DNA from: a virus
Strand: one strand, 5' to 3'
Virus record (IMG/VR): IMGVR_UViG_3300008216_000009
Coordinates: 31,607-95,606 of that record
Length of the DNA stretch: 64,000 bases
Made by a program: the position numbers and the translations under genes. This document shows, piece by piece, positions 1 to 64,000 of this stretch (positions within the stretch are counted from its first letter, which is position 1; every line of letters begins with the position of its first letter). The notes beneath the pieces were generated by a model that did no database searches, was not told where the DNA came from, and saw nothing but the letters and a program-made list of their open reading frames with translations.

Positions 1-1
1 G

Positions 2-619
2 GCACGTAATGCTGCTGATCGCTATGGGTTTCCATTTTTCATAGGTGGCACCTCTTTCATACCATTCGAGAATTTTGATCTGCTGAAAGAGGCCATAGAG
101 AAAGAACGAACGACTTTTTTTGAGCATGTTGATAAGTTCATAAGTAGGTATGAAGATCATCGAAACGAGTATCTGGAAGCGTATCCTCAACATGCAGGTT
201 CTCTGGCTATGCACTATCCAGATGTTGATTTTGTTCGGAGTAAGTTCAAGTTTGAGACAATCTACTATGCTGCGAACATTGGGAGTGTTATGGGGGCCGA
301 TGGCACGGCAGAGGATATGTATCTGTCTTGGGCCGTAAATTCAATGAACACTCTTAGGGCTGAAGCACGTCAGATAGCCGATAGAATAATAGAGGCGGAT
401 GCGAACGGCGGTAAGATAGATGGTCGTAATATGCGTCCCGTCCAGGGTCTGAGAGATAGAGTATCTGCAATGGATCTGTTGGAAGATCCTGATCTTAAGA
501 GAGCAATCTTAGCATTGTCAGTGTCTCCTCCTGAGGGCATGAAGGAATATGCCAAAGAGTTGAAGGATGCTGCTGTGGATGTAAATCCTCTGTTTGTTAG
601 AAGGATTTTAATAGATTAA
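2..619 (+). CDS. DUF3150-like protein, 5' end outside window
   Basis: The frame is open from base 2, so the N-terminus is missing; 205 residues are visible. It resembles DUF3150: an early Gly/Pro-rich stretch (YGFPFFIGG), then a helical segment with repeated Phe/Tyr (FFEHVDKFISRY) and a YP followed by a predicted helix bundle. In other phages DUF3150 proteins usually sit beside a MoxR/CobS-type AAA+ ATPase and a CobT-like VWA protein, which could lie just upstream of this window. The last residues, FVRRILID, closely match the C-terminus of the next gene, FIRRILID. Family assignment is from memory of the pattern and is moderate; biochemical function is unknown. Confidence 0.55.
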   Translation, partial: ARNAADRYGFPFFIGGTSFIPFENFDLLKEAIEKERTTFFEHVDKFISRYEDHRNEYLEAYPQHAGSLAMHYPDVDFVRSKFKFETIYYAANIGSVMGADGTAEDMYLSWAVNSMNTLRAEARQIADRIIEADANGGKIDGRNMRPVQGLRDRVSAMDLLEDPDLKRAILALSVSPPEGMKEYAKELKDAAVDVNPLFVRRILID

Positions 620-629
620 AAAGGGAGAC

Positions 630-887
630 ATGATGGGAAAGGCTATACAAGAAATTCAAAGTCAGAACGGCAACGGTACATATAACATAGTTCTTGGTAA
701 GGATTATCGAATCTATTGCACATGCAAGGCTTGGCAGTTCAGTAGGCCACCGATCAAAGAGTGCAAGCACCTACGAGAGCTATTCGATGTAGCTATTGAG
801 GGACAGAGCGTTATGGTGGCCCTCCAGAAGCCGAAAGAGCCAAAGAGAAACGAGGGAATGTTCATCCGTAGGATTCTCATAGATTAA
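630..887 (+). CDS. SWIM-type zinc-finger miniprotein
   Basis: An 85-residue protein with CTC at about residues 31-33 followed by a CKH motif about 13 residues later, which is the CxCx(n)CxH pattern of SWIM zinc fingers (DNA-, RNA- or protein-binding modules). The start is one of two adjacent ATGs, 630 or 633, behind the ribosome binding site AAAGGGAG. It ends in FIRRILID, nearly the same tail as the gene upstream, suggesting the two proteins share a partner. No catalytic domain is visible. The SWIM call rests on the Cys/His spacing only. Confidence 0.65.
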   Translation: MMGKAIQEIQSQNGNGTYNIVLGKDYRIYCTCKAWQFSRPPIKECKHLRELFDVAIEGQSVMVALQKPKEPKRNEGMFIRRILID

Positions 888-904
888 TAAAAAAATTGAA
901 GTGC

Positions 905-933
905 TTGACTTGTATAGATATTTCCTATATAAT
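905..933 (+). promoter_or_regulatory. Sigma-70-type promoter, early class
   Basis: TTGACT (905-910), a 17-base spacer, then TATAAT (928-933), 27 bases upstream of the ATG at 961. It is preceded by GTGC, giving GTGCTTGAC, the same 9-mer found at the promoter before the replication genes at 48407. Confidence 0.8.
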
Positions 934-960
934 GGGAACAAAGAAAAGGAAGTTTAGAAA

Positions 961-1269
961 ATGCCGTGCTACATAACATATCGAACTTACACAACTATTA
1001 AGGATTCTGATTACGTTTCATTTTTGGATGCTGTCAGGTCTCTTGGTTACCAAGTGTCCACACTAGGATCGGTTATTGAGATAGATGGTGGTCGTGTAAC
1101 TCTTAATCAATCGGGTGGCGGGTATGAGCTTGTTGGAGATAGAACTTTATGCGGTAAGTTTTTGCAGGAGCATAAACTCCGTAAGGCCGAAAAGGACGCA
1201 AGAAAGAAGGGTCAACGCACTAAGAGGTTGGTCAAGGCTAATGGTGATATAGCATTGGAGATTGCATAA
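961..1269 (+). CDS. DUF1257 (Ycf35)-like protein
   Basis: A 102-residue protein. The N-terminus (TYRTYTTIKD) leads into a helix with a LGYQV turn. The middle carries GGYELVGD, and the C-terminus has a long basic helix followed by a GDIALEI strand. This order matches the DUF1257/Ycf35 family, whose members end in a helix then a DG-I-L strand. In cyanobacteria and many phages DUF1257 genes are adjacent to DUF2997 genes and an AAA+ ATPase, and the next gene here looks like DUF2997. First gene behind the promoter at 905; GGAAG before the ATG fits a ribosome binding site. Molecular role unknown. Confidence 0.55.
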   Translation: MPCYITYRTYTTIKDSDYVSFLDAVRSLGYQVSTLGSVIEIDGGRVTLNQSGGGYELVGDRTLCGKFLQEHKLRKAEKDARKKGQRTKRLVKANGDIALEIA

Positions 1270-1463
1270 TGGCAAATAAGAAATTGATTTTGACATTCTC
1301 AGCTTCTGGTACTGAAATAACGGCGGAGCTTGAGGGGTTCCCTCCTGGGGCTACTGCTGAGAAAGAGGCGGATAAGTACCTAAAGGGTATAGCTGTTAAG
1401 GATAAGGTCGGACATCGCCCGCACAAACATACAAAGGAAGGTCAGGTAGTCTACACAGGCTAG
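1269..1463 (+). CDS. DUF2997-like small protein
   Basis: A 64-residue protein whose ATG overlaps the stop of the DUF1257-like gene by one base (TAATG), so the two are probably translationally coupled. Two short strands (KLILTFSASG, ITAELEGFPPG) precede a helix and a basic His-rich tail. This fits the DUF2997 pattern of strand, GF, helix. The pairing with the DUF1257-like gene supports both calls. Function unknown. Confidence 0.5.
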   Translation: MANKKLILTFSASGTEITAELEGFPPGATAEKEADKYLKGIAVKDKVGHRPHKHTKEGQVVYTG

Positions 1464-1465
1464 TT

Positions 1466-2083
1466 ATGAATACTTTTAATGACAAAAACATAGAGCATTC
1501 ACGTTCGAAGACTCAGAAGCTGCATCCCAAGGAAACGTCTGCTTCAGCGGTTGATACGTGGTCTGGGATATCTTTTGTCAGTACGCCCACCTCTGAGACT
1601 ATTCCAGCCAAATGGGTATTCGTCTTTTTTGATTTACCTAGTGAGGAGTTTACTAGACGAGTAGCCTTACATAGGCAGTTCCGTAAGGTCGGTTTGGCAA
1701 TGCATTCTCAGAGTGTTTACTTTATGCCGTATAGCCGACTGGCCTATAAAGCTGTTAGTGGCATAGATGAGAGCCTCATGGTGATAAGGGCAAATATTGA
1801 AGACAATAAATCAGTCCTTCTCGTTGGTTTGTATCAAAGGCTTATAGAGTCTCTGTTTCTAGAGGTTGAGAATAAGGTAGAGGAGCTTGCAGAGGCTAAG
1901 GCCGATTCTGATAATACTCGTGGATATACAAAGAGGTATAAGAAAATGTTGGAGCGTCTTGACGATCTAAAATCTGTTGTCAAGTCTGTCCCATCTGATT
2001 CATATACACAACGCATCAAATTATTGGAGTTAATGGTAGAAGAGATTGATGAAAGAGCACCCGGGGTGGGAGTTAGTTATTAA
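1466..2083 (+). CDS. Cas2/PaaX/ChrB-like ferredoxin-fold protein
   Basis: A 205-residue protein. About residues 48-95 have a beta strand ending in Asp (WVFVFFDLPS), a helix with RR and an Arg-x-x-Gly turn (FRKVGL), and a second strand SVYFMP. That beta-alpha-beta order, with Asp at the end of the first strand and SV(Y/F) in the second, is the signature shared by Cas2, VapD, PaaX C-terminal and ChrB N-terminal domains. The remainder is a long charged coiled coil (about 125-190). No Cas1 or CRISPR array is present, so this is not an adaptation module. It may be an RNA- or DNA-binding regulator; nuclease activity cannot be claimed. Confidence 0.5.
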   Translation: MNTFNDKNIEHSRSKTQKLHPKETSASAVDTWSGISFVSTPTSETIPAKWVFVFFDLPSEEFTRRVALHRQFRKVGLAMHSQSVYFMPYSRLAYKAVSGIDESLMVIRANIEDNKSVLLVGLYQRLIESLFLEVENKVEELAEAKADSDNTRGYTKRYKKMLERLDDLKSVVKSVPSDSYTQRIKLLELMVEEIDERAPGVGVSY

Positions 2084-2093
2084 GGAGAATTGA

Positions 2094-2222
2094 ATGTCAG
2101 TAACTAGACAGCCTATAGAAGACAAGCAAGCATATACGATATTACTAGAGTGTAAATATGCTCCAATCTTAGATTGGTTTAATTATTGTCCAATGTGTGA
2201 GCATCCTGTTAAGAAAGGATAG
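2094..2222 (+). CDS. 42-residue CxxC miniprotein
   Basis: ATG at 2094 follows TAAGGAGAATTGA, a strong ribosome binding site overlapping the stop of the gene before. The product is 42 residues and ends with CPMCEH plus a basic tail, with one further Cys at position 20, so it could form half of a zinc ribbon. The next gene starts two bases after its stop. No family recognised. Confidence 0.6.
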   Translation: MSVTRQPIEDKQAYTILLECKYAPILDWFNYCPMCEHPVKKG

Positions 2223-2223
2223 G

Positions 2224-2859
2224 GTGGAGTCCATAGAAAAAATCGCCACATTTCCCGATGCTCCAGCTATAGAGTATCAGGATTTACGTGTTCCATTTTT
2301 AGAGATAAATACTCGTGAACAGTGGCAATATTTTGTCAGAAATATAGACAATGGAACATACATCCTGGTTCACGATGTGGATGTTTGGCATAGAACACGA
2401 GGAGTGATTCGTCCAGAACAAAGATGTTTTTTATATGATAAAATTTTACGGAAATTGGGATCCTGGGATGGATCCCATATTATTTCTAGGCATGATTCTC
2501 GTAAACGTTTGTGGGTTACTGTTTCCCTTCCTGATTATTTTTGTGATGTTTGTGGTAAGCGCATTAAGCCCTATAGAAAAGTATGTCAGTCATGCCGTAT
2601 AAAGCAATATCATAGGGACAGGCCGTTTTTTCCCAGAAGAGAGCCTGTTGAGATTAGCATTGGAGACTATGATCTTGAATCGGCCTACCGCCAATTTAAG
2701 ATGATTTCGAGGCATCAACGTTTAGTTGTTACTCATTTGGACTGCAATGGAGTGGATAGGTGCCTTCATGTACGGTATTATTTCCATAGATACCGCCAAA
2801 CATTGCCTAAGCGTACTTCCAAAGTGTCTGGTAATATAACTGAGGTAGTTCAACTTTAA
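2224..2859 (+). CDS. Zinc-ribbon protein of unknown function
   Basis: The likely start is the GTG at 2224, with AAAGGA just upstream and spaced to follow the preceding stop at 2222. A GTG at 2197 would also be in frame but lies inside the previous gene. Product of about 211 residues. A zinc ribbon sits near residue 115: CDVC, then CQSC about 12 residues later, in a basic context. The flanks contain many aromatic, Arg and His residues (for instance YYFHRYRQ), which suggests nucleic-acid binding. No enzyme motif seen. Confidence 0.6.
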   Translation: MESIEKIATFPDAPAIEYQDLRVPFLEINTREQWQYFVRNIDNGTYILVHDVDVWHRTRGVIRPEQRCFLYDKILRKLGSWDGSHIISRHDSRKRLWVTVSLPDYFCDVCGKRIKPYRKVCQSCRIKQYHRDRPFFPRREPVEISIGDYDLESAYRQFKMISRHQRLVVTHLDCNGVDRCLHVRYYFHRYRQTLPKRTSKVSGNITEVVQL

Positions 2860-3008
2860 TGTGTGTGATATGTGGGGAGTCTGTTGATCGTCAGGAATGT
2901 GATTTTTGTGGCGAATCAGTGTGTGATGATTGCATTATAGAGTCAGAAGGCATTTCAAACGACAGCTTTTGTTCTGAGGATTGTGCTAGGGATTTTGGTG
3001 AAGGTTAG
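2859..3008 (+). CDS. 49-residue eight-cysteine zinc-binding miniprotein
   Basis: ATG at 2859 shares one base with the stop of the preceding gene (TAATG). The 49-residue product has eight Cys arranged as C-x2-C, C-x2-C, C-x2-C, C-x3-C (MCVICG, CDFCG, CDDC, CSEDC). This resembles compact two-zinc folds such as B-box or MYND-like fingers, or anti-sigma and transcription-cofactor miniproteins of phages. The coding call rests on the coupled start and the regular Cys spacing. Confidence 0.65.
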   Translation: MCVICGESVDRQECDFCGESVCDDCIIESEGISNDSFCSEDCARDFGEG

Positions 3009-3023
3009 AGGTGTTTCAAAAAG

Positions 3024-3041
3024 CTCACTTTTTTCGGTGAG
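3024..3041 (+). terminator. Weak hairpin at end of early operon
   Basis: CTCAC (3024-3028) pairs with GTGAG (3037-3041) across an eight-base T-rich loop; the stem is only five base pairs and the T-run is in the loop rather than after it. It sits between the last early gene and the head-operon promoter, which is where a terminator would be expected. Confidence 0.3.
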
Positions 3042-3048
3042 AAATTGT

Positions 3049-3077
3049 TTTACATTTAACATTTAAATAGGTATACT
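3049..3077 (+). promoter_or_regulatory. Promoter of the head operon, late class
   Basis: TTTACA (3049-3054), 17-base spacer, TATACT (3072-3077). The text TTTACAT followed shortly by AACA is shared with the promoter at 11161 before the scaffold and capsid genes, pointing to a common late-promoter type. Confidence 0.65.
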
Positions 3078-3114
3078 CAGAATAATCGCTGTGGCGGTAA
3101 GGTAAGGTAAGGCT

Positions 3115-3354
3115 ATGGAATGGGAAGATCGGTTTGATACATCTGTAAAGGCGTTAGTTAGGGAAATACTGACTATTTTGGAGAGTGTTATAGTTGTGGA
3201 TAGCCAAAGGAAGGCTCTCCGTACAATAATGCGGAAAACAATTTATACTATTACAGATAACTTAAAAGAGGATATTATTTCTGAGGTCGGACCCATAAAA
3301 CCTGCTTCTGTCGCAGATAAGCAGGAATTCACGTTCCCCAGAGGAGAACAGTAA
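3115..3354 (+). CDS. Small helical head-operon protein
   Basis: A 79-residue, mostly alpha-helical protein, first in the operon behind the promoter at 3049. The upstream text contains three tandem GTAAG units before the ATG. Its N-terminal helix VREILTILES carries a hydrophobic pattern that recurs in the following gene products. It overlaps the next start by one base (TAATG). No known family; a role in head assembly is inferred only from position. Confidence 0.6.
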   Translation: MEWEDRFDTSVKALVREILTILESVIVVDSQRKALRTIMRKTIYTITDNLKEDIISEVGPIKPASVADKQEFTFPRGEQ

Positions 3355-3929
3355 TGCCTGATCACCAGGGAAGACAGGATTTTCCAGAGGTAGCCGACGA
3401 AAAAATTAATATAGGTACTTTTAACGAGTGGGCACCTTTGGGGGTTTCAGATATATATTCTCCCAAGGAGGAGCCAAAGTTGCGGGATCAGGTGATGCTT
3501 GATCAAGCTGCCATGCTCAAAGAAATTGTAAGCATGATCGAAAGTTTTAGTGGCAAGAAGTCCACCGCTAAGAAAGTTGAAGATCCCTATAAAGGGTCTT
3601 CAATCAAGAAGGCCACCGGGTGGACTATGGATAAGCAAAATCCTGAAGTTCAAAGTGAGGGCTTCGGAAATGATGCTTATTATAGACCTCCCAGTAAGAA
3701 AGAACTTTCCACAGGTCATGCTTCTATGAGGGGCGAAAAGTCTGAATGGGATACTCATGGTAAGCCAAAAACATCTGGGGTTAATAAACAGGAGTTTGAA
3801 AAGTCTGGATTTGAGATGTGTGCAAAGTGTGGAGACAAGTTGGAGAAGGGCGGTGGTTGCCCTCCCTGCGACGAAAAAGAAACTTTAGAGAAGTCAATTG
3901 TTAAGTCTATAAATACTTATCTGAGGTAA
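3354..3929 (+). CDS. Head-operon protein with C-terminal zinc ribbon
   Basis: A 191-residue, charged, largely disordered protein. It has the recurring helix LKEIVSMIES at about residues 56-65 and a second copy, IVKSINTYLR, as its very C-terminus. A zinc-ribbon-like pair CAKC...CPPC is at about residues 157-173. TAATG coupling to the gene before. No homologous family recognised; position suggests a virion-internal or assembly protein. Confidence 0.6.
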   Translation: MPDHQGRQDFPEVADEKINIGTFNEWAPLGVSDIYSPKEEPKLRDQVMLDQAAMLKEIVSMIESFSGKKSTAKKVEDPYKGSSIKKATGWTMDKQNPEVQSEGFGNDAYYRPPSKKELSTGHASMRGEKSEWDTHGKPKTSGVNKQEFEKSGFEMCAKCGDKLEKGGGCPPCDEKETLEKSIVKSINTYLR

Positions 3930-3934
3930 ATATA

Positions 3935-4567
3935 GTGCCAGCCGAATCTGAGTCCCAGAGAAGGGCTGCTGGTGCGGCTTTAGGAGCAAAACGGGGTGGT
4001 TCTGTTAAAAGCCTTCGTGGGTCTTCTAAAGGTATGTATGAAAGTATGACTGAGGACGAACTGGAAGATTTCGCCAGCAAATCCCTTCAGTCGTCTCCTT
4101 CCAGGGAGGGAGAACCAAGCCACGTCCCTTCGTTGCCTAAAGCTACTGAATCTTTGAGTACCTTAGATAAATCTGCCAGTTTAAATATTCTCGTTAAGAC
4201 TATAGATTTTTACTTGAAAGAGGGTTCTCAATCCTCTATTGCCGGGTTTACCTCTAAGAATTTTGATATTTGTCCTAATGCTGTAAATGTTTTCAGGAAG
4301 TTAGAGGGTAGTGTCAATTCGAAGACGAAAGACTCCATTGTATTTGCGGCTAAGGCGACTGATGATTTTTTGGGCGTAGAGAAAAAGGCAGTATCAAGCA
4401 AGTCTGCTTCTCTGGATGATATAGAAAATATGGTAAACCTCATGCAAGCCGCCCATTTTCATTCTGGAGAGGTAAGTAGTCTCATAGGAGAAGATCTATC
4501 TACCGATTTTTCCTTTTCTACTGGGCATCTTATTACGGTAATGGGGCATTATGAGTCGGAACAGTAG
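3935..4567 (+). CDS. DUF3008-like protein
   Basis: GTG start at 3935. The first 50 residues (SQRRAAGAALGAKRGG..., then MYESMTEDELEDFAS) match the DUF3008 pattern common in phages: a basic Q-R-x-x-G-x-A-L-x-x-K-R-G helix followed by M-x-E-x-E-L-x-D-F-A. The remainder is an added helical domain of about 140 residues containing the recurring helix ILVKTIDFYLKE (residues 84-95). The stop overlaps the next gene by 17 bases. DUF3008 has no established activity. Its place in the head operon hints at a virion or head-assembly role. Confidence 0.65.
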   Translation: MPAESESQRRAAGAALGAKRGGSVKSLRGSSKGMYESMTEDELEDFASKSLQSSPSREGEPSHVPSLPKATESLSTLDKSASLNILVKTIDFYLKEGSQSSIAGFTSKNFDICPNAVNVFRKLEGSVNSKTKDSIVFAAKATDDFLGVEKKAVSSKSASLDDIENMVNLMQAAHFHSGEVSSLIGEDLSTDFSFSTGHLITVMGHYESEQ

Positions 4568-6143
4568 GAGACCCCGTACCACTGTTTCAGAATTAGAAGT
4601 CTCTATCATAGGGGCTATAGATGGGTATTTTTTAAAATATGGGTGGGGCGATGAGGATTTTGTAGATGGTGACATGGGTGATGCGGGCAGATGGGTTACT
4701 ACCACTCCCGATGTTAAGGAAACTAAACAAGTAGCCTCCCCTAGTGACACTCCAGTGGAGTCCCCAGAGCTTCCAGCCGACGTTGAAATGCCAGAAGCCG
4801 TAGGTAAGGACTGGAGCAGCGGGAAAACTCCTGCCCCAGTCAGCCAGAGCTATAGCATGGACTTCTACGGCGGTGGAAATGAGGAGGATTTTGCAGCCGC
4901 CCCAGAGTGGATAACCCAGGAGCGGGAGGGTGGGTACTCCGCAGGAGCCGTTTCAACCCCGAAGGTAACATCACAACCTGTTCAAACGACGGAGGAGTAT
5001 TATGATGCTGATATTGCGGAGGAGACACTTACGCCTTATGTAGCCCCAGTATCCACTGTGGACACTTCTAGTTATGAGGATGCAGATGCTTATGCATCCG
5101 AATATGAGTCAAATATACCCATTCCCCCTACCGTAGAACCTTCTCCGACTAGTGACCTGGATTCGGATGTGGCGGCTTATGAACCTTATGATAGTCAAGA
5201 AGAATGGTTGGGGGGGTATGTAGCCCCTGCCGCAGGGTCATCATCGGTTGACCCAGTCGATACCTATTCGTCTGGACAATGGGATGATGACCCTGAGGCA
5301 GATATTCACGGAGATTTCCCTAATTATGGTGGGGGATCACCCATTACTTCCCAGCCTTCACCTATCCCTGTAGACACTTCTAGTTATGAGGATGCTGATA
5401 CCGAATGGACATATGATTTTCCTAGTCAGACAACTGACCCCCTCCCTCCTGTTAGCAATGCAGATCCTACACCCGATTATGGGGATGCTGATCAGAGCTA
5501 TGACCCGAATTTAGAGCCACTTATACCAATAACAGACAACACTGTGGGGAGTGTAGATCCTATAGATACAGTAGCTATAGGAGTTACCGATCCCGATAAT
5601 GTTGCCATAGATCATAGAGGTCCCGGTTCGTCTGGTTCTAGTGGTAATATGGGTGGTTCCTCAGGAACCATTGATAATGATCAAACCGACTCCGTTGTCC
5701 CTGGAGAACATGAAGACGACGGCGGCAACTGGTTCACGAATTTCCCAGGTAATGTTGTCGATGTTGGTGGTGATGTGGTTAGTGGTGGAAAAGATCTTGT
5801 TTCGGGTGCCTATAATACTGTCACCGATGCGGCGGGTAAGGTTTATGACCTAGCGTCTGCTGGGGTGGGCAGTGGGATTGATATCGCAGGTAATTTCGTA
5901 GATACTGCTGCATCAGCAGCAGGTTTACTGCCGTGGACTGAGTCCAACCTGAATATACATGATTCAGGCACCACATCATCCGCCAACACTGCTGTTGCTC
6001 ACCTGGGCACAGGTGGGTCTGGCCCAGGTACTCCTGCTTACATACCCGACAGGGACGGCTACGATAAGAGTAAGAGTCGTACATGGGGCCATGAAGATGA
6101 TAGTATAAAGGAAATAACCAGCTATTTAGAGCGGTACGGATAG
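4551..6143 (+). CDS. Long acidic low-complexity head-operon protein
   Basis: A 530-residue protein dominated by Asp, Ser, Pro, Tyr and Gly, likely unfolded for most of its length. The phrase VDTSSYEDAD occurs twice. The N-terminus carries the recurring helix SIIGAIDGYFLK and the C-terminus carries SIKEITSYLER. Residues about 400-460 are a Gly/Ala/Val-rich amphipathic stretch (VVDVGGDVVSGG..., AGNFVDTAASAAG) resembling a glycine zipper. The shape, ordered terminal helices with a long flexible acidic middle, would suit an internal head protein or scaffold-like linker. No homologue recognised. Confidence 0.6.
   Translation: MSRNSRRPRTTVSELEVSIIGAIDGYFLKYGWGDEDFVDGDMGDAGRWVTTTPDVKETKQVASPSDTPVESPELPADVEMPEAVGKDWSSGKTPAPVSQSYSMDFYGGGNEEDFAAAPEWITQEREGGYSAGAVSTPKVTSQPVQTTEEYYDADIAEETLTPYVAPVSTVDTSSYEDADAYASEYESNIPIPPTVEPSPTSDLDSDVAAYEPYDSQEEWLGGYVAPAAGSSSVDPVDTYSSGQWDDDPEADIHGDFPNYGGGSPITSQPSPIPVDTSSYEDADTEWTYDFPSQTTDPLPPVSNADPTPDYGDADQSYDPNLEPLIPITDNTVGSVDPIDTVAIGVTDPDNVAIDHRGPGSSGSSGNMGGSSGTIDNDQTDSVVPGEHEDDGGNWFTNFPGNVVDVGGDVVSGGKDLVSGAYNTVTDAAGKVYDLASAGVGSGIDIAGNFVDTAASAAGLLPWTESNLNIHDSGTTSSANTAVAHLGTGGSGPGTPAYIPDRDGYDKSKSRTWGHEDDSIKEITSYLERYG
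5058..5402 (+). repeat. Two 33-base direct repeats 312 bases apart
   Basis: Copies at 5058-5090 and 5370-5402 encode VDTSSYEDAD plus one residue. They are almost identical as DNA, unlike the scrambled repeats of the fibre gene, which suggests a recent duplication within the acidic protein. Confidence 0.75.
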
Positions 6144-6170
6144 GGTGTTCAATCTAAAGGTAAGGGGATT

Positions 6171-6497
6171 GTGGGAATTATGACTTTAGTCAACAAGGTT
6201 AAGAGATCAAAGGGAATACAGGAAGTAGAGAAAAAACGAAAACTTAACATAGCCTGGATCCTTGAAAATAAGGGAGATCTGTTAGAGAATTATCCTAATC
6301 GTTGGGTAGTAGTGGACGATGAGTCAATACAGTTGGTAGAGATTGATTTCTCTAATATGTATCGAAATATGAGAAATCGTGGATTGAATGACACATTGGT
6401 TTATTATTACGTTATTGAGTTGGATCCGCCCCCAATATTTGTGACCCCAGTGGAGATAGAATATGACTGGTCAGAAAAAGCCGGATGGTACAATTGA
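6171..6497 (+). CDS. DUF5678-like small protein
   Basis: About 108 residues from GTG 6171 behind AAGGGG; an ATG at 6180 is an alternative. The core LLENYPNRWVVVDD, then a helix with MRNRGLND and a YYYVIELD strand, matches DUF5678: Pro-x-(K/R)-W-V strand, helix, strand. Members are small and uncharacterised. The gene overlaps the next one by 35 bases. Confidence 0.5.
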   Translation: MGIMTLVNKVKRSKGIQEVEKKRKLNIAWILENKGDLLENYPNRWVVVDDESIQLVEIDFSNMYRNMRNRGLNDTLVYYYVIELDPPPIFVTPVEIEYDWSEKAGWYN

Positions 6498-7440
6498 TAG
6501 GACATTTCTTCAGGGATTAGACCTAATGCTTGGGTCTTTGATACAGAAGAATGATGTTCTGGGGGAAGAACCTATCCCAGATTCAAATGGGGATGTTGAT
6601 GTTGGCTCTGTACTTGAAGATGCTGATAATGGGGCAATGGACAAGCAAAAAGATGATGAATCTTCAGAATCTGCTACATCTGAAACAGATTCACTTGAAG
6701 TCGCTACTGATCTAGGAGACAAGACCAATCTTCCTCCAGAGATGGGGCGTAAAGAGGACAAGGGCGAGGAGGGACTTGTTGACGATGGGTCAATAGCTGA
6801 GCCTATGTTACGTCGTAGGGAAATTCGAAAAGCTGTATTGGGGGGTATGGATCGTGGTGTAGATCTTTTTCAATTATGGGCTGATGTAGACAAGGTAATA
6901 GAGAAATCTTCAGATTATTCTCCTCATACATCGGATGTAGATATTTTGAAATCATTCGATTTATGTGAGTGCACTAAAACTGAGGACATAGTTGAGGGAA
7001 CCCTCGTTTATAAGATGCTTACAGATAGAGGTAGCCGACCTTCCAGTGAGTGGTGGAATGAATGTGTTACGTTTGCAAAGAGTATAGAGGGCATGGAAGA
7101 ACCTGCATTTTTTGCAGCTTTTATGTATTACGAGCCTGATAATTTCAATCCTGAGAATTTTATGAAGGGATTGAATGACACTGGGGGCACGCCGAGGGCA
7201 TCTGGACGTGGGGTATCTCACGATACCGAAATAGATGAGAATATAGGGGCGGCTGGTGGTCAGGCTATTGACGGTCTGGGTATGTCTAATGACGGAGAAG
7301 GGTTCGACAAGGAGTTTATGGAGGGCGGGGGCAACACTTCGGGCGGCTCTGCGTCTGTTAAGCATTGCAGTCATGACGGCAAGAATTTTGAAGATGAATG
7401 TGACTGCCCAAACCATGAAGATCCTGTACACAAGACTTGA
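6463..7440 (+). CDS. Acidic head-operon protein with C-terminal Cys/His cluster
   Basis: A 325-residue protein starting inside the end of the preceding gene. The N-terminus has a hydrophobic helix TFLQGLDLMLG resembling the helices of neighbouring proteins, followed by an acidic disordered stretch to about residue 110. A folded middle (about 115-250) is helical with aromatic residues. The tail holds CSHDG...CDCPNH, enough Cys and His to bind one zinc. No family recognised. It lies directly before the protease polyprotein. Confidence 0.6.
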   Translation: MTGQKKPDGTIDRTFLQGLDLMLGSLIQKNDVLGEEPIPDSNGDVDVGSVLEDADNGAMDKQKDDESSESATSETDSLEVATDLGDKTNLPPEMGRKEDKGEEGLVDDGSIAEPMLRRREIRKAVLGGMDRGVDLFQLWADVDKVIEKSSDYSPHTSDVDILKSFDLCECTKTEDIVEGTLVYKMLTDRGSRPSSEWWNECVTFAKSIEGMEEPAFFAAFMYYEPDNFNPENFMKGLNDTGGTPRASGRGVSHDTEIDENIGAAGGQAIDGLGMSNDGEGFDKEFMEGGGNTSGGSASVKHCSHDGKNFEDECDCPNHEDPVHKT

Positions 7441-7478
7441 GCGTAGTTTCGCTTCGACGTGATCGAAGTGAGGAGCAT

Positions 7479-10400
7479 ATGACACAAGAGCTACTTAAAC
7501 ATGTTGATGAGATGATTGAATCTGTGATTGTCTCAGAGCTTGGGTTCTTTCAGGACAATAATTACACCATCGATCTTTCTGTGAAGACTGAAGATGGTGA
7601 GGATTCTTTTTTTGTGCGCCGGAACGGTGCTGTTCTCTATGCTGGACCTGACGGAGCGAAGGCCGCTTCCCAGTTTTATTCTCAGATAGCTCAGGTTCAT
7701 GAGGATGACCAGAACGGTGCTGATCCAGATTTTGCTACTCTGAGAGAAATTTTAGAGGCTCGAAACCAGCATGTGAAAGAGGCTCTTTCTCAACTGGGCC
7801 ACACGGATTTGGCCCGGTCTTTGAGTAAACTTACTTTCAAATCTATTGATAATGAATGGCACGATATATTCTTTTCTCCCGATGCTACAGAGGAGATAAT
7901 CAAGGGAGAGCGTGTAGAGAAGCTTATACCTGCCGTTATCGGAGCGGCTTTAGGGGCAGTGGGCCAGGTTGCGGGTACAGTAGTGGATGCTGCTACGAAT
8001 GTGGAAGCTTCGGATCCAGATGAGACCAAGCCAAAAAGTAAGGCTCCTAAAGTGGGGGGTGTAGATAAATCTGTTTCTGACAATCTTATTTACACTGAGG
8101 ATGATCGTTCTGAGGAAGCAAAAGATTTAGAGAGTCCAGCCAATTTTGATGAGGCTGCCAGCAAACCCAATCTTATTATGCGTCAGGAGCTTGAGAACAC
8201 TTCTGAATACCAGGGAGTGTTCTTCTTCATTAAAAATTCTTTTGAAGAGCTTCTCTTTGTGAAGCGCACTGGTGCTCCTTATTGGGAACTTCCCGGCGGA
8301 TTAAAGAAGGAGGACGAATCTCTTAGAGATGCATTGAAGCGTCAGATTGCCCTATTAAACTTAAAAGCACGACAGGCAAAACAACTTGGCTCTGTCAGTA
8401 TGGGTGAGGGCCATGTAAGTGGGATGATATTTGCGGTATCGGTGTCTGGTCAGATAGTTCTTCCTGATAAATATGATTCACTCACATGGGTCTCCGTAGG
8501 AAGTTTGGCGAATGTGCCATTGGCCCCTGATTACAATATCGATGAATTAAAGGACATGATCACTACCTCTATGGATGATCCTGAGGATAGGCTTTATCTG
8601 TCCACCAATGTTAGCAATGATATTTACAAACAACGAGATATAACTGATTTAGGTGATCCATTTCAGTCGGTGGGCGATAATTATGTTCCTCCTGGGGTTC
8701 GTGGCTCAGTTGTTCAAGATGGGGTTCGTGGAGGTGTCCAAGCTAGAGAGATAGGGGACAATCTGAAACATCTTCGTAACCAAGTCGGACTTAAACACCA
8801 TGAGGAGTCTGAGGGTGTTTTTAAGTACCCAGACAATAATCCAATACCTGAGGGTGAGGATGAAGATCTGGATCCCGGAAGGGAGCATGTTGAGGAGGAG
8901 AATAACCCCTATCTACATAAGAGTCGGGACGGTTCTCGACAGTCATATATGGGTCTTAGACAGTCATATATGGGCCTTAGACAGCCAGTAAATAAGGAAT
9001 CTCCTGTGTGGGAGACGGAGACCGATAGTGAGTATGTCGAGAAATTCGATACCCAAGGTTGGGATCCCGGTCACCCAGAAACAATAAATGATAGTCGCAT
9101 GCAACCTAGAGGTATTCCTCAGGAGCGGCTAAGTGAGCGTATTGAGAAGGGTGAAGATGAGGGAATAGGGGCTAAAAGAACACTTGTAAAGGTTAATGAG
9201 TACTCTAAAAGACTTATAGATATTTTAGGTGACAATGAAGAAATAGATTTTTGGGTTCTCGATAAGATTTCTCGTACAGGCTCCTATATGAGCGATATAT
9301 ATCATCATTTGACTGATTCTAGGAAACTTGATGTTCAGCAGAAAGCATATCCTTTCACGGTAGACAGGCCGGAAGATATGCAGGATCCGATTTCTGCTCA
9401 ACGCAAAAAAGACAAATTATCTCCTGCCAGTGAGGAAGCTCTTTCCAGTGCAGAGGCTGGGACCGGTACTCAAGCTTTTAGTTCTGGAGCAGTAGTAGAT
9501 TTACCTGAATCTATGGATGCTGAGATAGGTGTTCAACCGCATGCCGTACAGGGTTCTGGATCTGAGGGTGTTGAGGGGGGTGGAGATGGGAGCATAGATA
9601 TGATTCCAACTCCAGATGCCTCTATGAATATTGATGAGGCCGAGAAGGCTTCGGAGTTCGATTCAAGATTGAGATCCCTTAGAAAGAAAGATCCACTTGT
9701 TAGAAAAGATACTGTTGGATCATATGATGATCACCATCATGATAGATTATCCAAAGTAAATACTTTTGAATCTAGGTTGGTTGAGTTAAAAGAAGGTGGA
9801 GGTGATGGTGGGGGAGGTGGCAGTTTTGGTGGGGATGGCGGTAGTGGAACTGCTATGACCTCTGGTGGAACTCACACTGCTACATATGGTGGTGGGGGGA
9901 CTTCTACTGCTTATGACAGTTCTTTGAAGCCCAAATCAGCCGAAGTAACTAAATCTGATTCTGACAAAGAAGAAGAAAAAGAGTCTGAAGTAGAAACTAT
10001 ATTTGAGAATGTAGCTGAAACTGTAGATAGCAGTTTGGAGAAAAATGCTGATGTTTACGGCACTACGGAGGGGCTATCTCAGCTACCAGCCCCAGACGTG
10101 CCTGAGCTTGGACAGACCAAAGATCCTAAAAAATCTAATTCAATAGATAGGCATAGGCCGGGGGATTCAGAGTCTAGAAGAAGGATGGACGGTAGGGGTG
10201 TTCGTAATGAACCGTTTCCTCCTGGGCAGGAGCCTATAGGGGATGATGTCAGTAATTTAGTTATTGCTGAGAATGAGGATACTTACAAGCCCGCAGAGCT
10301 TGAAGAGAGGGCCGAGAACGAAATTGTCCGAAGAAAATTCATAGACGAAGATTCTCATAGGATTCGTACTAATGATATGGCTGCGGAGCAATATACGAAT

Positions 10401-11129
10401 TTATCCTATGATACTCGTCTTACACCTGAGAACCAGCTAGGCGACGCTGTTTCGGGTGTTGTAGCGACTTTGCTTTCTCCCATGCTGGCAAAGAGTGGAG
10501 ACGATCCTAGTAATATAGATGTGGGTCTTATGAAAGTCCTGGTTCCCGATGGTATCGAGAAACAGACTGATTTCATGGACACCAAGAATACTCTGGTTGT
10601 TGCTGGGTGGGGGAATTATTACGTCATAGATCAAGAGGGCCACAGAATTGGTATAGAGGGAATGAGGCGAGCTTTAGAGGAATTTTTAAAGCGTCCAGAA
10701 TATGCCAATGTGAATATTTTCCATTCTGGGATACAGGTAGGTCAGATTCTTCCAGAATTCACTGATGAGCACGGTAAATTATGGAAAACTGAAGTAAGAC
10801 CTGAGGGAATGTTTGTTGTGGCTGCCATTAGAAATGATCTTGAAGTTGCTCGTAAGGCTATGAGAGAGATAATGAAAGGCACTTTACGGGGATTCAGTAT
10901 TGCGGGTAATGCTAAAGATAAAGAGTTGAAGTGTGACCATGGTAAATGCTGGACCGAGGTTACAGATATGGAAATGTATGAAGTCACCCTTTGTGTTCAG
11001 CCTATGAATCAAAATTCTTACATAACAGACATTCTTCAAATGCCGGACGCACAAGTATGCCCAGATTGCTATGAGGGTGTTCAAGTTGAGTACGATTCGA
11101 ACCTTAATATTCAGGGTGTTAGTATCTAA
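7479..11129 (+). CDS. Polyprotein: degenerate Nudix domain plus XkdF-type prohead protease
   Basis: The start is taken as ATG 7479 behind GTGAGGAGCAT, giving 1216 residues; an upstream in-frame TTG at 7437 lacks such a site. Residues 1-15 carry the recurring helix LLKHVDEMIES. Residues about 240-360 are a Nudix fold with strands, WELPGG and a Nudix helix, but the box reads G274-x5-E280-x7-R288-Q-I-A-L-L, so the metal-binding Glu residues of REUxEE are absent. The middle is acidic with a Gly-rich run and a helical segment EIDFWVLDKIS near residue 595. Residues about 1030-1200 match XkdF/S78-type prohead protease, with candidate catalytic His1082 (FHSG) and Ser1140 (GFSIAG). Expected role: head maturation protease, perhaps self-cleaving. 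Confidence 0.75.
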   Translation: MTQELLKHVDEMIESVIVSELGFFQDNNYTIDLSVKTEDGEDSFFVRRNGAVLYAGPDGAKAASQFYSQIAQVHEDDQNGADPDFATLREILEARNQHVKEALSQLGHTDLARSLSKLTFKSIDNEWHDIFFSPDATEEIIKGERVEKLIPAVIGAALGAVGQVAGTVVDAATNVEASDPDETKPKSKAPKVGGVDKSVSDNLIYTEDDRSEEAKDLESPANFDEAASKPNLIMRQELENTSEYQGVFFFIKNSFEELLFVKRTGAPYWELPGGLKKEDESLRDALKRQIALLNLKARQAKQLGSVSMGEGHVSGMIFAVSVSGQIVLPDKYDSLTWVSVGSLANVPLAPDYNIDELKDMITTSMDDPEDRLYLSTNVSNDIYKQRDITDLGDPFQSVGDNYVPPGVRGSVVQDGVRGGVQAREIGDNLKHLRNQVGLKHHEESEGVFKYPDNNPIPEGEDEDLDPGREHVEEENNPYLHKSRDGSRQSYMGLRQSYMGLRQPVNKESPVWETETDSEYVEKFDTQGWDPGHPETINDSRMQPRGIPQERLSERIEKGEDEGIGAKRTLVKVNEYSKRLIDILGDNEEIDFWVLDKISRTGSYMSDIYHHLTDSRKLDVQQKAYPFTVDRPEDMQDPISAQRKKDKLSPASEEALSSAEAGTGTQAFSSGAVVDLPESMDAEIGVQPHAVQGSGSEGVEGGGDGSIDMIPTPDASMNIDEAEKASEFDSRLRSLRKKDPLVRKDTVGSYDDHHHDRLSKVNTFESRLVELKEGGGDGGGGGSFGGDGGSGTAMTSGGTHTATYGGGGTSTAYDSSLKPKSAEVTKSDSDKEEEKESEVETIFENVAETVDSSLEKNADVYGTTEGLSQLPAPDVPELGQTKDPKKSNSIDRHRPGDSESRRRMDGRGVRNEPFPPGQEPIGDDVSNLVIAENEDTYKPAELEERAENEIVRRKFIDEDSHRIRTNDMAAEQYTNLSYDTRLTPENQLGDAVSGVVATLLSPMLAKSGDDPSNIDVGLMKVLVPDGIEKQTDFMDTKNTLVVAGWGNYYVIDQEGHRIGIEGMRRALEEFLKRPEYANVNIFHSGIQVGQILPEFTDEHGKLWKTEVRPEGMFVVAAIRNDLEVARKAMREIMKGTLRGFSIAGNAKDKELKCDHGKCWTEVTDMEMYEVTLCVQPMNQNSYITDILQMPDAQVCPDCYEGVQVEYDSNLNIQGVSI
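8938..8984 (+). repeat. 21-base tandem repeat, 2.2 copies
   Basis: Units at 8938-8958 and 8959-8979 differ at one base, followed by five bases of a third. They encode RQSYMGL twice then RQ inside the disordered middle of the protease polyprotein. Confidence 0.85.
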
Positions 11130-11160
11130 ATTTTCAATTTATAGACTTTTTGCAAAAAAC

Positions 11161-11190
11161 TTTACATCTGTAACACTTAGTCGTTATAGT
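11161..11190 (+). promoter_or_regulatory. Promoter of scaffold/capsid unit, late class
   Basis: TTTACA (11161-11166), 18-base spacer, TATAGT (11185-11190), in an AT-rich gap between the protease gene and the scaffold gene. The TTTACAT...AACA text recurs at 3049. Confidence 0.65.
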
Positions 11191-11220
11191 ATTTAGTAAC
11201 CTTTGAAGGAGGTATGAGGA

Positions 11221-12279
11221 ATGGCAAATCGCCAAGAAGAACTGTTGCCTATTCTCAAGGCTCTTCGGGAGTATATATCCAAGGAGTATGCGGTAAATTA
11301 TCCCCCGCATGTCCGTGGTGAAGATGCTTCCAACAAGGAACTTCCTGCTAACTGGCAGGATAAGCTCGACCCCATCACGGGTGGAGACACTGTGGGTAGG
11401 GACAAATTCGGATCTCAGGGCCAGAATACGACAAAAGCTGGCTCACAGTCCGAAGATGCCTATATCCATAAGTCTGAATTGGAGCAGATCCTTAAGGATT
11501 TTGTTTCCAAGCACTACGTGGATGGTATGGACGTTCAGCAACGTGGCGCACGTGGCGACAATGCTGGATTTGCCTACCCGGGTGAAGAGCGAAGAGTTCC
11601 TGAGGGCTTAGAGAAGCACCATGGGGAAGAGATGGAGAAGAACGAGGAAGAGTTGAACGGGAACGGATTCCCGCCGCCAGCAGAAGAGGAAGAGAATGGT
11701 CTTCCTACTATGGAAGAGGCTGGCGAAGAGGAAGAAGATGACGTGCTGGGCGAGGAAGAGGAAGACGAGGAGATAGAGGGCGTTGCTGCGGGCAATATGG
11801 CCTATAGCAAGGACCGAGCAGTTTCAAATCTTCTCAAAGATATTAAGGGTCTTCTAGTTCAGAAGCAGACCGAGAGGTCTGAGTTTGGCAGTCTTAAGAA
11901 AGAGTTGGACATCATAAAGAAGTCCATGCCCAATCAGATCAAGCAGGGTGTCACTGCTGGGATGAAGAAGTTCAATTTGAATCCTAGTGTTAGTGATCAG
12001 GCTACAAGGGTTCCAGTTGGGGCGGCTTCCCCTCCTGCAGCCTCGCCTATGCCTGACAAGAGAATCGGCGTTGAGGGAGAGTCTTTTGCTAAGACGGATC
12101 CCGAAGCCAATTGGGCAGCCCAGGAACAGTTTACTAACGCCGTTGAGACGATTTTGAGCGGTAACGACGCTGACGACATTCGAGGCACCTTCAAGAAGGT
12201 TAACTCGATGAGGAATCAGTCTGGTGAGCTTACGCCGCAAACCCTGTACTACTATCCTAGGAACGGGGGCGCACAGTAA
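11221..12279 (+). CDS. Capsid scaffold-like protein
   Basis: A 352-residue acidic protein directly upstream of the major capsid gene and overlapping its ATG by one base. Residues 8-21 (LLPILKALREYISK) and about 85-95 (EQILKDFVSKHY) carry the recurring helix. A Glu-dense stretch lies at about 140-190 and a coiled coil at about 200-250. Length, acidity, coiled coil and position fit an HK97-type scaffold, which would be removed by the protease encoded just before. The ribosome binding site AAGGAGG at 11207 is strong, and codon use is G/C-ending-rich like the capsid gene, fitting high expression. Confidence 0.65.
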   Translation: MANRQEELLPILKALREYISKEYAVNYPPHVRGEDASNKELPANWQDKLDPITGGDTVGRDKFGSQGQNTTKAGSQSEDAYIHKSELEQILKDFVSKHYVDGMDVQQRGARGDNAGFAYPGEERRVPEGLEKHHGEEMEKNEEELNGNGFPPPAEEEENGLPTMEEAGEEEEDDVLGEEEEDEEIEGVAAGNMAYSKDRAVSNLLKDIKGLLVQKQTERSEFGSLKKELDIIKKSMPNQIKQGVTAGMKKFNLNPSVSDQATRVPVGAASPPAASPMPDKRIGVEGESFAKTDPEANWAAQEQFTNAVETILSGNDADDIRGTFKKVNSMRNQSGELTPQTLYYYPRNGGAQ

Positions 12280-13595
12280 TGACAACGCAGAATGATCTCT
12301 CCATAGCTGAATATATCGGTGCTGCCGAGCGAAACCTTCGCTCAAGTCTGATGCCGCCTGGGTACTTTGCTAAGCAGACGTACCTGCAGGTATCGGACGT
12401 GTTCACGGCGACTTATGGCCGCAAGGTCTGGGACGCATTGAACAACCAGACCCGGTTCTGGAACATACTTCGAAAGGTACAGTGGGGTCCCACAACTGGT
12501 TGGCGTGTTCGCTCCGACAGGGGTTCGAACCGCTCTCGACCAGTGACTGAGACTGGAGCACTTCCTACTGTCGATGTCTCTGCCTATCAGGCAGTCGATT
12601 CGGCACCAAGGATTATGGCTACAGACTTTGGTGTCTCACTCAAGTCCCAGATTATGTCTGGGTTGGAAGGTGGCATGGGCGACAACCTTGCGGTTGAGCA
12701 AGAAGCTGCTGCAAGGGACCACATCAAGGAGCTTAACTCTGAGCTTCTTCTTCGCTCCAACGGAATTGTCACCACAGGTGGTGCCTCTGCTACAGGGGCA
12801 GTGTTAGGTGCTGGTAATACGTTCCGAATTGGTGACACCATTAGTGACACGGGTCTCAGTGATGCTTCAAAGGTAATTTCGGGCATCTCTGGTAACGTTC
12901 TTACTTATACTGGTGGTGGAAACCTTACAGACGGTGCTATCGCTTATGCGAAAGCCCGTGCTGGTCTGACCTCGATTGATGACATCGTTGAGCAGGACGC
13001 TCGTACTATTGCGGGTGTTACCCTAGGCTCTGGCATCGGGGCAGATGTTTACAACCAGTCCACTAGGACGGCGGGTGCGTGGAATGCTGCTGCAACTGTT
13101 CTTGCGAATAGTGGCACAGGCAGGAACCTTACCCTGTCTCTCCTAGACCAGGCCATTAGGGAAGTTCGTATCAATGGTGCGGATCCCGACGTAATCCTTA
13201 TGGGTTACGACCAGTTCGACAGGCTTTCTTCACTCCTACAGGCGCAGCAGCGTTACATGGACTGGGGCGAGTTCGTTGTAAAGGTTGGCGACGAGAGTAC
13301 CCTTCCCGGTTCGCATGCTGGGTTCCAGGTTTCGACCTATAGGGGTATTCCAGTCATCGTGGATCCCGACATCCAGACTTCCTACACGGCTGCGGATGCC
13401 GAACTTGGCTCTAACGTGTACGTGCTTGACACGAGGTATCTGGAACTCGCTATTGCTGCTCCTACGCAGTACATCGATAACAGGGACTTCTTCCAGGCGA
13501 ACGCCTTTGTCCTTCGTGGACTCTTCTACACCATTGGTGAGTTGAGGGCACTTCGTATGGATACACACTCCAAGATCACGGATTTGAATGCTTAG
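12279..13595 (+). CDS. Major capsid protein, HK97 fold
   Basis: A 438-residue protein of the HK97-like major capsid type. It has an N-terminal arm (about 1-90), a loop region with SRPVTETGALP, and a C-terminal A-domain segment with DPDVILMGYDQFDRL, YRGIPVIVDPDI, VYVLDTRYLELA and a final NAFVLRGLFYTIGEL strand. Position after the scaffold and before a strong terminator supports the call. The gene is visibly richer in G/C-ending codons than its neighbours (for example 35 of 60 bases are G+C in 13261-13320), consistent with selection for expression. It forms the icosahedral shell. Confidence 0.85.
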   Translation: MTTQNDLSIAEYIGAAERNLRSSLMPPGYFAKQTYLQVSDVFTATYGRKVWDALNNQTRFWNILRKVQWGPTTGWRVRSDRGSNRSRPVTETGALPTVDVSAYQAVDSAPRIMATDFGVSLKSQIMSGLEGGMGDNLAVEQEAAARDHIKELNSELLLRSNGIVTTGGASATGAVLGAGNTFRIGDTISDTGLSDASKVISGISGNVLTYTGGGNLTDGAIAYAKARAGLTSIDDIVEQDARTIAGVTLGSGIGADVYNQSTRTAGAWNAAATVLANSGTGRNLTLSLLDQAIREVRINGADPDVILMGYDQFDRLSSLLQAQQRYMDWGEFVVKVGDESTLPGSHAGFQVSTYRGIPVIVDPDIQTSYTAADAELGSNVYVLDTRYLELAIAAPTQYIDNRDFFQANAFVLRGLFYTIGELRALRMDTHSKITDLNA

Positions 13596-13611
13596 TTAGG
13601 GGTTTATTAGT

Positions 13612-13647
13612 GGGTAGGTAGGGGATCTCAAAGTCCCCTACCTACTC
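13612..13647 (+). terminator. Strong hairpin terminator after capsid gene
   Basis: GTAGGTAGGGGA (13614-13625) pairs perfectly with TCCCCTACCTAC (13634-13645) over an eight-base loop, and can extend by two pairs. A short T-run (TTTT at 13653) follows. It closes the head transcription unit. Confidence 0.8.
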
Positions 13648-13694
13648 TAGAGTTTTAACAACAAAATTTAGTCAGTTTTTCTTGTCATGAGTAT

Positions 13695-13710
13695 CCGAGG
13701 GAAACCTTGG
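13695..13710 (+). other. GAAA-tetraloop hairpin in leader of decoration-like gene
   Basis: CCGAGG-GAAA-CCTTGG forms a six-pair stem with a GNRA tetraloop, 43 bases before the ATG at 13754. A second overlapping stem, AACCT/AGGTT (13703-13717), is mutually exclusive with it. Could be a leader structure or RNA-stabilising element; no known riboswitch recognised. Confidence 0.35.
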
Positions 13711-13753
13711 AGAGGTTGGTATAGGTGGAAGTGGCAGGAAAAGGAGTTTTTAG

Positions 13754-14140
13754 ATGGCTGTTACATGGACAACGACAATAATTCACCGAAGTGTTTTTGG
13801 TAACAAGAGAATTGTTACCGCAGACATAGAAGCTACTGGCACGAGCACCGTCACAGCGACGGGAGATGCCTATGCTCCATCTGAGCTAGGTCTTACAGGC
13901 TTTGACATAGTCATGATGAGTGGATTCACCCTCAGTAATACGGGAGGGGCTACTCAAACAGCGGCACAGTCTGTGACTGCTGCTGATACAGGATATTTCC
14001 CTGTATATAACTATACCCAAGAGTCAATATCTACCCATCATCTGGGGCCAGCAGATCTGTCTTCGGTGGGTCCTAGCATTGTTGCTACTGGCATCAATAT
14101 AACTGGTGCCAAGATAAGGCTCATGGCAGTAGGTTACTAG
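13754..14140 (+). CDS. Small Thr/Ser-rich beta protein, possible capsid decoration
   Basis: A 128-residue beta-rich protein, rich in Thr, Ser, Ala and Gly, with no membrane segment. It is the first gene after the capsid terminator, behind AAGGAG at 13741, and is followed by its own terminator at 14214, so it forms a single-gene unit. Such a placement next to the major capsid gene is typical for abundant head-decoration proteins. The assignment is by position and composition only. Confidence 0.45.
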   Translation: MAVTWTTTIIHRSVFGNKRIVTADIEATGTSTVTATGDAYAPSELGLTGFDIVMMSGFTLSNTGGATQTAAQSVTAADTGYFPVYNYTQESISTHHLGPADLSSVGPSIVATGINITGAKIRLMAVGY

Positions 14141-14213
14141 TTTTTACAACTGAATATTGGGTTTTGGGGTGGTACGAGTCAGCTCGACTACTGAATTTTT
14201 GACTAGAATTAGA

Positions 14214-14246
14214 AAAATGGGGTAGTCGTTTTGGCTACCCCATTTT
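14214..14246 (+). terminator. Rho-independent terminator
   Basis: AAAATGGGGTAG (14214-14225) pairs with CTACCCCATTTT (14235-14246) over a nine-base loop, a 12-pair stem whose 3' arm ends in TTTT. Confidence 0.85.
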
Positions 14247-14259
14247 GTATTGGAGAGAT

Positions 14260-14364
14260 ATGGCAAGACGTAACTGGACACAGTGTAAGTGCGGAGCAAA
14301 GTTGCACGTGAAGAAGGGCGAAAAGATGTGTTATCCGTGTAGGGTTAAGGAGAGGAAAGAATAG
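14260..14364 (+). CDS. 34-residue zinc-ribbon miniprotein
   Basis: ATG at 14260 behind TTGGAGAG. The basic 34-residue product has CKCG and CYPC, a one-zinc ribbon spaced by 14 residues. It is short, but the motif and ribosome binding site support translation. No named family. Confidence 0.6.
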   Translation: MARRNWTQCKCGAKLHVKKGEKMCYPCRVKERKE

Positions 14365-14373
14365 GGTAGGGTT

Positions 14374-14568
14374 ATGAAAAATTTAAGTTTATTTATGGGC
14401 AAAATAAGACCTCAAATTTTCTTAGCACTATGTATTTTAGGAATAGTGGCGATATTAGGAATTTGGCACGGTCTTAATGAGGTCACGGTTGGCTGTATAG
14501 CGGGTATAATTGCGTTAGCAAAAGATGTTTTACAGGTAGATTCTGGTAATGGGGCTGAGGAAGAGTAG
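14374..14568 (+). CDS. Small two-helix membrane protein, holin candidate
   Basis: A 64-residue protein with two hydrophobic segments (about 13-30 and 36-52) separated by a short polar turn, a basic N-terminus and an acidic C-terminus. This layout is common in small phage holins. The next gene also encodes a two-segment membrane protein, so the two could be a holin/antiholin pair, but no endolysin gene was recognised nearby. GTAGGG before the ATG. Confidence 0.4.
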   Translation: MKNLSLFMGKIRPQIFLALCILGIVAILGIWHGLNEVTVGCIAGIIALAKDVLQVDSGNGAEEE

Positions 14569-14579
14569 GGGGTTAAGGT

Positions 14580-14933
14580 ATGGTGGAGGAGCAAGAATCT
14601 ACAAAGGAAGAAGTTGGTTTAACAAGGAGAGAGTTAGAGACTGAGCTTGTAGGTGCGAAAGCTAAAATTGTAGAGCTTGAAGCAAAGACTAAAACTACAC
14701 TTACAGGCTCTCAATTTCTGACAATCGTACTCGTAGGCCCGTTATTTTTGGCTTTCGTAACACTTGGAGTGTTGATTGTGTGGAAAACGACATCAAAACC
14801 TGCAGAAATTGCGCCACACCTGGATATAATTCTTGTAGCGTTCGCAATTTTCGCCAATCCTGTGACGGCAGCGGCTGGTGTGATTGTGGGTATGATGCAG
14901 GATGACGTGAGAAAGAAGAATGAGGAAAAGTAA
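14580..14933 (+). CDS. Membrane protein with N-terminal coiled coil
   Basis: A 117-residue protein: a charged coiled-coil N-terminus to about residue 40, two hydrophobic segments (about 46-68 and 80-105) and a charged tail. It follows the small membrane protein by 11 bases. A role in lysis or in the membrane stage of infection is possible, but the sequence does not decide it. Confidence 0.45.
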   Translation: MVEEQESTKEEVGLTRRELETELVGAKAKIVELEAKTKTTLTGSQFLTIVLVGPLFLAFVTLGVLIVWKTTSKPAEIAPHLDIILVAFAIFANPVTAAAGVIVGMMQDDVRKKNEEK

Positions 14934-14969
14934 GTGACTGAGTAGACCGATTGTCTCTAAGGAGTAATC

Positions 14970-15875
14970 ATGAGTGACGATAAACAAAAGAAATTTAGAA
15001 ATAAAAAGTTTTCTTTGCGTCTTCCTTCTTTTACAAGTATTAAGCTGGGGGGATTTGGGTCTTTTAAGCTCCCTGTTTTTGGGAAAATACGTAATCCTTT
15101 CCCGACAGGGCTTTATCTTGGTGGCGGGAAACTAATTGTAATTTCTCTTGCTACCGTGTCTCTTGGATTCGTAGCGTCTATGTTCCTTTTGCTAAGTAAA
15201 GGAGAGCAGGAGATTACTTGGCCCATGACTGGGGCGGTTTACGAAGCTCCTAGTATGATTGGGGCCAGAGTTGTAGACGAAGAAACTCCTATGGAAGCCT
15301 CACAGACGTTGCAGATTAACCTTCCAGGCGGAATACGCCTGGATGAGATTAATCTGGTAAACATTTCTCTGGGTAAGGCTGCTCTAGCTACTGCTTTTCA
15401 GATTGCTGGAACTAGTACGGCTTACATTGTTGTTGATGATTTAATAATTAAAAATTCAGAGTTCCCAAGTATGGACTTTGCGAATTCTGAGTTCTACGCC
15501 ATTAATGCAACCACCTCTGTAGTAGCTGCAGGTCATACTTTTAACATGACGGCTACAACTACTCTCTCAGACATCACTATTGGTAGTGGTAGGGGTGTTG
15601 CTTCTTACGATGCTAAGGACATGGTAGTTGACAGAATTATAATTGAATGCACAGGCAGTTCAGATTGCGTCATTGATACGATAACTATTGATGGTGTCAA
15701 AACATGGATAGGCACCTTTGACTTGGATTATGTTAAAGCCGGAACACTTACCCTAGAAACCCTTAGAGTTGGTGATGATGGAGACATTAATTCGGCTGAT
15801 CTTGTGATTAACAGTACAGTTTATTTCACCTCTGTAACGGATGGCGTGGTAGAGGAGCCTGTAAATATAAAATAG
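14970..15875 (+). CDS. Membrane-anchored beta-rich protein
   Basis: A 301-residue protein with a basic N-terminus of about 50 residues, one hydrophobic segment (about 54-77, KLIVISLATVSLG...) and then about 220 residues of beta-rich Thr/Ile/Asp sequence. Topology would place the beta region outside the cytoplasmic membrane. AAGGAG precedes the ATG. No family recognised. A membrane anchor on a protein encoded among virion surface genes is unusual. Confidence 0.5.
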   Translation: MSDDKQKKFRNKKFSLRLPSFTSIKLGGFGSFKLPVFGKIRNPFPTGLYLGGGKLIVISLATVSLGFVASMFLLLSKGEQEITWPMTGAVYEAPSMIGARVVDEETPMEASQTLQINLPGGIRLDEINLVNISLGKAALATAFQIAGTSTAYIVVDDLIIKNSEFPSMDFANSEFYAINATTSVVAAGHTFNMTATTTLSDITIGSGRGVASYDAKDMVVDRIIIECTGSSDCVIDTITIDGVKTWIGTFDLDYVKAGTLTLETLRVGDDGDINSADLVINSTVYFTSVTDGVVEEPVNIK

Positions 15876-15917
15876 GCTGAGGGTATTATTAATAGGTTAA
15901 GGTAAAGGGAGAGAGAG

Positions 15918-16094
15918 ATGGTTATTTTAGGAGCGATACGTTTGGGATTGGCAATAGCAAGTAGGTTGAAAGATATGGAGGATCGTATCTCATTATTAGG
16001 TACGCTGACTTTAGCTGTGGGTGATGATGGAAAAGTTACGCCTATTGAGTGGGCTACTATAGGTAAACGCCTAGGTGTGTTTGATGTTAAGTAA
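15918..16094 (+). CDS. 58-residue helical protein with Ca-loop-like motif
   Basis: ATG at 15918 follows GGGAGAGAGAG. A hydrophobic N-terminal helix (VILGAIRLGLAIASRL) precedes a charged helix, then DDGKVTPIEW, which looks like an EF-hand-type loop and helix as seen in many small phage proteins near lysis or tail genes. The last bases overlap the next start. Confidence 0.5.
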   Translation: MVILGAIRLGLAIASRLKDMEDRISLLGTLTLAVGDDGKVTPIEWATIGKRLGVFDVK

Positions 16095-16272
16095 ATTGAT
16101 GTCCTGGTTTGTTGGAAGAAGCGGTAAATTGAAGGGCCATGAATTTGGTGTAGTCAGGTTTGGCCCCCAAGAATTGCCTATGGTTCCTTTCAAGCATCCT
16201 CATATAGGAAAGGTTAAACTTTTTTATGTGGACGCTAAGGTCAGGGACAGACTGTCAAAGGTAAATAAATAA
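16084..16272 (+). CDS. Small basic protein of unknown function
   Basis: ATG 16084 is chosen because AGGTG lies seven bases upstream and the start overlaps the previous stop; a GTG at 16075 is also in frame. 62 residues, basic, with short strands (EFGVVRFG, KVKLFYVD). It overlaps the next gene by one base (TAATG). No family recognised. Confidence 0.5.
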   Translation: MLSKLMSWFVGRSGKLKGHEFGVVRFGPQELPMVPFKHPHIGKVKLFYVDAKVRDRLSKVNK

Positions 16273-16601
16273 TGCCAGCACCTACTTTACGTACAAATAT
16301 TGAATTGATGCAGCCCCTACCTAATTACAGGGGGTTTACCACTACTACTTCTAGTGCGTCTGCTACTACTGTTATTGATGTTTCCTCTGTTATGGAGGAA
16401 GCCAACAGAATCACATTCGTAGTGGAGTTAGGGGATCTGTACATCAATTTTAATGGTGCGGCTACCAGTGACGGTACTTCTATGATAGTTCCAGCCGGGA
16501 CCGGTTATACAGAGGAGATGATGCGGATAACTGGGTTGATTTCAATTATGCGGGTTGGGACTACAAATGGTCGTATTCGTGGTTGTGTGTGGGGGAGGTA
16601 G
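16272..16601 (+). CDS. Small beta-sandwich protein, copy 1 of a tandem pair
   Basis: A 109-residue protein with NIELMQPL, a Thr/Ser-rich strand, then LYINFNGAATSDGTSM, PAGTGYTEE and a C-terminal GRIRGCVWG. The next gene encodes a clear paralogue, and a related domain ends the gene after that. A virion surface role is inferred from location between head-decoration and fibre genes. Confidence 0.6.
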   Translation: MPAPTLRTNIELMQPLPNYRGFTTTTSSASATTVIDVSSVMEEANRITFVVELGDLYINFNGAATSDGTSMIVPAGTGYTEEMMRITGLISIMRVGTTNGRIRGCVWGR

Positions 16602-16961
16602 GTGACTTATCCACACGCAGGAAAATCTGATGAAGTAATAAAGCTTCGCCTAGATATAGAGTTGATGCAGCCGTATGAGGCTTTTAAACCTTTTACGTTG
16701 ACCACTAGTGGAGATACCGCAGAAACGATTTTTACAGTTTCAGAATTTATGACAGAAGCGAATCACATTACGTTGGTTGTTGATCGGGCAGATATGTATA
16801 TAAATTTTAACGGAGATGCCACAACATCTGGTACTTCTATGTTGCTCCCCGCTGGTACTGGGTACACAGAGGAGTTCATTAGGCTGACTGGGAAGATTTC
16901 AGTGGTACGTGCGGGTTTATTAAATGCGAGGATAATTGGTGCTGTTTGGGGCACAAACTAA
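16602..16961 (+). CDS. Small beta-sandwich protein, copy 2 of a tandem pair
   Basis: GTG start at 16602 directly after the stop of copy 1. The 119-residue product keeps the landmarks DIELMQPY, MYINFNGDATTSGTSM, PAGTGYTEE and GAVWG of its neighbour with an N-terminal extension. DNA of the two copies is well diverged, so the duplication is old. Confidence 0.6.
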   Translation: MTYPHAGKSDEVIKLRLDIELMQPYEAFKPFTLTTSGDTAETIFTVSEFMTEANHITLVVDRADMYINFNGDATTSGTSMLLPAGTGYTEEFIRLTGKISVVRAGLLNARIIGAVWGTN

Positions 16962-16982
16962 TAGAGTTATGGGGGGCTTAGA

Positions 16983-17945
16983 ATGCCATTAGACAAAGGT
17001 TTTGAGTTTCGTTTTGGGGAGCACGAATTTCGGACAGTACGGGAATCGATTGCTGCTCCAGTTAAGTTTGTTCCTTTTAGTAAGACTTTAGCAACTACTA
17101 ATACTGCTGAGGATTTGTTGACCACTGATCCTGATGTACCTGCGTATAATTTGGTTACTAATCCCCATATGGTTGGCAGCGGGACTCCTCCTGCAGGATG
17201 GACTGCTGTCAGTGCTACGGTGACTAGGGTAACCACTACTCCTAGGGTAGGCAGTCATTCCATGTCAGTTGAGACAGGCAATGCGGTGGCTGCTGAGGGT
17301 GCTTACTTTGAAGCAGCAGATATTCCACCCGGGAATTACGCCTTATCTGTCTATTTGAGGCGTGATGGTGGGGGGACTGCATATGTTAGGGCTTCCAGTG
17401 ATGGTGGTACTACATTTACTAATGGCAATGTAGTCACTATGGCAAATAACTGGAACGGTAGAAGTACAGTATTTCATAAGGTTAAGACTACCGAGACGAG
17501 TATTAGGCTTTATGTAGTTACCAATACCCAACAAAATATCACGTACTTAGTAGATTCTGCTCAAATAGAGCCATCGTGGCACGTAGTTATGGGGAGTGGA
17601 ACTTCAACTAGGGATCCCAATCCTCCCGTAGCGGCAGTTACTGCAGTTGTAGATCCTCTCAGTGACAGATTCTCACGGTGGCTTGGTACTACTGATGCGT
17701 CTAATTCAGTTCGTGAGCCAGGATTGAATGAGATTCATTACGTATATATGTGGGCAAGCCATGATACCTACGTAGATTTTGATAGGACGGTAGCTATTCG
17801 CACGGCTACTCCGTTGGGATATTATTTGACCGCTGGGATAGCCTATGCCCTAGATATACATAAAATAGTTAAGAATAATATTTCCTTTGTTAATGCGTCA
17901 GGAAGTGAAACACCTAAGGTCATCGGTTATGCGATGGGCTTTTAG
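16983..17945 (+). CDS. Virion surface protein with carbohydrate-binding-like domain
   Basis: A 320-residue protein. Residues about 55-195 look like a CBM4/9-type beta sandwich (NLVTNPHM..., PPAGW, VGSHSMSVE, PGNYALSVYLRRDGG). Residues about 235-320 resemble the domain of the two preceding small proteins (DTYVDFDRTVAIRT, LTAGIAY, VIGYAMG). Thus a sugar-binding domain appears to have been joined to a third copy of the local beta module. Likely displayed on the head or tail surface. Confidence 0.55.
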   Translation: MPLDKGFEFRFGEHEFRTVRESIAAPVKFVPFSKTLATTNTAEDLLTTDPDVPAYNLVTNPHMVGSGTPPAGWTAVSATVTRVTTTPRVGSHSMSVETGNAVAAEGAYFEAADIPPGNYALSVYLRRDGGGTAYVRASSDGGTTFTNGNVVTMANNWNGRSTVFHKVKTTETSIRLYVVTNTQQNITYLVDSAQIEPSWHVVMGSGTSTRDPNPPVAAVTAVVDPLSDRFSRWLGTTDASNSVREPGLNEIHYVYMWASHDTYVDFDRTVAIRTATPLGYYLTAGIAYALDIHKIVKNNISFVNASGSETPKVIGYAMGF

Positions 17946-17957
17946 GGAGGATCCTAG

Positions 17958-18644
17958 ATGGGACTTTTCAATGTATATACAGTTTCGAACGCCTACAGGA
18001 GTGATTATTTTCAGTATCTGAGCGAACAGTGGGCAAACGACACCGATGAATTCACTGGGGCTTGGAATCGTAGCAGCACTTCTTTAATTACTCGTGTCAA
18101 AACTGATACGGATATGCCGAAGGCGCAGATTGCATTAACGTCTAACACGGCTGCACGTCTTCGAACTATTTTTACTTTTAGGGCCACTCCCGGTAAGTTT
18201 ACTGGAGCGGGTTCTACTACCATGGTTCGGGGTACTTTCATTGAGTGGGAAGCTAAATTATCTAATGTAGCTAACGTAGATAACTCCATTTTCTTTATGG
18301 GAGTGAATGCTTCTGCATCAGCTACGAGAGCAACCACTAATTTAATTGCATTTGGGTTATCCAGTGATAGTTTAATGGCTGTTTCTGATAATGCGGGTAC
18401 TGAGACTACCACCGCTATTTCAGGTATAACTTTGGCTGATCGTAATATGTATCGTCTGTCTATAACGGGTGGACAGATAGAATATTCTGTTAATGGAAAT
18501 ATTCTGGCTACTCACACTACTAATATTCCCGATGTAATTGGGTATCTTCAATTTAACCACGATACAGAGGCAGGGGCTTCTAATTTAGATATAGGTTTTG
18601 TTCATGTGTTTTATCGTGGTGTTGAGGATACTAGATCCTTTTAG
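17958..18644 (+). CDS. Lectin-like (concanavalin-fold) virion protein
   Basis: A 228-residue beta-rich protein. The run FIEWEAKLS, FFMGVNASA, MYRLSITGGQIEYSVNGNI and IGYLQFNHDT follows the strand order of LamG/concanavalin-type domains (the turn between interacting strands reads V-N-G). It is placed directly before the giant fibres. It could bind glycans on the host surface; the family call is by pattern. Confidence 0.5.
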   Translation: MGLFNVYTVSNAYRSDYFQYLSEQWANDTDEFTGAWNRSSTSLITRVKTDTDMPKAQIALTSNTAARLRTIFTFRATPGKFTGAGSTTMVRGTFIEWEAKLSNVANVDNSIFFMGVNASASATRATTNLIAFGLSSDSLMAVSDNAGTETTTAISGITLADRNMYRLSITGGQIEYSVNGNILATHTTNIPDVIGYLQFNHDTEAGASNLDIGFVHVFYRGVEDTRSF

Positions 18645-18656
18645 GGGGGGCTATAG

Positions 18657-21600
18657 ATGCCTGTTGATCTGAGACAAATATCATTTTATCCGCTAAAGCG
18701 GCAATATATCGTTAGTGATTCTGAGCCTGGAATAGAGGTCGTTCAGAGCGGAAGCGGTGCCTATTTAAAATGCACTGATGAGAATGATGCGGTTGTTTTC
18801 CAAGTAGCGAATGATGGATTAATCTCATCTGCTGCTGGAGCGGCTGAGTATTCGACACTCCAGTCCTCCTCTGGAACTCCAATCACACTGGTTGCTCAGG
18901 GATCCAATCAGGATGTGCGGTTTATGCACACCGCCAACAGCACTGCCAATGTGATGATGTTCCTTGACGGGGCCACCAAGCATATGAGTATAGGTGGTGC
19001 CCATGACTCTACTCCTGACAGTAGGCTCCATGTTTTTGGTGCTACCGCAGGAAGTGTTACAGCAGTAACAGATACAATCATAACTGCTGAGAATGATGAT
19101 AATGCTTTTATCAGCCTCTTAGCTCCAACCTCTAGCGGAATTCTATTCGGAGATGTGGCTGATGCGGATATAGGCCGTATCACCTACACCCATTCTGATA
19201 ATGCTTTAAATCTTTATGTATCTGCTTCTCAACAGTTTGCTTATACCGACGCTACTTTGCAGTTCAAAAAGGCTACGAGTCTTACAACCAGTGCTGGTGC
19301 ATTAACTATTGCCCCAGTATCGGGTGCTCATTTAGATCTTACTCTGGGTGGTGCGGGTGATCTTAGGGTAAACACAAGTCAACTCTATGTGGACACGAGT
19401 GCTGCCAGGGTTGGTGTGAATACGGCTACTCCTTCTGCTGGGTTAGAGGTAGTGGTTTCTGAATCTGCTACTGTCCCTGCTCTTATGGTTCAGAATTCTT
19501 TTAATGCTGCTTCTAATCAGGTAGCAGTTTTTAGGGGGTCTAATAGAGGCACGGCTGCAGATAACGATAGTTCTTACATCACTTATGAGATGGAAGATTC
19601 GGCTGGAAATATGGTGGAAGTTGGTCGCCAGATATGGCAGATCAATGATGTAACCAGCAATACGAAAGATTCTAAGTTCACCTGGCAGGTTATGGTGAAC
19701 AATACTTTAACTGACATGTTGGAGATTAGTTCTTCAGCCGCTGCTGTACCAACTGCCACGTTTGCCAGCGGTGATGCCATATTCAATGACAATGTTTCTA
19801 TTAGATTAGGGACTGCTGGTGTAGAGGCCGATCTTTCTTCCAATGGGACCGATGTTAAGTGGGAATTTGCTGCTACTGCTGATCTTCTCATTGGTAGAGC
19901 TAGTTCACCTGCTCCTGATGGGCTTGTACACATATGGGCAGCGACTGCTGGTTCGGTGCAAGCTCCTACGGATTCATTGCTCACTCTTGAGAAAGATGAC
20001 AATGCATACATTACTTTTTTGGCTCCTACTGTCAGCGGTATTAATTTTGGCGATGCTGCCGATAATAATGTTGGTAGTATTACTTATACTCATTCAAGCA
20101 ATACTTTAAATACCACCATCAATGCCGCTTCCCAGTTAAATCATACTGATGGGGCATTTGCCTTTGCCAAAGCCACAACGGTCAGTACTTCTTCTGGAAC
20201 TCTGACTATAAATGCATTCACCGCTGGCGGTGCCATAAATTTTGCTAGTCAGGCAATGACTAGTGTAGATATAAACTCTGGGACTATTGGCGGGGTTACG
20301 ATTGATGGTACTTCTACGGCTACGGCTGATGTTACTTTCAATGACAATGTAAAAGTGACATTAGGCACTGGTGGAGATGTAGATGTCTACTATGACGCTA
20401 CTGATATGGTCATCAATACCCGGGTTGCTGGCACTGGAGATTTAGTAACACACAGTCAGATTGTCTGGGGTACTGGAGTAGCTGTAACAGCCGCTGACTA
20501 TTCCATAGGCAGGGATGCTGATGGTACGAATCAGATGCATCTTAATGTGCCCTCCAGTTCTGGATGGGAATTTTCGATAAATGACACTGCCAAGCTCACT
20601 TATGCTACTGGTGCATTTAACTTTACTGAAGCTACTTCGATTACCACTTCTGCAGGTCAATTGACTATTGATGGTGCTGGTGGGGTTGTTATTAATGAGG
20701 ACGGAGATGATGAGGATTTTCGCATTGAGACTAATAGCAATGCCAATACCTTAGTTATAGATGCCAACACATTTGGTGGTACGGGTTCGATTGGACTAGG
20801 AAATGCAGTAGTAAATACTGCTTACCTACGAATAGCTCCCATAGCGATTACATCGACTGCTGACCAGCCGTATGCTGCGGTACGAATCGCTCCTGTTGGT
20901 GTAACGGTTCCTAGTGGAACATCCTCAGTAGTCTCTAGCCTTACTGTAGTAGAGCCAGTTATATCTGCCACAGGCACGGTGACGGTTGCTGCTACAGTTT
21001 ATATTCAGAATGCACCTACTGAGGGTACTAATGATTATGCTCTCTTTGTAGATGCTGGGGCTACTCGACTTGATGGAACCTTAACCGCTAGTGGCGGCGG
21101 AGCACTAACTGGAACATGGTCTGATCTTGGAACTGTAAGCACCATAGATATAAATGGTGGGTCTATAGATGGGATTACATTAGGGACTAATGCTGCTGTT
21201 ACTCAAGCTGTAATTGATGATATTGACCTAAACGGCAAGGTCATCACCATGACAGGCAGTAGCAGCGACACGGCAGTATTCACTGCTGGCACTAACGGCA
21301 CGTTAAGTATAGTAACCACTGACGCTGCCGCTGCCGCCGCAAATATTCAGATCACTGCTGATGGCACAGTGGACATAGATTCGGCTGGGGTACTCACATT
21401 AGATTCTGGAGCAGCTATTAATTTAGAACCTGCAGCAGGGTCAGCTATTCTTCTTGACGGGACAATCAGCATTGATGGCGGTGCAGTGACAGGGGTGGTA
21501 AGTATTTTCCAAACCGATGTAAAAATTGGTGAGGATGATGAGACCAAGATAGATTTTGAGACTGTTAACACTATTAATTTCTATGTAAACAATGCTAAAG

Positions 21601-24600
21601 ATTTAGTTTTATCTGAAAATGCCTTAACTCCCGGCACAAGTGATGGCACTGCTTTGGGAACTACGTCTCTGATGTGGTCTGACTTATTCCTAGCAAGTGG
21701 GAGTGTAGTCAACTTCAATAATGGAGATGTAACGCTCACTCATTCAGCTAATACTCTTACCTTAGCGGGGGGGACACTAGCTGCTGCCGCCATAACAGGC
21801 ACCACGATTGATGCTTCGACTGACTTTACGATTGGAAGTACGGTTATTACAGACGATGTAATAACTTTCACCCCAAGCTCCAGCGATACCGTAACACTGA
21901 CCTCTTCTACAAATGGAGCCTTTTCACTTGTAACAGTTGATGACGCTGCGGCAGCAGCTAACATTCAGATTACCGCCGATGGGACAGTAGATATAGATTC
22001 TGCAGGAGTGCTGACCTTAGATTCTGGTGCCGCTATTAATTTAGAGCCAGCGGGGGGATCTGCCATTCTGCTTGATGGGACAATCAGCGTTGACGCTGGG
22101 GTAGTAACAGGCGCAACAAGCATTACATCCACAGCATTTCTAGGGACTCTTGATGGAGTTGTGGGAGGGAATACTCCCGCTGCAATTACAGGCACAGCCA
22201 TTATAGGCACAACAATAGATGCCACTACCGATTTTACTATCGGTTCTCTTGTTATTACTGATGATTCAATAGTAATGACTCCAACTGCCAGTGATACAGT
22301 AACTATTGCTGGTGCCGCTAATGGAGCCTTCTCTATTGTTACTGTAGATGCTGGTGCTGCAGCGGCTAATATTCAGATTACTGCCGATGGAACGGTAGAT
22401 ATAGATTCTGCGGGTGTTCTCACTCTGGATTCAGGAGCGGCGATCAATCTAGAACCTGCGGCAGGGTCTGCGATCCTTTTGGATGGAACTATAAGTGTCG
22501 ATGCGGGGGTGGTCACTAATGCGACTAGTATTACTTCAACAGATTTTGTTGGAAATATAACTGGAACCGTTCTTACTGCGACTCAAAACAGTATTACCAC
22601 CATGACGGGTTTGGTTACCACTGGAGCTTTGAATGCTGGTTCTATCACCTCTGGATTCACTTCTATAGATGTAGGATCAGGAGCCATAACCACAACTGGC
22701 ACCGTTACGACTGGTGCGCTTGCCATAAATGGCAACATTACTACAGCCGCTGCTCGTACCTGGACTCTGTTGGATAACGATGCCACTGCTCTTAGTTTTG
22801 ATGCTTCTGGTAAAACAGGTATGCTCGTTTTTGATACTAGAAATGGTTCTGAACGAGTAACTCTGAGTGGCAATGTGTTGGTATCTGGAGACTTTGAGGT
22901 AGCTGGTTCTAGTACAACAGTCAGTACGACTGTCATAGTTGCCGATCCATTAGTAGCTCTGGCAACGACTAACACTGGCAATGCAGTTGATATTGGATTT
23001 TTTGGTAGGTATCGCACAAATGGTACAAACCTCTACACAGGGTTTGTTTGGGATGCAAACGTTTCCAAGTACATTCTTTTCCATGGAAATCAGGCTGCAC
23101 CTGACACAACTGTAAACACAGGTGGAACAGGGTACACCGCTTCTACACTAGTTCTTGGAACTCTTGAGTCATCGAATATTGCTGCCCATACCTTAACGGG
23201 TAAGCTGACTGCTGGTTCTGTAGAGATAGAAGGATCAGGTTTCGATATAAATGGCGGAGATATGACTGGTGTCACTATCTCTGGAGCTTTGACATGGTCT
23301 GCTGCCCAGGATTTAAACAATCAGGCGTTAACTAATATCAATGTGGATTCGGGTGCTATAGATGGAGTAACTCTAGGCACTAACTCTGCAATAACTAATG
23401 CAGTTATTGATGATGTGGCTATCAATGGCAAGGTAATCACTATGACAGGTAGTGCCAGTGATACTGCGACCATGACCGCAGCCACTAACGGTGCTTTTTC
23501 TCTCGTTACGGTTGATGCTGCTGCCGCTGCTGCAAATATCCAAATCACGGCAGACGGAACAGTGGATATAGATTCCGCTGGAGCATTAACACTGGATTCT
23601 GGGGCTGCGATTAATCTGGAACCTGCCTCTGGGTCTGTAATCTTGTTGGACGGCACAATAAGTGTTGATGCTGGTGTAGTAACGGGAGTTACGGCGTTTA
23701 CCTCCGCTACGATTGATGCTACTACTGATTTTACGATTGGTTCCCTTATTATTACTGACGATCAGATACAAATGACTCCAACTGCCAGCGATACAATAAC
23801 TATTGCTGGCGCAGCTAATGGAGCCTTTTCTATTGTTACCGTCGATGACGCAGCGGCTGCTGCCAACATTCAGATCACTGCTGATGGTACGGTAGACATT
23901 GATTCAGCGGGAGTCCTGACATTAGACTCAGGTGCTGCTATCAATATAGAACCTGCGGGTGGGTCCGCTATTTTACTTGATGGCACTATTAGTATAGATG
24001 CGGGAGTGGTGACCGGGGCGACCAGCATCACTTCTACGGCATTTCTAGGTACTCTTGATGGCGTTATAGGAGGAAACACCCCTGCGGCGATTACAGGTAC
24101 AACCATTGATGCAACTACTGACTTTACTATAGGTAGTACGGTTATTACTGACGATGTAATCACATTTACTCCAAGTTCTAGTGACACTGTAACTATGACC
24201 TCCAGTACGAATGGAGCCTTTTCCTTAGTTACAGTTGACAATGCCGCTGCTGCTGCAAATATCCAAATTACAGCGGATGGAACTGTAGATATAGACTCAG
24301 CGGGTGTTCTCACTCTGGATTCAGGAGCGGCTATTAACATAGAACCTGCTGGTGGTTCTGCCATTCTGCTCGACGGAACTATCAGTATTGATGCAGGTGT
24401 GGTTATTGGAGCAACCAGCATCACTTCCACTAATTTTGTAGGAACTGTCACTACAGCTACTCAAAATAGTATTACCACTATGACGGGCTTGGTTACTACA
24501 GGAGCCTTGAACTCAGGTTCAATAGCCAGTGGGTTTGGGGCAATAGATATTGGTTCGGATAACCTAACTGCCACAGGCACGATATCGCTGGGAGCGACCA

Positions 24601-25853
24601 GTTTTAACGATCAGAACCTGACAAATGTAGGGGGCATAGCATTAGATACGATTACTTCTGATGCTGGTGCTGGAATCACTATTACGCCTACTACGGATAC
24701 TTTCTTTTCTAATGGTACTGGTGTGGTAATAGGACATACGGCTCAGTTGACTGTTTCCGCTGCAGACGGTGCTACTCCCCGTCAACCAGAGTTTCAGATA
24801 GCTGGAACTGTAGGCACTATAGATGGGGCAGCATTGATTACCACCTTCAATACGAATGGGGCGGGTATTGGGAACGCATCGACATTGAATTTCGCTAAGA
24901 GTAGAGGCAGTTTTGGTACTGTTGGCACGGCAGTGGGGGTTACTGATTCTCTTGGTACGATAGTTGCATATGGTGATGATGGTACTGATATGTATTCACC
25001 TGCCGCAGCCATTCATTTTGAGGTTGATGGCACAGTTGGAACGGGTGTAATGCCAGGGAAAATAGCGTTCTACACGACTCCAGCTAGTTCAGAAGCTTTA
25101 GCAGAGAGAGTGCGTATTGATGCTCTTGGTCGTGTCTTTATAGGGGACACTACTATTGGCACTTCGGTAGATATGGATACAGCGGGATTGGTCATAAATC
25201 AAGCAGGTGGGGATAAGCATATATTGGCTCTTAAATCATCCGATGTGGGTCATGGTATGACCACCGTTGCCGAGACTGATACTTATGGTTTTATTGAGAA
25301 GAGCGATACTATGGGTGGTTTACGTATAGAAGGTCTTAAAGCTTCTGGTGGCACTCATTCTGGATTATCCATGAGGGGTGTCATAGATGGTACGCAAAAC
25401 AGCACTAAAGGGACTGCTGGGACTGGCACTATAACTTTAGATACTGCCATTAGGAATGGAACTGGGGTAACAGCAGTAGGAGCTAACGGTAATATATTTT
25501 CTATTCGAAATAATGGAGCGACTAGGTTCATATTTGATGCTGAAGGCGATTTTTATTCAGATGCCAGTATCAATGCTGATTTCTACGATGACTACAATGA
25601 CCCTGTGCTAGTAAGAGATTTGGATTTAGCCATTACGCAGCGGTTTGATCAGTGGACTCAGTACAACAGGGCAGATGTGGAGAGAGCCAAGTTAGTTCAC
25701 TTCGATGAGAAGGATCAGCCCTTCGTTAACTGGACTAGGGTATGGAAGCTCCACAATGGTGCAATCTGGCAATTATATGAGAAAATGGAGAGGTTAGAAG
25801 AAGAGAATAAGTCCTTGAAAGAAAATCTCTCAAAGATGTTGACGGAGGGTTAA
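18657..25853 (+). CDS. Giant tail fibre with six-fold internal repeat
   Basis: A 2398-residue protein rich in Thr, Ser, Ala, Gly, Asp and Ile. A short N-terminal domain (VDLRQISFYPLK...) likely attaches to the tail. Residues about 880-1920 contain six copies of a module holding NIQITADGTVDIDSAG, LTLDSGAAIN and ILLDGTIS, plus two copies of a TATQNSITTMTGLVTTGALN segment. A more globular region follows (about 2000-2290), and the end is a coiled coil (LYEKMERLEEENKSLKENL) that probably trimerises. Fibre proteins with these phrases are typical of environmental tailed phages. It binds the host surface; the receptor is unknown. Confidence 0.75.
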   Translation: MPVDLRQISFYPLKRQYIVSDSEPGIEVVQSGSGAYLKCTDENDAVVFQVANDGLISSAAGAAEYSTLQSSSGTPITLVAQGSNQDVRFMHTANSTANVMMFLDGATKHMSIGGAHDSTPDSRLHVFGATAGSVTAVTDTIITAENDDNAFISLLAPTSSGILFGDVADADIGRITYTHSDNALNLYVSASQQFAYTDATLQFKKATSLTTSAGALTIAPVSGAHLDLTLGGAGDLRVNTSQLYVDTSAARVGVNTATPSAGLEVVVSESATVPALMVQNSFNAASNQVAVFRGSNRGTAADNDSSYITYEMEDSAGNMVEVGRQIWQINDVTSNTKDSKFTWQVMVNNTLTDMLEISSSAAAVPTATFASGDAIFNDNVSIRLGTAGVEADLSSNGTDVKWEFAATADLLIGRASSPAPDGLVHIWAATAGSVQAPTDSLLTLEKDDNAYITFLAPTVSGINFGDAADNNVGSITYTHSSNTLNTTINAASQLNHTDGAFAFAKATTVSTSSGTLTINAFTAGGAINFASQAMTSVDINSGTIGGVTIDGTSTATADVTFNDNVKVTLGTGGDVDVYYDATDMVINTRVAGTGDLVTHSQIVWGTGVAVTAADYSIGRDADGTNQMHLNVPSSSGWEFSINDTAKLTYATGAFNFTEATSITTSAGQLTIDGAGGVVINEDGDDEDFRIETNSNANTLVIDANTFGGTGSIGLGNAVVNTAYLRIAPIAITSTADQPYAAVRIAPVGVTVPSGTSSVVSSLTVVEPVISATGTVTVAATVYIQNAPTEGTNDYALFVDAGATRLDGTLTASGGGALTGTWSDLGTVSTIDINGGSIDGITLGTNAAVTQAVIDDIDLNGKVITMTGSSSDTAVFTAGTNGTLSIVTTDAAAAAANIQITADGTVDIDSAGVLTLDSGAAINLEPAAGSAILLDGTISIDGGAVTGVVSIFQTDVKIGEDDETKIDFETVNTINFYVNNAKDLVLSENALTPGTSDGTALGTTSLMWSDLFLASGSVVNFNNGDVTLTHSANTLTLAGGTLAAAAITGTTIDASTDFTIGSTVITDDVITFTPSSSDTVTLTSSTNGAFSLVTVDDAAAAANIQITADGTVDIDSAGVLTLDSGAAINLEPAGGSAILLDGTISVDAGVVTGATSITSTAFLGTLDGVVGGNTPAAITGTAIIGTTIDATTDFTIGSLVITDDSIVMTPTASDTVTIAGAANGAFSIVTVDAGAAAANIQITADGTVDIDSAGVLTLDSGAAINLEPAAGSAILLDGTISVDAGVVTNATSITSTDFVGNITGTVLTATQNSITTMTGLVTTGALNAGSITSGFTSIDVGSGAITTTGTVTTGALAINGNITTAAARTWTLLDNDATALSFDASGKTGMLVFDTRNGSERVTLSGNVLVSGDFEVAGSSTTVSTTVIVADPLVALATTNTGNAVDIGFFGRYRTNGTNLYTGFVWDANVSKYILFHGNQAAPDTTVNTGGTGYTASTLVLGTLESSNIAAHTLTGKLTAGSVEIEGSGFDINGGDMTGVTISGALTWSAAQDLNNQALTNINVDSGAIDGVTLGTNSAITNAVIDDVAINGKVITMTGSASDTATMTAATNGAFSLVTVDAAAAAANIQITADGTVDIDSAGALTLDSGAAINLEPASGSVILLDGTISVDAGVVTGVTAFTSATIDATTDFTIGSLIITDDQIQMTPTASDTITIAGAANGAFSIVTVDDAAAAANIQITADGTVDIDSAGVLTLDSGAAINIEPAGGSAILLDGTISIDAGVVTGATSITSTAFLGTLDGVIGGNTPAAITGTTIDATTDFTIGSTVITDDVITFTPSSSDTVTMTSSTNGAFSLVTVDNAAAAANIQITADGTVDIDSAGVLTLDSGAAINIEPAGGSAILLDGTISIDAGVVIGATSITSTNFVGTVTTATQNSITTMTGLVTTGALNSGSIASGFGAIDIGSDNLTATGTISLGATSFNDQNLTNVGGIALDTITSDAGAGITITPTTDTFFSNGTGVVIGHTAQLTVSAADGATPRQPEFQIAGTVGTIDGAALITTFNTNGAGIGNASTLNFAKSRGSFGTVGTAVGVTDSLGTIVAYGDDGTDMYSPAAAIHFEVDGTVGTGVMPGKIAFYTTPASSEALAERVRIDALGRVFIGDTTIGTSVDMDTAGLVINQAGGDKHILALKSSDVGHGMTTVAETDTYGFIEKSDTMGGLRIEGLKASGGTHSGLSMRGVIDGTQNSTKGTAGTGTITLDTAIRNGTGVTAVGANGNIFSIRNNGATRFIFDAEGDFYSDASINADFYDDYNDPVLVRDLDLAITQRFDQWTQYNRADVERAKLVHFDEKDQPFVNWTRVWKLHNGAIWQLYEKMERLEEENKSLKENLSKMLTEG
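21322..24395 (+). repeat. Six protein-level repeats with scrambled codons
   Basis: Copies near 21322-21482, 21940-22100, 22345-22509, 23512-23673, 23838-24003 and 24230-24395. The encoded module of about 50 residues is almost invariant. Comparing 46 codons of copies 1 and 2 by eye, about 22 differ and only one changes the residue (Ala to Gly). Confidence 0.85.
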
Positions 25854-28800
25854 ATGGGAATCTCTCTATCAGGTTTAACTGAATCATCTACTGGAAATCT
25901 GACCATCTCTGCTGGATCAGGTAATGATGTCCTGATTGGGAATGGTTCAACTCAGATTTTTATAGATGGCGGCACTGATACTTTAGGTATTGGTGGCACT
26001 GCGGTATCAGGATCACGCCTTAACATCGAGACTGGGGCGGTTGCCCTAGATTTTATTACTTCTACTGGCACGGCGGTCAATGTGATCGCTGACACTGTCA
26101 ATGATACTAGCGGTGCAGCTACGCTTGCTATTGTTCCTACTGTCCAGATAGGGGTAATGACATATACCTCTACCAACTCTATGACTTATACCGACACAGC
26201 TTCTTTATATATTGCTGGGATTCCCGCTGCTTCCACTAATGTAACGTTCACGAATGCTGCATATGCGCTCTGGGTTGATGCTGGAGCAGTTAGATTTGAT
26301 GATCGCACATTCTGGATCGGTGGCATCGCTTACGAATTTCCCGCAGACAATGGCAATGCAAATGAGATGTTGTTAACTGATGGGAGCGGGAACCTTTCCT
26401 GGTCGTCAGTAGCCAGTGCTTCCGTGGCTACTACGGTAACGGTTACAGACAATGAGGACACAAATGAGAACAATCTGATTCCATTTGTAGCCAACGCAGC
26501 TACTTCTACTGGCAATCATGGACTGGAGATGGATGGAGATTTCACCTACAGTCCCAATACAGGAAGGCTTACTGCTACCCAGCTATCTGGAACCCTGCAA
26601 ACTGCGGCTCAAGGTAATGTTACTAGTCTTGGAACTTTGACTGGGTTGGGTTTATCGGGCGACATTTCACTTGCTGCTGCTGCTATCGTTTGGACGAGTG
26701 GCGCAACTACCGTTGGTAGTGAATATAGTATTCAGCAAGACTCTGCTGGGACTGACCATCTTCAGTTTAATGTGCCAAGTGGTAAGGGATTCAAGTTCTC
26801 CATAAATGCTGTTGAAGAGGTTATTTGGTCTACAGGGGCACTTGCTTTTCAGCAAGCAACGACTCTCAGTACAACGGCAGGTAACTTAACTCTTTCTGCT
26901 GCTACTGGAGCGGATGTACTGATTGGTGATAACGCTACGATTTTATATGTGGATGGTGGTACAGGTACTGTAGGTATTGGAGCAGCAGCCACTGCGATCA
27001 ATCAGGTAAAGATTGCAAGTGCACTTGAAACTGCAGACAGCAATATGCTCTACGCCTATAGGAGTTACACGGACGCTACCAATAACACCATTCAGGGCAT
27101 TAGGGTAGAGCAACAGAGAGGTAGAACCAGTGCAGCCTTTACAGGCAGTTCTCTTGGTATAAAAGTCACCAATCAGTTAGCGGATGGCAACAGGCAAGCA
27201 TGGACTAGAGCGGTTGGTGGTTTAGTTGGCGTTGATGTGTTGTTGGGTTCTGGTGGCGCAAACGCTACAGGTACTGTGACGGCAGCGGTAGGATTTAACT
27301 CCTATATTACGATGGCTGGCTATGGTGCTAATGCGACTACCACCAATTATATAGGCTTTAGGGACGCTGGCTTGGGTAATGGGACAACTACCAATAGGTA
27401 TGGTTTTTATGTAGCCGAAACTTCTGGAACAGTTACCAACAATTACGGACTTTATGTAGAAGAATTAACTCAAGGTAGCTCCCTAGACTATTCTATCTAT
27501 ACCGCTGGTGCTACGCCAAGCTATTTTGGTGGCAATGTAACTCTAGCTGGCAGTAGTAATAACAACACTGTCTTAGATATACAGGTTCCCGGTACTGGTG
27601 ATCCGACAATAACCTTTACTGGTGCTGGTACTTCAGTTGATTGGCATATAGGTGTTGATAACAGTCATGCTAGCGAGGGTTTATATCTTGGTAAGGGAAC
27701 TGCGGTTGGAACTGATGCTTATATAAGACTTGATGGAAGATACTCTGCTGGGAGTTTCCTAATAGGGTTGGCCCATGACCCTGCCGCTATCACTTTAGCT
27801 GAAGCATCTAATTCTCGTCTATATATGACATACATTGCGGGAAATACCGTAAGGTTCACTGGCGGCACACAGATGACTTCAGTAGACGGGTCTACTCTTT
27901 ATGTAGATGCACCCAGTCTTGTAAGTGGAAATAATGCTGCCATAACAATAGATGCATATAACACTATCTATACAAAAACTCCTCGTGAAAATGATGGTTA
28001 CGTTGCCCTCACTACTGCCGCAGCAATAAGAATTTCTGATGGCGGCAATGCTAGTCATCCCGCTGCAAATAACATTGGTTTATATGTAGAAAGTTTAACT
28101 ACTGGTACTAATGATTATAGTGTTTATACTGCTGGTACTACACCAAGTAATTTTGGTGGGGCCATCCACGCTGACGGTGCTATAACTGGTGCTAGTTCAT
28201 TGGATATTGCTGGTAGGGCTGCTATCGGTTCTGGCGCAAGCGTTGGAGCAACTACTGGGCTGCATGTCAACGAGCAACAGACAGACCCTGCTGGCCTTGT
28301 AGGAACCATCTCGTACATTATTCCCACACTGTCTTCTGGAGCGAGTGCGAATATCTTTCAAGGCTTCCGTGTAGTCAACGATCTACGTGGTAACCAGAAC
28401 TATACAGAGACAGAGAATGGGGCGCAGACAGGGAATGCTGGCATCAGCATAGATATGATTAATCGGGCTACTGCCACTGTCACTGAAATGTTCGGAGTGA
28501 CTGCCCATATCAGGAAATTTTCAACTGGAGCGGTGACAACCGCAGCAGCTTACAAGGTCGGAACTTGGGGAAACTTCAACTCAACTAATGCCATTACTAC
28601 TTTAAGCGGATTGCATGTTACCAACCCGACTGCGACAGGAGGGATAACTACCCTCTATGGTATCAAGATAGATGACCTGACGACTGCTGGTACGGAGTGG
28701 TCAGTCTACACTGGTTCAGCCCCAAGTTATTTTGGTGGGTCGGTTACTGCAACTAGCACGATTTCCCATACCGGGGCATCCCACAACCACGAACTCGATG

Positions 28801-30425
28801 GTAGCGGCGGCTCTGTCTCGCATCTAATCTCAAACACCGGGACGGCTGCGAATGATGTGGCGTATCTGGAGTTAAAGACCGCAGGGGTTACTCACGGGAC
28901 ATATACGGCTCCACATGTTCGCTTTACCACTGGCGCAGGGGCATCACCACATAATTGGTACACAGGCACTGACCTGACGCAGTACGAAGCTGACACGTTC
29001 CATATCGGGACTGGCACTACCGTTGGGAGCAATGCGAGGGTTTCCATCAGTAGCCAGAATGGTCGTAATGTACCGGGGTTCCGAATAGACCCAACAGACT
29101 GGACTTCTAGCGGGACGACCAGCGATGTGGGTGGGTACACGTTCAGAACTCTGGCGCATAACATCACTTGGAGCAGCGACCCAGGTGATAACAATGGGGC
29201 GAAGTGGCAGATTAACTCGATGGCGGGCGGGACGATGGTGAACAGTTCCTCCGCTCAGACGTTTGGTTCGGCGATGGGAGCGACTACACTTCACGTCACC
29301 CCGCCTTCGGCTGGTTCTAACATCACGTTCACCCACGCTTCGGGTATCAATATCGCCAACGTCGCATCGGCAGGGACGACCACGAATCTGTACGGCATAT
29401 ATATTGATGACCTGAGTGGCGGTGCCACTAACTATGCTATTTATACCGCTGGGAGTGATGCCGTTAGTCTTGGTGGTGTCGTAACTATTCGTGGTAGTCA
29501 ATCGTACCTTGAAGTTTTGGAGGCTCCTCAAAATAATGGTGTAACCATAAAAGGGAACGCTAATCCAGCCTTGCTTATTCAAGAAGACAGTCAAGAACAG
29601 TGGATACTCTATGGTGCTGGTAGTGGGTTATATTTGAAGCGGGATGGGACTATACAGTGGGCTTTCTTTGCAGATGGTGACATGCACCCCTACGGTCATA
29701 TAAGGATGAAAAATAGTAAAGCTATTTATGATGTAGGAGCTAGTGGTAACAACTGGACGGCAAATGCTCTGACTATTACAGGTACATATAACGGTGAACA
29801 GAGTCTCCAGGTTTGGAATACGGATAATGATGTGTCACACACAACCTCTCATTCACTGCTGTATCTGGTGACTTTTGGGTCAGGCGACTCTAAAATTAAA
29901 TACGCCACTGGGGTCAATTTTTCACATGGAATTGACCATAGCGAAAGCCGTTGGGTGCTGTCTCGTGGTCATGCTCTTGGCAGCACTGATGTCATGCGTG
30001 TTACTACTGCCGGGGCAACTACATTCGACTCCGTAGGTTCAGAGTTTACCCCTGACTATGTTTGTGATAGTTGTGGCAGGGCCGAGATAGAATCCTTTGA
30101 GTGCTGTGGCACAGTAGCATGGCATGATGATGTTCTGGCCCTCAGAGAGATGAAACTTAGCCAATCAGGTATTGACCATATGGCTAAACTTGGTGTCCTT
30201 GAGATTGATGGCCCCGATGATGCAGACCCCGGCTGGACGGGCATCAACTATCAGAAGGCGCAGTACTTCACTTGGGCTGGCATGTACCAGAACCGCCAGC
30301 GGATGGATGCTCAGTACGATGAACACGAAAGTCGTTTTGGTGAAAAAATACGGAAATTAGAAACCCTTCTCAAAAAGATGCTGGGTGAAAAAGAATATAC
30401 CTTACTCATGGATCAGATTGAGTAG
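25854..30425 (+). CDS. Second giant tail fibre with zinc-like C-terminal domain
   Basis: Starts at the base after the stop of the first fibre. 1523 residues. Four copies of a module ending in (L/I)Y(V/I)(E/D)xL...(S/A)(V/I)YT(A/G) and SYFGG occur at about residues 540-570, 740-770, 940-970 and 1180-1210. The C-terminal domain (about 1400-1523) begins with CDSCG...CC, a possible zinc site, continues with aromatic-rich sequence and ends in a coiled coil. Part of the gene (28700-29400) has clearly higher G+C than the rest. The N-terminus resembles modules of the first fibre, so the two may assemble together. Confidence 0.7.
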   Translation: MGISLSGLTESSTGNLTISAGSGNDVLIGNGSTQIFIDGGTDTLGIGGTAVSGSRLNIETGAVALDFITSTGTAVNVIADTVNDTSGAATLAIVPTVQIGVMTYTSTNSMTYTDTASLYIAGIPAASTNVTFTNAAYALWVDAGAVRFDDRTFWIGGIAYEFPADNGNANEMLLTDGSGNLSWSSVASASVATTVTVTDNEDTNENNLIPFVANAATSTGNHGLEMDGDFTYSPNTGRLTATQLSGTLQTAAQGNVTSLGTLTGLGLSGDISLAAAAIVWTSGATTVGSEYSIQQDSAGTDHLQFNVPSGKGFKFSINAVEEVIWSTGALAFQQATTLSTTAGNLTLSAATGADVLIGDNATILYVDGGTGTVGIGAAATAINQVKIASALETADSNMLYAYRSYTDATNNTIQGIRVEQQRGRTSAAFTGSSLGIKVTNQLADGNRQAWTRAVGGLVGVDVLLGSGGANATGTVTAAVGFNSYITMAGYGANATTTNYIGFRDAGLGNGTTTNRYGFYVAETSGTVTNNYGLYVEELTQGSSLDYSIYTAGATPSYFGGNVTLAGSSNNNTVLDIQVPGTGDPTITFTGAGTSVDWHIGVDNSHASEGLYLGKGTAVGTDAYIRLDGRYSAGSFLIGLAHDPAAITLAEASNSRLYMTYIAGNTVRFTGGTQMTSVDGSTLYVDAPSLVSGNNAAITIDAYNTIYTKTPRENDGYVALTTAAAIRISDGGNASHPAANNIGLYVESLTTGTNDYSVYTAGTTPSNFGGAIHADGAITGASSLDIAGRAAIGSGASVGATTGLHVNEQQTDPAGLVGTISYIIPTLSSGASANIFQGFRVVNDLRGNQNYTETENGAQTGNAGISIDMINRATATVTEMFGVTAHIRKFSTGAVTTAAAYKVGTWGNFNSTNAITTLSGLHVTNPTATGGITTLYGIKIDDLTTAGTEWSVYTGSAPSYFGGSVTATSTISHTGASHNHELDGSGGSVSHLISNTGTAANDVAYLELKTAGVTHGTYTAPHVRFTTGAGASPHNWYTGTDLTQYEADTFHIGTGTTVGSNARVSISSQNGRNVPGFRIDPTDWTSSGTTSDVGGYTFRTLAHNITWSSDPGDNNGAKWQINSMAGGTMVNSSSAQTFGSAMGATTLHVTPPSAGSNITFTHASGINIANVASAGTTTNLYGIYIDDLSGGATNYAIYTAGSDAVSLGGVVTIRGSQSYLEVLEAPQNNGVTIKGNANPALLIQEDSQEQWILYGAGSGLYLKRDGTIQWAFFADGDMHPYGHIRMKNSKAIYDVGASGNNWTANALTITGTYNGEQSLQVWNTDNDVSHTTSHSLLYLVTFGSGDSKIKYATGVNFSHGIDHSESRWVLSRGHALGSTDVMRVTTAGATTFDSVGSEFTPDYVCDSCGRAEIESFECCGTVAWHDDVLALREMKLSQSGIDHMAKLGVLEIDGPDDADPGWTGINYQKAQYFTWAGMYQNRQRMDAQYDEHESRFGEKIRKLETLLKKMLGEKEYTLLMDQIE
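28700..29400 (+). other. High-G+C island inside second fibre gene
   Basis: Counted by hand, 38 of 60 bases are G+C in 29221-29280 and 35 of 60 in 29281-29340, against 25 of 60 in 27781-27840 of the same gene. Reading frame is uninterrupted. This looks like an exchanged segment. Confidence 0.6.
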
Positions 30426-30452
30426 AGAATAATTTATTTAAAGGAGGTTAAG

Positions 30453-30650
30453 ATGACAAACGATGAAGCATTAGAGATATTAAGGATTAAAGTAAATGCG
30501 GTAAATGACGCAATTAATGATATTAATAAATATAGAGCAGAATCAGTTAGCTGGCTTAATGATTATAAGACTACTGTTAAGGATTTAGTTAAAGCAAATG
30601 CAGTTACTGTAGGGGCTAACCTTTCTGCGTGGGAAGGGTTGGATAGCTAA
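30453..30650 (+). CDS. 65-residue helical protein
   Basis: Preceded by AAAGGAGG, a near-perfect ribosome binding site. An all-helical, weakly charged 65-residue product (DEALEILRIKVNAVNDAI...). It lies between the fibres and the connector genes; could be a fibre chaperone or small structural protein. No family recognised. Confidence 0.55.
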   Translation: MTNDEALEILRIKVNAVNDAINDINKYRAESVSWLNDYKTTVKDLVKANAVTVGANLSAWEGLDS

Positions 30651-30690
30651 AAGGTAGTAAAATAATATGATAGGGGAGATGTAACTTTTT

Positions 30691-31188
30691 ATGTCTGATG
30701 TACATAATGAGGATATGATTCTTAGTTTGAACACCGCTCTTTCTAGTGTGAGAGAGGCATTGGATACAACTGTTAAAATTGAGCAAGATCCTAGTATGTC
30801 TACGAGTGATCGTAATTCCAATGTAGTTATAGTGAAAGCTGCCGTCGCCAATGCGATAAGTACTTTACAGAACTGTGGCAGTGAGAACTTTTTAGGTACT
30901 GCATCTCCCGATCCTCAGGTCACAACGCTCAATGTGATTGGGGCGGGTACTTTTGTGGCAGGTTCCGGTGATGTTAATTTACTTGCTGCGGCTGACTTTA
31001 TGGATCATAATGGGGTTGTTACCGCCACTTCCGAAGAGGTGACCGTGGTTTGGGCTAGTTCGGATAGCAGTATAGGTCCTGTAAATTCATCTAGTGGTAT
31101 TTTTACTCCGTTAGCTCCAGGAAATATCACAATCTCTGCTAGATATGTTAATGGAGCAGTCGCTAGTGTTCCGATGATTGTTACATAA
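30691..31188 (+). CDS. Protein with C-terminal bacterial Ig-like (Big_2) domain
   Basis: A 165-residue protein. The first about 70 residues are helical (LNTALSSVREALDTTVKI). Residues about 85-165 form an Ig-like domain of the Big_2 type, with VTVVWASSDSSIGPVNSSSG, then GNITISARY and a final strand. Such domains decorate phage virions and bind weakly to glycans. Placed in the structural region, so probably a virion protein. Confidence 0.6.
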   Translation: MSDVHNEDMILSLNTALSSVREALDTTVKIEQDPSMSTSDRNSNVVIVKAAVANAISTLQNCGSENFLGTASPDPQVTTLNVIGAGTFVAGSGDVNLLAAADFMDHNGVVTATSEEVTVVWASSDSSIGPVNSSSGIFTPLAPGNITISARYVNGAVASVPMIVT

Positions 31189-31250
31189 GATGAAGTATAA
31201 TGTTGTTAGGTTAGGGACGGAATTATTTTATAAAGGTTGGAGGTAAGGAC

Positions 31251-31829
31251 ATGGTTACGGGAAAAGCAGATATAAATGTAGTGTCGGATGATGAGGATAG
31301 GGGGCCATTGGTAGAGGATGAGGATTTTGCTGCAGCGAAAGCTTCTATAGAAGAGAAGGCAGAGAGTCTTGGTGACAGTCCTGAAGATGTACTGGCCTTT
31401 TTAGAGGCCGATGAGGATGAGGAATCAGAGGAGTCGTATTACGATTCACGTGTCCCTATTGCTAGGGATATACGTCCTGTGATTGCGGCATGGCATGAGT
31501 ATAAGAATGCTATGGCGCAGGTCAAGACAACTTATAAGTTGTGGAAAATAGAAGCTAATGATCTTGGTGGAGAAAGTGATCAGCGTCGAGATGCAATAGT
31601 ACAGAATGCCGCTAGGATTAAAAGGGCTTTGGATGTTATTGAAAAAGAACTTAAGGAAGTATTCCCTAAGCTAAAAGGAGCCGCTTTTTTGACCCGTTCT
31701 GAAATCATAGTTTTGCCTAGGTGGATGCATAAATTGTTAGGAATAACTATTGAAGCCAGTGCCGATGAACGTGAATCGGCCCAGGCAGACCTACAAAAAC
31801 AATTGGATGGAGCAAACGAAGCAGAATGA
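31251..31829 (+). CDS. Acidic helical structural-region protein
   Basis: A 192-residue protein with a strongly acidic N-terminus (about 1-65) and a helical remainder (about 75-190). GTTGGAGGTAAGG precedes the ATG. The stop overlaps the next gene (ATGA). No family recognised; position beside the connector suggests a role in head completion or tail joining. Confidence 0.5.
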   Translation: MVTGKADINVVSDDEDRGPLVEDEDFAAAKASIEEKAESLGDSPEDVLAFLEADEDEESEESYYDSRVPIARDIRPVIAAWHEYKNAMAQVKTTYKLWKIEANDLGGESDQRRDAIVQNAARIKRALDVIEKELKEVFPKLKGAAFLTRSEIIVLPRWMHKLLGITIEASADERESAQADLQKQLDGANEAE

Positions 31830-32938
31830 TACCCTGGGATTCAATATATCTGTGGGATAGCAGCGCAAATGCGTATGTTGATTTAGAGTTTTCAGCGTCG
31901 GATATTCCCGGCACTGCTACTGAAATCATGGGGCAGACTACGGATAAAATTTATCTGGGTCTGGACAGAAAGTTTCCCGCAGCTTTCTTTGAGCTAGATA
32001 CTCTGGGTTCGTATAACGATACTCCTGATTATGAGTATTACAATGGATCTGCCTGGGCCAATCTTCCTTTACTTAAGACCTATGCGTTTGATGCGGATGG
32101 CGTAGTGCAGTGGAGAATGCCCAGTAATTGGTCAACTGTTCTTTTAGCTGGAATAGAGAATACAAATACTAACCTAAAATCAGGTTCTACTGGGGATACG
32201 ACAAGTGGTACTGCTCGTTATTGGATTCGAGTAAGTGTTTCAACTGTAACAACTGCAGCTACTTTGTCTAGATCGTATCCTTTTCCCTCGTATGCTTATA
32301 CTACTCCCACACTAATTTCTCAGTTTCTGCAATTACGGACTGATTTCTCAGCTACTACTTCGCCATCTAAAGCAGAAGTGGAGTCCTTGATACAGAGAAA
32401 TGAGAGTCGCATAGACAGGTACTCAACGAGTTCATGGAAACCTAACTATAGGCACGAAGAGTTGTATGAGTTCAGTAGGTACGGACTTGTATTGAAGCGA
32501 CAACCTGTACTCAAGTTCCTTGAATTAGCTGTTTGGGATGGATCTAAGTACAATGTTCTTACAGAAGGTAGGACCAGTGACTACTTCGTTGATCCCCAGA
32601 CAGGTATTGTTCCACTAACTAGATTATTATCTATTCCTTTTACCTACACTAGAAGTGCAATCTACACTTGGGGATTTGGTGAGTTCAAGAGGGCTATAAG
32701 ATGCAGTTATATATGGGGCACCGATACTGACGACAGTATGTACAACGTGGGTTACGGTCAGGTGGAAGATATTACGACAAAGTTTGTTGCGGCAGACATA
32801 ATAACTAATTATGACTATACGACTCTCATACCTCAGGGTACTGACAGGTATTCGTTAGAGCAGAAAGTTAGTCAATGGCGTGAATCCTCTGAGGAACGTT
32901 TAGAGGAGCTACGCAAGGTCAGGGTTTGGGTCCCATGA
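31826..32938 (+). CDS. Probable head-tail connector with N-terminal beta module
   Basis: A 370-residue protein. Residues about 1-155 form a beta module with YEYYNGSAWANL, VVQWRMPSNW and YWIRVSVS; the same pattern occurs at least twice in the hub-like protein at 42705. Residues about 170-370 begin with a helical segment (KAEVESLIQRNESRIDRY) and continue with mixed strands, like adaptor/connector proteins that dock below the portal. It is followed by tail completion, tail tube and tape measure genes in the usual order. The connector call is by order and shape. Confidence 0.5.
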   Translation: MIPWDSIYLWDSSANAYVDLEFSASDIPGTATEIMGQTTDKIYLGLDRKFPAAFFELDTLGSYNDTPDYEYYNGSAWANLPLLKTYAFDADGVVQWRMPSNWSTVLLAGIENTNTNLKSGSTGDTTSGTARYWIRVSVSTVTTAATLSRSYPFPSYAYTTPTLISQFLQLRTDFSATTSPSKAEVESLIQRNESRIDRYSTSSWKPNYRHEELYEFSRYGLVLKRQPVLKFLELAVWDGSKYNVLTEGRTSDYFVDPQTGIVPLTRLLSIPFTYTRSAIYTWGFGEFKRAIRCSYIWGTDTDDSMYNVGYGQVEDITTKFVAADIITNYDYTTLIPQGTDRYSLEQKVSQWRESSEERLEELRKVRVWVP

Positions 32939-33873
32939 CTACTCTTACGTATACTCCCCGGGGATTTCCTACCGAGTTACTCAAGAATTTAGTGAGTACT
33001 TATTGGGATACTCGTGGCGGCAATATTACAAAACCTACCATCATTGAAAAACCACCTCCTGATTACCAGAGGGCGGACCTTAGAAATGATGGAGACCATC
33101 TTTTGGTTTCTTTGGAGGGGCAGTCTACTGAATATATAAGTCTTGCTTTTCAGCATGTAGCAAGAACCATAAATCTTGATGTTCAATTCAATGTTTTTAC
33201 ATCTCGTCAACGATTTTATGATTATGTTGACGAGGTCCAACGTATTATCTTTGCTAAACAGTTTGACCCGACTGATTATCTATTGGATGGATTCGAGTCT
33301 TATGCAAATACAGCGGCAGCACAGGCTGTTTGGGGGGATACCACAACCAATTCCACAATATCTCTTTTAACTAGTGCTAGAAAATACGGTACTAATTCAA
33401 TGAGAGTAGTCGTAGGATCTGGTGGTAATGGGGAAGCTTACAGGGCACTGCCTACAGATGTTCCAAATCCCTATCCAAGAAGATTGCAACAAATAAGATT
33501 TTTCGGTAAGATTGATTCATCGTCAGATGTTATAGGTGTGACACTTAGACAGTCCACGAACAGGGGCAGTTTGTATCGAACATGGAATACGACTATCGAT
33601 ACTACAACTTTTAAGCAGTATGTCATAAATATAGATACAACTGCAGATGCGTCGGCGGGTACATGGGATCCTACGGTCATAGATGAAATTGCTTTTACGG
33701 GCTTAGCAGCGAACAGGACTTTTGATATAGATCATGTAGATTTGGCTACTAATGAGTTCCAGTTTTTACAATTTAATAGCTATAAAGAAAATGTTGATAC
33801 CTTTAACTATTTCTCAGGTAATGTAAAATGTGCCTATCGGAGCCACGGGGATCCCGTGGATAAGTTGGAATAA
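32935..33873 (+). CDS. Probable tail completion protein with inserted beta-sandwich
   Basis: ATG 32935 overlaps the previous stop (ATGA), which decides the start over an upstream TTG. 312 residues. The first about 115 residues and the last about 45 look like one fold, interrupted at about residue 118 by a Ser/Thr-rich beta-sandwich (LDGFESYANTAA..., YGTNSMRVVVG, FDIDHVDL) resembling carbohydrate-binding modules. Removing it would leave a protein of normal tail-terminator size. Order within the operon supports a neck role. Confidence 0.5.
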   Translation: MTTLTYTPRGFPTELLKNLVSTYWDTRGGNITKPTIIEKPPPDYQRADLRNDGDHLLVSLEGQSTEYISLAFQHVARTINLDVQFNVFTSRQRFYDYVDEVQRIIFAKQFDPTDYLLDGFESYANTAAAQAVWGDTTTNSTISLLTSARKYGTNSMRVVVGSGGNGEAYRALPTDVPNPYPRRLQQIRFFGKIDSSSDVIGVTLRQSTNRGSLYRTWNTTIDTTTFKQYVINIDTTADASAGTWDPTVIDEIAFTGLAANRTFDIDHVDLATNEFQFLQFNSYKENVDTFNYFSGNVKCAYRSHGDPVDKLE

Positions 33874-34400
33874 TGCCAAGTACCTTAAAAGTTGACCTAG
33901 CTAAAGATGCGGTAGAGCATACGATATCTAAAATTACTCGCAGTGTGTCCGAGATGATAGCTCCTCAGTTGGAGGACCAACTTGAAGAAGTAGCTAACGA
34001 AAAAATATGGGCGCATCCTCAGATCAAGGATAATAATATTCCTTCAACCAGTTTGGCTGCATCTGTGTTTTACGACATAAATCCTGATGGTAATATTAAA
34101 TTGACTTTAACTATTCTCAATGATGAGATTGAGGGTACAAAAGATATTGAAGTGGATGAATATACTAGACATCAAGTTACTAAGGATCCTAAAGAGGTGG
34201 CTCTTGTTAGATCAACTACTGGCAGCTTTGAACCCAAAGGTGAGGGAAAAGTTTCCAGACATAAGAGAAGTTTGGTGAATAAGAGACATTTTCAATTAAA
34301 AGACGGGTCGTGGATCACTAGTTCAAGAGTTCCTGCTGAAATATTAAGTGAAGTAGTTGAAGAAACTCTCAAAGAAATCCTCGGAGGGGAGTCTAAATAA
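33873..34400 (+). CDS. Neck/tail completion protein, HK97 gp10-like by position
   Basis: A 175-residue protein overlapping its neighbours by one base at each end (TAATG). It has helical ends and a central strand region (NIKLTLTILNDEIEG), with a basic stretch KVSRHKRSLVNKRHF. Located between the tail completion candidate and the tail tube gene, where gp10-type neck proteins normally occur. The family match is not firm. Confidence 0.4.
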   Translation: MPSTLKVDLAKDAVEHTISKITRSVSEMIAPQLEDQLEEVANEKIWAHPQIKDNNIPSTSLAASVFYDINPDGNIKLTLTILNDEIEGTKDIEVDEYTRHQVTKDPKEVALVRSTTGSFEPKGEGKVSRHKRSLVNKRHFQLKDGSWITSSRVPAEILSEVVEETLKEILGGESK

Positions 34401-36112
34401 TGCCACAAGGAAGATTTAGAGCAGATCTGGTCGATATAGGATGGGCACCAGAACATACATATGGAGTGAACCCACCCACTAGTGAATTGAGCACGGATGA
34501 TGCTGGAGTATCAGCAAAAGCTCTATTCCGTCAATGGGGAATAGTTAATGGTGGTGTTAATCTTCCTAACCCCTCCTTTGCATGGACTCCGTTCTTTGGT
34601 ATCGGTGTTGATAATAGGAATATGTTATTCCCGATCCAGGGTCAAGAGACTTTGGAGGGGGGAATTCCGTCTGCCATGCTTTGCCACGATTCGAGTCGAA
34701 TGGCATTCGAGCAGATGTATGGGTTGATTTTCAATGCTTGGAATGCCGCTCTTACGACTCCTGTCGTAGTAACGTCTACTACTGCTACATGGGCCGATGC
34801 TACTGCTACAACAGGTATTTCTTCGGGAGTCCATCATATCACTTTCGCTTCCCCCACTACTCCCAGTGGCGGTAGCCTGTCATTAATAAATTTTGACGAA
34901 ATGGGGCCACCGTTTGGGGGCACAAGAACCCAGGTTCAGTCAGATCCTCCTACCCACATAATTTTGGTTGGAAGTGCGGGAGAGGCTCCCAATCCCTGGG
35001 ATTCCACGTGGGCGTATATAGGGGCCGACGCTGGATCAACCGGAAAAGTAAATGTTTATCAGGATAGGGATCTAGCAATTTCTGGCTGGAATGGAAAAGC
35101 ACCTACAGGTGGAGCGGCTACTAGGTATTCTGTTCATAGTGTAGAACGGGATGCGGGGGCAGCAGAGAAAGCAGACGGTATTTTCAGGGGAACACATGCC
35201 ACTGATCCTAAGACGGTTTACGTGCGTCCCACTCTAGTTCAGCCTTCGTTCGTACTTGGGGCTAAATTCCGGGCAGATGATGGTAGTAACTTCATAACTA
35301 ACTATTCGGGTTGCAAGGTTTCTAGGTTCACCATTTCTATGGATGAGGGTGCTCCAGTTACCTTTAACTACGATTTCATTGCTCAGGATATGAAACATAA
35401 CATTGGTGAGGATGACGGTACTGGTTCTGCTACGGATGTAGCTCGTTACCTTGTAAAGGGTACTGGAGCAGCCAATACTCTGGATATTCAACCAATGAGA
35501 CTCTCACGGGTTGTTGAGCAGCCCTATTTCTTCACTGGGGCTGAGATTAAGCTACATGGCACCGCCTTTGCTAGGCTCAGGAGCTTCAGCATATCGGTAG
35601 ATAATGCGCTTGATCCTAGGTATTACGTAACACAGAATGCGGGGGCTTCAGGTACTCTCCATGATAGGCAGATTCTCTATGAGATCCTTGAAGGCAGGAG
35701 AACTATTACGATATCTGGTTCTGTTGACATGGATAACACGGGTAGTGTTACTGCTGGAGGGACGGCTGGTCGCCCCACAGATGCTAAATTACTACAGTAT
35801 GTCTTGAATCAGGGCTTTATGGACGCTGATCAGAGGGATATGCAAGCCTTGAAGGGCATATCAATTGAAGTAGAGCTTAGGAAGATAAAGGATTCTTCAA
35901 CTGCTGCTTCTACAGGGCACGATAAGATACTTCTCACCCTTCCAGATCCAGGTACAGTCTCTGCAAATGAGGGTCAGACTTATGGGGTTGGATTGTATCT
36001 AAACAGTGCTGGGCACGCTATTCCGGCTCCGCCTTCTGTCCATATACCCGTAGATTTTGATGGTCAAGCAGCCAGTATGGGTATACAGTTTTTAGACAAT
36101 GCAGCTTCCTAG
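34400..36112 (+). CDS. Major tail tube protein
   Basis: A 570-residue protein. Landmarks of the phage tube_2 type: an early W-x-P-E-x-T-Y-G (GWAPEHTYGV), a central SRFTISMDEGAPVTFNYDFIAQD strand pair and a second FARLRSFSISVDN pair, followed by RRTITISGSVDM. These paired strands form the inner ring of the tube. It is longer than many tube proteins, with an insertion at about residues 120-280 likely exposed on the tail surface. The following genes are the tail chaperones and tape measure, as expected. Confidence 0.75.
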   Translation: MPQGRFRADLVDIGWAPEHTYGVNPPTSELSTDDAGVSAKALFRQWGIVNGGVNLPNPSFAWTPFFGIGVDNRNMLFPIQGQETLEGGIPSAMLCHDSSRMAFEQMYGLIFNAWNAALTTPVVVTSTTATWADATATTGISSGVHHITFASPTTPSGGSLSLINFDEMGPPFGGTRTQVQSDPPTHIILVGSAGEAPNPWDSTWAYIGADAGSTGKVNVYQDRDLAISGWNGKAPTGGAATRYSVHSVERDAGAAEKADGIFRGTHATDPKTVYVRPTLVQPSFVLGAKFRADDGSNFITNYSGCKVSRFTISMDEGAPVTFNYDFIAQDMKHNIGEDDGTGSATDVARYLVKGTGAANTLDIQPMRLSRVVEQPYFFTGAEIKLHGTAFARLRSFSISVDNALDPRYYVTQNAGASGTLHDRQILYEILEGRRTITISGSVDMDNTGSVTAGGTAGRPTDAKLLQYVLNQGFMDADQRDMQALKGISIEVELRKIKDSSTAASTGHDKILLTLPDPGTVSANEGQTYGVGLYLNSAGHAIPAPPSVHIPVDFDGQAASMGIQFLDNAAS

Positions 36113-36125
36113 AGGGAGGGTTTAA

Positions 36126-36419
36126 ATGGTTACTGAAGATACTACTACTTCTACGGAACAACCTGTAGAAGAAGAAAAGGTTTCTAAGAAGTCGAAATCT
36201 AAGAAGTCTAAGTATGACTTTACAGAGAGTGATGTGGACAACATTACGAATATGCGTGTTCATATCGTTCGAGTCAAAGAGACTGACGATGATGGGAATA
36301 GGGCGTGGAAAGAATATAAAGTAGCGGCTACTGGAGAGAAGGCTGCTCTTAAACTTATCGGTCACAATAACTACGATCCATTCAATACGACTGATGGAGG
36401 TAGTTACGAAGACGAGTAG
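36126..36419 (+). CDS. Small tail-region protein with Lys/Ser-rich N-terminus
   Basis: A 97-residue protein with a Lys/Ser-rich disordered N-terminus (KKSKSKKSK), then a compact region containing MRVHIVRVKET and a helix. GAGGGAGGG precedes the ATG. No family recognised; possibly an accessory chaperone for tail tube assembly. Confidence 0.5.
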   Translation: MVTEDTTTSTEQPVEEEKVSKKSKSKKSKYDFTESDVDNITNMRVHIVRVKETDDDGNRAWKEYKVAATGEKAALKLIGHNNYDPFNTTDGGSYEDE

Positions 36420-36432
36420 GGTTTAAAATTTA

Positions 36433-36449
36433 CCCAGTTTTGTACTGGG
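36433..36449 (+). other. Six-pair hairpin between tail genes
   Basis: CCCAGT-TTTGT-ACTGGG. No T-run follows, so it is more likely an attenuating or RNA-stabilising hairpin before the chaperone genes than a full terminator. Confidence 0.4.
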
Positions 36450-36471
36450 AAGGTTTAGGAGAGGTGAAGGT

Positions 36472-36912
36472 ATGGTAGAGGAGAAGCGGGGACCCGGAAG
36501 GCCCAAGAAGGTACAGGATCAAGGATTGGATGAGGAACAGGGGAATCAGCAGGGAAACGAAGAGGAGTTAAAAGAGGGGACGGATCCCTCTGTACTTTTT
36601 GCTGATTCGATTGAGCATAGTCTGGAGTTGCAGTATCAAGGCAAGAAGTGGACTTTTTATTACAGGGACATGACCTGGGGTGAAAAGAACGAATGCGTAG
36701 ATGCTGCTCAGGTATGGGATAGCGGAGATTTCAGCTTTTCTATATCTAAATACTATGTAATGGCTCTACAGAAGATGCTTATTCGAAGCCCTGTCCGACC
36801 CATAACAGAGACTACTCTGTCACGGTTAAATCGTGAAATAGGGGAAGCTCTAACTTCCATCGTTCCTAACCCGATGGAGGTGGGTACGGTTGAAGCAATA
36901 AAAAAAGTATAG
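36472..36912 (+). CDS. Tail assembly chaperone, short (G-type) product
   Basis: A 146-residue protein ending at TAG 36910. Residues 5-14 contain GPGRPKK, an AT-hook-like motif unusual for this family. The core (SLELQYQGKKWTFYYRDMTWGEKNE...) is the expected small mixed domain of tail chaperones that bind the tape measure. It sits between tube and tape measure genes. The last codons contain a run of seven A bases where ribosomes can slip into the next frame. Confidence 0.75.
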   Translation: MVEEKRGPGRPKKVQDQGLDEEQGNQQGNEEELKEGTDPSVLFADSIEHSLELQYQGKKWTFYYRDMTWGEKNECVDAAQVWDSGDFSFSISKYYVMALQKMLIRSPVRPITETTLSRLNREIGEALTSIVPNPMEVGTVEAIKKV

Positions 36913-37211
36913 AGGATGAAGATAATGTAGCGGTAATGCGGTACAAGATGGAGATTCTGCTCCGGTTTTCGGGCTATACAATGGAGGAAGTGCACTCCAT
37001 GTCCGAAGAAGGTGTGTGGAAAAGGTGGTTTGCAGCATCTTCATTTTGGCAAGAAACGCTAGGTGCTATCTTCGGTGGCTTGGGTTTGGGAGACGGATCG
37101 AGTGGATCCACCCCTCCTATGCCTAATTTAGACCCCCCTTCTAGCCCCAAGTCTCCATTTCAGGGGACTCAGGGGTCGAGTAGTACTCCTTATCAATTTC
37201 CCAATTCGTAA
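36472..37211 (+). CDS. Tail assembly chaperone, frameshifted (GT-type) product
   Basis: Reading to 36906 in the first frame, slipping back one base and continuing from AGT at 36906 gives a product of about 246 residues. The added about 101 residues start SIEDEDNV, contain a helical domain (MEILLRFSGYTMEEVHSM, SFWQETLG) and end in a Pro/Ser tail. The second frame has no good ribosome binding site before its first ATG (36936), so independent translation is unlikely. The two-product arrangement is the rule for siphovirus tail chaperones. Confidence 0.8.
36900..36906 (+). promoter_or_regulatory. Slippery site A AAA AAA for -1 frameshift
   Basis: In the zero frame the text reads ATA AAA AAA GTA TAG. 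The heptamer A-AAA-AAA followed by G is a classic -1 slippery sequence four bases before the stop codon. A GGAGG lies 19 bases upstream, farther than in the dnaX case. I see no strong downstream hairpin. Confidence 0.8.
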
Positions 37212-37247
37212 TTGTATTTAAATTTGTATTTTTAGTGGGAGCATAGA

Positions 37248-39956
37248 ATGGTTACTGCAGAGGGCACGTTAAATGTAGTCCATAAGATAGGGCAGGGCTT
37301 GGGTGAGTTTATGGGGGGTGCCAAGCTAGCGGGCCAGGGCAAACAACCCGAAAAAACGCCAACGGGCATGGGTATGGCTGGCGGCATGGGCATGAAGGCA
37401 TTGCTGGGTACTGAAGGTTTCGGCGGCCTCAAGAAAACGATGGTGGGAATGTCTGGTCCCATTGGTAAGATGGGTGGGGCGATGATGAAGGGTGGGGTTA
37501 TAGGCATAGCTACTGGGGCTATAACCGGGATAATGAGCATACTCTCTAAAGCTCTTGGTAGCAGTTCTATTTTTACTGGGGTAGCGGCCCAGTTCTGGAA
37601 AATTGCTGGTGTCATGGTGGATATGCTATTGATGCCACTTCTTCCTTATATGATGAAATTTATTCAGTGGATGATGTCCTCTGTTATGCCACAGATTATG
37701 AAGATATCTAGTGCTATTGGTAAGGCTTTAGATGGAGATATAGGGCCATTACTGTCGGCACTTGGTAGTTGGTATAAATTCATTTTTATGGATATCTACG
37801 CTAGGATTTTAAATGGTTTTGGAAGATTTCTTTTGGATATAATCGTTGTAGCCTTTAAAAACGCAAATCCATTACAGAAAGACACGACACTTAAGGAATA
37901 TAGGGCAGAGAGGAAACAGAAGGAAAAGAAAGCAAAAGAGGAAAGTATTACTGGTGAAACGGGAACCCATAAAGAGGCTTGGGCACAAACCAAGCATCAA
38001 GCTAAGACAGATCTGCAAAATCTTGCAAAACCTTTTGTTGCTATAGGCAGCAAAGTACGAGAATTTGTCTCAAATATGGAATCGGAGGCCGACAAAACTG
38101 AAACGGGTTTAACCAAGTTTGTGGATAAGGAGAAGAATACTGGTAAGTCTTTTTGGAGTAGATGGTCGAATATCATGTATAAGTTCAGTATTCTTCCCAA
38201 TATTAAAAAAGATACTGAAGGATTTATGACAAATATATCCGATGAGTCGGGCGGTGTCAGAGATTTTCTTTTTGGTTGGATCGGGAAAATAAATTGGGGT
38301 ATTTTTGGAGCCATTGGAGGTAAAATTAAGGACGCTGCTTCGGCAGTATGGGGGTCTATCTCTGGATTCTTTACAGGAACAGGTGCTGATGGAGAAGAAG
38401 TATCTCCTTCTATCCCCGGCATACTTTCTAAATTAAATCCTCTTAATTGGTTTCCCAAGTTGACGGATTTTGGTGCGGGAATTGCGAGCTTTATTTCAAA
38501 TGCAGCTTCGTCAGCATGGGGAGCTATTACGGGGTTCTTTACTGGCACAGATTCGGAAGGCAAACAAGCATCTCCCTCCATCCCTGGCATACTTAGTAAG
38601 CTAAATCCCTTGAATTGGTTCCCAAAGTTACTTGATATAGATATTTTTGGCACGGTATGGGGCGCAGCCACGGGTGTGTGGAATGCCATTAAGGGATTCT
38701 TTACTGGTAAAGATGGGGACGGTAAAGCTGTATCTCCCTCTATAACTGGCATACTTCCAGATATTCCCAGTCTTGGTGACATAATAAGCGGTATGGGAGA
38801 CATTGCTGGAATAATAAAGCAAAAAGCGGTAGACATATGGAATGGGGTTAAAAAATGGTTCACTGAGACTCTTCCTGGAATGATACCTGGTATGGGTAGT
38901 TTTTCAAAGGAAGTTGAATATGAGATGCCCGGTGGAGCGACAATCACAACTTTTACAAAGGGTTCAGGAATTCTGGGTGCTCTTGAGAAGGTATTTGGTG
39001 TTGCAATGGATATTGCAGGAAAGGTGAAAGAATTCGCTCAGAAAATTTGGGATGGGGTTAAAACATTCTTTACTGAGACGTTGCCCGGTAAGATTCCATC
39101 GTGGTCTGAGATTGTAGATAAAGTAAAAGAGGTCTGGGCAGCTACTACAGATTTTGCTGGAGATGTGGGTACGTCGGTAAAGGAATGGGCAAAGGGTCTC
39201 TGGGGTAGTTGGAGTGACAAGACGGGCATTGCTGGGATAATTCCCAACATGATAGACAAACTAAAAAGTATAGATGTTATGGGATCTATCGGAGATCTTT
39301 TTAAAATTCAGGTTGAAGGTACTTGGTCGGAGATGGGCAAGCTTCAGGACAAGTTTGGTGGGACTAAGTCGTATAAAGGTAAAGAGGACGGGAAATATAT
39401 ATATGAGTTGGAGCTAGGTGTAGGAGATATACTCAAATTAATGGGTTCAATGGTAAAAGATCAGGCCATGAGACCCATAAACTGGTTAAAGGAAAAATAT
39501 AATGCTTTAAAGACCTTCATGGCTGGTATTTCGCTGCCCGATCTGTCGTGGAGTAGTATCAAAGACACATTGAAGGACATGGTTAATCTTCTTATTGGAG
39601 GAATAAATAAGGCTATACTGTGGCTTATAGAGAAATGGAATAATACTATCGGTCTAATAAAAATTCCATTCACAGATTGGGGGTTTAAAATAGACAATCC
39701 CGAATCTTATCAAATACCCACGTGGCATACGGGTGGTATTGTCCCTGGGGGGCCGGGTTCTCAAATTCCAGCTATGTTGCAGGGTGGTGAGCAAGTGATC
39801 CCCCGCAGTCAGAGGCAAAATCAGGGAAGTGGTGGGGGAACTAATCAAGTATTTAATATAAGTATCAGTAGTACTTTTTCTCCCGGAGACATAATTAAGA
39901 GCATTACTCAATCGGGGGCTACGGATGAGATAGCCTATCTTAATACAGTGGGTTAG
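37248..39956 (+). CDS. Tape measure protein
   Basis: A 902-residue protein that sets tail length; at about 0.15 nm per residue this suggests a tail near 135 nm. The N-terminal third is Gly/Met-rich with hydrophobic stretches (GIATGAITGIMSIL, MVDMLLMPLLPYMM). Residues about 360-505 have three repeats built around GFFTGT and SPSIPGILSKLNPLNWFPKL, then shorter IWNGVKKWFTETLPG repeats. The C-terminus shows the tape-measure signature TGGIVPGGPGSQIPAMLQGGE. GGGAG before the ATG. Follows the chaperones as expected. Confidence 0.85.
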   Translation: MVTAEGTLNVVHKIGQGLGEFMGGAKLAGQGKQPEKTPTGMGMAGGMGMKALLGTEGFGGLKKTMVGMSGPIGKMGGAMMKGGVIGIATGAITGIMSILSKALGSSSIFTGVAAQFWKIAGVMVDMLLMPLLPYMMKFIQWMMSSVMPQIMKISSAIGKALDGDIGPLLSALGSWYKFIFMDIYARILNGFGRFLLDIIVVAFKNANPLQKDTTLKEYRAERKQKEKKAKEESITGETGTHKEAWAQTKHQAKTDLQNLAKPFVAIGSKVREFVSNMESEADKTETGLTKFVDKEKNTGKSFWSRWSNIMYKFSILPNIKKDTEGFMTNISDESGGVRDFLFGWIGKINWGIFGAIGGKIKDAASAVWGSISGFFTGTGADGEEVSPSIPGILSKLNPLNWFPKLTDFGAGIASFISNAASSAWGAITGFFTGTDSEGKQASPSIPGILSKLNPLNWFPKLLDIDIFGTVWGAATGVWNAIKGFFTGKDGDGKAVSPSITGILPDIPSLGDIISGMGDIAGIIKQKAVDIWNGVKKWFTETLPGMIPGMGSFSKEVEYEMPGGATITTFTKGSGILGALEKVFGVAMDIAGKVKEFAQKIWDGVKTFFTETLPGKIPSWSEIVDKVKEVWAATTDFAGDVGTSVKEWAKGLWGSWSDKTGIAGIIPNMIDKLKSIDVMGSIGDLFKIQVEGTWSEMGKLQDKFGGTKSYKGKEDGKYIYELELGVGDILKLMGSMVKDQAMRPINWLKEKYNALKTFMAGISLPDLSWSSIKDTLKDMVNLLIGGINKAILWLIEKWNNTIGLIKIPFTDWGFKIDNPESYQIPTWHTGGIVPGGPGSQIPAMLQGGEQVIPRSQRQNQGSGGGTNQVFNISISSTFSPGDIIKSITQSGATDEIAYLNTVG
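38335..38790 (+). repeat. Three tandem repeats in tape measure gene
   Basis: Each encodes about 50-60 residues with (W)GxIxGFFTG, a polar turn, then SPSIxGIL; the first two continue SKLNPLNWFPKL. Repeat-number change would be expected to alter tail length. Confidence 0.75.
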
Positions 39957-39958
39957 AC

Positions 39959-41593
39959 ATGGCTGGTGAAACTAAAGTAATTTTACAGGCGGCTAGTGAT
40001 GCATGGATGGGAGTACGTGCAGATATTACTGCTATTCATATCGCTAATGGATATGGGGCCACGTCTCAGATACCACTGATACAGCTTAGTAATGGTTTGT
40101 GCATACCGAATGGAACTCACATACAGATAGCCGATAGTTTAGAGCCTGGTTTAAACGGCAATGTTTATCGAGTATCGAATTACCCAGGACATCTCAGTAC
40201 CAGCTATTTCAATGGGAGCGATTTTTATTTAAGGGCCACAACTGGACACCCAGAAACAAGTGCATCAGTAATTGGTTTTGATGCAAGTGCTAGAGGGGCG
40301 GGGGGTGAGGTGGTGTGGTTTTTTGACGATGATGACCCTCGTAAGATGTATGGTCTTCCCTACCATTATGTAACTCATAAGGGAACTCATCAGGCGGCCT
40401 GGACTACTGGATCTCAGGCGGCGAGAAGTCGTAAATTTGCAGTTGATAATGATTACGGGCCGGAATTGACTGGTCAAGAATTTATATACAGAACAAAATG
40501 GGATTGGATAGCCCCAGCTTCTGCATCTTCGGGTGGTGGAGCGATACCCGGATATGGATTTGCTGACAGATCGGACTCATTTAAGACAGGGGGAACTCTT
40601 GTCTCCAAGTGTGAGGCCGTTAGTGGAGAAAATTATGAGGCTATAATCCACACTAATGCGCCTCATGGGGCAGAATCTGGAGATCTCTTTACTACTAGAG
40701 ATTTTAATGTGAATAAATTAGGTTCTTTAGTGGTCGATATTGGGAGCGGTAATGTAAATACTATTCCAGACGTTACTTCCGTATTCCAGGTGTACTCTGT
40801 TCTTGATAAGCTGAGATTTACTGCCCACAAAACTGCCAATCAGAATCTCAAGACTCATTTAGCTCTTGATTGCACTACTACGGGTACTGCTACTTTTGGT
40901 GCAAGTAGAGGAGCCAAAGTAGTGTTTCCAGGAAAATCAACTCATTCCGATGAGTATTACTCAACTCCTTCTAGGATGCCCACTACTACTAAATTTCAGT
41001 TGAATGTGACCGATATTTCTCATTCGTTTAATGACATGGTAACTGTAACCCCGATGATGAAAACTTCTTGGGATGGGAAGCTTCACGAACAGATTCAAAC
41101 TCTTGGATATAGCATTGGAATGAGAAAAGAGACCATGAAGCTCAGTGGAACTATGAGAGATACTGGCAATATAAGTGCTACCAACCTTAGAAAACAGGTT
41201 TTGATGAATATTTGTCGTACTCAGTGGTTGAAGATATCCGGTTTTTGGGGAGGTAAACCAGGGGTTAATAAAGGTAACGGATATCTGCATTCTAGTCCAG
41301 ACAACACGAATTTTAAGGGCAAGGGTAATTCGGGTCCAGTAAATCCCAGATCTTATCCCTGTCTAACTATATATGATCCGACTGATCAGAGTTCCAGCAA
41401 TAATCTGTTGGTAGATTTAAACCCTGATTCGGGATACAACATATATCGAGGGATAATAAAAAGTCTGTCTTTTACTCAGGTGGGGGGAAAACCTGATATA
41501 TGGGATTGGTCTATGGATTTTGTGATTATGAGTAATGAAAAACCAGCATCAGGAACTTTGGATTATGAGGCTCCAGAGGAGGGGGAAGGTTAA
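39959..41593 (+). CDS. Distal tail protein, first of two paralogues
   Basis: A 544-residue protein directly after the tape measure. The C-terminal half has FQLNVTDISHSFND, a strand MKLSGTMRD, RKQVLMNICRTQWLK and YRGIIKSLSFTQVGGKPDIWDWSM, all of which have counterparts in the next gene. By order this is a distal tail or baseplate ring protein. The N-terminal half (about 1-330) is an added beta-rich region. TAATG coupling to the following gene. Confidence 0.6.
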   Translation: MAGETKVILQAASDAWMGVRADITAIHIANGYGATSQIPLIQLSNGLCIPNGTHIQIADSLEPGLNGNVYRVSNYPGHLSTSYFNGSDFYLRATTGHPETSASVIGFDASARGAGGEVVWFFDDDDPRKMYGLPYHYVTHKGTHQAAWTTGSQAARSRKFAVDNDYGPELTGQEFIYRTKWDWIAPASASSGGGAIPGYGFADRSDSFKTGGTLVSKCEAVSGENYEAIIHTNAPHGAESGDLFTTRDFNVNKLGSLVVDIGSGNVNTIPDVTSVFQVYSVLDKLRFTAHKTANQNLKTHLALDCTTTGTATFGASRGAKVVFPGKSTHSDEYYSTPSRMPTTTKFQLNVTDISHSFNDMVTVTPMMKTSWDGKLHEQIQTLGYSIGMRKETMKLSGTMRDTGNISATNLRKQVLMNICRTQWLKISGFWGGKPGVNKGNGYLHSSPDNTNFKGKGNSGPVNPRSYPCLTIYDPTDQSSSNNLLVDLNPDSGYNIYRGIIKSLSFTQVGGKPDIWDWSMDFVIMSNEKPASGTLDYEAPEEGEG

Positions 41594-42672
41594 TGGCTCC
41601 CGTCTCAAATGAAGGATTGAAAGGTTTAGAGTGGAAAGTTGTTCTTTCCACTATCAGTGACTGGGAAGATTGGGTTACTAATGATGGTGTACAGACGTTA
41701 GCCGTGCCCGCATTTGGTCTTGATGATCCCAAGGCCGAAGAATTTGGAGATTACATATTAGAAGAGGCCGATAATACTCAATATACAGTAGCCAATACCG
41801 ATGATTTAGGAAAGTTACAGCAACCCAATCATTATCAAGATAGTCTCCACAGGTATGTCATAGACAAGACAGCTAGGGCTGCCCAGTCTGGTTATAGCGG
41901 GACTGCAGCGGATATTGAATTTGAACTCGATGTCTCAACTATTACTCATAGTTGGCAGGGACTTTCATCCCCTATGGATCTGATAGCTATAAACCCTTTT
42001 TGGAATCAAGAGGGTCAAGATATGGAAAAAATGGCTACTGTTGTCTATCAAATGAATCAATTAACTATGGATTTGGGGATGATGTCTGAAAGTATAACCC
42101 TAAGGGGTACTCTTATTGACAGGGACAATCCTCCCCATCAAACGGCTTCTGGAGCACCTCATGTTCGTAAGCAACAGTTGCTTGATATGGCTAGGGGTCA
42201 ATGGATAGGTAATCAGGGTGTTGGTACTGATCCAGACGAAAAACAAACAAATATGATGACTCCGAATCGCTGGTTGTCTCTAACCATAGGACGTGCCCAT
42301 AGCAGAACTCAAAAAGATGAAGAAAACAACTATGTTGAAAAGTTCTGGGATGGAGATGAACCTTCTAATGATTTTCGGGGGAAAGAGCGTTTGAGAACTG
42401 ATAATGCTCCTACTAGTACAGCCAATAATGGCAATAGAAAAGCTTTGACATACGGTAATAACCGTTATCCCGCAGAGGATTCATGGGTAGATGATCATGT
42501 TCTGAGGGATTGGGACTATAAGATGCATTATGACGGGCGTAATCGGTATAGGGGGGCAATAAGATCTCTTCAATTGAGTTTGAAGGGAGGTAGGCCTGAT
42601 ATTTGGGATTTCAACATAACTTTTTCGGTAGTTAAGAATGAGACTATTATTAGAAATTTAGAGACCGAATAG
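41593..42672 (+). CDS. Distal tail protein, second of two paralogues
   Basis: A 359-residue protein sharing with its upstream neighbour the landmarks VSTITHSWQG, SITLRGTLIDRD, RKQQLLDMARGQWIG and YRGAIRSLQLSLKGGRPDIWDFNI. It lacks most of the N-terminal beta region, so it may be the more basic form of the family. Probably forms or stacks in the same ring at the tail tip. Confidence 0.6.
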   Translation: MAPVSNEGLKGLEWKVVLSTISDWEDWVTNDGVQTLAVPAFGLDDPKAEEFGDYILEEADNTQYTVANTDDLGKLQQPNHYQDSLHRYVIDKTARAAQSGYSGTAADIEFELDVSTITHSWQGLSSPMDLIAINPFWNQEGQDMEKMATVVYQMNQLTMDLGMMSESITLRGTLIDRDNPPHQTASGAPHVRKQQLLDMARGQWIGNQGVGTDPDEKQTNMMTPNRWLSLTIGRAHSRTQKDEENNYVEKFWDGDEPSNDFRGKERLRTDNAPTSTANNGNRKALTYGNNRYPAEDSWVDDHVLRDWDYKMHYDGRNRYRGAIRSLQLSLKGGRPDIWDFNITFSVVKNETIIRNLETE

Positions 42673-42704
42673 GATTACTATTATAATTTTGGAGAAGTAG
42701 ATTT

Positions 42705-45700
42705 ATGGCTTTTTCAGGCACACGATTCCAACGGTCTGGGGGACGGATAGTAGACGGGACTGACACTGTTTACCCATCCAATCTGACTCTTAAAGGTTCA
42801 GAGGGGTGGATTACAGAAGATGCTCTTGTAACTGTCTCTATTTCAGATAGCCTTGGTTTGCGTGGTCGTGTATGCAGGGTCGCCATAAGTAACCCTCAGA
42901 ATTTTAAAGACAATATCTATTCTGTGATGCACAGGGTACGAGTTTTAGATGAATTTGGGCTAGTTATTTTTTCTGGCAGGATAGTAGATATACGCCCAGA
43001 ATTTGGTCGATCTGAATTACATATAACTTGCGTTGATTATCTGGGAGATATTTCTGATAGAACAGTTGTGGCTGATGGAGACGGTGGAAGCTATTCTGGG
43101 AAATCAAGAACTCATATTGTAAATCAGATTCTATATAACGAGACTTATCGAAACACGGCTCTTTCTTTTACTGTAAATTCGAACGTTTTTCTGGTTTATG
43201 TGGATCACATTAGAACTCTTTTATCCAGAGTAAAGACAGATCCATCTAACTATATAGAAAAATTAACCTCTAAGTATGCTACCAAGGATAACTGGACTGA
43301 TGATAGTGTAAGCACGAGTGGCCCCGGTGCCCTTAATCCAGATACTCCCTTTAAGTACGACTATAGGGGAATAAAAACTGGATTAGAGGCTATCCAGGAT
43401 CTGGCATCTGCTGATAATCAACAAGATTTGATGGTTCTGGGTACTGTTAGTGATACGTATGTGAGACCTGATTTAGGAATAAATCAGGCAACTACATTTA
43501 CTCGTCATTGGAAAGATTTTACTGCCGACATAAACGAGGGTGAAGCGGCTTTCATACCCTTACATAATTCTGCTGCGTATAACATGTTGTACATAGGAAG
43601 TAATTCTAAATTCAATGGAGTTACTTATACGTTCCACCAACGTGGAAATTCTATGGAAGATAGTGATTATGGGTCAATGACCTGGCAGTATTGGGACGGA
43701 ACTGCTTGGCACAATTTCACTCCCCATCATGATAATAATTTCGAGGCTATTGCTAATGATAACTATGGGTACACCGCTTGGGACCACACTCGTCTATATA
43801 ACTGGCAACGACGGGATCTAGCAGCTACCAAAGATTTAGCTTTAAATTTTGGTGCGGGAACGAATTATGTATATGACACAAGTGCCAATACTGATAAGGC
43901 TACATCTAATATTAATAGTAGTGGTGTTTTGGTTAAGGGTGATGAGGTAGAGAGTGAGGGGTTTGATGAGGATATGGGGGTAAGTGCTGGAACCGCTCAT
44001 GGTTTGGTAGACAGTACTTATAGATATTGGGTAAGAGTGGGAGTTGCTTCTATTACAACCCGGGGACGGATAGCAACATTAAAACTTTACACTGATCGAT
44101 CAGATTCTACCGATTCCCGCAGGGGAATAAAGACTCTGGTCCGTGATTTTCGTAGTACGGATTCAGTATTCCCCGATGCTATTTGGAAATACACGACTCC
44201 TACAGATGCTGATATGGATGCTGGGGGGACGTGGAGTGATGAGGGGAGAAACACCTCAAATGTGAGAGTTTTGTGGAGTGATGGAAATTCCGAATCTTCT
44301 ACTTTTTGTGCAAGTAGGCAAGAAAAGTGGTTCCTAGGTACTGAGGAGCCTCATAGTGGTTTTGAGCTTCATGCTACTCAAGGATCGAAACTCTCTATTT
44401 CTTTTATAGGAACCAGTACTGGCGACGACATTAAAATTTCAACCGATGATGTTCATGGATTGGCTACTGGAGATTATGTACTTATAGCGGGTTCCGATTG
44501 TGAACCTATAATTGATAATTTTTTGGGTAAAATCACCAACGATGCCGGAACTTCGGTTGATTCTAAGCCTTATGCGGTTACAGTTGTCAACACTACTACT
44601 TTCACCATAGACATAACGGCGAGTATAACTGGAGATTTGACGGTGACCGAGTCAGGTGAATCTGGTTTTGTTGTGACTGGAATACCTAATTATTCTCAAT
44701 ATTTGGGTTGGTATTATTGGGATGCTACTAATGGCGATTGGCAGAACTGGGATACTGGTAGTGCTGGTACGACTGCTACTATTAATGTTGATTCTTCTTC
44801 AGGTAATGGTCTAGATAGGGAACACTGGACATGGGATAGAGGCGCACCTGGGCCTATTCCGCATTGGTATGCTGAGGTTCGTTTTAATACTCGAACTATG
44901 GCTACTGGGGGTATGGCTGACAACATTAAAGAGGATTTCGGTATTAATACTCCAATGGCCCATTCTGGGCTGAATTTCGATCAGGATTACCGTGTTTCGC
45001 CCTTTGCTGGAGACTCTACGGAGTTTTTACCTTCAATCGCTGTAACCATTGCTAGTGTAGCTGATACTGGAGATACAACGAGGTTAACTACCTCCGCTGC
45101 CCATACTTTGAAGGTGGGTGATTGGGTAAAACTATCTAGTACAGGCACTACTCCTAAGATAGATGGTATTTATGAGATATCCGCTATAAATCAGGCCAGT
45201 GGCACTAATTTTGATATACGTGATTTAGCTGTAACTGGTACTGGAGCAGTGACATGTACTGGTTATACCTATCCTCCTAACGGTAAATCTTTATATTGGA
45301 CAAAGATTCAATGGTTGACTCCTACGGCCCCTACTAATCCAGCAGAACTTGTCAGTATTCGTACTGCAGATCAGGCCCATTTGAAGTATTACGACAGGGG
45401 TAAAGAGCCTTGGAAGGTTAATAGGGGTACGGCAAGTACTTTTACTGCTACTGCTGCGGGTCGTTATGGGTGGGCTGGGACAGCTTCAAGCTGCCAAACA
45501 CCACTAGATTTCTTTGCTATGCATGATGCAAGTACGAATCTGCTTGAGAGTAACTCTTTGAGCCTATCTGCGGTTTCTATGCTCAGTGGGAGTCATACTG
45601 ATAGTGTAACTACTCTAACCTTAGAGTCGGGTAGTGCTTTTTATACTCAGGCTAATGCTGATTTCCCCACTACTGGCTCAGTAGAGCTATACGATCCAAC

Positions 45701-48185
45701 AAATGGGACAAATGAAATAGTTTCTTACACTGGAGTAAGTAGCAATACTCTTACAGGGGTAGTACGGGGAAGGGATGGTACAACTGCAGTAGCTCATGCT
45801 GACAATACTATAGTCAGCAGCCATGTGAAGGGGAGAAATCAGCAGGTACGTTATTTTTCTGCTCACTCATTTACCGTCACAGATATAGCTATTTCCGATC
45901 CAGTCGATACTACGGCGACTATAACAGTTGGTCATAATATGGATCCTACTGGATCATATGCAGTAGAAACTTTTTCGTTACAGTCTGGGGATCAGGTAAC
46001 GTTTACGGGTACTGATAGTACTCCAACAATTAATGCTCAATACACTATTACCAATGTTCTTACTCCGACAGAAGATAACACCTCTAAGTTCACCATAACT
46101 CATGGAGCAAATGTAACGGCGGTTGGTGGTGCAGGTACTTGTTTTGTGTTAAGTGGTTCTGGATTGGCTCTTTTCCCAACAGGTCAGGCTGCTGGGGATA
46201 TGGCATTCTTTGGTGCTCACGAGCCATTCACCCAGCTTCGTTTCCATATATACAATGGAGCCAGTCTGACTTCTACCGCTGAGTTTGCTGTGACATGGGA
46301 ATATTTTAATTATGCCTATGGTTGGAGTACCCTGCCGGACTTATTCGACGGAACTGATGGGTTTAAATGTGCCCCAGAGTCATTTGCAGAAGTCCATTGG
46401 AGCATGCCCAACAATTGGAGACCGGGGCAACCTGGAATGATAGACAACACCAGCAATACTGCTGGTGTTGATCATAGGGGAGATTGGGGGGCGGGTCAGA
46501 CGGGATTTTATGTGAGGGCAAGAATATCCACTGATAGCGGTACTGTGGGAGTGGTATCTGCGAGACAGATTTTATATGGACCTAATAATTGGGACAATGT
46601 AACTAAGGATACTGGAACCATAACTGGGGTGACTGATACTAGGCATTCATCTCCTCAGAAGTACGGTCTGACTTTGTCTTCTGGTAGTTTGGCTGGAGAC
46701 CATACTATTCAGATGCTTGGTTATTCGGTGGGTGATAGGCCGTCCGAGTTTGTGAATAAGGTAGTTGTACGTGGGCAGTCTGGTGCGTATGGGACTGCTG
46801 TAGATGATGAATCAGTCACTAATTTTCATGTAATAAGAGAGAAGAATTATTACGATACTACCATCACTAATTCTGTTCAGGCTGAACAACGTGCGAATAG
46901 GCTGTTAAATGCTCTTCGCCCTGGAGGGAGTATTGAGTCTATTAGAGAATGTCATGTTTCAACACAAAGTTGGCCTGTATATTCCTATAATGGTCATCCC
47001 CAGGCGGTTCAGGTTGGGGACCTTGTAAATATAGTGATTCCTATAAAAGGTATATATAACGAATCCTGGTTGCTTGCTTCTATAGCATATGATCCATTGG
47101 CTTCGGCGTGTCAGATGGTTCTTTATAGGGATTTAGATAGGGTCATAGAAGCGGGAGCAAGTGATAAGAAGGTTTTACGTGATCTCTCATCACGTACAAG
47201 AGAATTAGCCAGAGCATCTTTCACTACACTAGATACTGTAGTGGAACATGGCATGGATTTCCTCCCAGAGGGGCCGTCTAGGATAGTTGGACGTTTTTCA
47301 TATGACCCTGTAGGAACATTTGGTAGTGTTGTTACCAGTGGGGGCGGTGCCAGAGAACAGGCCGACGACTACCGTTGGAATTTTAATGTTTATTCAGATT
47401 ATGCGGCTGGAAAATCGGATCGAACTCAATTGAGAATTGATACTACCCAGGTTCGCCCAGATATTGTTGCTACTGGAACCAATGTTAGACAGGTTGATGG
47501 GGCTGGAATTACTCTATTGGGTAGGGAGCAGATAACGGGGGGCAGCAATGCTAATGATGCTGCACAGGAGGGATCTGGGTCTGGAGATAACATTGAGGGT
47601 GAGAATCTAAATGTTCCTTCTAATGCAGCAGAGCAGACTAGAAGGGATCATTTTTACCCAGAGGATAAAGAAGCGACCATATATCTCAGAACTCACGATC
47701 AAGCCGCAAATAGTGCGGGTTCTCAGCTTGGAAACGGTCTTTATGTAGCTCACAGGGGAATTTTTAACTACAGCGACTATGGGGATGATGACAATACTTC
47801 TACTTCGGCAGATGGGACGAGATTCCCAATTGACCTACATCATGAACTATTTGTAGGAGTTTCCGGGGTTGCTAGGGTTACCAACGGCAATAATGGAAAA
47901 GTTTCTCTATCTAAGATACTTCCTAATTTGAAATCTCGCCCCATGGTCTTTTTACAGGTTGAAACTAGCAGACATACGACCCAAGCTGGTTGTTATGCAG
48001 AGGTAGATAGCTGGGTCACAGCTACCGTAGATAGCAAGGTGGTATTCCAAGGTTTTAGGATAGCCGCTAAGACTGCCGATGGCACTGAGTATGATGAGAC
48101 TGATGGATCTGGACTAAATATTATGTATCTAGTGGTATTTAACTCTTCTAGAGGTGGTAGGCATTACGATGGCGGACTTGCATAG
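42705..48185 (+). CDS. Giant tail hub/baseplate-type protein
   Basis: An 1826-residue protein. Residues about 1-150 (VTVSISDSLGLRGRVCRVAIS, RVRVLDEFGLVIFSGRIVDIRP) look like the first domains of gp27/GpD-type hub proteins, which form the ring that closes the tube. The middle is a string of beta modules: at least two of the YWDGTAW...YWVRVGV type shared with the connector at 31826, and three with H(G/T)L-x2-GD-V-x-(I/L) strands. The hub seems to resume at about 1380-1480 (QAEQRANRLLNALRPGG, QVGDLVNIVIPIKGIYNESWL). Likely a composite hub carrying host-facing decorations. Confidence 0.6.
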   Translation: MAFSGTRFQRSGGRIVDGTDTVYPSNLTLKGSEGWITEDALVTVSISDSLGLRGRVCRVAISNPQNFKDNIYSVMHRVRVLDEFGLVIFSGRIVDIRPEFGRSELHITCVDYLGDISDRTVVADGDGGSYSGKSRTHIVNQILYNETYRNTALSFTVNSNVFLVYVDHIRTLLSRVKTDPSNYIEKLTSKYATKDNWTDDSVSTSGPGALNPDTPFKYDYRGIKTGLEAIQDLASADNQQDLMVLGTVSDTYVRPDLGINQATTFTRHWKDFTADINEGEAAFIPLHNSAAYNMLYIGSNSKFNGVTYTFHQRGNSMEDSDYGSMTWQYWDGTAWHNFTPHHDNNFEAIANDNYGYTAWDHTRLYNWQRRDLAATKDLALNFGAGTNYVYDTSANTDKATSNINSSGVLVKGDEVESEGFDEDMGVSAGTAHGLVDSTYRYWVRVGVASITTRGRIATLKLYTDRSDSTDSRRGIKTLVRDFRSTDSVFPDAIWKYTTPTDADMDAGGTWSDEGRNTSNVRVLWSDGNSESSTFCASRQEKWFLGTEEPHSGFELHATQGSKLSISFIGTSTGDDIKISTDDVHGLATGDYVLIAGSDCEPIIDNFLGKITNDAGTSVDSKPYAVTVVNTTTFTIDITASITGDLTVTESGESGFVVTGIPNYSQYLGWYYWDATNGDWQNWDTGSAGTTATINVDSSSGNGLDREHWTWDRGAPGPIPHWYAEVRFNTRTMATGGMADNIKEDFGINTPMAHSGLNFDQDYRVSPFAGDSTEFLPSIAVTIASVADTGDTTRLTTSAAHTLKVGDWVKLSSTGTTPKIDGIYEISAINQASGTNFDIRDLAVTGTGAVTCTGYTYPPNGKSLYWTKIQWLTPTAPTNPAELVSIRTADQAHLKYYDRGKEPWKVNRGTASTFTATAAGRYGWAGTASSCQTPLDFFAMHDASTNLLESNSLSLSAVSMLSGSHTDSVTTLTLESGSAFYTQANADFPTTGSVELYDPTNGTNEIVSYTGVSSNTLTGVVRGRDGTTAVAHADNTIVSSHVKGRNQQVRYFSAHSFTVTDIAISDPVDTTATITVGHNMDPTGSYAVETFSLQSGDQVTFTGTDSTPTINAQYTITNVLTPTEDNTSKFTITHGANVTAVGGAGTCFVLSGSGLALFPTGQAAGDMAFFGAHEPFTQLRFHIYNGASLTSTAEFAVTWEYFNYAYGWSTLPDLFDGTDGFKCAPESFAEVHWSMPNNWRPGQPGMIDNTSNTAGVDHRGDWGAGQTGFYVRARISTDSGTVGVVSARQILYGPNNWDNVTKDTGTITGVTDTRHSSPQKYGLTLSSGSLAGDHTIQMLGYSVGDRPSEFVNKVVVRGQSGAYGTAVDDESVTNFHVIREKNYYDTTITNSVQAEQRANRLLNALRPGGSIESIRECHVSTQSWPVYSYNGHPQAVQVGDLVNIVIPIKGIYNESWLLASIAYDPLASACQMVLYRDLDRVIEAGASDKKVLRDLSSRTRELARASFTTLDTVVEHGMDFLPEGPSRIVGRFSYDPVGTFGSVVTSGGGAREQADDYRWNFNVYSDYAAGKSDRTQLRIDTTQVRPDIVATGTNVRQVDGAGITLLGREQITGGSNANDAAQEGSGSGDNIEGENLNVPSNAAEQTRRDHFYPEDKEATIYLRTHDQAANSAGSQLGNGLYVAHRGIFNYSDYGDDDNTSTSADGTRFPIDLHHELFVGVSGVARVTNGNNGKVSLSKILPNLKSRPMVFLQVETSRHTTQAGCYAEVDSWVTATVDSKVVFQGFRIAAKTADGTEYDETDGSGLNIMYLVVFNSSRGGRHYDGGLA

Positions 48186-48396
48186 AACGTTTCCTCAAAG
48201 GGTCAGTGGGGTTCGAAGGGTACGTCGCAAAGAGTACCCAATTGAGATGAGGGCGGCTAATTCTGCATCACAGTCCGCTGAGAAGGGTACGGAGTTATGG
48301 GACTCCCTGTATAAGGCAAAAATTCTGGAGTACAGGCTGGATAAAAAGATCTCAGTAATGAAGGATGCCGCAGATTCTATACGACTAAATGGATAA
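48169..48396 (+). CDS. Small basic helical protein ending the tail operon
   Basis: ATG 48169 overlaps the end of the hub gene, with GGTAGG seven bases upstream; an in-frame GTG at 48154 is less likely. 75 residues, basic N-terminus (RVSGVRRVRRKEYP) and a helical remainder. Last gene before the replication promoter. No family recognised. Confidence 0.5.
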   Translation: MADLHRTFPQRVSGVRRVRRKEYPIEMRAANSASQSAEKGTELWDSLYKAKILEYRLDKKISVMKDAADSIRLNG

Positions 48397-48406
48397 AAGA
48401 AGGTGC

Positions 48407-48435
48407 TTGACACGTGATCTAGCTTCAGGTATGAT
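48407..48435 (+). promoter_or_regulatory. Sigma-70-type promoter of the replication genes
   Basis: TTGACA (48407-48412), 17-base spacer, TATGAT (48430-48435). Shares GTGCTTGAC with the promoter at 905. The leader to the ATG at 48521 is about 80 bases and contains the inverted repeat at 48470. Confidence 0.8.
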
Positions 48436-48469
48436 GCCCGTAACAAAACTTTAGAAATAGGCAAATTCG

Positions 48470-48490
48470 AGCACAACACATAATTGTGCT
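48470..48490 (+). promoter_or_regulatory. Inverted repeat in replication leader
   Basis: AGCACAA (48470-48476) and TTGTGCT (48484-48490) are perfect inverted repeats seven bases apart, about 35 bases below the -10 box and 30 bases above the helicase start. It could be an operator or a leader hairpin. Confidence 0.5.
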
Positions 48491-48520
48491 TCTATGCCGT
48501 AAATCAAAGAAAAGGCAACT

Positions 48521-49816
48521 ATGCTAGAGCCATCTCAGGCTGAGAAGATACTACTCTCTTCGATTCAGACCCCTACCCACCTCTACTCTCTTCAGCAAAA
48601 GTATGGTATTACGTCTGAATCGTTTTTCTATTTCCAAGAACCAGCAAAATTTATTTTTGATTACATAATTGATCAGGGTTCTGCTCCCACTCCCACGCTA
48701 ATCTCCTCGACTTTTGCGAATACGGCTACGCCGTTTGACCCCGCCCCCATAGATAATTTCGACTACATTGCACAGCAATATGCCACGATAAATACTCGTC
48801 AAAAAGCATACATGGCAATTGCAACTGCCCAAAAATGGCTCCAAGAGTCTCCTAATGACGGCGTGATGCTGCTCTCAAAGACTTTGGAGCGAATAGCAAA
48901 GCCAGATACCACCCATAGATCCTCTCTTGAACGTACTACTGAGAGTCGATGGCAGTCGTACTTGGCTAGAAGGGATGATGAAACGGTGAATCGGATAAAA
49001 ACTGGAATACAACCGCTAGATGAGAACAACATCTGGCTACAGAAACAGCAATTAGTTGGCATTCAAGCTGACACTAAGATTGGTAAATCCTGGATAGCGT
49101 GGAAATGTGCTTCCCAAGCATTTGAAGAGGGGCATAAAGTTCTACTTATTAGCCCCGAATTATCGGCTTTGGAAATGGGCATACGCTCAGATGTAATTTT
49201 GTCTACGTTATTTGGATATACACTGTCGTATCAAGCTATACAGAGGGGTGATCCTTCGATTGGTGATGAGTATAAATCTTATCTAGAGTCTATTTCGGCA
49301 AACAAAGAAGACCGATGGATACAATACGACCAAGTTTTCAACCTGAAGCCATCTCCGTCAGAGTTGGACACGGTTATCACTCAAGAATCGCCTGATGTTG
49401 TAATTGTAGACGGTATATATCTATTGCGATCTGATGAGAAGTTAACTGCTGCGTGGGAACAAATTAGAAGCATTTCAATAAGTTTAAAATCTCTGGCGGT
49501 GAAACATAATGTACTCGTATATGCGACAAATCAAATTAATAGACATGGTGCTCAAAAAAGTCAGGACAATGATGGAGAACCGCCCCCGCCTACAGATACC
49601 GCATACGGTTTCGATTTTGCCCGGACTGTTGACATTCTCTTTGGAGTTGGGGCTAGATCGCTTGAGGACACAACTCGCAAAATTAATGTTCCACTTGCCC
49701 GGTCTGGGCCGAGCTTTAATGACAGCTTTGAGATCACCTTTGTACCCGATCAAGGCGACATTGGGCGTACAGTTTCAAGTGCTCCTCCGAATCTTATTGA
49801 TAGTTCTGAGTGGTAG
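48521..49816 (+). CDS. DnaB-like replicative helicase
   Basis: A 431-residue RecA-fold helicase that unwinds DNA at the phage fork. Walker A is G180 to S190 (DTKIGKS), preceded by the DnaB-like QLVGIQA strand. Walker B is VVIVDGIYLL at about 290. NQINRHG near 340 and the final ARSGPSFNDSFEI strand fit motifs H3 and H4. The N-terminal domain (about 1-110) is the short helical primase-interacting type. It is first in the replication unit, followed closely by a DnaG primase. A second small reading frame overlaps its end. Confidence 0.85.
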   Translation: MLEPSQAEKILLSSIQTPTHLYSLQQKYGITSESFFYFQEPAKFIFDYIIDQGSAPTPTLISSTFANTATPFDPAPIDNFDYIAQQYATINTRQKAYMAIATAQKWLQESPNDGVMLLSKTLERIAKPDTTHRSSLERTTESRWQSYLARRDDETVNRIKTGIQPLDENNIWLQKQQLVGIQADTKIGKSWIAWKCASQAFEEGHKVLLISPELSALEMGIRSDVILSTLFGYTLSYQAIQRGDPSIGDEYKSYLESISANKEDRWIQYDQVFNLKPSPSELDTVITQESPDVVIVDGIYLLRSDEKLTAAWEQIRSISISLKSLAVKHNVLVYATNQINRHGAQKSQDNDGEPPPPTDTAYGFDFARTVDILFGVGARSLEDTTRKINVPLARSGPSFNDSFEITFVPDQGDIGRTVSSAPPNLIDSSEW

Positions 49817-49988
49817 TCTTTATTTATCTATAGTTGGTTTTATTGTTTGGGGGTCATTTTGGATAGCGGGGGAGGAAAATATTTATTTGGGGATAATTGC
49901 AGGGACATTCTTTTTTAGTGTGTTAACACTAAGTGTGTCTCTTTTGATATTGGCAGTTTTGGGACGGGTGCAGAATGACAATACGTGA
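49779..49988 (+). CDS. Small two-segment membrane protein
   Basis: The frame is open far back inside the helicase gene, but coding signs are seen only at the end: two hydrophobic segments (LLRILLIVLSGSLYLSIVGF and LGIIAGTFFFSVLTLSVS) separated by GEEN. GTG 49779 is a possible start; a TTG near 49797 is another. It overlaps the primase start by 14 bases. Small membrane proteins inside phage replication operons may anchor the replisome or act in exclusion; no family recognised. Confidence 0.4.
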   Translation: MLLRILLIVLSGSLYLSIVGFIVWGSFWIAGEENIYLGIIAGTFFFSVLTLSVSLLILAVLGRVQNDNT

Positions 49989-50895
49989 ATTTCTCTCACA
50001 AATAGCTCAATTGAAAGTTGCTAAGTCAACTGGAGATGAGGTTCTGGCCTATTGCCCCTGGCATGATGATCAGAATGCGTCTCTAGCTATAAATCATGTC
50101 AAGGGCATGTTCCACTGTTTTTCGGGTTGCGTGAAGGGGTCTGGGGGGCTTCTTAGCCTGTTTGAGAAGTTGGATGAAACTGGAGTGGTGGCGAATAAGT
50201 ATCTAACGCTGTTTGCAGCCGACATATCTAATTTCATGCCAGTAATTGATTTTGATCATGATGCTGATATTGAGTCCGATGACGGTTACGATGTGATGTC
50301 GTTGCCGTTAGCAGAGAAAAACGAGTATTTGATGGGACGAGGAATTACGGATGAGACTGTTCGTAGGTTTGACCTCCGATATCATGCCGATGATGACTGT
50401 ATTGTTATACCGATTTGTATGAGAGGAGAGTTGATTGGTTATATTCGTCGCAATATAAGCTCTAATCCCAAATACCTAAATTCCAATAGTCTGCCAAGGG
50501 ACATACTCATCTATCCGTTTGATTTGTTTGAACCTAACAGTAGCACGGTGTACGTTTGTGAGGGACCGTTTGATGCTATTAAGGCCCACCAATTAGGGCT
50601 TAGAAATACGGTCTGCACTCTGGGTGGAGTGATTTCTGACAATCAGTGTAGGTTGCTGGGAGAGTTAGGGAGTCACATAGTCCTATGTGTGGACAAGGAT
50701 GATTCGGGTGTGCGTATCACCGAAACAAATACTAAAAAATTAGTAGGTAAATATGGGTTTTCTGTTGACTACACAACCGCTCCGGGACAGGCAAAAGATT
50801 TTGGAGATGCGGTTGATTTAAGTAATTTAAAAATCATAAGTCCATACGAATTAAAAGCAATAAACAGAGATCTGGAATACATAATAAGGAGCTAA
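49975..50895 (+). CDS. DnaG-type primase
   Basis: A 306-residue primase making RNA primers at the fork. The N-terminal CHC2-like zinc site is C27-x2-H30...C48-x3-C52. The TOPRIM domain shows VYVCEGPFDAIKA (catalytic Glu) near 190 and VLCVDKDDSG (Asp-x-Asp) near 240. There is no C-terminal helicase-binding domain of DnaG size, so this is a compact phage form. Coupled to the helicase gene upstream. Confidence 0.85.
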   Translation: MTIREFLSQIAQLKVAKSTGDEVLAYCPWHDDQNASLAINHVKGMFHCFSGCVKGSGGLLSLFEKLDETGVVANKYLTLFAADISNFMPVIDFDHDADIESDDGYDVMSLPLAEKNEYLMGRGITDETVRRFDLRYHADDDCIVIPICMRGELIGYIRRNISSNPKYLNSNSLPRDILIYPFDLFEPNSSTVYVCEGPFDAIKAHQLGLRNTVCTLGGVISDNQCRLLGELGSHIVLCVDKDDSGVRITETNTKKLVGKYGFSVDYTTAPGQAKDFGDAVDLSNLKIISPYELKAINRDLEYIIRS

Positions 50896-50897
50896 AA

Positions 50898-51926
50898 ATG
50901 CCATTGATGGATGAGTTTGAAAAAAGAGGATCTACTTCAAGAGGCGGCGGCGGTTCGAGTGCTAATCAGATGTGGATGCATGAGGTGCGCCCCAGAAATG
51001 TAGGGGAATTTGCGGTCATTAGATTTATTTCCCCATTTGGAAACCCAAAGGGGGGCGATACACCTAAAAATATACTGGCAGATGAATCATTTTATATGTA
51101 CCACGCTGGTCAGAGTGCTGCAGGTAAGCGGTTCACGGATTATCTGTACTGCGGGGATCTGAACCAGGACTCCACGGGTCATGTGATTGAACCCAGTAAA
51201 TGTCGCTGCCAGCTACTTGGGTATGATGAGCCGCCTTGTTATGTGGATGGAAAACCATCTAGGAATAGTAATGGTACTCCTGACGGATTTAACTCTGCGG
51301 TGAAACAGCGGTATCACTATTGGGTTCTGCACTACTATTCCTTCCATCTCTCTCAGAATCCAGCCGTAGATGAGAATAGTTCAGATTATAACGCTCCATG
51401 GGCAGTCTCTCGCAGAGAATCGGGGGAAGTGGATGTTTGGGACGAGATGCAGGTGGGCAGTAAAACATATTACAGAGAGACTGTCATGAAGCCGCAATTG
51501 TTGAAAATCGCCCGTCCTACAAGGGAGAGTCTACGTACTCATGCCGAGAGGTATGGAGATATAACTACCAAAGTCTACGAGTTCCACAAGCAACAGGATT
51601 CAAGTGGGCGGGGGTTTATTAACTATCCTGTGTTCCCAAGCGATATTGAGGTTCCTAAACTCGGCAAGGAACGTGTACAAGAGGCTATCAAAGATCTGCC
51701 TCGTTTAGACAGGATAGCCTCTGGTCAGATCCAGGGGCTAGATTTAGTAGCCTTTACGGTGGAAGACAAAGAGGCACACCAGGAAGCGATGGATAAGATT
51801 TCAGACTCTCTGCCTGATGTTTCAGAGGAAATTAAACAGCCAGATGAGTCGGAGGAATCTGATACGGGGACCGATCCGTTCTCAACAATGGGCAATACTG
51901 ATACTGAAGTCCTTGAAGATTTTTAA
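50898..51926 (+). CDS. Probable single-stranded DNA-binding protein
   Basis: A 342-residue protein. Gly-rich flexible N-terminus, then a domain rich in aromatic residues with a Cys cluster (CRCQLLGYDEPPC, about 100-112), and a long acidic C-terminus ending TEVLEDF. This layout, aromatic DNA-binding core with zinc-like cysteines and an acidic tail ending in Phe, is that of gp32-type SSBs. Placement between primase and clamp genes agrees. AGGAG before the start; ATG 50907 is an alternative. Confidence 0.6.
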   Translation: MPLMDEFEKRGSTSRGGGGSSANQMWMHEVRPRNVGEFAVIRFISPFGNPKGGDTPKNILADESFYMYHAGQSAAGKRFTDYLYCGDLNQDSTGHVIEPSKCRCQLLGYDEPPCYVDGKPSRNSNGTPDGFNSAVKQRYHYWVLHYYSFHLSQNPAVDENSSDYNAPWAVSRRESGEVDVWDEMQVGSKTYYRETVMKPQLLKIARPTRESLRTHAERYGDITTKVYEFHKQQDSSGRGFINYPVFPSDIEVPKLGKERVQEAIKDLPRLDRIASGQIQGLDLVAFTVEDKEAHQEAMDKISDSLPDVSEEIKQPDESEESDTGTDPFSTMGNTDTEVLEDF

Positions 51927-51950
51927 AAAGGGAAATGAGGTAAAAATACT

Positions 51951-52301
51951 ATGTCTAAAGTGAGTGTGACGTTAGGTTTGACGCTAAAGATGAACAGCGG
52001 CGGGGGTTACAACTTCTTCCGCCCGGAGATAACTATCTCAGATATTGAAACTGAGACGGATATCGCTCCTCAGATTGAGAGGAGTTTGGCTGCTATCAAG
52101 GAGGTGTGGGCAGCTATTGAAGAGAACATGGATACGATTGTGGATTCTTCTGAATTGGCTGAGAAGCCTTCGGCCTTGACAGAGATTCATCGACGTATAG
52201 CCGAATTTGAAGCAGATGTGAGCGAGTTGAAGACTCGACTTGCTGCTGGTGATGGAGCAGTCATGAGCGTATCTGACAGTGATAAGGATACAGATTGGTA
52301 A
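51951..52301 (+). CDS. Small replication-operon protein of unknown function
   Basis: A 116-residue protein. A strand-rich start (VSVTLGLTLKMNSGG) is followed by NFFRPEITISDIETE and two amphipathic helices, then an acidic tail ending in DW. The stop overlaps the TTG start of the clamp gene. No family recognised; conserved location in the replisome cluster would suggest an accessory factor. Confidence 0.5.
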   Translation: MSKVSVTLGLTLKMNSGGGYNFFRPEITISDIETETDIAPQIERSLAAIKEVWAAIEENMDTIVDSSELAEKPSALTEIHRRIAEFEADVSELKTRLAAGDGAVMSVSDSDKDTDW

Positions 52302-53374
52302 AAATAGATAGAACTCTTTTACATAGTAGCCTGAGCTACATCAACACCAATTCCAAAAAGCAAAAAAATGAGGCATTGGTGGGCCAGGTTTCTGATGGAA
52401 TTTTACGGCTTTGGCAACCCGGATTCGTCCGAGTATGGGATGCCATACCTGTGGAAGAGTCGGAGCCTATGTTTTTCACAGTTGAATGTGACAAGCTCAC
52501 TAAGATTGTGAATGCCTGTACCAGTAGTGTTATTTCGATGTCTGTCAAGGATAAGAAATTAAATATTTCCTTCGGTAAATCGAGAGTACGATTACCGTTT
52601 CTTGAGAGCGTGGAAACTGGAGTTGATCCTCCTCCCGACACTGTAAGTCAGATTGTGGTTGGGAACGATTTTATACACTCTCTTAGCCAGGGTCTGAATT
52701 TCTTGGCTAGAACTGAGCATGCTCCGGCTCTTACCTGTTATTACGTTTCTCCTTTATCCTCTGGATTGTTGAGGATAACTGCGAGCGATGCGATGAAATT
52801 GTATATATCAGACCTTGAGTATGATGATGCTCAAACGTTTGAGTCCTTTTTGCTCCCTAGGGAGTGTGGACTCCTCATGACCAAGATATTTTCTAGGTCT
52901 AAAGAGATATCTATAGGTCTTACGGAGAGGGGAATATTAGTTTTGTCCGAGGTGGGGAGTGAGAGAGTCGTAGTTTCTCCCCCTTACAGTGGGAAATATC
53001 CAGATATGTCCAGATTGATAGATGAATCGTCTGATAAACTTTTTAAGGCCAATAAGAAAGAGCTTCAGAACATGCTTCAGCTTGTCAATATTACATCAGA
53101 TATGAAGCAGGTCAGATTTAGTCAGGTGAATAGTAGTTTGGAACTGTATGCTACTAAGTCTCAGATTGAGACTGATTTGGTGCTGAACAATGTGGAGATT
53201 TTCAAGGAATTTGACGACATGAACTTCAATGCCGAGTTTTTTGGTGCGTGTGTAGCTGCGGTGGATGGAGATGATGTAATTATTAGCAACGCCAATGAAC
53301 GAATGAAAGCATACAGGATTGACAATGACGAAAGACAAGAATCCTATTGTCTCGTCCAAGCCCTATCAAGTTGA
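52295..53374 (+). CDS. dnaN: Beta-type DNA sliding clamp
   Basis: TTG start at 52295 with AAGGA six bases upstream, inside the end of the previous gene. 359 residues, the usual length of bacterial beta clamps. Three similar beta-alpha-beta lobes can be followed: the first with FFTVECDKLTKIV, the second with LRITASDAMKLYISDLEY (matching the conserved RLVATDGHRLA-type turn of clamps), the third near ELQNMLQLVNITSD. It tethers the polymerase encoded next. The gene overlaps the polymerase gene by about 50 bases. Confidence 0.7.
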   Translation: MVKIDRTLLHSSLSYINTNSKKQKNEALVGQVSDGILRLWQPGFVRVWDAIPVEESEPMFFTVECDKLTKIVNACTSSVISMSVKDKKLNISFGKSRVRLPFLESVETGVDPPPDTVSQIVVGNDFIHSLSQGLNFLARTEHAPALTCYYVSPLSSGLLRITASDAMKLYISDLEYDDAQTFESFLLPRECGLLMTKIFSRSKEISIGLTERGILVLSEVGSERVVVSPPYSGKYPDMSRLIDESSDKLFKANKKELQNMLQLVNITSDMKQVRFSQVNSSLELYATKSQIETDLVLNNVEIFKEFDDMNFNAEFFGACVAAVDGDDVIISNANERMKAYRIDNDERQESYCLVQALSS

Positions 53375-55103
53375 GAATCTTGATCTTTTAAAGACTGAGA
53401 TTTTAAACAGCCATGATGATTATGTGGCGGTGGACACTGAGACTTCGGGATTAAATTGGACAGTAGACAGGGCGTTCGGGGTAGCATTTGCCTGGGATGA
53501 CCGATCTACCTTTATTAGAAACTCTACGTTTGGCGTAGAGAAGATAGGCATTCTCCTCAGGGATCTTTTTGCCTGTGATGGCAAGACTTTCGTCTATCAC
53601 AATGCAGAATTCGATTTGCATATGATACGGGAAACTTACGGTGTTGCTCCCTCCAAGAATGTTATTGATACGCTACGTGTTTCCCATTTGCTCAACTCTT
53701 CTACCAGCAATGCCTTGAAGACGTGGGGAGAGGAGAACTACGGCATTGCAGCTACATATCACGAAGATTTGGTATCTGAGTATTTGAAGCAGTACAAATT
53801 AAAGAGTTATGAGCATGTTCCTGCGGAGGTGATGGATCCATATGCAGCGAATGACACTGTTTTAACGAAAGCTCTTGCCTATAAATATGTACCTGTAGTG
53901 AAGAAACAAGCTGGAAGATTATTTGATCTGGAAATGAAGTTGATCCCTGTGGTAATGGATATGGAACGAGAGGGTATCCTGATTGACCAGGAGTACATAC
54001 AGGAGCTACAACAACGGGTTGTAGACCGTCAGAGAGGTCTGACCGATCAAATATATAAGGTAATTGGAAAACCTATAGATATAGGGTCTAGCAAGCAGCT
54101 AGGGAATTATTTCTATGATCGTTTGAATATAGGTAAATCAATCGATAAAAAGAATAATAAAAGTGTCTTTATCACAGAAAAAGGGAATTGGTCTACAGGT
54201 GAGAAGGCTTTAAAGGCTATCAGGCATACTGAGGGGTCCGTGGTAGCTCAGTATTTGTTGAAATGGAGAGAGCTTGAAAAGGTAAATAATACTTATTTAC
54301 GTTCTTATCTTAGGCTTGTCCATAACGGTAGAATCCATGCTCGATGGAATGCATGCGGCACTATTACGGGGCGATTTTCTGGATCTAATCCAAATCTTAT
54401 GCAGGTTCCTAAGGATCCCAAGATTCGTAGAATATTCATTCCAGATGAATTGTTTATAGACATGGACTTCAGCCAGATTGAATTGAAATTGATGGCCCAT
54501 GTTTCCAAGCAAGGCAGTATGATTGATGCTTTTGTTGCTGGACATGATATGCATTCTTATACTGCGGCTCAGATACTGAACAAGCCCATAGACCAGATAG
54601 ACAAAGATAGCAATGAGAGGAAAGTAGCCAAGGCCATTAATTTTGGGGTTATTTATGGCATTGGAACGAAGGGTTTAGCCGATCTTGCGGAAATACCAAT
54701 GAGTTCAGCCAAAAGGTATTTGAATGTTTATTGGGATAGTTATCCGAGTATAAGATCATATTTTGATGAGCAAAAGGCATCTGCCGAAAAGAATGGGTAT
54801 GTCCACACATTATTTGGTCGTAGGATTTCAGTGACCGACAGATTCCACGCTGCTCCGAATTATGTCATCCAGGGGACTGGGGGAGATATGATGAAGTTGA
54901 GCCTCTATAAGGCTTGGCTTTACGTGAAGAGTGTTGGTGGGTCTATACGGAACACTATCCACGATCAAATTTTATATGATGGGATGGATATCAAGCATGT
55001 GGAGCCTCTTCGAGAGATAATGCAGGATTATAGTTTTTCGATGCCTATAACAGTAGACGTTCAGACTTCCAAGAAAAGCTGGGGAGATTTATATGACAAC
55101 TAA
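53325..55103 (+). CDS. polA: Family A DNA polymerase with 3'-5' exonuclease
   Basis: ATG 53325 behind AGGA at the right distance; a TTG six bases upstream is too close. 592 residues, T7/Pol I-like without a 5' nuclease domain. Exonuclease: D37 and E39 (VDTETSG), FVYHNAEFDLHM, and a YAANDTVLT motif. Polymerase: motif A with D381 (MDFSQIELK), motif B with K436, F440 and Y444 (KAINFGVIYG), motif C H546-D547-Q548. The usual HDE is HDQ here. Phe at 440 equals E. coli Phe762. It is the replicative enzyme of this phage. Confidence 0.9.
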   Translation: MTKDKNPIVSSKPYQVENLDLLKTEILNSHDDYVAVDTETSGLNWTVDRAFGVAFAWDDRSTFIRNSTFGVEKIGILLRDLFACDGKTFVYHNAEFDLHMIRETYGVAPSKNVIDTLRVSHLLNSSTSNALKTWGEENYGIAATYHEDLVSEYLKQYKLKSYEHVPAEVMDPYAANDTVLTKALAYKYVPVVKKQAGRLFDLEMKLIPVVMDMEREGILIDQEYIQELQQRVVDRQRGLTDQIYKVIGKPIDIGSSKQLGNYFYDRLNIGKSIDKKNNKSVFITEKGNWSTGEKALKAIRHTEGSVVAQYLLKWRELEKVNNTYLRSYLRLVHNGRIHARWNACGTITGRFSGSNPNLMQVPKDPKIRRIFIPDELFIDMDFSQIELKLMAHVSKQGSMIDAFVAGHDMHSYTAAQILNKPIDQIDKDSNERKVAKAINFGVIYGIGTKGLADLAEIPMSSAKRYLNVYWDSYPSIRSYFDEQKASAEKNGYVHTLFGRRISVTDRFHAAPNYVIQGTGGDMMKLSLYKAWLYVKSVGGSIRNTIHDQILYDGMDIKHVEPLREIMQDYSFSMPITVDVQTSKKSWGDLYDN

Positions 55104-56049
55104 GAATAAAACAGGTATTCAGGATATAGTTAAAGTAATCAATAAAAAGCTGAAGACAAATATATCTATAGGGGACTCTGAATCCCTAGAGATTAAGCGT
55201 ATAGAGACTGGTATCCCTCCCTTTGATCAAATGTTGGGTGGGGGAATTCCTCGACAATCGGTAACTGAATTTTTTGGGTATCATGGTAGTGGCAAGACAT
55301 ACATAGCTCAACGAATAATGGCCTATGCACAGTCTCAGGGGCTTCGGTGTGGTTTTGTTGATGCAGAATGGGCTTTTGAGCCTATATGGGCTGAGACAAT
55401 AGGTCTAAAAACCGAAGAATTAATTGTTTCCAGACCTCACACAGGAGAATCTGCTTTAGATATCTTGCTGGCTCTTTGTGAGAGTGGATTGGATTTGGTA
55501 GTTTTAGATTCCATCGCTGCTCTTCTCCCTACGGCTGAGGCTGAGGGGAGTATGGAAGATATGCAGATGGGTCTTCATGCACGTTTGATGAATAAGATAT
55601 TTCGAAAACTTCCTATAGCTATGAGTGCTACAACTCCAGGCACTGCCGTAATCATGATCAATCAGATTAGGGCGGGATTGGGAGGATACATAACTAAAGA
55701 ATCATTGCCGGGGGGCAAAGGGCAAGAGTTCTTTAGTAGAATTATGGTACGTATGGCGAAGGGTGAGTCTATAGGAGACAGGGGATTCTACATTAAGATG
55801 AGAACTCCCAAGAATAAAACTTTTAAGCCCCTGCAGGAATGTTTGGTTCCTTTTTATTATGATGGTCAACAAAATCCCACATACGAGTTATTCTCTACGG
55901 CTCTTGATTTGGGGGTTATAGAGCGTAGAGGGGCCACGTATACTTTTAATGGGATTAAGGCTATAGGTAAGGATAACTTTGTTTCCTCTATGAAAGATAA
56001 CAAAGATTTGTATGAAGAAATTAAAACACTGGTAAGGAGTAAGGTATGA
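55093..56049 (+). CDS. RecA/UvsX-like recombinase
   Basis: A 318-residue strand-exchange ATPase. Walker A at residues 62-69 (GYHGSGKT), a catalytic-type Glu in VDAEWAFEP, Walker B VVLDSIAALLP, and a NQIRAGLGG segment comparable to RecA loop L1/L2 regions. It starts inside the end of the polymerase gene, typical of a coupled replication/recombination operon. RecA-like rather than Rad51-like by length and the GGG-x-P-R start (LGGGIPRQS). Confidence 0.85.
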   Translation: MTTKNKTGIQDIVKVINKKLKTNISIGDSESLEIKRIETGIPPFDQMLGGGIPRQSVTEFFGYHGSGKTYIAQRIMAYAQSQGLRCGFVDAEWAFEPIWAETIGLKTEELIVSRPHTGESALDILLALCESGLDLVVLDSIAALLPTAEAEGSMEDMQMGLHARLMNKIFRKLPIAMSATTPGTAVIMINQIRAGLGGYITKESLPGGKGQEFFSRIMVRMAKGESIGDRGFYIKMRTPKNKTFKPLQECLVPFYYDGQQNPTYELFSTALDLGVIERRGATYTFNGIKAIGKDNFVSSMKDNKDLYEEIKTLVRSKV

Positions 56050-56522
56050 CTACTGAGAGGGATGTTGCGAGTTTAGCTGAGGATATTCAGACCATGGTGG
56101 GATCCTATACCTCTTTCATGGAGGGTATCGCATTACAGGATTCAGAACTAGCCTGGGAATTAGCCGAGAAGTATGCCGATAGATTGAGAGACATGACACG
56201 GGAGGCTTTTGCTGATCTTGCATCGGAAGCTAGTGAGGGTCTTAGGAAGCCAGCCAAGAAGAAGCGTAGGAAGAAGGCATCAAAAGTCTCTGAGGTAGCT
56301 CCAGTCGATACTTCCAATGCAGTCCCTATGGGGGCTGAGGAATTGCCAGAGAACCCAGGTTCTTTGCTTTCCCAGATACAGGATCCCGATCAAGTTGATT
56401 TAGCTCTAGATAGGTCTATGCGGGAGCAGACTATAACTGAGCGATCCGAGGGCAGGGAACCTCCTAGTACTTTCAATCGTAATAATCCAACTATGAAACG
56501 TATACCTAACAGTGAGAGATGA
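56046..56522 (+). CDS. Basic/acidic linker-type protein of unknown function
   Basis: A 158-residue protein, ATGA overlap with the recombinase gene. N-terminal helices (about 1-65), a Lys/Arg run (KKKRRKKASK, about 72-81) and a disordered C-terminal half. It could bind DNA or recombinase through the basic patch. No family recognised. Confidence 0.5.
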   Translation: MTTERDVASLAEDIQTMVGSYTSFMEGIALQDSELAWELAEKYADRLRDMTREAFADLASEASEGLRKPAKKKRRKKASKVSEVAPVDTSNAVPMGAEELPENPGSLLSQIQDPDQVDLALDRSMREQTITERSEGREPPSTFNRNNPTMKRIPNSER

Positions 56523-56829
56523 TGCTTTTAAGACTGATACTAAGCATCAGCTACTCATAAATAAGTGGATAGAAGAGCTTGGTATAGGAACAGTCATTGA
56601 GCAGCCGTTTGGTGCTTATTCTGTGGACATATTTATTCCAGATTTAAATCTAGGGATAGAAGTGGATGGTCCTTATCACCTGAAGAAACGTGATTTAAAA
56701 CGGGATGAATATCTAAAACAGGCACATGGTGTTGATATCTGGAGAATCCCCATCAAAAAGATGGGGGCCGGGTATAAAGATAAATTTTTATCTAGACTAA
56801 TGATTAGAGTAGAGGAGTTGGATAGCTAA
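56512..56829 (+). CDS. Vsr/DUF559-like endonuclease
   Basis: GTG start at 56512 within the end of the previous gene. 105 residues with a PD-(D/E)xK-type core: SVDIFIPDLNLGIEVDG (Asp then Glu-x-Asp) followed by YHLKKRDLKRDEYL and IWRIP. This is the pattern of short-patch-repair and DUF559 nucleases, which cut DNA at mismatches or branch points. Location in the recombination cluster fits a DNA-processing role. Confidence 0.7.
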   Translation: MRDDAFKTDTKHQLLINKWIEELGIGTVIEQPFGAYSVDIFIPDLNLGIEVDGPYHLKKRDLKRDEYLKQAHGVDIWRIPIKKMGAGYKDKFLSRLMIRVEELDS

Positions 56830-57513
56830 ATGCCTTTAATAGATAGTGTTTCAAATTTTCAAAAACATTGGTTAGAGCGAACTTTTGATGAGTATGATCA
56901 GACAACTCAAAGAGAGCCGAAGAAGAGAGATTATTTTACTCCGTCGAATGCCCATTGGTGTCCCAGAGCTATTTGGTATCACTCTATGGGGTATGAACAA
57001 GATCCTATTGAGGCCAATTCTCTGAGACGTATGGGAGTTGGAACTGTTTATCATGAGTTCCTCCAGGAGAAGCTAAAAAAAGCTGGAGTACTTGTGAGTA
57101 TGGAGGAAGAGGTCACCTGGGATGATCCTAAGATCGTTGGTCACTATGATGGGATTATAAAAAATCCTGAGACTGATGAAGATTTTCTGTTGGAGATAAA
57201 GAGTAGATCGGATAATAAAAGAGCGGTGAATTACTTACCTCGTGCAGAACATATTCTTCAGTGGAATCTGTATTCTGCCATGACTAAAGTTGTTAAGGGG
57301 ATCATTTTCTACATCAATAAAAATACTCAGGAATATAATATCTATGAGACTCAAAGGAACGATCAAATCATAAGTAAGGTGTTTAAGAAGTTGAGGAAAA
57401 TACGAGACTATGTGAGTCGTGGTGAAATAGTACCTTACCAGCCCAAGGAAAATCACGATTGGTGCAATTTTAAAACTACATGTGAAAGAGATTTTTTTAT
57501 AAAGGGGAAGTAG
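56830..57513 (+). CDS. Cas4/RecB-like PD-(D/E)xK exonuclease
   Basis: A 227-residue nuclease. HWCPRAIWYHSMG (about 41-53) has the first Cys of a Cas4-type iron-sulfur site. IVGHYDGII and FLLEIKSRSD provide the D...ExK catalytic core; QWNLYSAM is the RecB QxxxY motif. Near the C-terminus CNFKTTC gives two further Cys, one short of the usual four. Similar proteins serve phage recombination as exonucleases. It starts right after the stop of the previous gene. Confidence 0.8.
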   Translation: MPLIDSVSNFQKHWLERTFDEYDQTTQREPKKRDYFTPSNAHWCPRAIWYHSMGYEQDPIEANSLRRMGVGTVYHEFLQEKLKKAGVLVSMEEEVTWDDPKIVGHYDGIIKNPETDEDFLLEIKSRSDNKRAVNYLPRAEHILQWNLYSAMTKVVKGIIFYINKNTQEYNIYETQRNDQIISKVFKKLRKIRDYVSRGEIVPYQPKENHDWCNFKTTCERDFFIKGK

Positions 57514-57990
57514 ATGAATCTGGATACTTTGCAGGTAAAGGCAAAGGAAATAGGACAGGGGCTGGAGAATTTTCCAGAACCTAGTATTCCCCTAGACGGG
57601 GATTCGTATGAGTTCCCTAATAATGCCGATAATTTGAGTGATGAACAACTTGATTCATGGTTGATGTTTTTTGGAGCTTGGCGTGGATATGTCATCAATC
57701 AAATTGCTCAGAGGGACGGTGAGGTCAGTTTATTGGGGGAGGGATTTGATTTGATGATGTCTTCTAAGTCTGCTGATCTTGAGGCTGTAGCTACTAAACG
57801 ACTTCTTAAAGAATCCTTACGAGGAACTATACTCAATGAGAATTCAGACTTATTGAATTTGAGTAAAAAGATAATGGTTCTCAAGGCCGAATTAAAGGTT
57901 TTAAAGGGTCGTTTGAGCTTGTATGATGTTCAATTTGAAGCTATTTCTAGGGTCATTACTCGTCGTGGGCAGGAACGTCAAAGGGCATGA
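57514..57990 (+). CDS. Coiled-coil protein beside RuvC-like gene
   Basis: A 158-residue protein with a disordered start, a helical pair (DEQLDSWLMFFGAWRGYVIN) and a long C-terminal coiled coil ending in FEAISRVITRR. Phage proteins with such endings often lie next to RecA-like and RuvC-like genes and may act as recombination mediators, but I cannot place it in UvsY or any other family with confidence. ATGA overlap with the next gene. Confidence 0.5.
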   Translation: MNLDTLQVKAKEIGQGLENFPEPSIPLDGDSYEFPNNADNLSDEQLDSWLMFFGAWRGYVINQIAQRDGEVSLLGEGFDLMMSSKSADLEAVATKRLLKESLRGTILNENSDLLNLSKKIMVLKAELKVLKGRLSLYDVQFEAISRVITRRGQERQRA

Positions 57991-58457
57991 AGAGAGTTTA
58001 CGGTATAGATATTTCCACCTCAAAAATAGCCGTTGCACGTCTAGTCGATAGTGATTTTGATGTGATAGAATTCCGAGCACGATCACGGTCTTGGGAAACA
58101 AGACTAGCTCAATTATATAAAGAGTTCTTCTCTTACGTAGAGAAGGAAATAACCTCGGATGACTTCGTGTGTGTTGAAGATATACCGATGGTTCAGAATA
58201 GAAAAGGTTTGATTAAGTTAGTCCATGTTTTGGCTATGTGTCGTGTTGTTTTCTTTCATCACGACATAGATTGTTTCCCGGTTAATGTGAGCACGTGGAA
58301 AAAGGATGTCGTGGGAGATGGTAGGGCAGATAAAGACAAGATTAAAATGATGGCGTTGCAGATTTTTGGTAAGAGCATTGGAAAGTATTCTCAAGATTCT
58401 ATTGATGCTCTTATGATTGCTAAGTGGGGCCAATTGCGTTTTAACTCGATAGGGTAA
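57987..58457 (+). CDS. RuvC-like Holliday junction resolvase
   Basis: A 156-residue RNase H-fold nuclease. Catalytic acids are visible as D8 in VYGIDIST, Glu/Asp in VCVEDIP, and Asp in SQDSIDALMIAKWG. Length and order match phage RuvC-type resolvases, which cut four-way junctions made by recombination before packaging. It closes the recombination gene run. Confidence 0.8.
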   Translation: MKRVYGIDISTSKIAVARLVDSDFDVIEFRARSRSWETRLAQLYKEFFSYVEKEITSDDFVCVEDIPMVQNRKGLIKLVHVLAMCRVVFFHHDIDCFPVNVSTWKKDVVGDGRADKDKIKMMALQIFGKSIGKYSQDSIDALMIAKWGQLRFNSIG

Positions 58458-58478
58458 AATTTTAAAGGAGAGGGTGAA

Positions 58479-60788
58479 ATGACTGTTGGTACTACTGGCA
58501 ATTTTACGGAGAATGCGGTTTCGGTATTGGAGAAAAGATATCTTCTTAAAGACGGTGAGGAGACGGAGTCTCCAGAGAAAATGTTTTCACGTGTATCAAA
58601 ATGTCTATCTGAGGTAGAGAGTAATTATCGTGTATCAGGCAAGGAGATACGTGAATTAGAGAAGTCATTCTTCGAATTAATGTGGAGTTTGGATTTTGTG
58701 CCGAACTCCCCTACGTTGATGAACGCTGGTACAGGCCAAGGTACTTTGAGTGCTTGCTATGTTTTGGACATAGATGATTCCATGGAGGGCATCACTACTA
58801 CTATCAAGGATCAGGCTTTTATTGAAAAGTTTGGTGGTGGAGTTGGGTTTGCTTTGAGCGGCATTCGGCCTAAAGGTAGACCAATTACTACCACCCAGGG
58901 GGCTGCTTGTGGACCCATAGCCGTTCTTCGTGTTCTTTCTGAAGTAGGCAATCTTATCACCCAGGGCGGTAAACGTGCTGGTGCCCATATGGCTATCATG
59001 AGTGTTTACCATCCAGATATAGAAGAGTTTATAACTTGTAAGAATGTTGAAGGCCGTATAGATAATTTCAACATATCCGTTGGGGCTGATTCGAATTTCA
59101 TGGAAGCAGTGAAGAATGATCAATATATAAACTTTACCTGGCCTCTAGATAAGAATAGATATTATGAGGATCAGCTTGATGCTGATCGTAAACAACCGGG
59201 AAAATCTATGAAGGCTCGTGATTTATTCAACAAGATTGTTTCTGGTGCCTGGAAAAATGGAGAACCGGGCATGGTCTGGTTAGATAGGATTAACGAAGAC
59301 AATACTACTCCACAGATTGGCAGAATAAATGCCACTAATCCTTGTGGGGAGCAGCCTCTTTTATCTGGGGAATCTTGCAACTTAGGGAGTATTAATTTAG
59401 GAAATTTCTATTTAGAAAATGAGGGAGGTTCTTATGGTTTTGATAGTAGTAGATTCGATGAAACTGTAAAGCTCAGTGTTCGTCTACTAGATAATGTGGT
59501 TGATGCTAATAATCATCCCACCGATAAGACTCGTGAGATGAACAAGCTTACTCGAAAGATAGGTCTGGGAGTTATGGGGTGGGCTGATTTACTTACTAAG
59601 TTGGGAATTCCATATGATTCAGAAGAGGCTCTTGAACTCGGAAATTTGATTGCTAGCAATCTTAAAGATACTGCTGACAAGGAAAGTTCTCGTTTGGGTA
59701 AATTAAAGGGCAATTTCCCCGCTTTTGATGAATCTACACTGAATAAGAAGAATGGGGGCAAATGGGATTATATGAGAAATGCCTGGAGGCTTTCCATTGC
59801 CCCTACTGGAACCATAAGTATGATTGCTGATGCTTCATCAGGTATAGAGCCTCATTTTTCTCTTTCCTATAAGAAGCACAATATGTCTTCTCAGCTTGAA
59901 AATACAGAGTTATATTATATAAATAAATATTTATTAGATTATGTACCTGACGGGTTGGATGTAGATAAATATCTTGGATCGGGTAAGGCATTGATTGATT
60001 TTGTTCCAAATGATAGAAAAAATCATTTTCGCACTTCTAATGATATTACTCCTGAATGGCATGTAAAAATGCAGTCAATTTGGCAGCATCATGTTGATAG
60101 TGGGATCTCCAAGACTATAAATATGCCTTTTGAGTCCTCTGAGGAGGACGTAGACAAGGCGTATAGATTAGCTTGGTCTTCTGGGTGTAAGGGCATCACT
60201 GTCTACCGAAATGGATCTAGACAGAAAGAGGTACTTGTATCTACAGAGCTTAATATAGGTGCGTCGGATACAGATGGGCTTTTGCCTATTCAAGTATCGG
60301 TTAATTTTGATAGACCTGAGGTTTTGGATGGTCAGACTTGGAAAGTACCTACAGGGCATGGAAATATGTACGTCAATTTAAGTTTCCATGAGAATAGACT
60401 TGTGGAGTTATTCGCTAATGTAGGGAAGAGTGGGGCCAGCACAAATGCACAGATAGAGGCTTTGGGTAGAGTAATCTCTACGGCGTTACAGCATGGTGTA
60501 CCTGCCCCTGATTTAGCTAAGCAGTTGAGAGGAATTAATTCAGATAAACCTGTATATCATAAAGGCAGATTGATACGATCCACGCCTGACGCAATTGCTT
60601 GGGTACTTGATCAGGTGTCTGATAAGGTTCAAAGCAGCACTGATGTTCAACATAGTTTCCAAGAGAGTGTAGAGCCTATTTTTATGTCGGAGGATAGGGT
60701 GGAGTGTCCAGATTGCGATAGCGATTCTATGGTGCAGGAAGAAGGTTGCATGAAATGCTATTCATGTGGATATTCTGCTTGTAATTGA
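58479..60788 (+). CDS. nrdJ: Class II (adenosylcobalamin-dependent) ribonucleotide reductase
   Basis: A 769-residue single-chain reductase converting ribonucleotides to deoxyribonucleotides with a B12 cofactor. Landmarks: FVPNSPTLMNAG, SACYVLDI (first redox Cys), FGGGVGF, INATNPCGEQPL (radical Cys and Glu), and IAPTGTISMIADAS. Residues about 605-675 are a TSCPD-type domain found at the end of class II enzymes. The C-terminus has CPDCDS and CYSCGYSAC, a zinc ribbon that also carries redox cysteines. AAAGGAGAGGG precedes the ATG. A redoxin at 61432 is the likely electron donor. Confidence 0.9.
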   Translation: MTVGTTGNFTENAVSVLEKRYLLKDGEETESPEKMFSRVSKCLSEVESNYRVSGKEIRELEKSFFELMWSLDFVPNSPTLMNAGTGQGTLSACYVLDIDDSMEGITTTIKDQAFIEKFGGGVGFALSGIRPKGRPITTTQGAACGPIAVLRVLSEVGNLITQGGKRAGAHMAIMSVYHPDIEEFITCKNVEGRIDNFNISVGADSNFMEAVKNDQYINFTWPLDKNRYYEDQLDADRKQPGKSMKARDLFNKIVSGAWKNGEPGMVWLDRINEDNTTPQIGRINATNPCGEQPLLSGESCNLGSINLGNFYLENEGGSYGFDSSRFDETVKLSVRLLDNVVDANNHPTDKTREMNKLTRKIGLGVMGWADLLTKLGIPYDSEEALELGNLIASNLKDTADKESSRLGKLKGNFPAFDESTLNKKNGGKWDYMRNAWRLSIAPTGTISMIADASSGIEPHFSLSYKKHNMSSQLENTELYYINKYLLDYVPDGLDVDKYLGSGKALIDFVPNDRKNHFRTSNDITPEWHVKMQSIWQHHVDSGISKTINMPFESSEEDVDKAYRLAWSSGCKGITVYRNGSRQKEVLVSTELNIGASDTDGLLPIQVSVNFDRPEVLDGQTWKVPTGHGNMYVNLSFHENRLVELFANVGKSGASTNAQIEALGRVISTALQHGVPAPDLAKQLRGINSDKPVYHKGRLIRSTPDAIAWVLDQVSDKVQSSTDVQHSFQESVEPIFMSEDRVECPDCDSDSMVQEEGCMKCYSCGYSACN

Positions 60789-60789
60789 T

Positions 60790-60993
60790 ATGTTAAGAAA
60801 TAAAAAAGCTTCAGTTGCCGTTAGTAGTGCTATAGTAGTAGTTATGGTTGCGGCAGCGGGATATTGCATTGCTAAAAGGTTAGATGGTTGGAATAAGTCT
60901 AAAGATGAATTAGGAGCTATACCGTGGGATGTGCCAAAAGAGTACACGTCTTGGAAAACTTTTTTTAGGAATCCAAAAACAGGGCAGATCTAA
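60790..60993 (+). CDS. Small single-pass membrane protein
   Basis: ATG 60790, one base after the reductase stop; a GTG at 60766 inside the reductase is also in frame. 67 residues: a basic start, one hydrophobic segment (about 9-28, VAVSSAIVVVMVAAAGYCIA) and a polar tail. No family recognised. Confidence 0.5.
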   Translation: MLRNKKASVAVSSAIVVVMVAAAGYCIAKRLDGWNKSKDELGAIPWDVPKEYTSWKTFFRNPKTGQI

Positions 60994-61018
60994 AGCATCT
61001 ATTTTAAGGGGTTAGACA

Positions 61019-61432
61019 ATGGGATTACTCAGTTCTATAACTAAACTTTTTCAGAAAGATCCCCCGGTAAGTGAGTGTTGTGTGGATGGGGTATGCGTCT
61101 GTTCGTCTGATGGAGATGATCTGGTTTCAGATGTTACTGTAGCTACCACCACTGCTACCTCGGCGGGTGTTGTTACGATTTCTACAGATACTGATGTTCC
61201 TACTTCCACATCATCTACGCCCAGTACTGTAGAGTTTACGCCCCAATCTGTTGCTTCTGCTGATGAAATAAACATAGCACTGGAGACGGCTGCTGAGGCC
61301 GATAGGGAAGCAGCAGAGAATTATACTCCAACTCCTCCACCTGCTGCTCCACCAAAGAAGAAGAGAGCTAATGCTAAAAAAGCCAGTTCAAAATTGAATC
61401 GTAAATCAACTACTAGAAAGAAGAAGAGTTGA
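61019..61432 (+). CDS. Cys-rich N-terminus and Lys-rich tail protein
   Basis: A 137-residue protein between the reductase and the redoxin. Residues 20-29 hold ECCVDGVCVC, a tight cluster of four Cys that could bind metal or be redox active. A Thr/Ser/Val-rich linker follows, and the tail (about 110-137) is almost all Lys, Arg, Ala and Ser, as in DNA- or RNA-binding tails. The stop overlaps the next start (TGATG). No family recognised. Confidence 0.5.
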   Translation: MGLLSSITKLFQKDPPVSECCVDGVCVCSSDGDDLVSDVTVATTTATSAGVVTISTDTDVPTSTSSTPSTVEFTPQSVASADEINIALETAAEADREAAENYTPTPPPAAPPKKKRANAKKASSKLNRKSTTRKKKS

Positions 61433-61665
61433 TGGTAGAGATATATACAAGTATGGGTTGAGGTCCCTGCCACATGACGAAAGCGTGGCTTTCGGGCAAG
61501 GGAATCTCTTTTACTGAATTTAACATTTCTGTGGATATGGATGCTGGTGCACGTCTGCGAGATTTGGGGTACAGGTCAACACCAGTAGTTCGCATAGGAA
61601 ATGAGTTTATTGTTGGCTACAGTCCCCAAAAACTTGAGGCTGCTTGCAATACATATGGGCTATGA
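61432..61665 (+). CDS. NrdH/glutaredoxin-like redoxin with in-frame TGA at active site
   Basis: Reading from ATG 61432 (overlapping the previous stop as TGATG) gives MVEIYTSMG, then TGA at 61459-61461, then GPCH and a full redoxin fold: helix, FTEFNIS strand, STPVV with the cis-Pro, and GYSPQKLEAA. If TGA is read as selenocysteine, the product is 77 residues with a U-G-P-C active site where Cys-x-x-Cys is expected. The next in-frame ATG (61474) would give 63 residues without the first active-site residue. It follows a class II ribonucleotide reductase, whose usual donor is such a redoxin. It could also be a broken gene or a sequence error. Confidence 0.6.
61464..61503 (+). promoter_or_regulatory. 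SECIS-like hairpin directly after the TGA codon
   Basis: Lower stem: 61464-61471 pairs with 61495-61503, eight pairs with A61499 bulged. Six bases (61472-61477) bulge on the 5' side. Upper stem: CGAAAG (61478-61483) with CTTTCG (61489-61494), six pairs. Loop CGTGG (61484-61488) has G at its second base, and 22 bases separate TGA from the loop. As I recall the bacterial SECIS model (upper stem 4-16 pairs, loop 3-14 bases, G in the first two loop bases, loop 16-37 bases after UGA), all conditions are met. Confidence 0.5.
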
Positions 61666-64000
61666 CTCAAGAAAAATATAGACTATCTGAGATTCTGACC
61701 CTTCTTGCCTCTACAGAGTATCTATATAAGCAGGGGATAACTTCTCACGTCCCCCCAGAAAAACGCTACTACCACCCTGAAGGGAAACATACAGGACCCA
61801 GGGGTGGTCGTTTTTCTATTATTGGGGTAGAGACAGATCCTCATGGAAATCCACTTGGTCAGCCCGTTCCCACTCTGGCTCCGGGCATGGAGAATGAAAG
61901 TGTACGGGCCTGGATAGAGAGGGATTCCGAAGCTCAGCATGTTCTAAACACCCTATCTCAGTACGGCGATCCCTATGTGGTCGGTGGGGGCGTTAGAGAT
62001 GCATTACTCGGAGTACCAAGTAAAGACGTAGATATTGAAGTTTATGGTTTGACCATCGATGAGCTATCAGACATTGTCCAAAAGGATTTGGGGGGCAAGC
62101 AGAATCAGGTAGGCAAGATCTACGGTGTATTCAAAGTTGGGGATTTTGATATCTCCCTACCTAGGACTGAGACTAAGGTTGGAGATAAGCATACCGATTT
62201 TGATGTGGAGCCTAACCCTAATTTATCTCCAGAATTAGCGGCTAGACGTAGAGATTTTACGATCAATGCGTTGATGTACGATTATAAAAATGACAAAGTG
62301 TTGGATTTTTTTGGGGGCATACAGGATTTAGAAGCGAAACGTATCAAACATGTAAGCCCGGAAACCTTTGTTGAGGATCCACTCCGTGTTTACAGGGCTG
62401 CACAGTTTGCTTCTCGGTTTGATTTTTCTATAGATCCATCTACCCAGGAACTGGCTCGTTCGATGGATTTGTCTGAGATATCTAATGAGCGGGTTTTTGG
62501 GGAATTCGAAAAGTTATTATTGAAGTCCCCTACCCCATCTACAGGTATACAGGCACTGGATGATATGGGAGTGCTGGATACCCAGTTCTCAGAAATCTCT
62601 GCACTGAAGGATACTCACCAACGTAGTGATTACCACGCTGAAGGTGATGTATTTATTCACACTAAGATGACTCTGGATAAAGCAGCAGAGATTATCCAAC
62701 GTTTTCCAGATGAAAAAGATAAAACCATTATCATGCTGGCTGCGTTATGTCATGACCTGGGTAAGCCTGAGACCACTACCTCAGATGGTAGGGCTATCGG
62801 TCATGAGGCAGCGGGTGTTCCCATAACAGAGGAATTCCTGGGCAAGTTAACTAATGACAGGGACATCTTAGCCACAGTTCCCTCTCTAGTTGAGAATCAC
62901 CTCAAGCCTCTTCAATATCATCGAGACGGGGCTTCAGATGCCGCTTTCAGGCGATTAATCAATAAGCATGGGACTGAGTACCTAAATCTTCTTTCTGCTG
63001 TGTCTGAGGCCGATGCAAGTGGAAGATTAGTTAAAAATCCTGATGGTTCGATGACTGAGCATGGAAATGAGGAGAATGTTTGGTTCCGGGATCGAATTAA
63101 GCAGGTTTCTGAGGCTGGTGGATTAAAAGAGGGGAAGATAGCTCCCCTTCTAACAGGCAATGATCTGAAGGGTCTTGGCTTTAAAGAAGGGCGTGAGCTT
63201 GGAGACATCCTTCGTGATGTTCAAGGGCAGCAGGAAGAGGGAGAGATAGCTTCTGCTGATGAAGCTTTGGATTACGTTAGAAATAAGTATCAATTTGCTA
63301 CAGAGCATTTATCTAAACAGGGAATAACTCCGTCCCAAGAGTGGACTTCAGGATTTGTTCCACCTGAAAAACGTTTCTACCATATGGAAGGCACCCATAC
63401 GGGTCCTAGAGGCGGCAGATTTTCTATCATAGGTACAGAAGTAAATGAACATGGTGATTCCTTAGGTCAACTTTCACAGGCACAACCTCCTGGCCCTCAT
63501 GATATAAGCGAACTTCCGATGCCCCCTCAGCAGGGTAACATCCTTCCACAGCCGGAAGATGCTGTTATTTCTTCAGAAGCAGAAGAACGAGAGTGGATTG
63601 AAGATAATATTGAGTATGATTGGAGTATGGCTGATGAGGGAGAGGAAGTTGCTCGTGTTATATGGGGGTCAAAGGCTGGAGATACTTTAGAAGTATATGA
63701 TTTAGACAGTGTGGGATATGCAGATGGGCCATCCGGGCTTAGAGGCATACATGTAGGTGATCCAGATTTTTGGAGACAGCAGTTACAAGATGATTATGGA
63801 TTAGATGCTGCTGACGCACAGACCATAAAAATACGTACTGAGGAGGGAGATGCGTATTTACCTGATCAGCAATATAACATACCTCCCGAAGTTGGAGAGG
63901 CTGGAGAGGCAAACGTATTAGTCACAAAACGTACTCAGCTAGAGTACGGTAAAGATTGGGTGTTTGAGGGGGAGAGTTTTGAGCCTAAGCCTCAACAGGC
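61662..64000 (+). CDS. CCA-adding enzyme embedded in larger fusion protein, 3' end outside window
   Basis: ATG 61662 overlaps the redoxin stop (ATGA); the frame is open to the window end (779 complete codons). Residues 1-16 resemble the recurring head-operon helix (LSEILTLLAS). Residues 17-67 are the first copy of a module with PPEKRYYH and HTGPRGGRFSIIG. Residues about 95-330 are a tRNA nucleotidyltransferase: VVGGGVRDALLG, KDVDIEVYG (metal-binding Asp pair), RRRDFTINALMYD and EDPLRVYRAAQFASRF. An HD domain follows (IHTKMTL, CHDLGKPE with H364, GHEAAG), as in E. coli Cca. Residues 546-603 repeat the module, then an acidic region of unknown type runs off the end. The enzyme would add or repair CCA ends of tRNA. 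Confidence 0.75.
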   Translation, partial: MTQEKYRLSEILTLLASTEYLYKQGITSHVPPEKRYYHPEGKHTGPRGGRFSIIGVETDPHGNPLGQPVPTLAPGMENESVRAWIERDSEAQHVLNTLSQYGDPYVVGGGVRDALLGVPSKDVDIEVYGLTIDELSDIVQKDLGGKQNQVGKIYGVFKVGDFDISLPRTETKVGDKHTDFDVEPNPNLSPELAARRRDFTINALMYDYKNDKVLDFFGGIQDLEAKRIKHVSPETFVEDPLRVYRAAQFASRFDFSIDPSTQELARSMDLSEISNERVFGEFEKLLLKSPTPSTGIQALDDMGVLDTQFSEISALKDTHQRSDYHAEGDVFIHTKMTLDKAAEIIQRFPDEKDKTIIMLAALCHDLGKPETTTSDGRAIGHEAAGVPITEEFLGKLTNDRDILATVPSLVENHLKPLQYHRDGASDAAFRRLINKHGTEYLNLLSAVSEADASGRLVKNPDGSMTEHGNEENVWFRDRIKQVSEAGGLKEGKIAPLLTGNDLKGLGFKEGRELGDILRDVQGQQEEGEIASADEALDYVRNKYQFATEHLSKQGITPSQEWTSGFVPPEKRFYHMEGTHTGPRGGRFSIIGTEVNEHGDSLGQLSQAQPPGPHDISELPMPPQQGNILPQPEDAVISSEAEEREWIEDNIEYDWSMADEGEEVARVIWGSKAGDTLEVYDLDSVGYADGPSGLRGIHVGDPDFWRQQLQDDYGLDAADAQTIKIRTEEGDAYLPDQQYNIPPEVGEAGEANVLVTKRTQLEYGKDWVFEGESFEPKPQQ
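61710..61862 (+). repeat. Module copy 1 flanking the CCA enzyme
   Basis: Encodes TE(Y/H)L...KQGIT, PPEKR(Y/F)YH, EG, HTGPRGGRFSIIG and HG..LGQ. The matching copy lies at 63297-63470; the enzyme domains lie between the two. Confidence 0.85.
63297..63470 (+). repeat. Module copy 2 flanking the CCA enzyme
   Basis: Same landmarks as the copy at 61710 with a few extra residues before PPEKR. DNA identity is only moderate, so the duplication is not recent. Confidence 0.85.

Follow-up and report, generated by a model that had tools for sequence, protein, structure and literature searches.

NrdH-redoxins such as those of E. coli (1h75), M. tuberculosis (4hs1) and C. glutamicum (4fiw) are proteins of 70-80 residues with a thioredoxin fold, a spacing of two residues in the active site and an association with ribonucleotide reductase, in their case of class Ib. 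Glutaredoxins with a UxxC active site, in which U is selenocysteine (Sec), are recognised as a family of bacterial selenoproteins (PMC9312934, PMC13188914). Clostridium cGrx1 (PDB 7c10/7c12) is a natural Sec form (PMC13188914, PMC9312934); it is a cellular protein, reported to reduce the selenoprotein MsrA, and has no phage link. Ten Sec glutaredoxins (UXXC) were described from the Sargasso Sea in 2005 (PMC1088965; GOS, PMC2398784). These were never assigned to phages, the words 'phage' and 'virus' being absent from the 2005 paper (PMC1088965), and phages and viruses also go unmentioned in reviews of 2022 and 2026. NCBIfam holds several UXX-star families (NF041212, NF041211, NF047338, NF041114) that are glutaredoxin-like and named (seleno)proteins. 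A marine study of 2021 reported that 41.1% of marine class II ribonucleotide reductases are viral, and that few or no viral members occur in the other families examined, selenoproteins included (PMC9402790).

The gene analysed here lies in a window of 64,000 nucleotides that forms the right-hand part of a marine virus record 95.6 kb long; the record belongs to a tailed phage, as judged by its SU10-like capsid protein. It very probably encodes a phage selenoprotein, a redoxin of the NrdH/glutaredoxin type with the active site U-G-P-C, in which Sec would be inserted by the host and which is likely to feed the phage reductase NrdJ. Among eukaryotic viruses, the poxvirus glutathione peroxidase is a selenoprotein made with host Sec machinery. 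It is comparable as a viral redox protein that depends on that machinery, although it is a different enzyme and its eukaryotic SECIS lies in the 3' UTR. We know of no phage selenoprotein, and the literature searched contained no earlier report of one; most subscription papers were outside its scope and such a report may exist. What would be new is the phage-borne, reductase-linked Sec redoxin lineage; bacterial and Sargasso Sea Sec glutaredoxins were known already. The latter resemble this family in being marine, metagenomic and equipped with SECIS-like hairpins, and may include members of it.

An nrdH-like gene with an in-frame UGA

The frame opens with an ATG at 61432 and closes with a stop at 61663-61665, and read-through of a single TGA (61459-61461) gives a protein of 77 residues (61432-61662; Table 1). 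An earlier note on this DNA had placed that TGA at the first active-site Cys of a complete NrdH/glutaredoxin-like frame, with a start and a stop that overlap the neighbouring genes, and both sequence and frame are as it described. The protein, MVEIYTSMG-U-GPCHMTKAWLSGKGISFTEFNISVDMDAGARLRDLGYRSTPVVRIGNEFIVGYSPQKLEAACNTYGL, begins with MVEIYTSMG-U-GPCHMTKAW, so that U takes the position of the family's first catalytic Cys in an active site UGPC. The start shares one base with the preceding stop (TGATG), the stop overlaps the start of the next gene (ATGA), and most relatives carry Shine-Dalgarno-like sequences before the start.

Table 1. Features of the nrdH-like locus, in window coordinates
Feature	Position	Strand	Basis or remark
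Class II (B12-dependent) ribonucleotide reductase NrdJ, likely partner	58479..60788	+	TIGR02504, same-strand linkage
137-residue protein upstream of nrdH	61019..61432	+	stop overlaps nrdH start; no Pfam match
nrdH-like gene with in-frame UGA	61432..61665	+	Pfam Glutaredoxin, phrog_22, AlphaFold, TM-scores
UGA codon at first active-site Cys position, putatively read as Sec	61459..61461	+	TGA in 41 homologues, Cys in sisters
SECIS-like element, approximate extent (lower stem and apical hairpin)	61464..61507	+	predicted fold only
Apical hairpin CGAAAGC-GUG-GCUUUCG of SECIS-like element	61478..61494	+	loop G at 61485; folding, codon shuffles, covariation
Gene for CCA-adding enzyme/poly(A) polymerase head with HD domain	61662..63998	+	start overlaps nrdH stop; runs off window

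The read-through protein covers the whole Pfam Glutaredoxin model (E 1.5e-14) and also matches the phrog_22 thioredoxin domain. Its AlphaFold model has a mean pLDDT of 97.6, and the structures that Foldseek ranks highest for that model are crystal structures of NrdH-redoxins (TM-scores 0.83-0.88, 28-32% identity). The best PDB match by sequence, also among the best by fold, is cGrx1, with 35-37% identity over the aligned fold and an active site that reads CPHC in the solved Cys form where the phage protein has UGPC. Unlike the known NrdH-redoxins, the phage form would have Sec in place of the first active-site Cys, its linked reductase is of class II, and it scores below the NCBIfam cut-off for NrdH (TIGR02194; 60.0 bits against 85.75). 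A YruB-type NCBIfam model also falls below its cut-off (71.2 against 88.55), and general glutaredoxin models are among the further matches. With scores under the cut-offs, we class the protein as NrdH-like only. It differs from the UXX-star families in the same way, all scores lying below the curated cut-offs (best 38.2 against 66).

The upstream gene (11074-11672 in L135, the closest relative with a whole nrdH gene) encodes a low-complexity protein with a basic C-terminus and short Cys-rich motifs (ECCVDGVCVC; CACGGSCTCQ). The downstream protein (from 11902 in L135) carries a repeated motif, PPEKRYYHPEGKHTGPRGGRFSIIG, which occurs twice in the window protein and is found in L135 too.

Linkage to a class II ribonucleotide reductase

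The reductase upstream of the nrdH-like gene belongs to class II, scoring 621.7 bits against TIGR02504 where the cut-off is 399.95, and the end of the NrdJ coding match is separated from the nrdH TGA by 673 nt. This arrangement recurs: where the flanks of a Sec locus are long enough, NrdJ nearly always lies on the same strand as nrdH, 0.24-2.5 kb upstream of it, and it also adjoins the close Cys-type forms of nrdH. Because of this recurrent same-strand linkage and the class of the reductase, the donation of electrons to the phage NrdJ is the most likely job of the redoxin.

It is also conceivable, though rather unlikely, that the main job of the selenoprotein is not to feed a reductase, and that it serves for example in thiol protection of phage or host proteins or in redox sensing. 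The matches to general glutaredoxin models would suit such a role, as would one clade (L227, L228, L233-L236) that has a Sec nrdH and no detectable reductase in the available DNA, 36 kb in the longest member; in L227 the Sec nrdH comes after a DNA polymerase. The recurrent linkage to NrdJ in nearly all other loci argues against it, and so do the NrdH-type fold and a C-terminal GY/F-x-P motif. A class II reductase in need of such a donor had been proposed as the partner. Its class and recurrent proximity stand, and the partnership, given the L227 clade, is likely rather than proven. The polymerase gene of L227 (929-3292), in the Sec-nrdH clade nearest the window's, encodes DNA polymerase A with a fused uracil-DNA glycosylase domain.

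Sec-type and Cys-type relatives

Relatives were sought by a search of viral contigs that was based on the reductase and hence blind to the TGA, the loci then being read through TGA in all frames. Ten distinct Sec-type genes, whose TGA falls at this same codon, and four Cys-type nrdH-like genes were obtained in this way from marine viral contigs. We also scanned viral contigs and 84,980 bacterial and archaeal genomes for the DNA motif UGPCxx[TA]KxW written with TGA. True homologues made up 47 of the 48 matches in viral contigs, and none of the 32 matches in the cellular genomes, a negative result that applies to the UGPC sub-family and not to all Sec glutaredoxins because the motif is strict. 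Another pattern, ATGGGNTGAGGNCCNTGYCA, gave chance matches in viral contigs, except for the window's own lineage. A profile search enlarged the family to 41 distinct Sec-type proteins (counting those of at least 60 residues), which reach down to about 40-50% identity with the window protein. The earlier note had asked whether homologues carry Cys or a TGA with a hairpin, and the answer is TGA with hairpin or Cys without: the Cys-type sisters have the active sites CAPC, CSPC and CVPC. In INPHARED, the best homologues listed were below 60% identity, the five examined were Cys-type, and a DNA match was absent.

In a tree built on 74 columns, which is poorly resolved and in which a sequence taken to be that of E. 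coli NrdH served as outgroup, the Sec state shows strong clustering and can be accounted for by about four changes. Cys-type sisters sit among the Sec-type branches, and thus an exchange of Sec and Cys, in one direction or the other, seems to have occurred during the history of the family. These related phages offer a natural comparison of Sec with Cys forms.

The hairpin and the reading of the UGA

The RNA 3' of the TGA folds better than most dinucleotide shuffles of it (z -2.86; 3 of 200 shuffles were as good). Its apical hairpin may alternatively be drawn with a five-base loop, CGUGG, which begins 22 nt after the TGA and has G in second position; this is the SECIS-like structure that had been reported from the sequence. 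We compared the hairpins with random redraws of synonymous codons, using each contig's own codon usage, and counted those that were better than 95% of redraws (p<0.05). The window's hairpin passed (p 0.006). In all, 36 of the 41 Sec genes passed and the remaining 5 lay above the threshold, whereas none of the 8 Cys genes passed. By this test, the hairpin is maintained through synonymous-codon choice.

Most members have CAACCAA-GUC-UUGGUUG after the UGA, where the loop G is base 21 counted from that codon; in the window's clade, which has the sequence given in Table 1, it is base 24. Across the family, a hairpin whose loop starts with G is placed 20-24 nt after the TGA. One outer pair covaries: among the 32 distinct sequences of the main register, 15 have C-G and 13 have U-A there, and the 6 of the window's register include 4 with U-A and 2 with C-G. 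The inner pairs say little because most hardly vary. The apical stem is clearly conserved in most members, and the lower stem predicted for the window poorly so. Conservation of the apical part only is expected of a short element, and falls short of proof.

These results suggest how the codon would be read. During infection, host SelB loaded with Sec-tRNA(Sec) would bind the hairpin just 3' of the UGA, and Sec would then be inserted at that codon. The resulting Sec redoxin would most likely pass electrons to the phage B12-dependent reductase for dNTP synthesis. Each sequence-level prediction of the selenoprotein interpretation was tested and borne out.

A different decoding of the TGA is very improbable, whether by a code in which TGA means Trp, Gly or Cys or by a suppressor tRNA, even though a suppressor that inserts Cys would also suit a TGA at a Cys position. 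TGA is the stop of 8 of the 38 large ORFs of the window, in keeping with its earlier description as a normal stop in neighbouring genes, and so it is not globally reassigned; the window contains no second conserved TGA in a sense frame. It also contains no tRNA gene, and the only gene at the site of the record that weakly matches tRNA-Sec is a tRNA-Tyr(gta). A SECIS-typical hairpin that is kept in the Sec forms and missing from the Cys forms also speaks against such a decoding. Every other aligned TGA of the window that was considered as a sign of an additional selenoprotein fell in a shadow frame of a known gene.

Still less credible is that translation ends at the TGA and re-initiates at an ATG close by (61474), which would yield a shorter protein lacking U and leave the hairpin a regulatory function. 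The window and many relatives do have an ATG within five codons of the TGA. However, about nine distinct Sec-type members do without it (L172, L097, L163, L152, L129, L085, L112, L101, L140), the residues G, P and C between TGA and ATG are conserved, like those that precede the TGA, and the product would be devoid of the catalytic site and the first strand.

The identical TGA is present in three other IMG/VR assemblies, which show 99.93-99.99% identity to the window over as much as 10.9 kb and differ from it by a few substitutions, all away from the TGA; an error in one assembly is thereby excluded. Between the window and L135, whose protein is 78% identical, dN is 0.14 and dS 1.18 after the TGA (dN/dS about 0.12), and the median dN/dS over 178 Sec pairs is 0.24. 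Frame-breaking changes had been named as a possible sign against the gene, and no TAA, TAG or frameshift follows the TGA in the relatives; judged by these ratios, the frame beyond the TGA is under purifying selection. The TGA as a true stop, in a decaying pseudogene or through a sequencing error, is how standard gene callers would have it, ending the frame at residue 9, and is refuted by a TGA common to four assemblies and 41 divergent homologues together with the purifying selection downstream.

Sec machinery and possible hosts

A dependence on the Sel machinery of the host had been foreseen, and the phage records agree with it. None of 46 phage records had a match to selB or a tRNA-Sec gene; many of these records are fragments, and the longest, at 105 kb, represents the window's own lineage. 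In four phage records the tRNA-Sec model was weakly matched, each time by a tRNA-Tyr(gta) gene with a long variable arm (G000:C1:10247-10330, outside the window, and in G002, G022 and G028). The host would therefore have to supply SelA, SelB, SelD and tRNA-Sec, and the phage presumably borrows this machinery.

Reductases of Dehalococcoidia share up to 52% identity with that of the window, other classes having been compared in less depth, and three Dehalococcoidia genomes (G145, G186, G251) contain both SelB and tRNA-Sec(tca). Sec decoding and a comparable reductase thus occur together in some Dehalococcoidia, which is only a lead and not host evidence. A Syntrophorhabdus reductase with an apparent internal TGA turned out to be an ordinary gene end.

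In a wider sense, we lean towards the view that marine tailed phages possess a phage-restricted lineage of Sec redoxins tied to a B12-dependent reductase, whose replication would need selenium (and cobalamin) from the host and whose host range would be confined to Sec-decoding bacteria. If true, this would be the first selenoprotein family in bacteriophages, as far as the literature searched goes, and a recurrent one instead of a single oddity. It would tie a trace element and a costly host decoding system to viral nucleotide synthesis. It also predicts Sec-decoding hosts for these uncultured phages, and the gene could serve as a marker in host prediction. Phage annotation pipelines miss Sec nrdH genes because the frame is stopped after nine residues.

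Other features of the window

Two very long, structural-looking proteins of 2398 and 1523 residues are encoded at 18657-30425, the first of which has many near-identical internal repeats. Near the capsid gene, at 7437-11129, a protein of 1230 residues weakly matches both a NUDIX domain and a prohead protease (S78).
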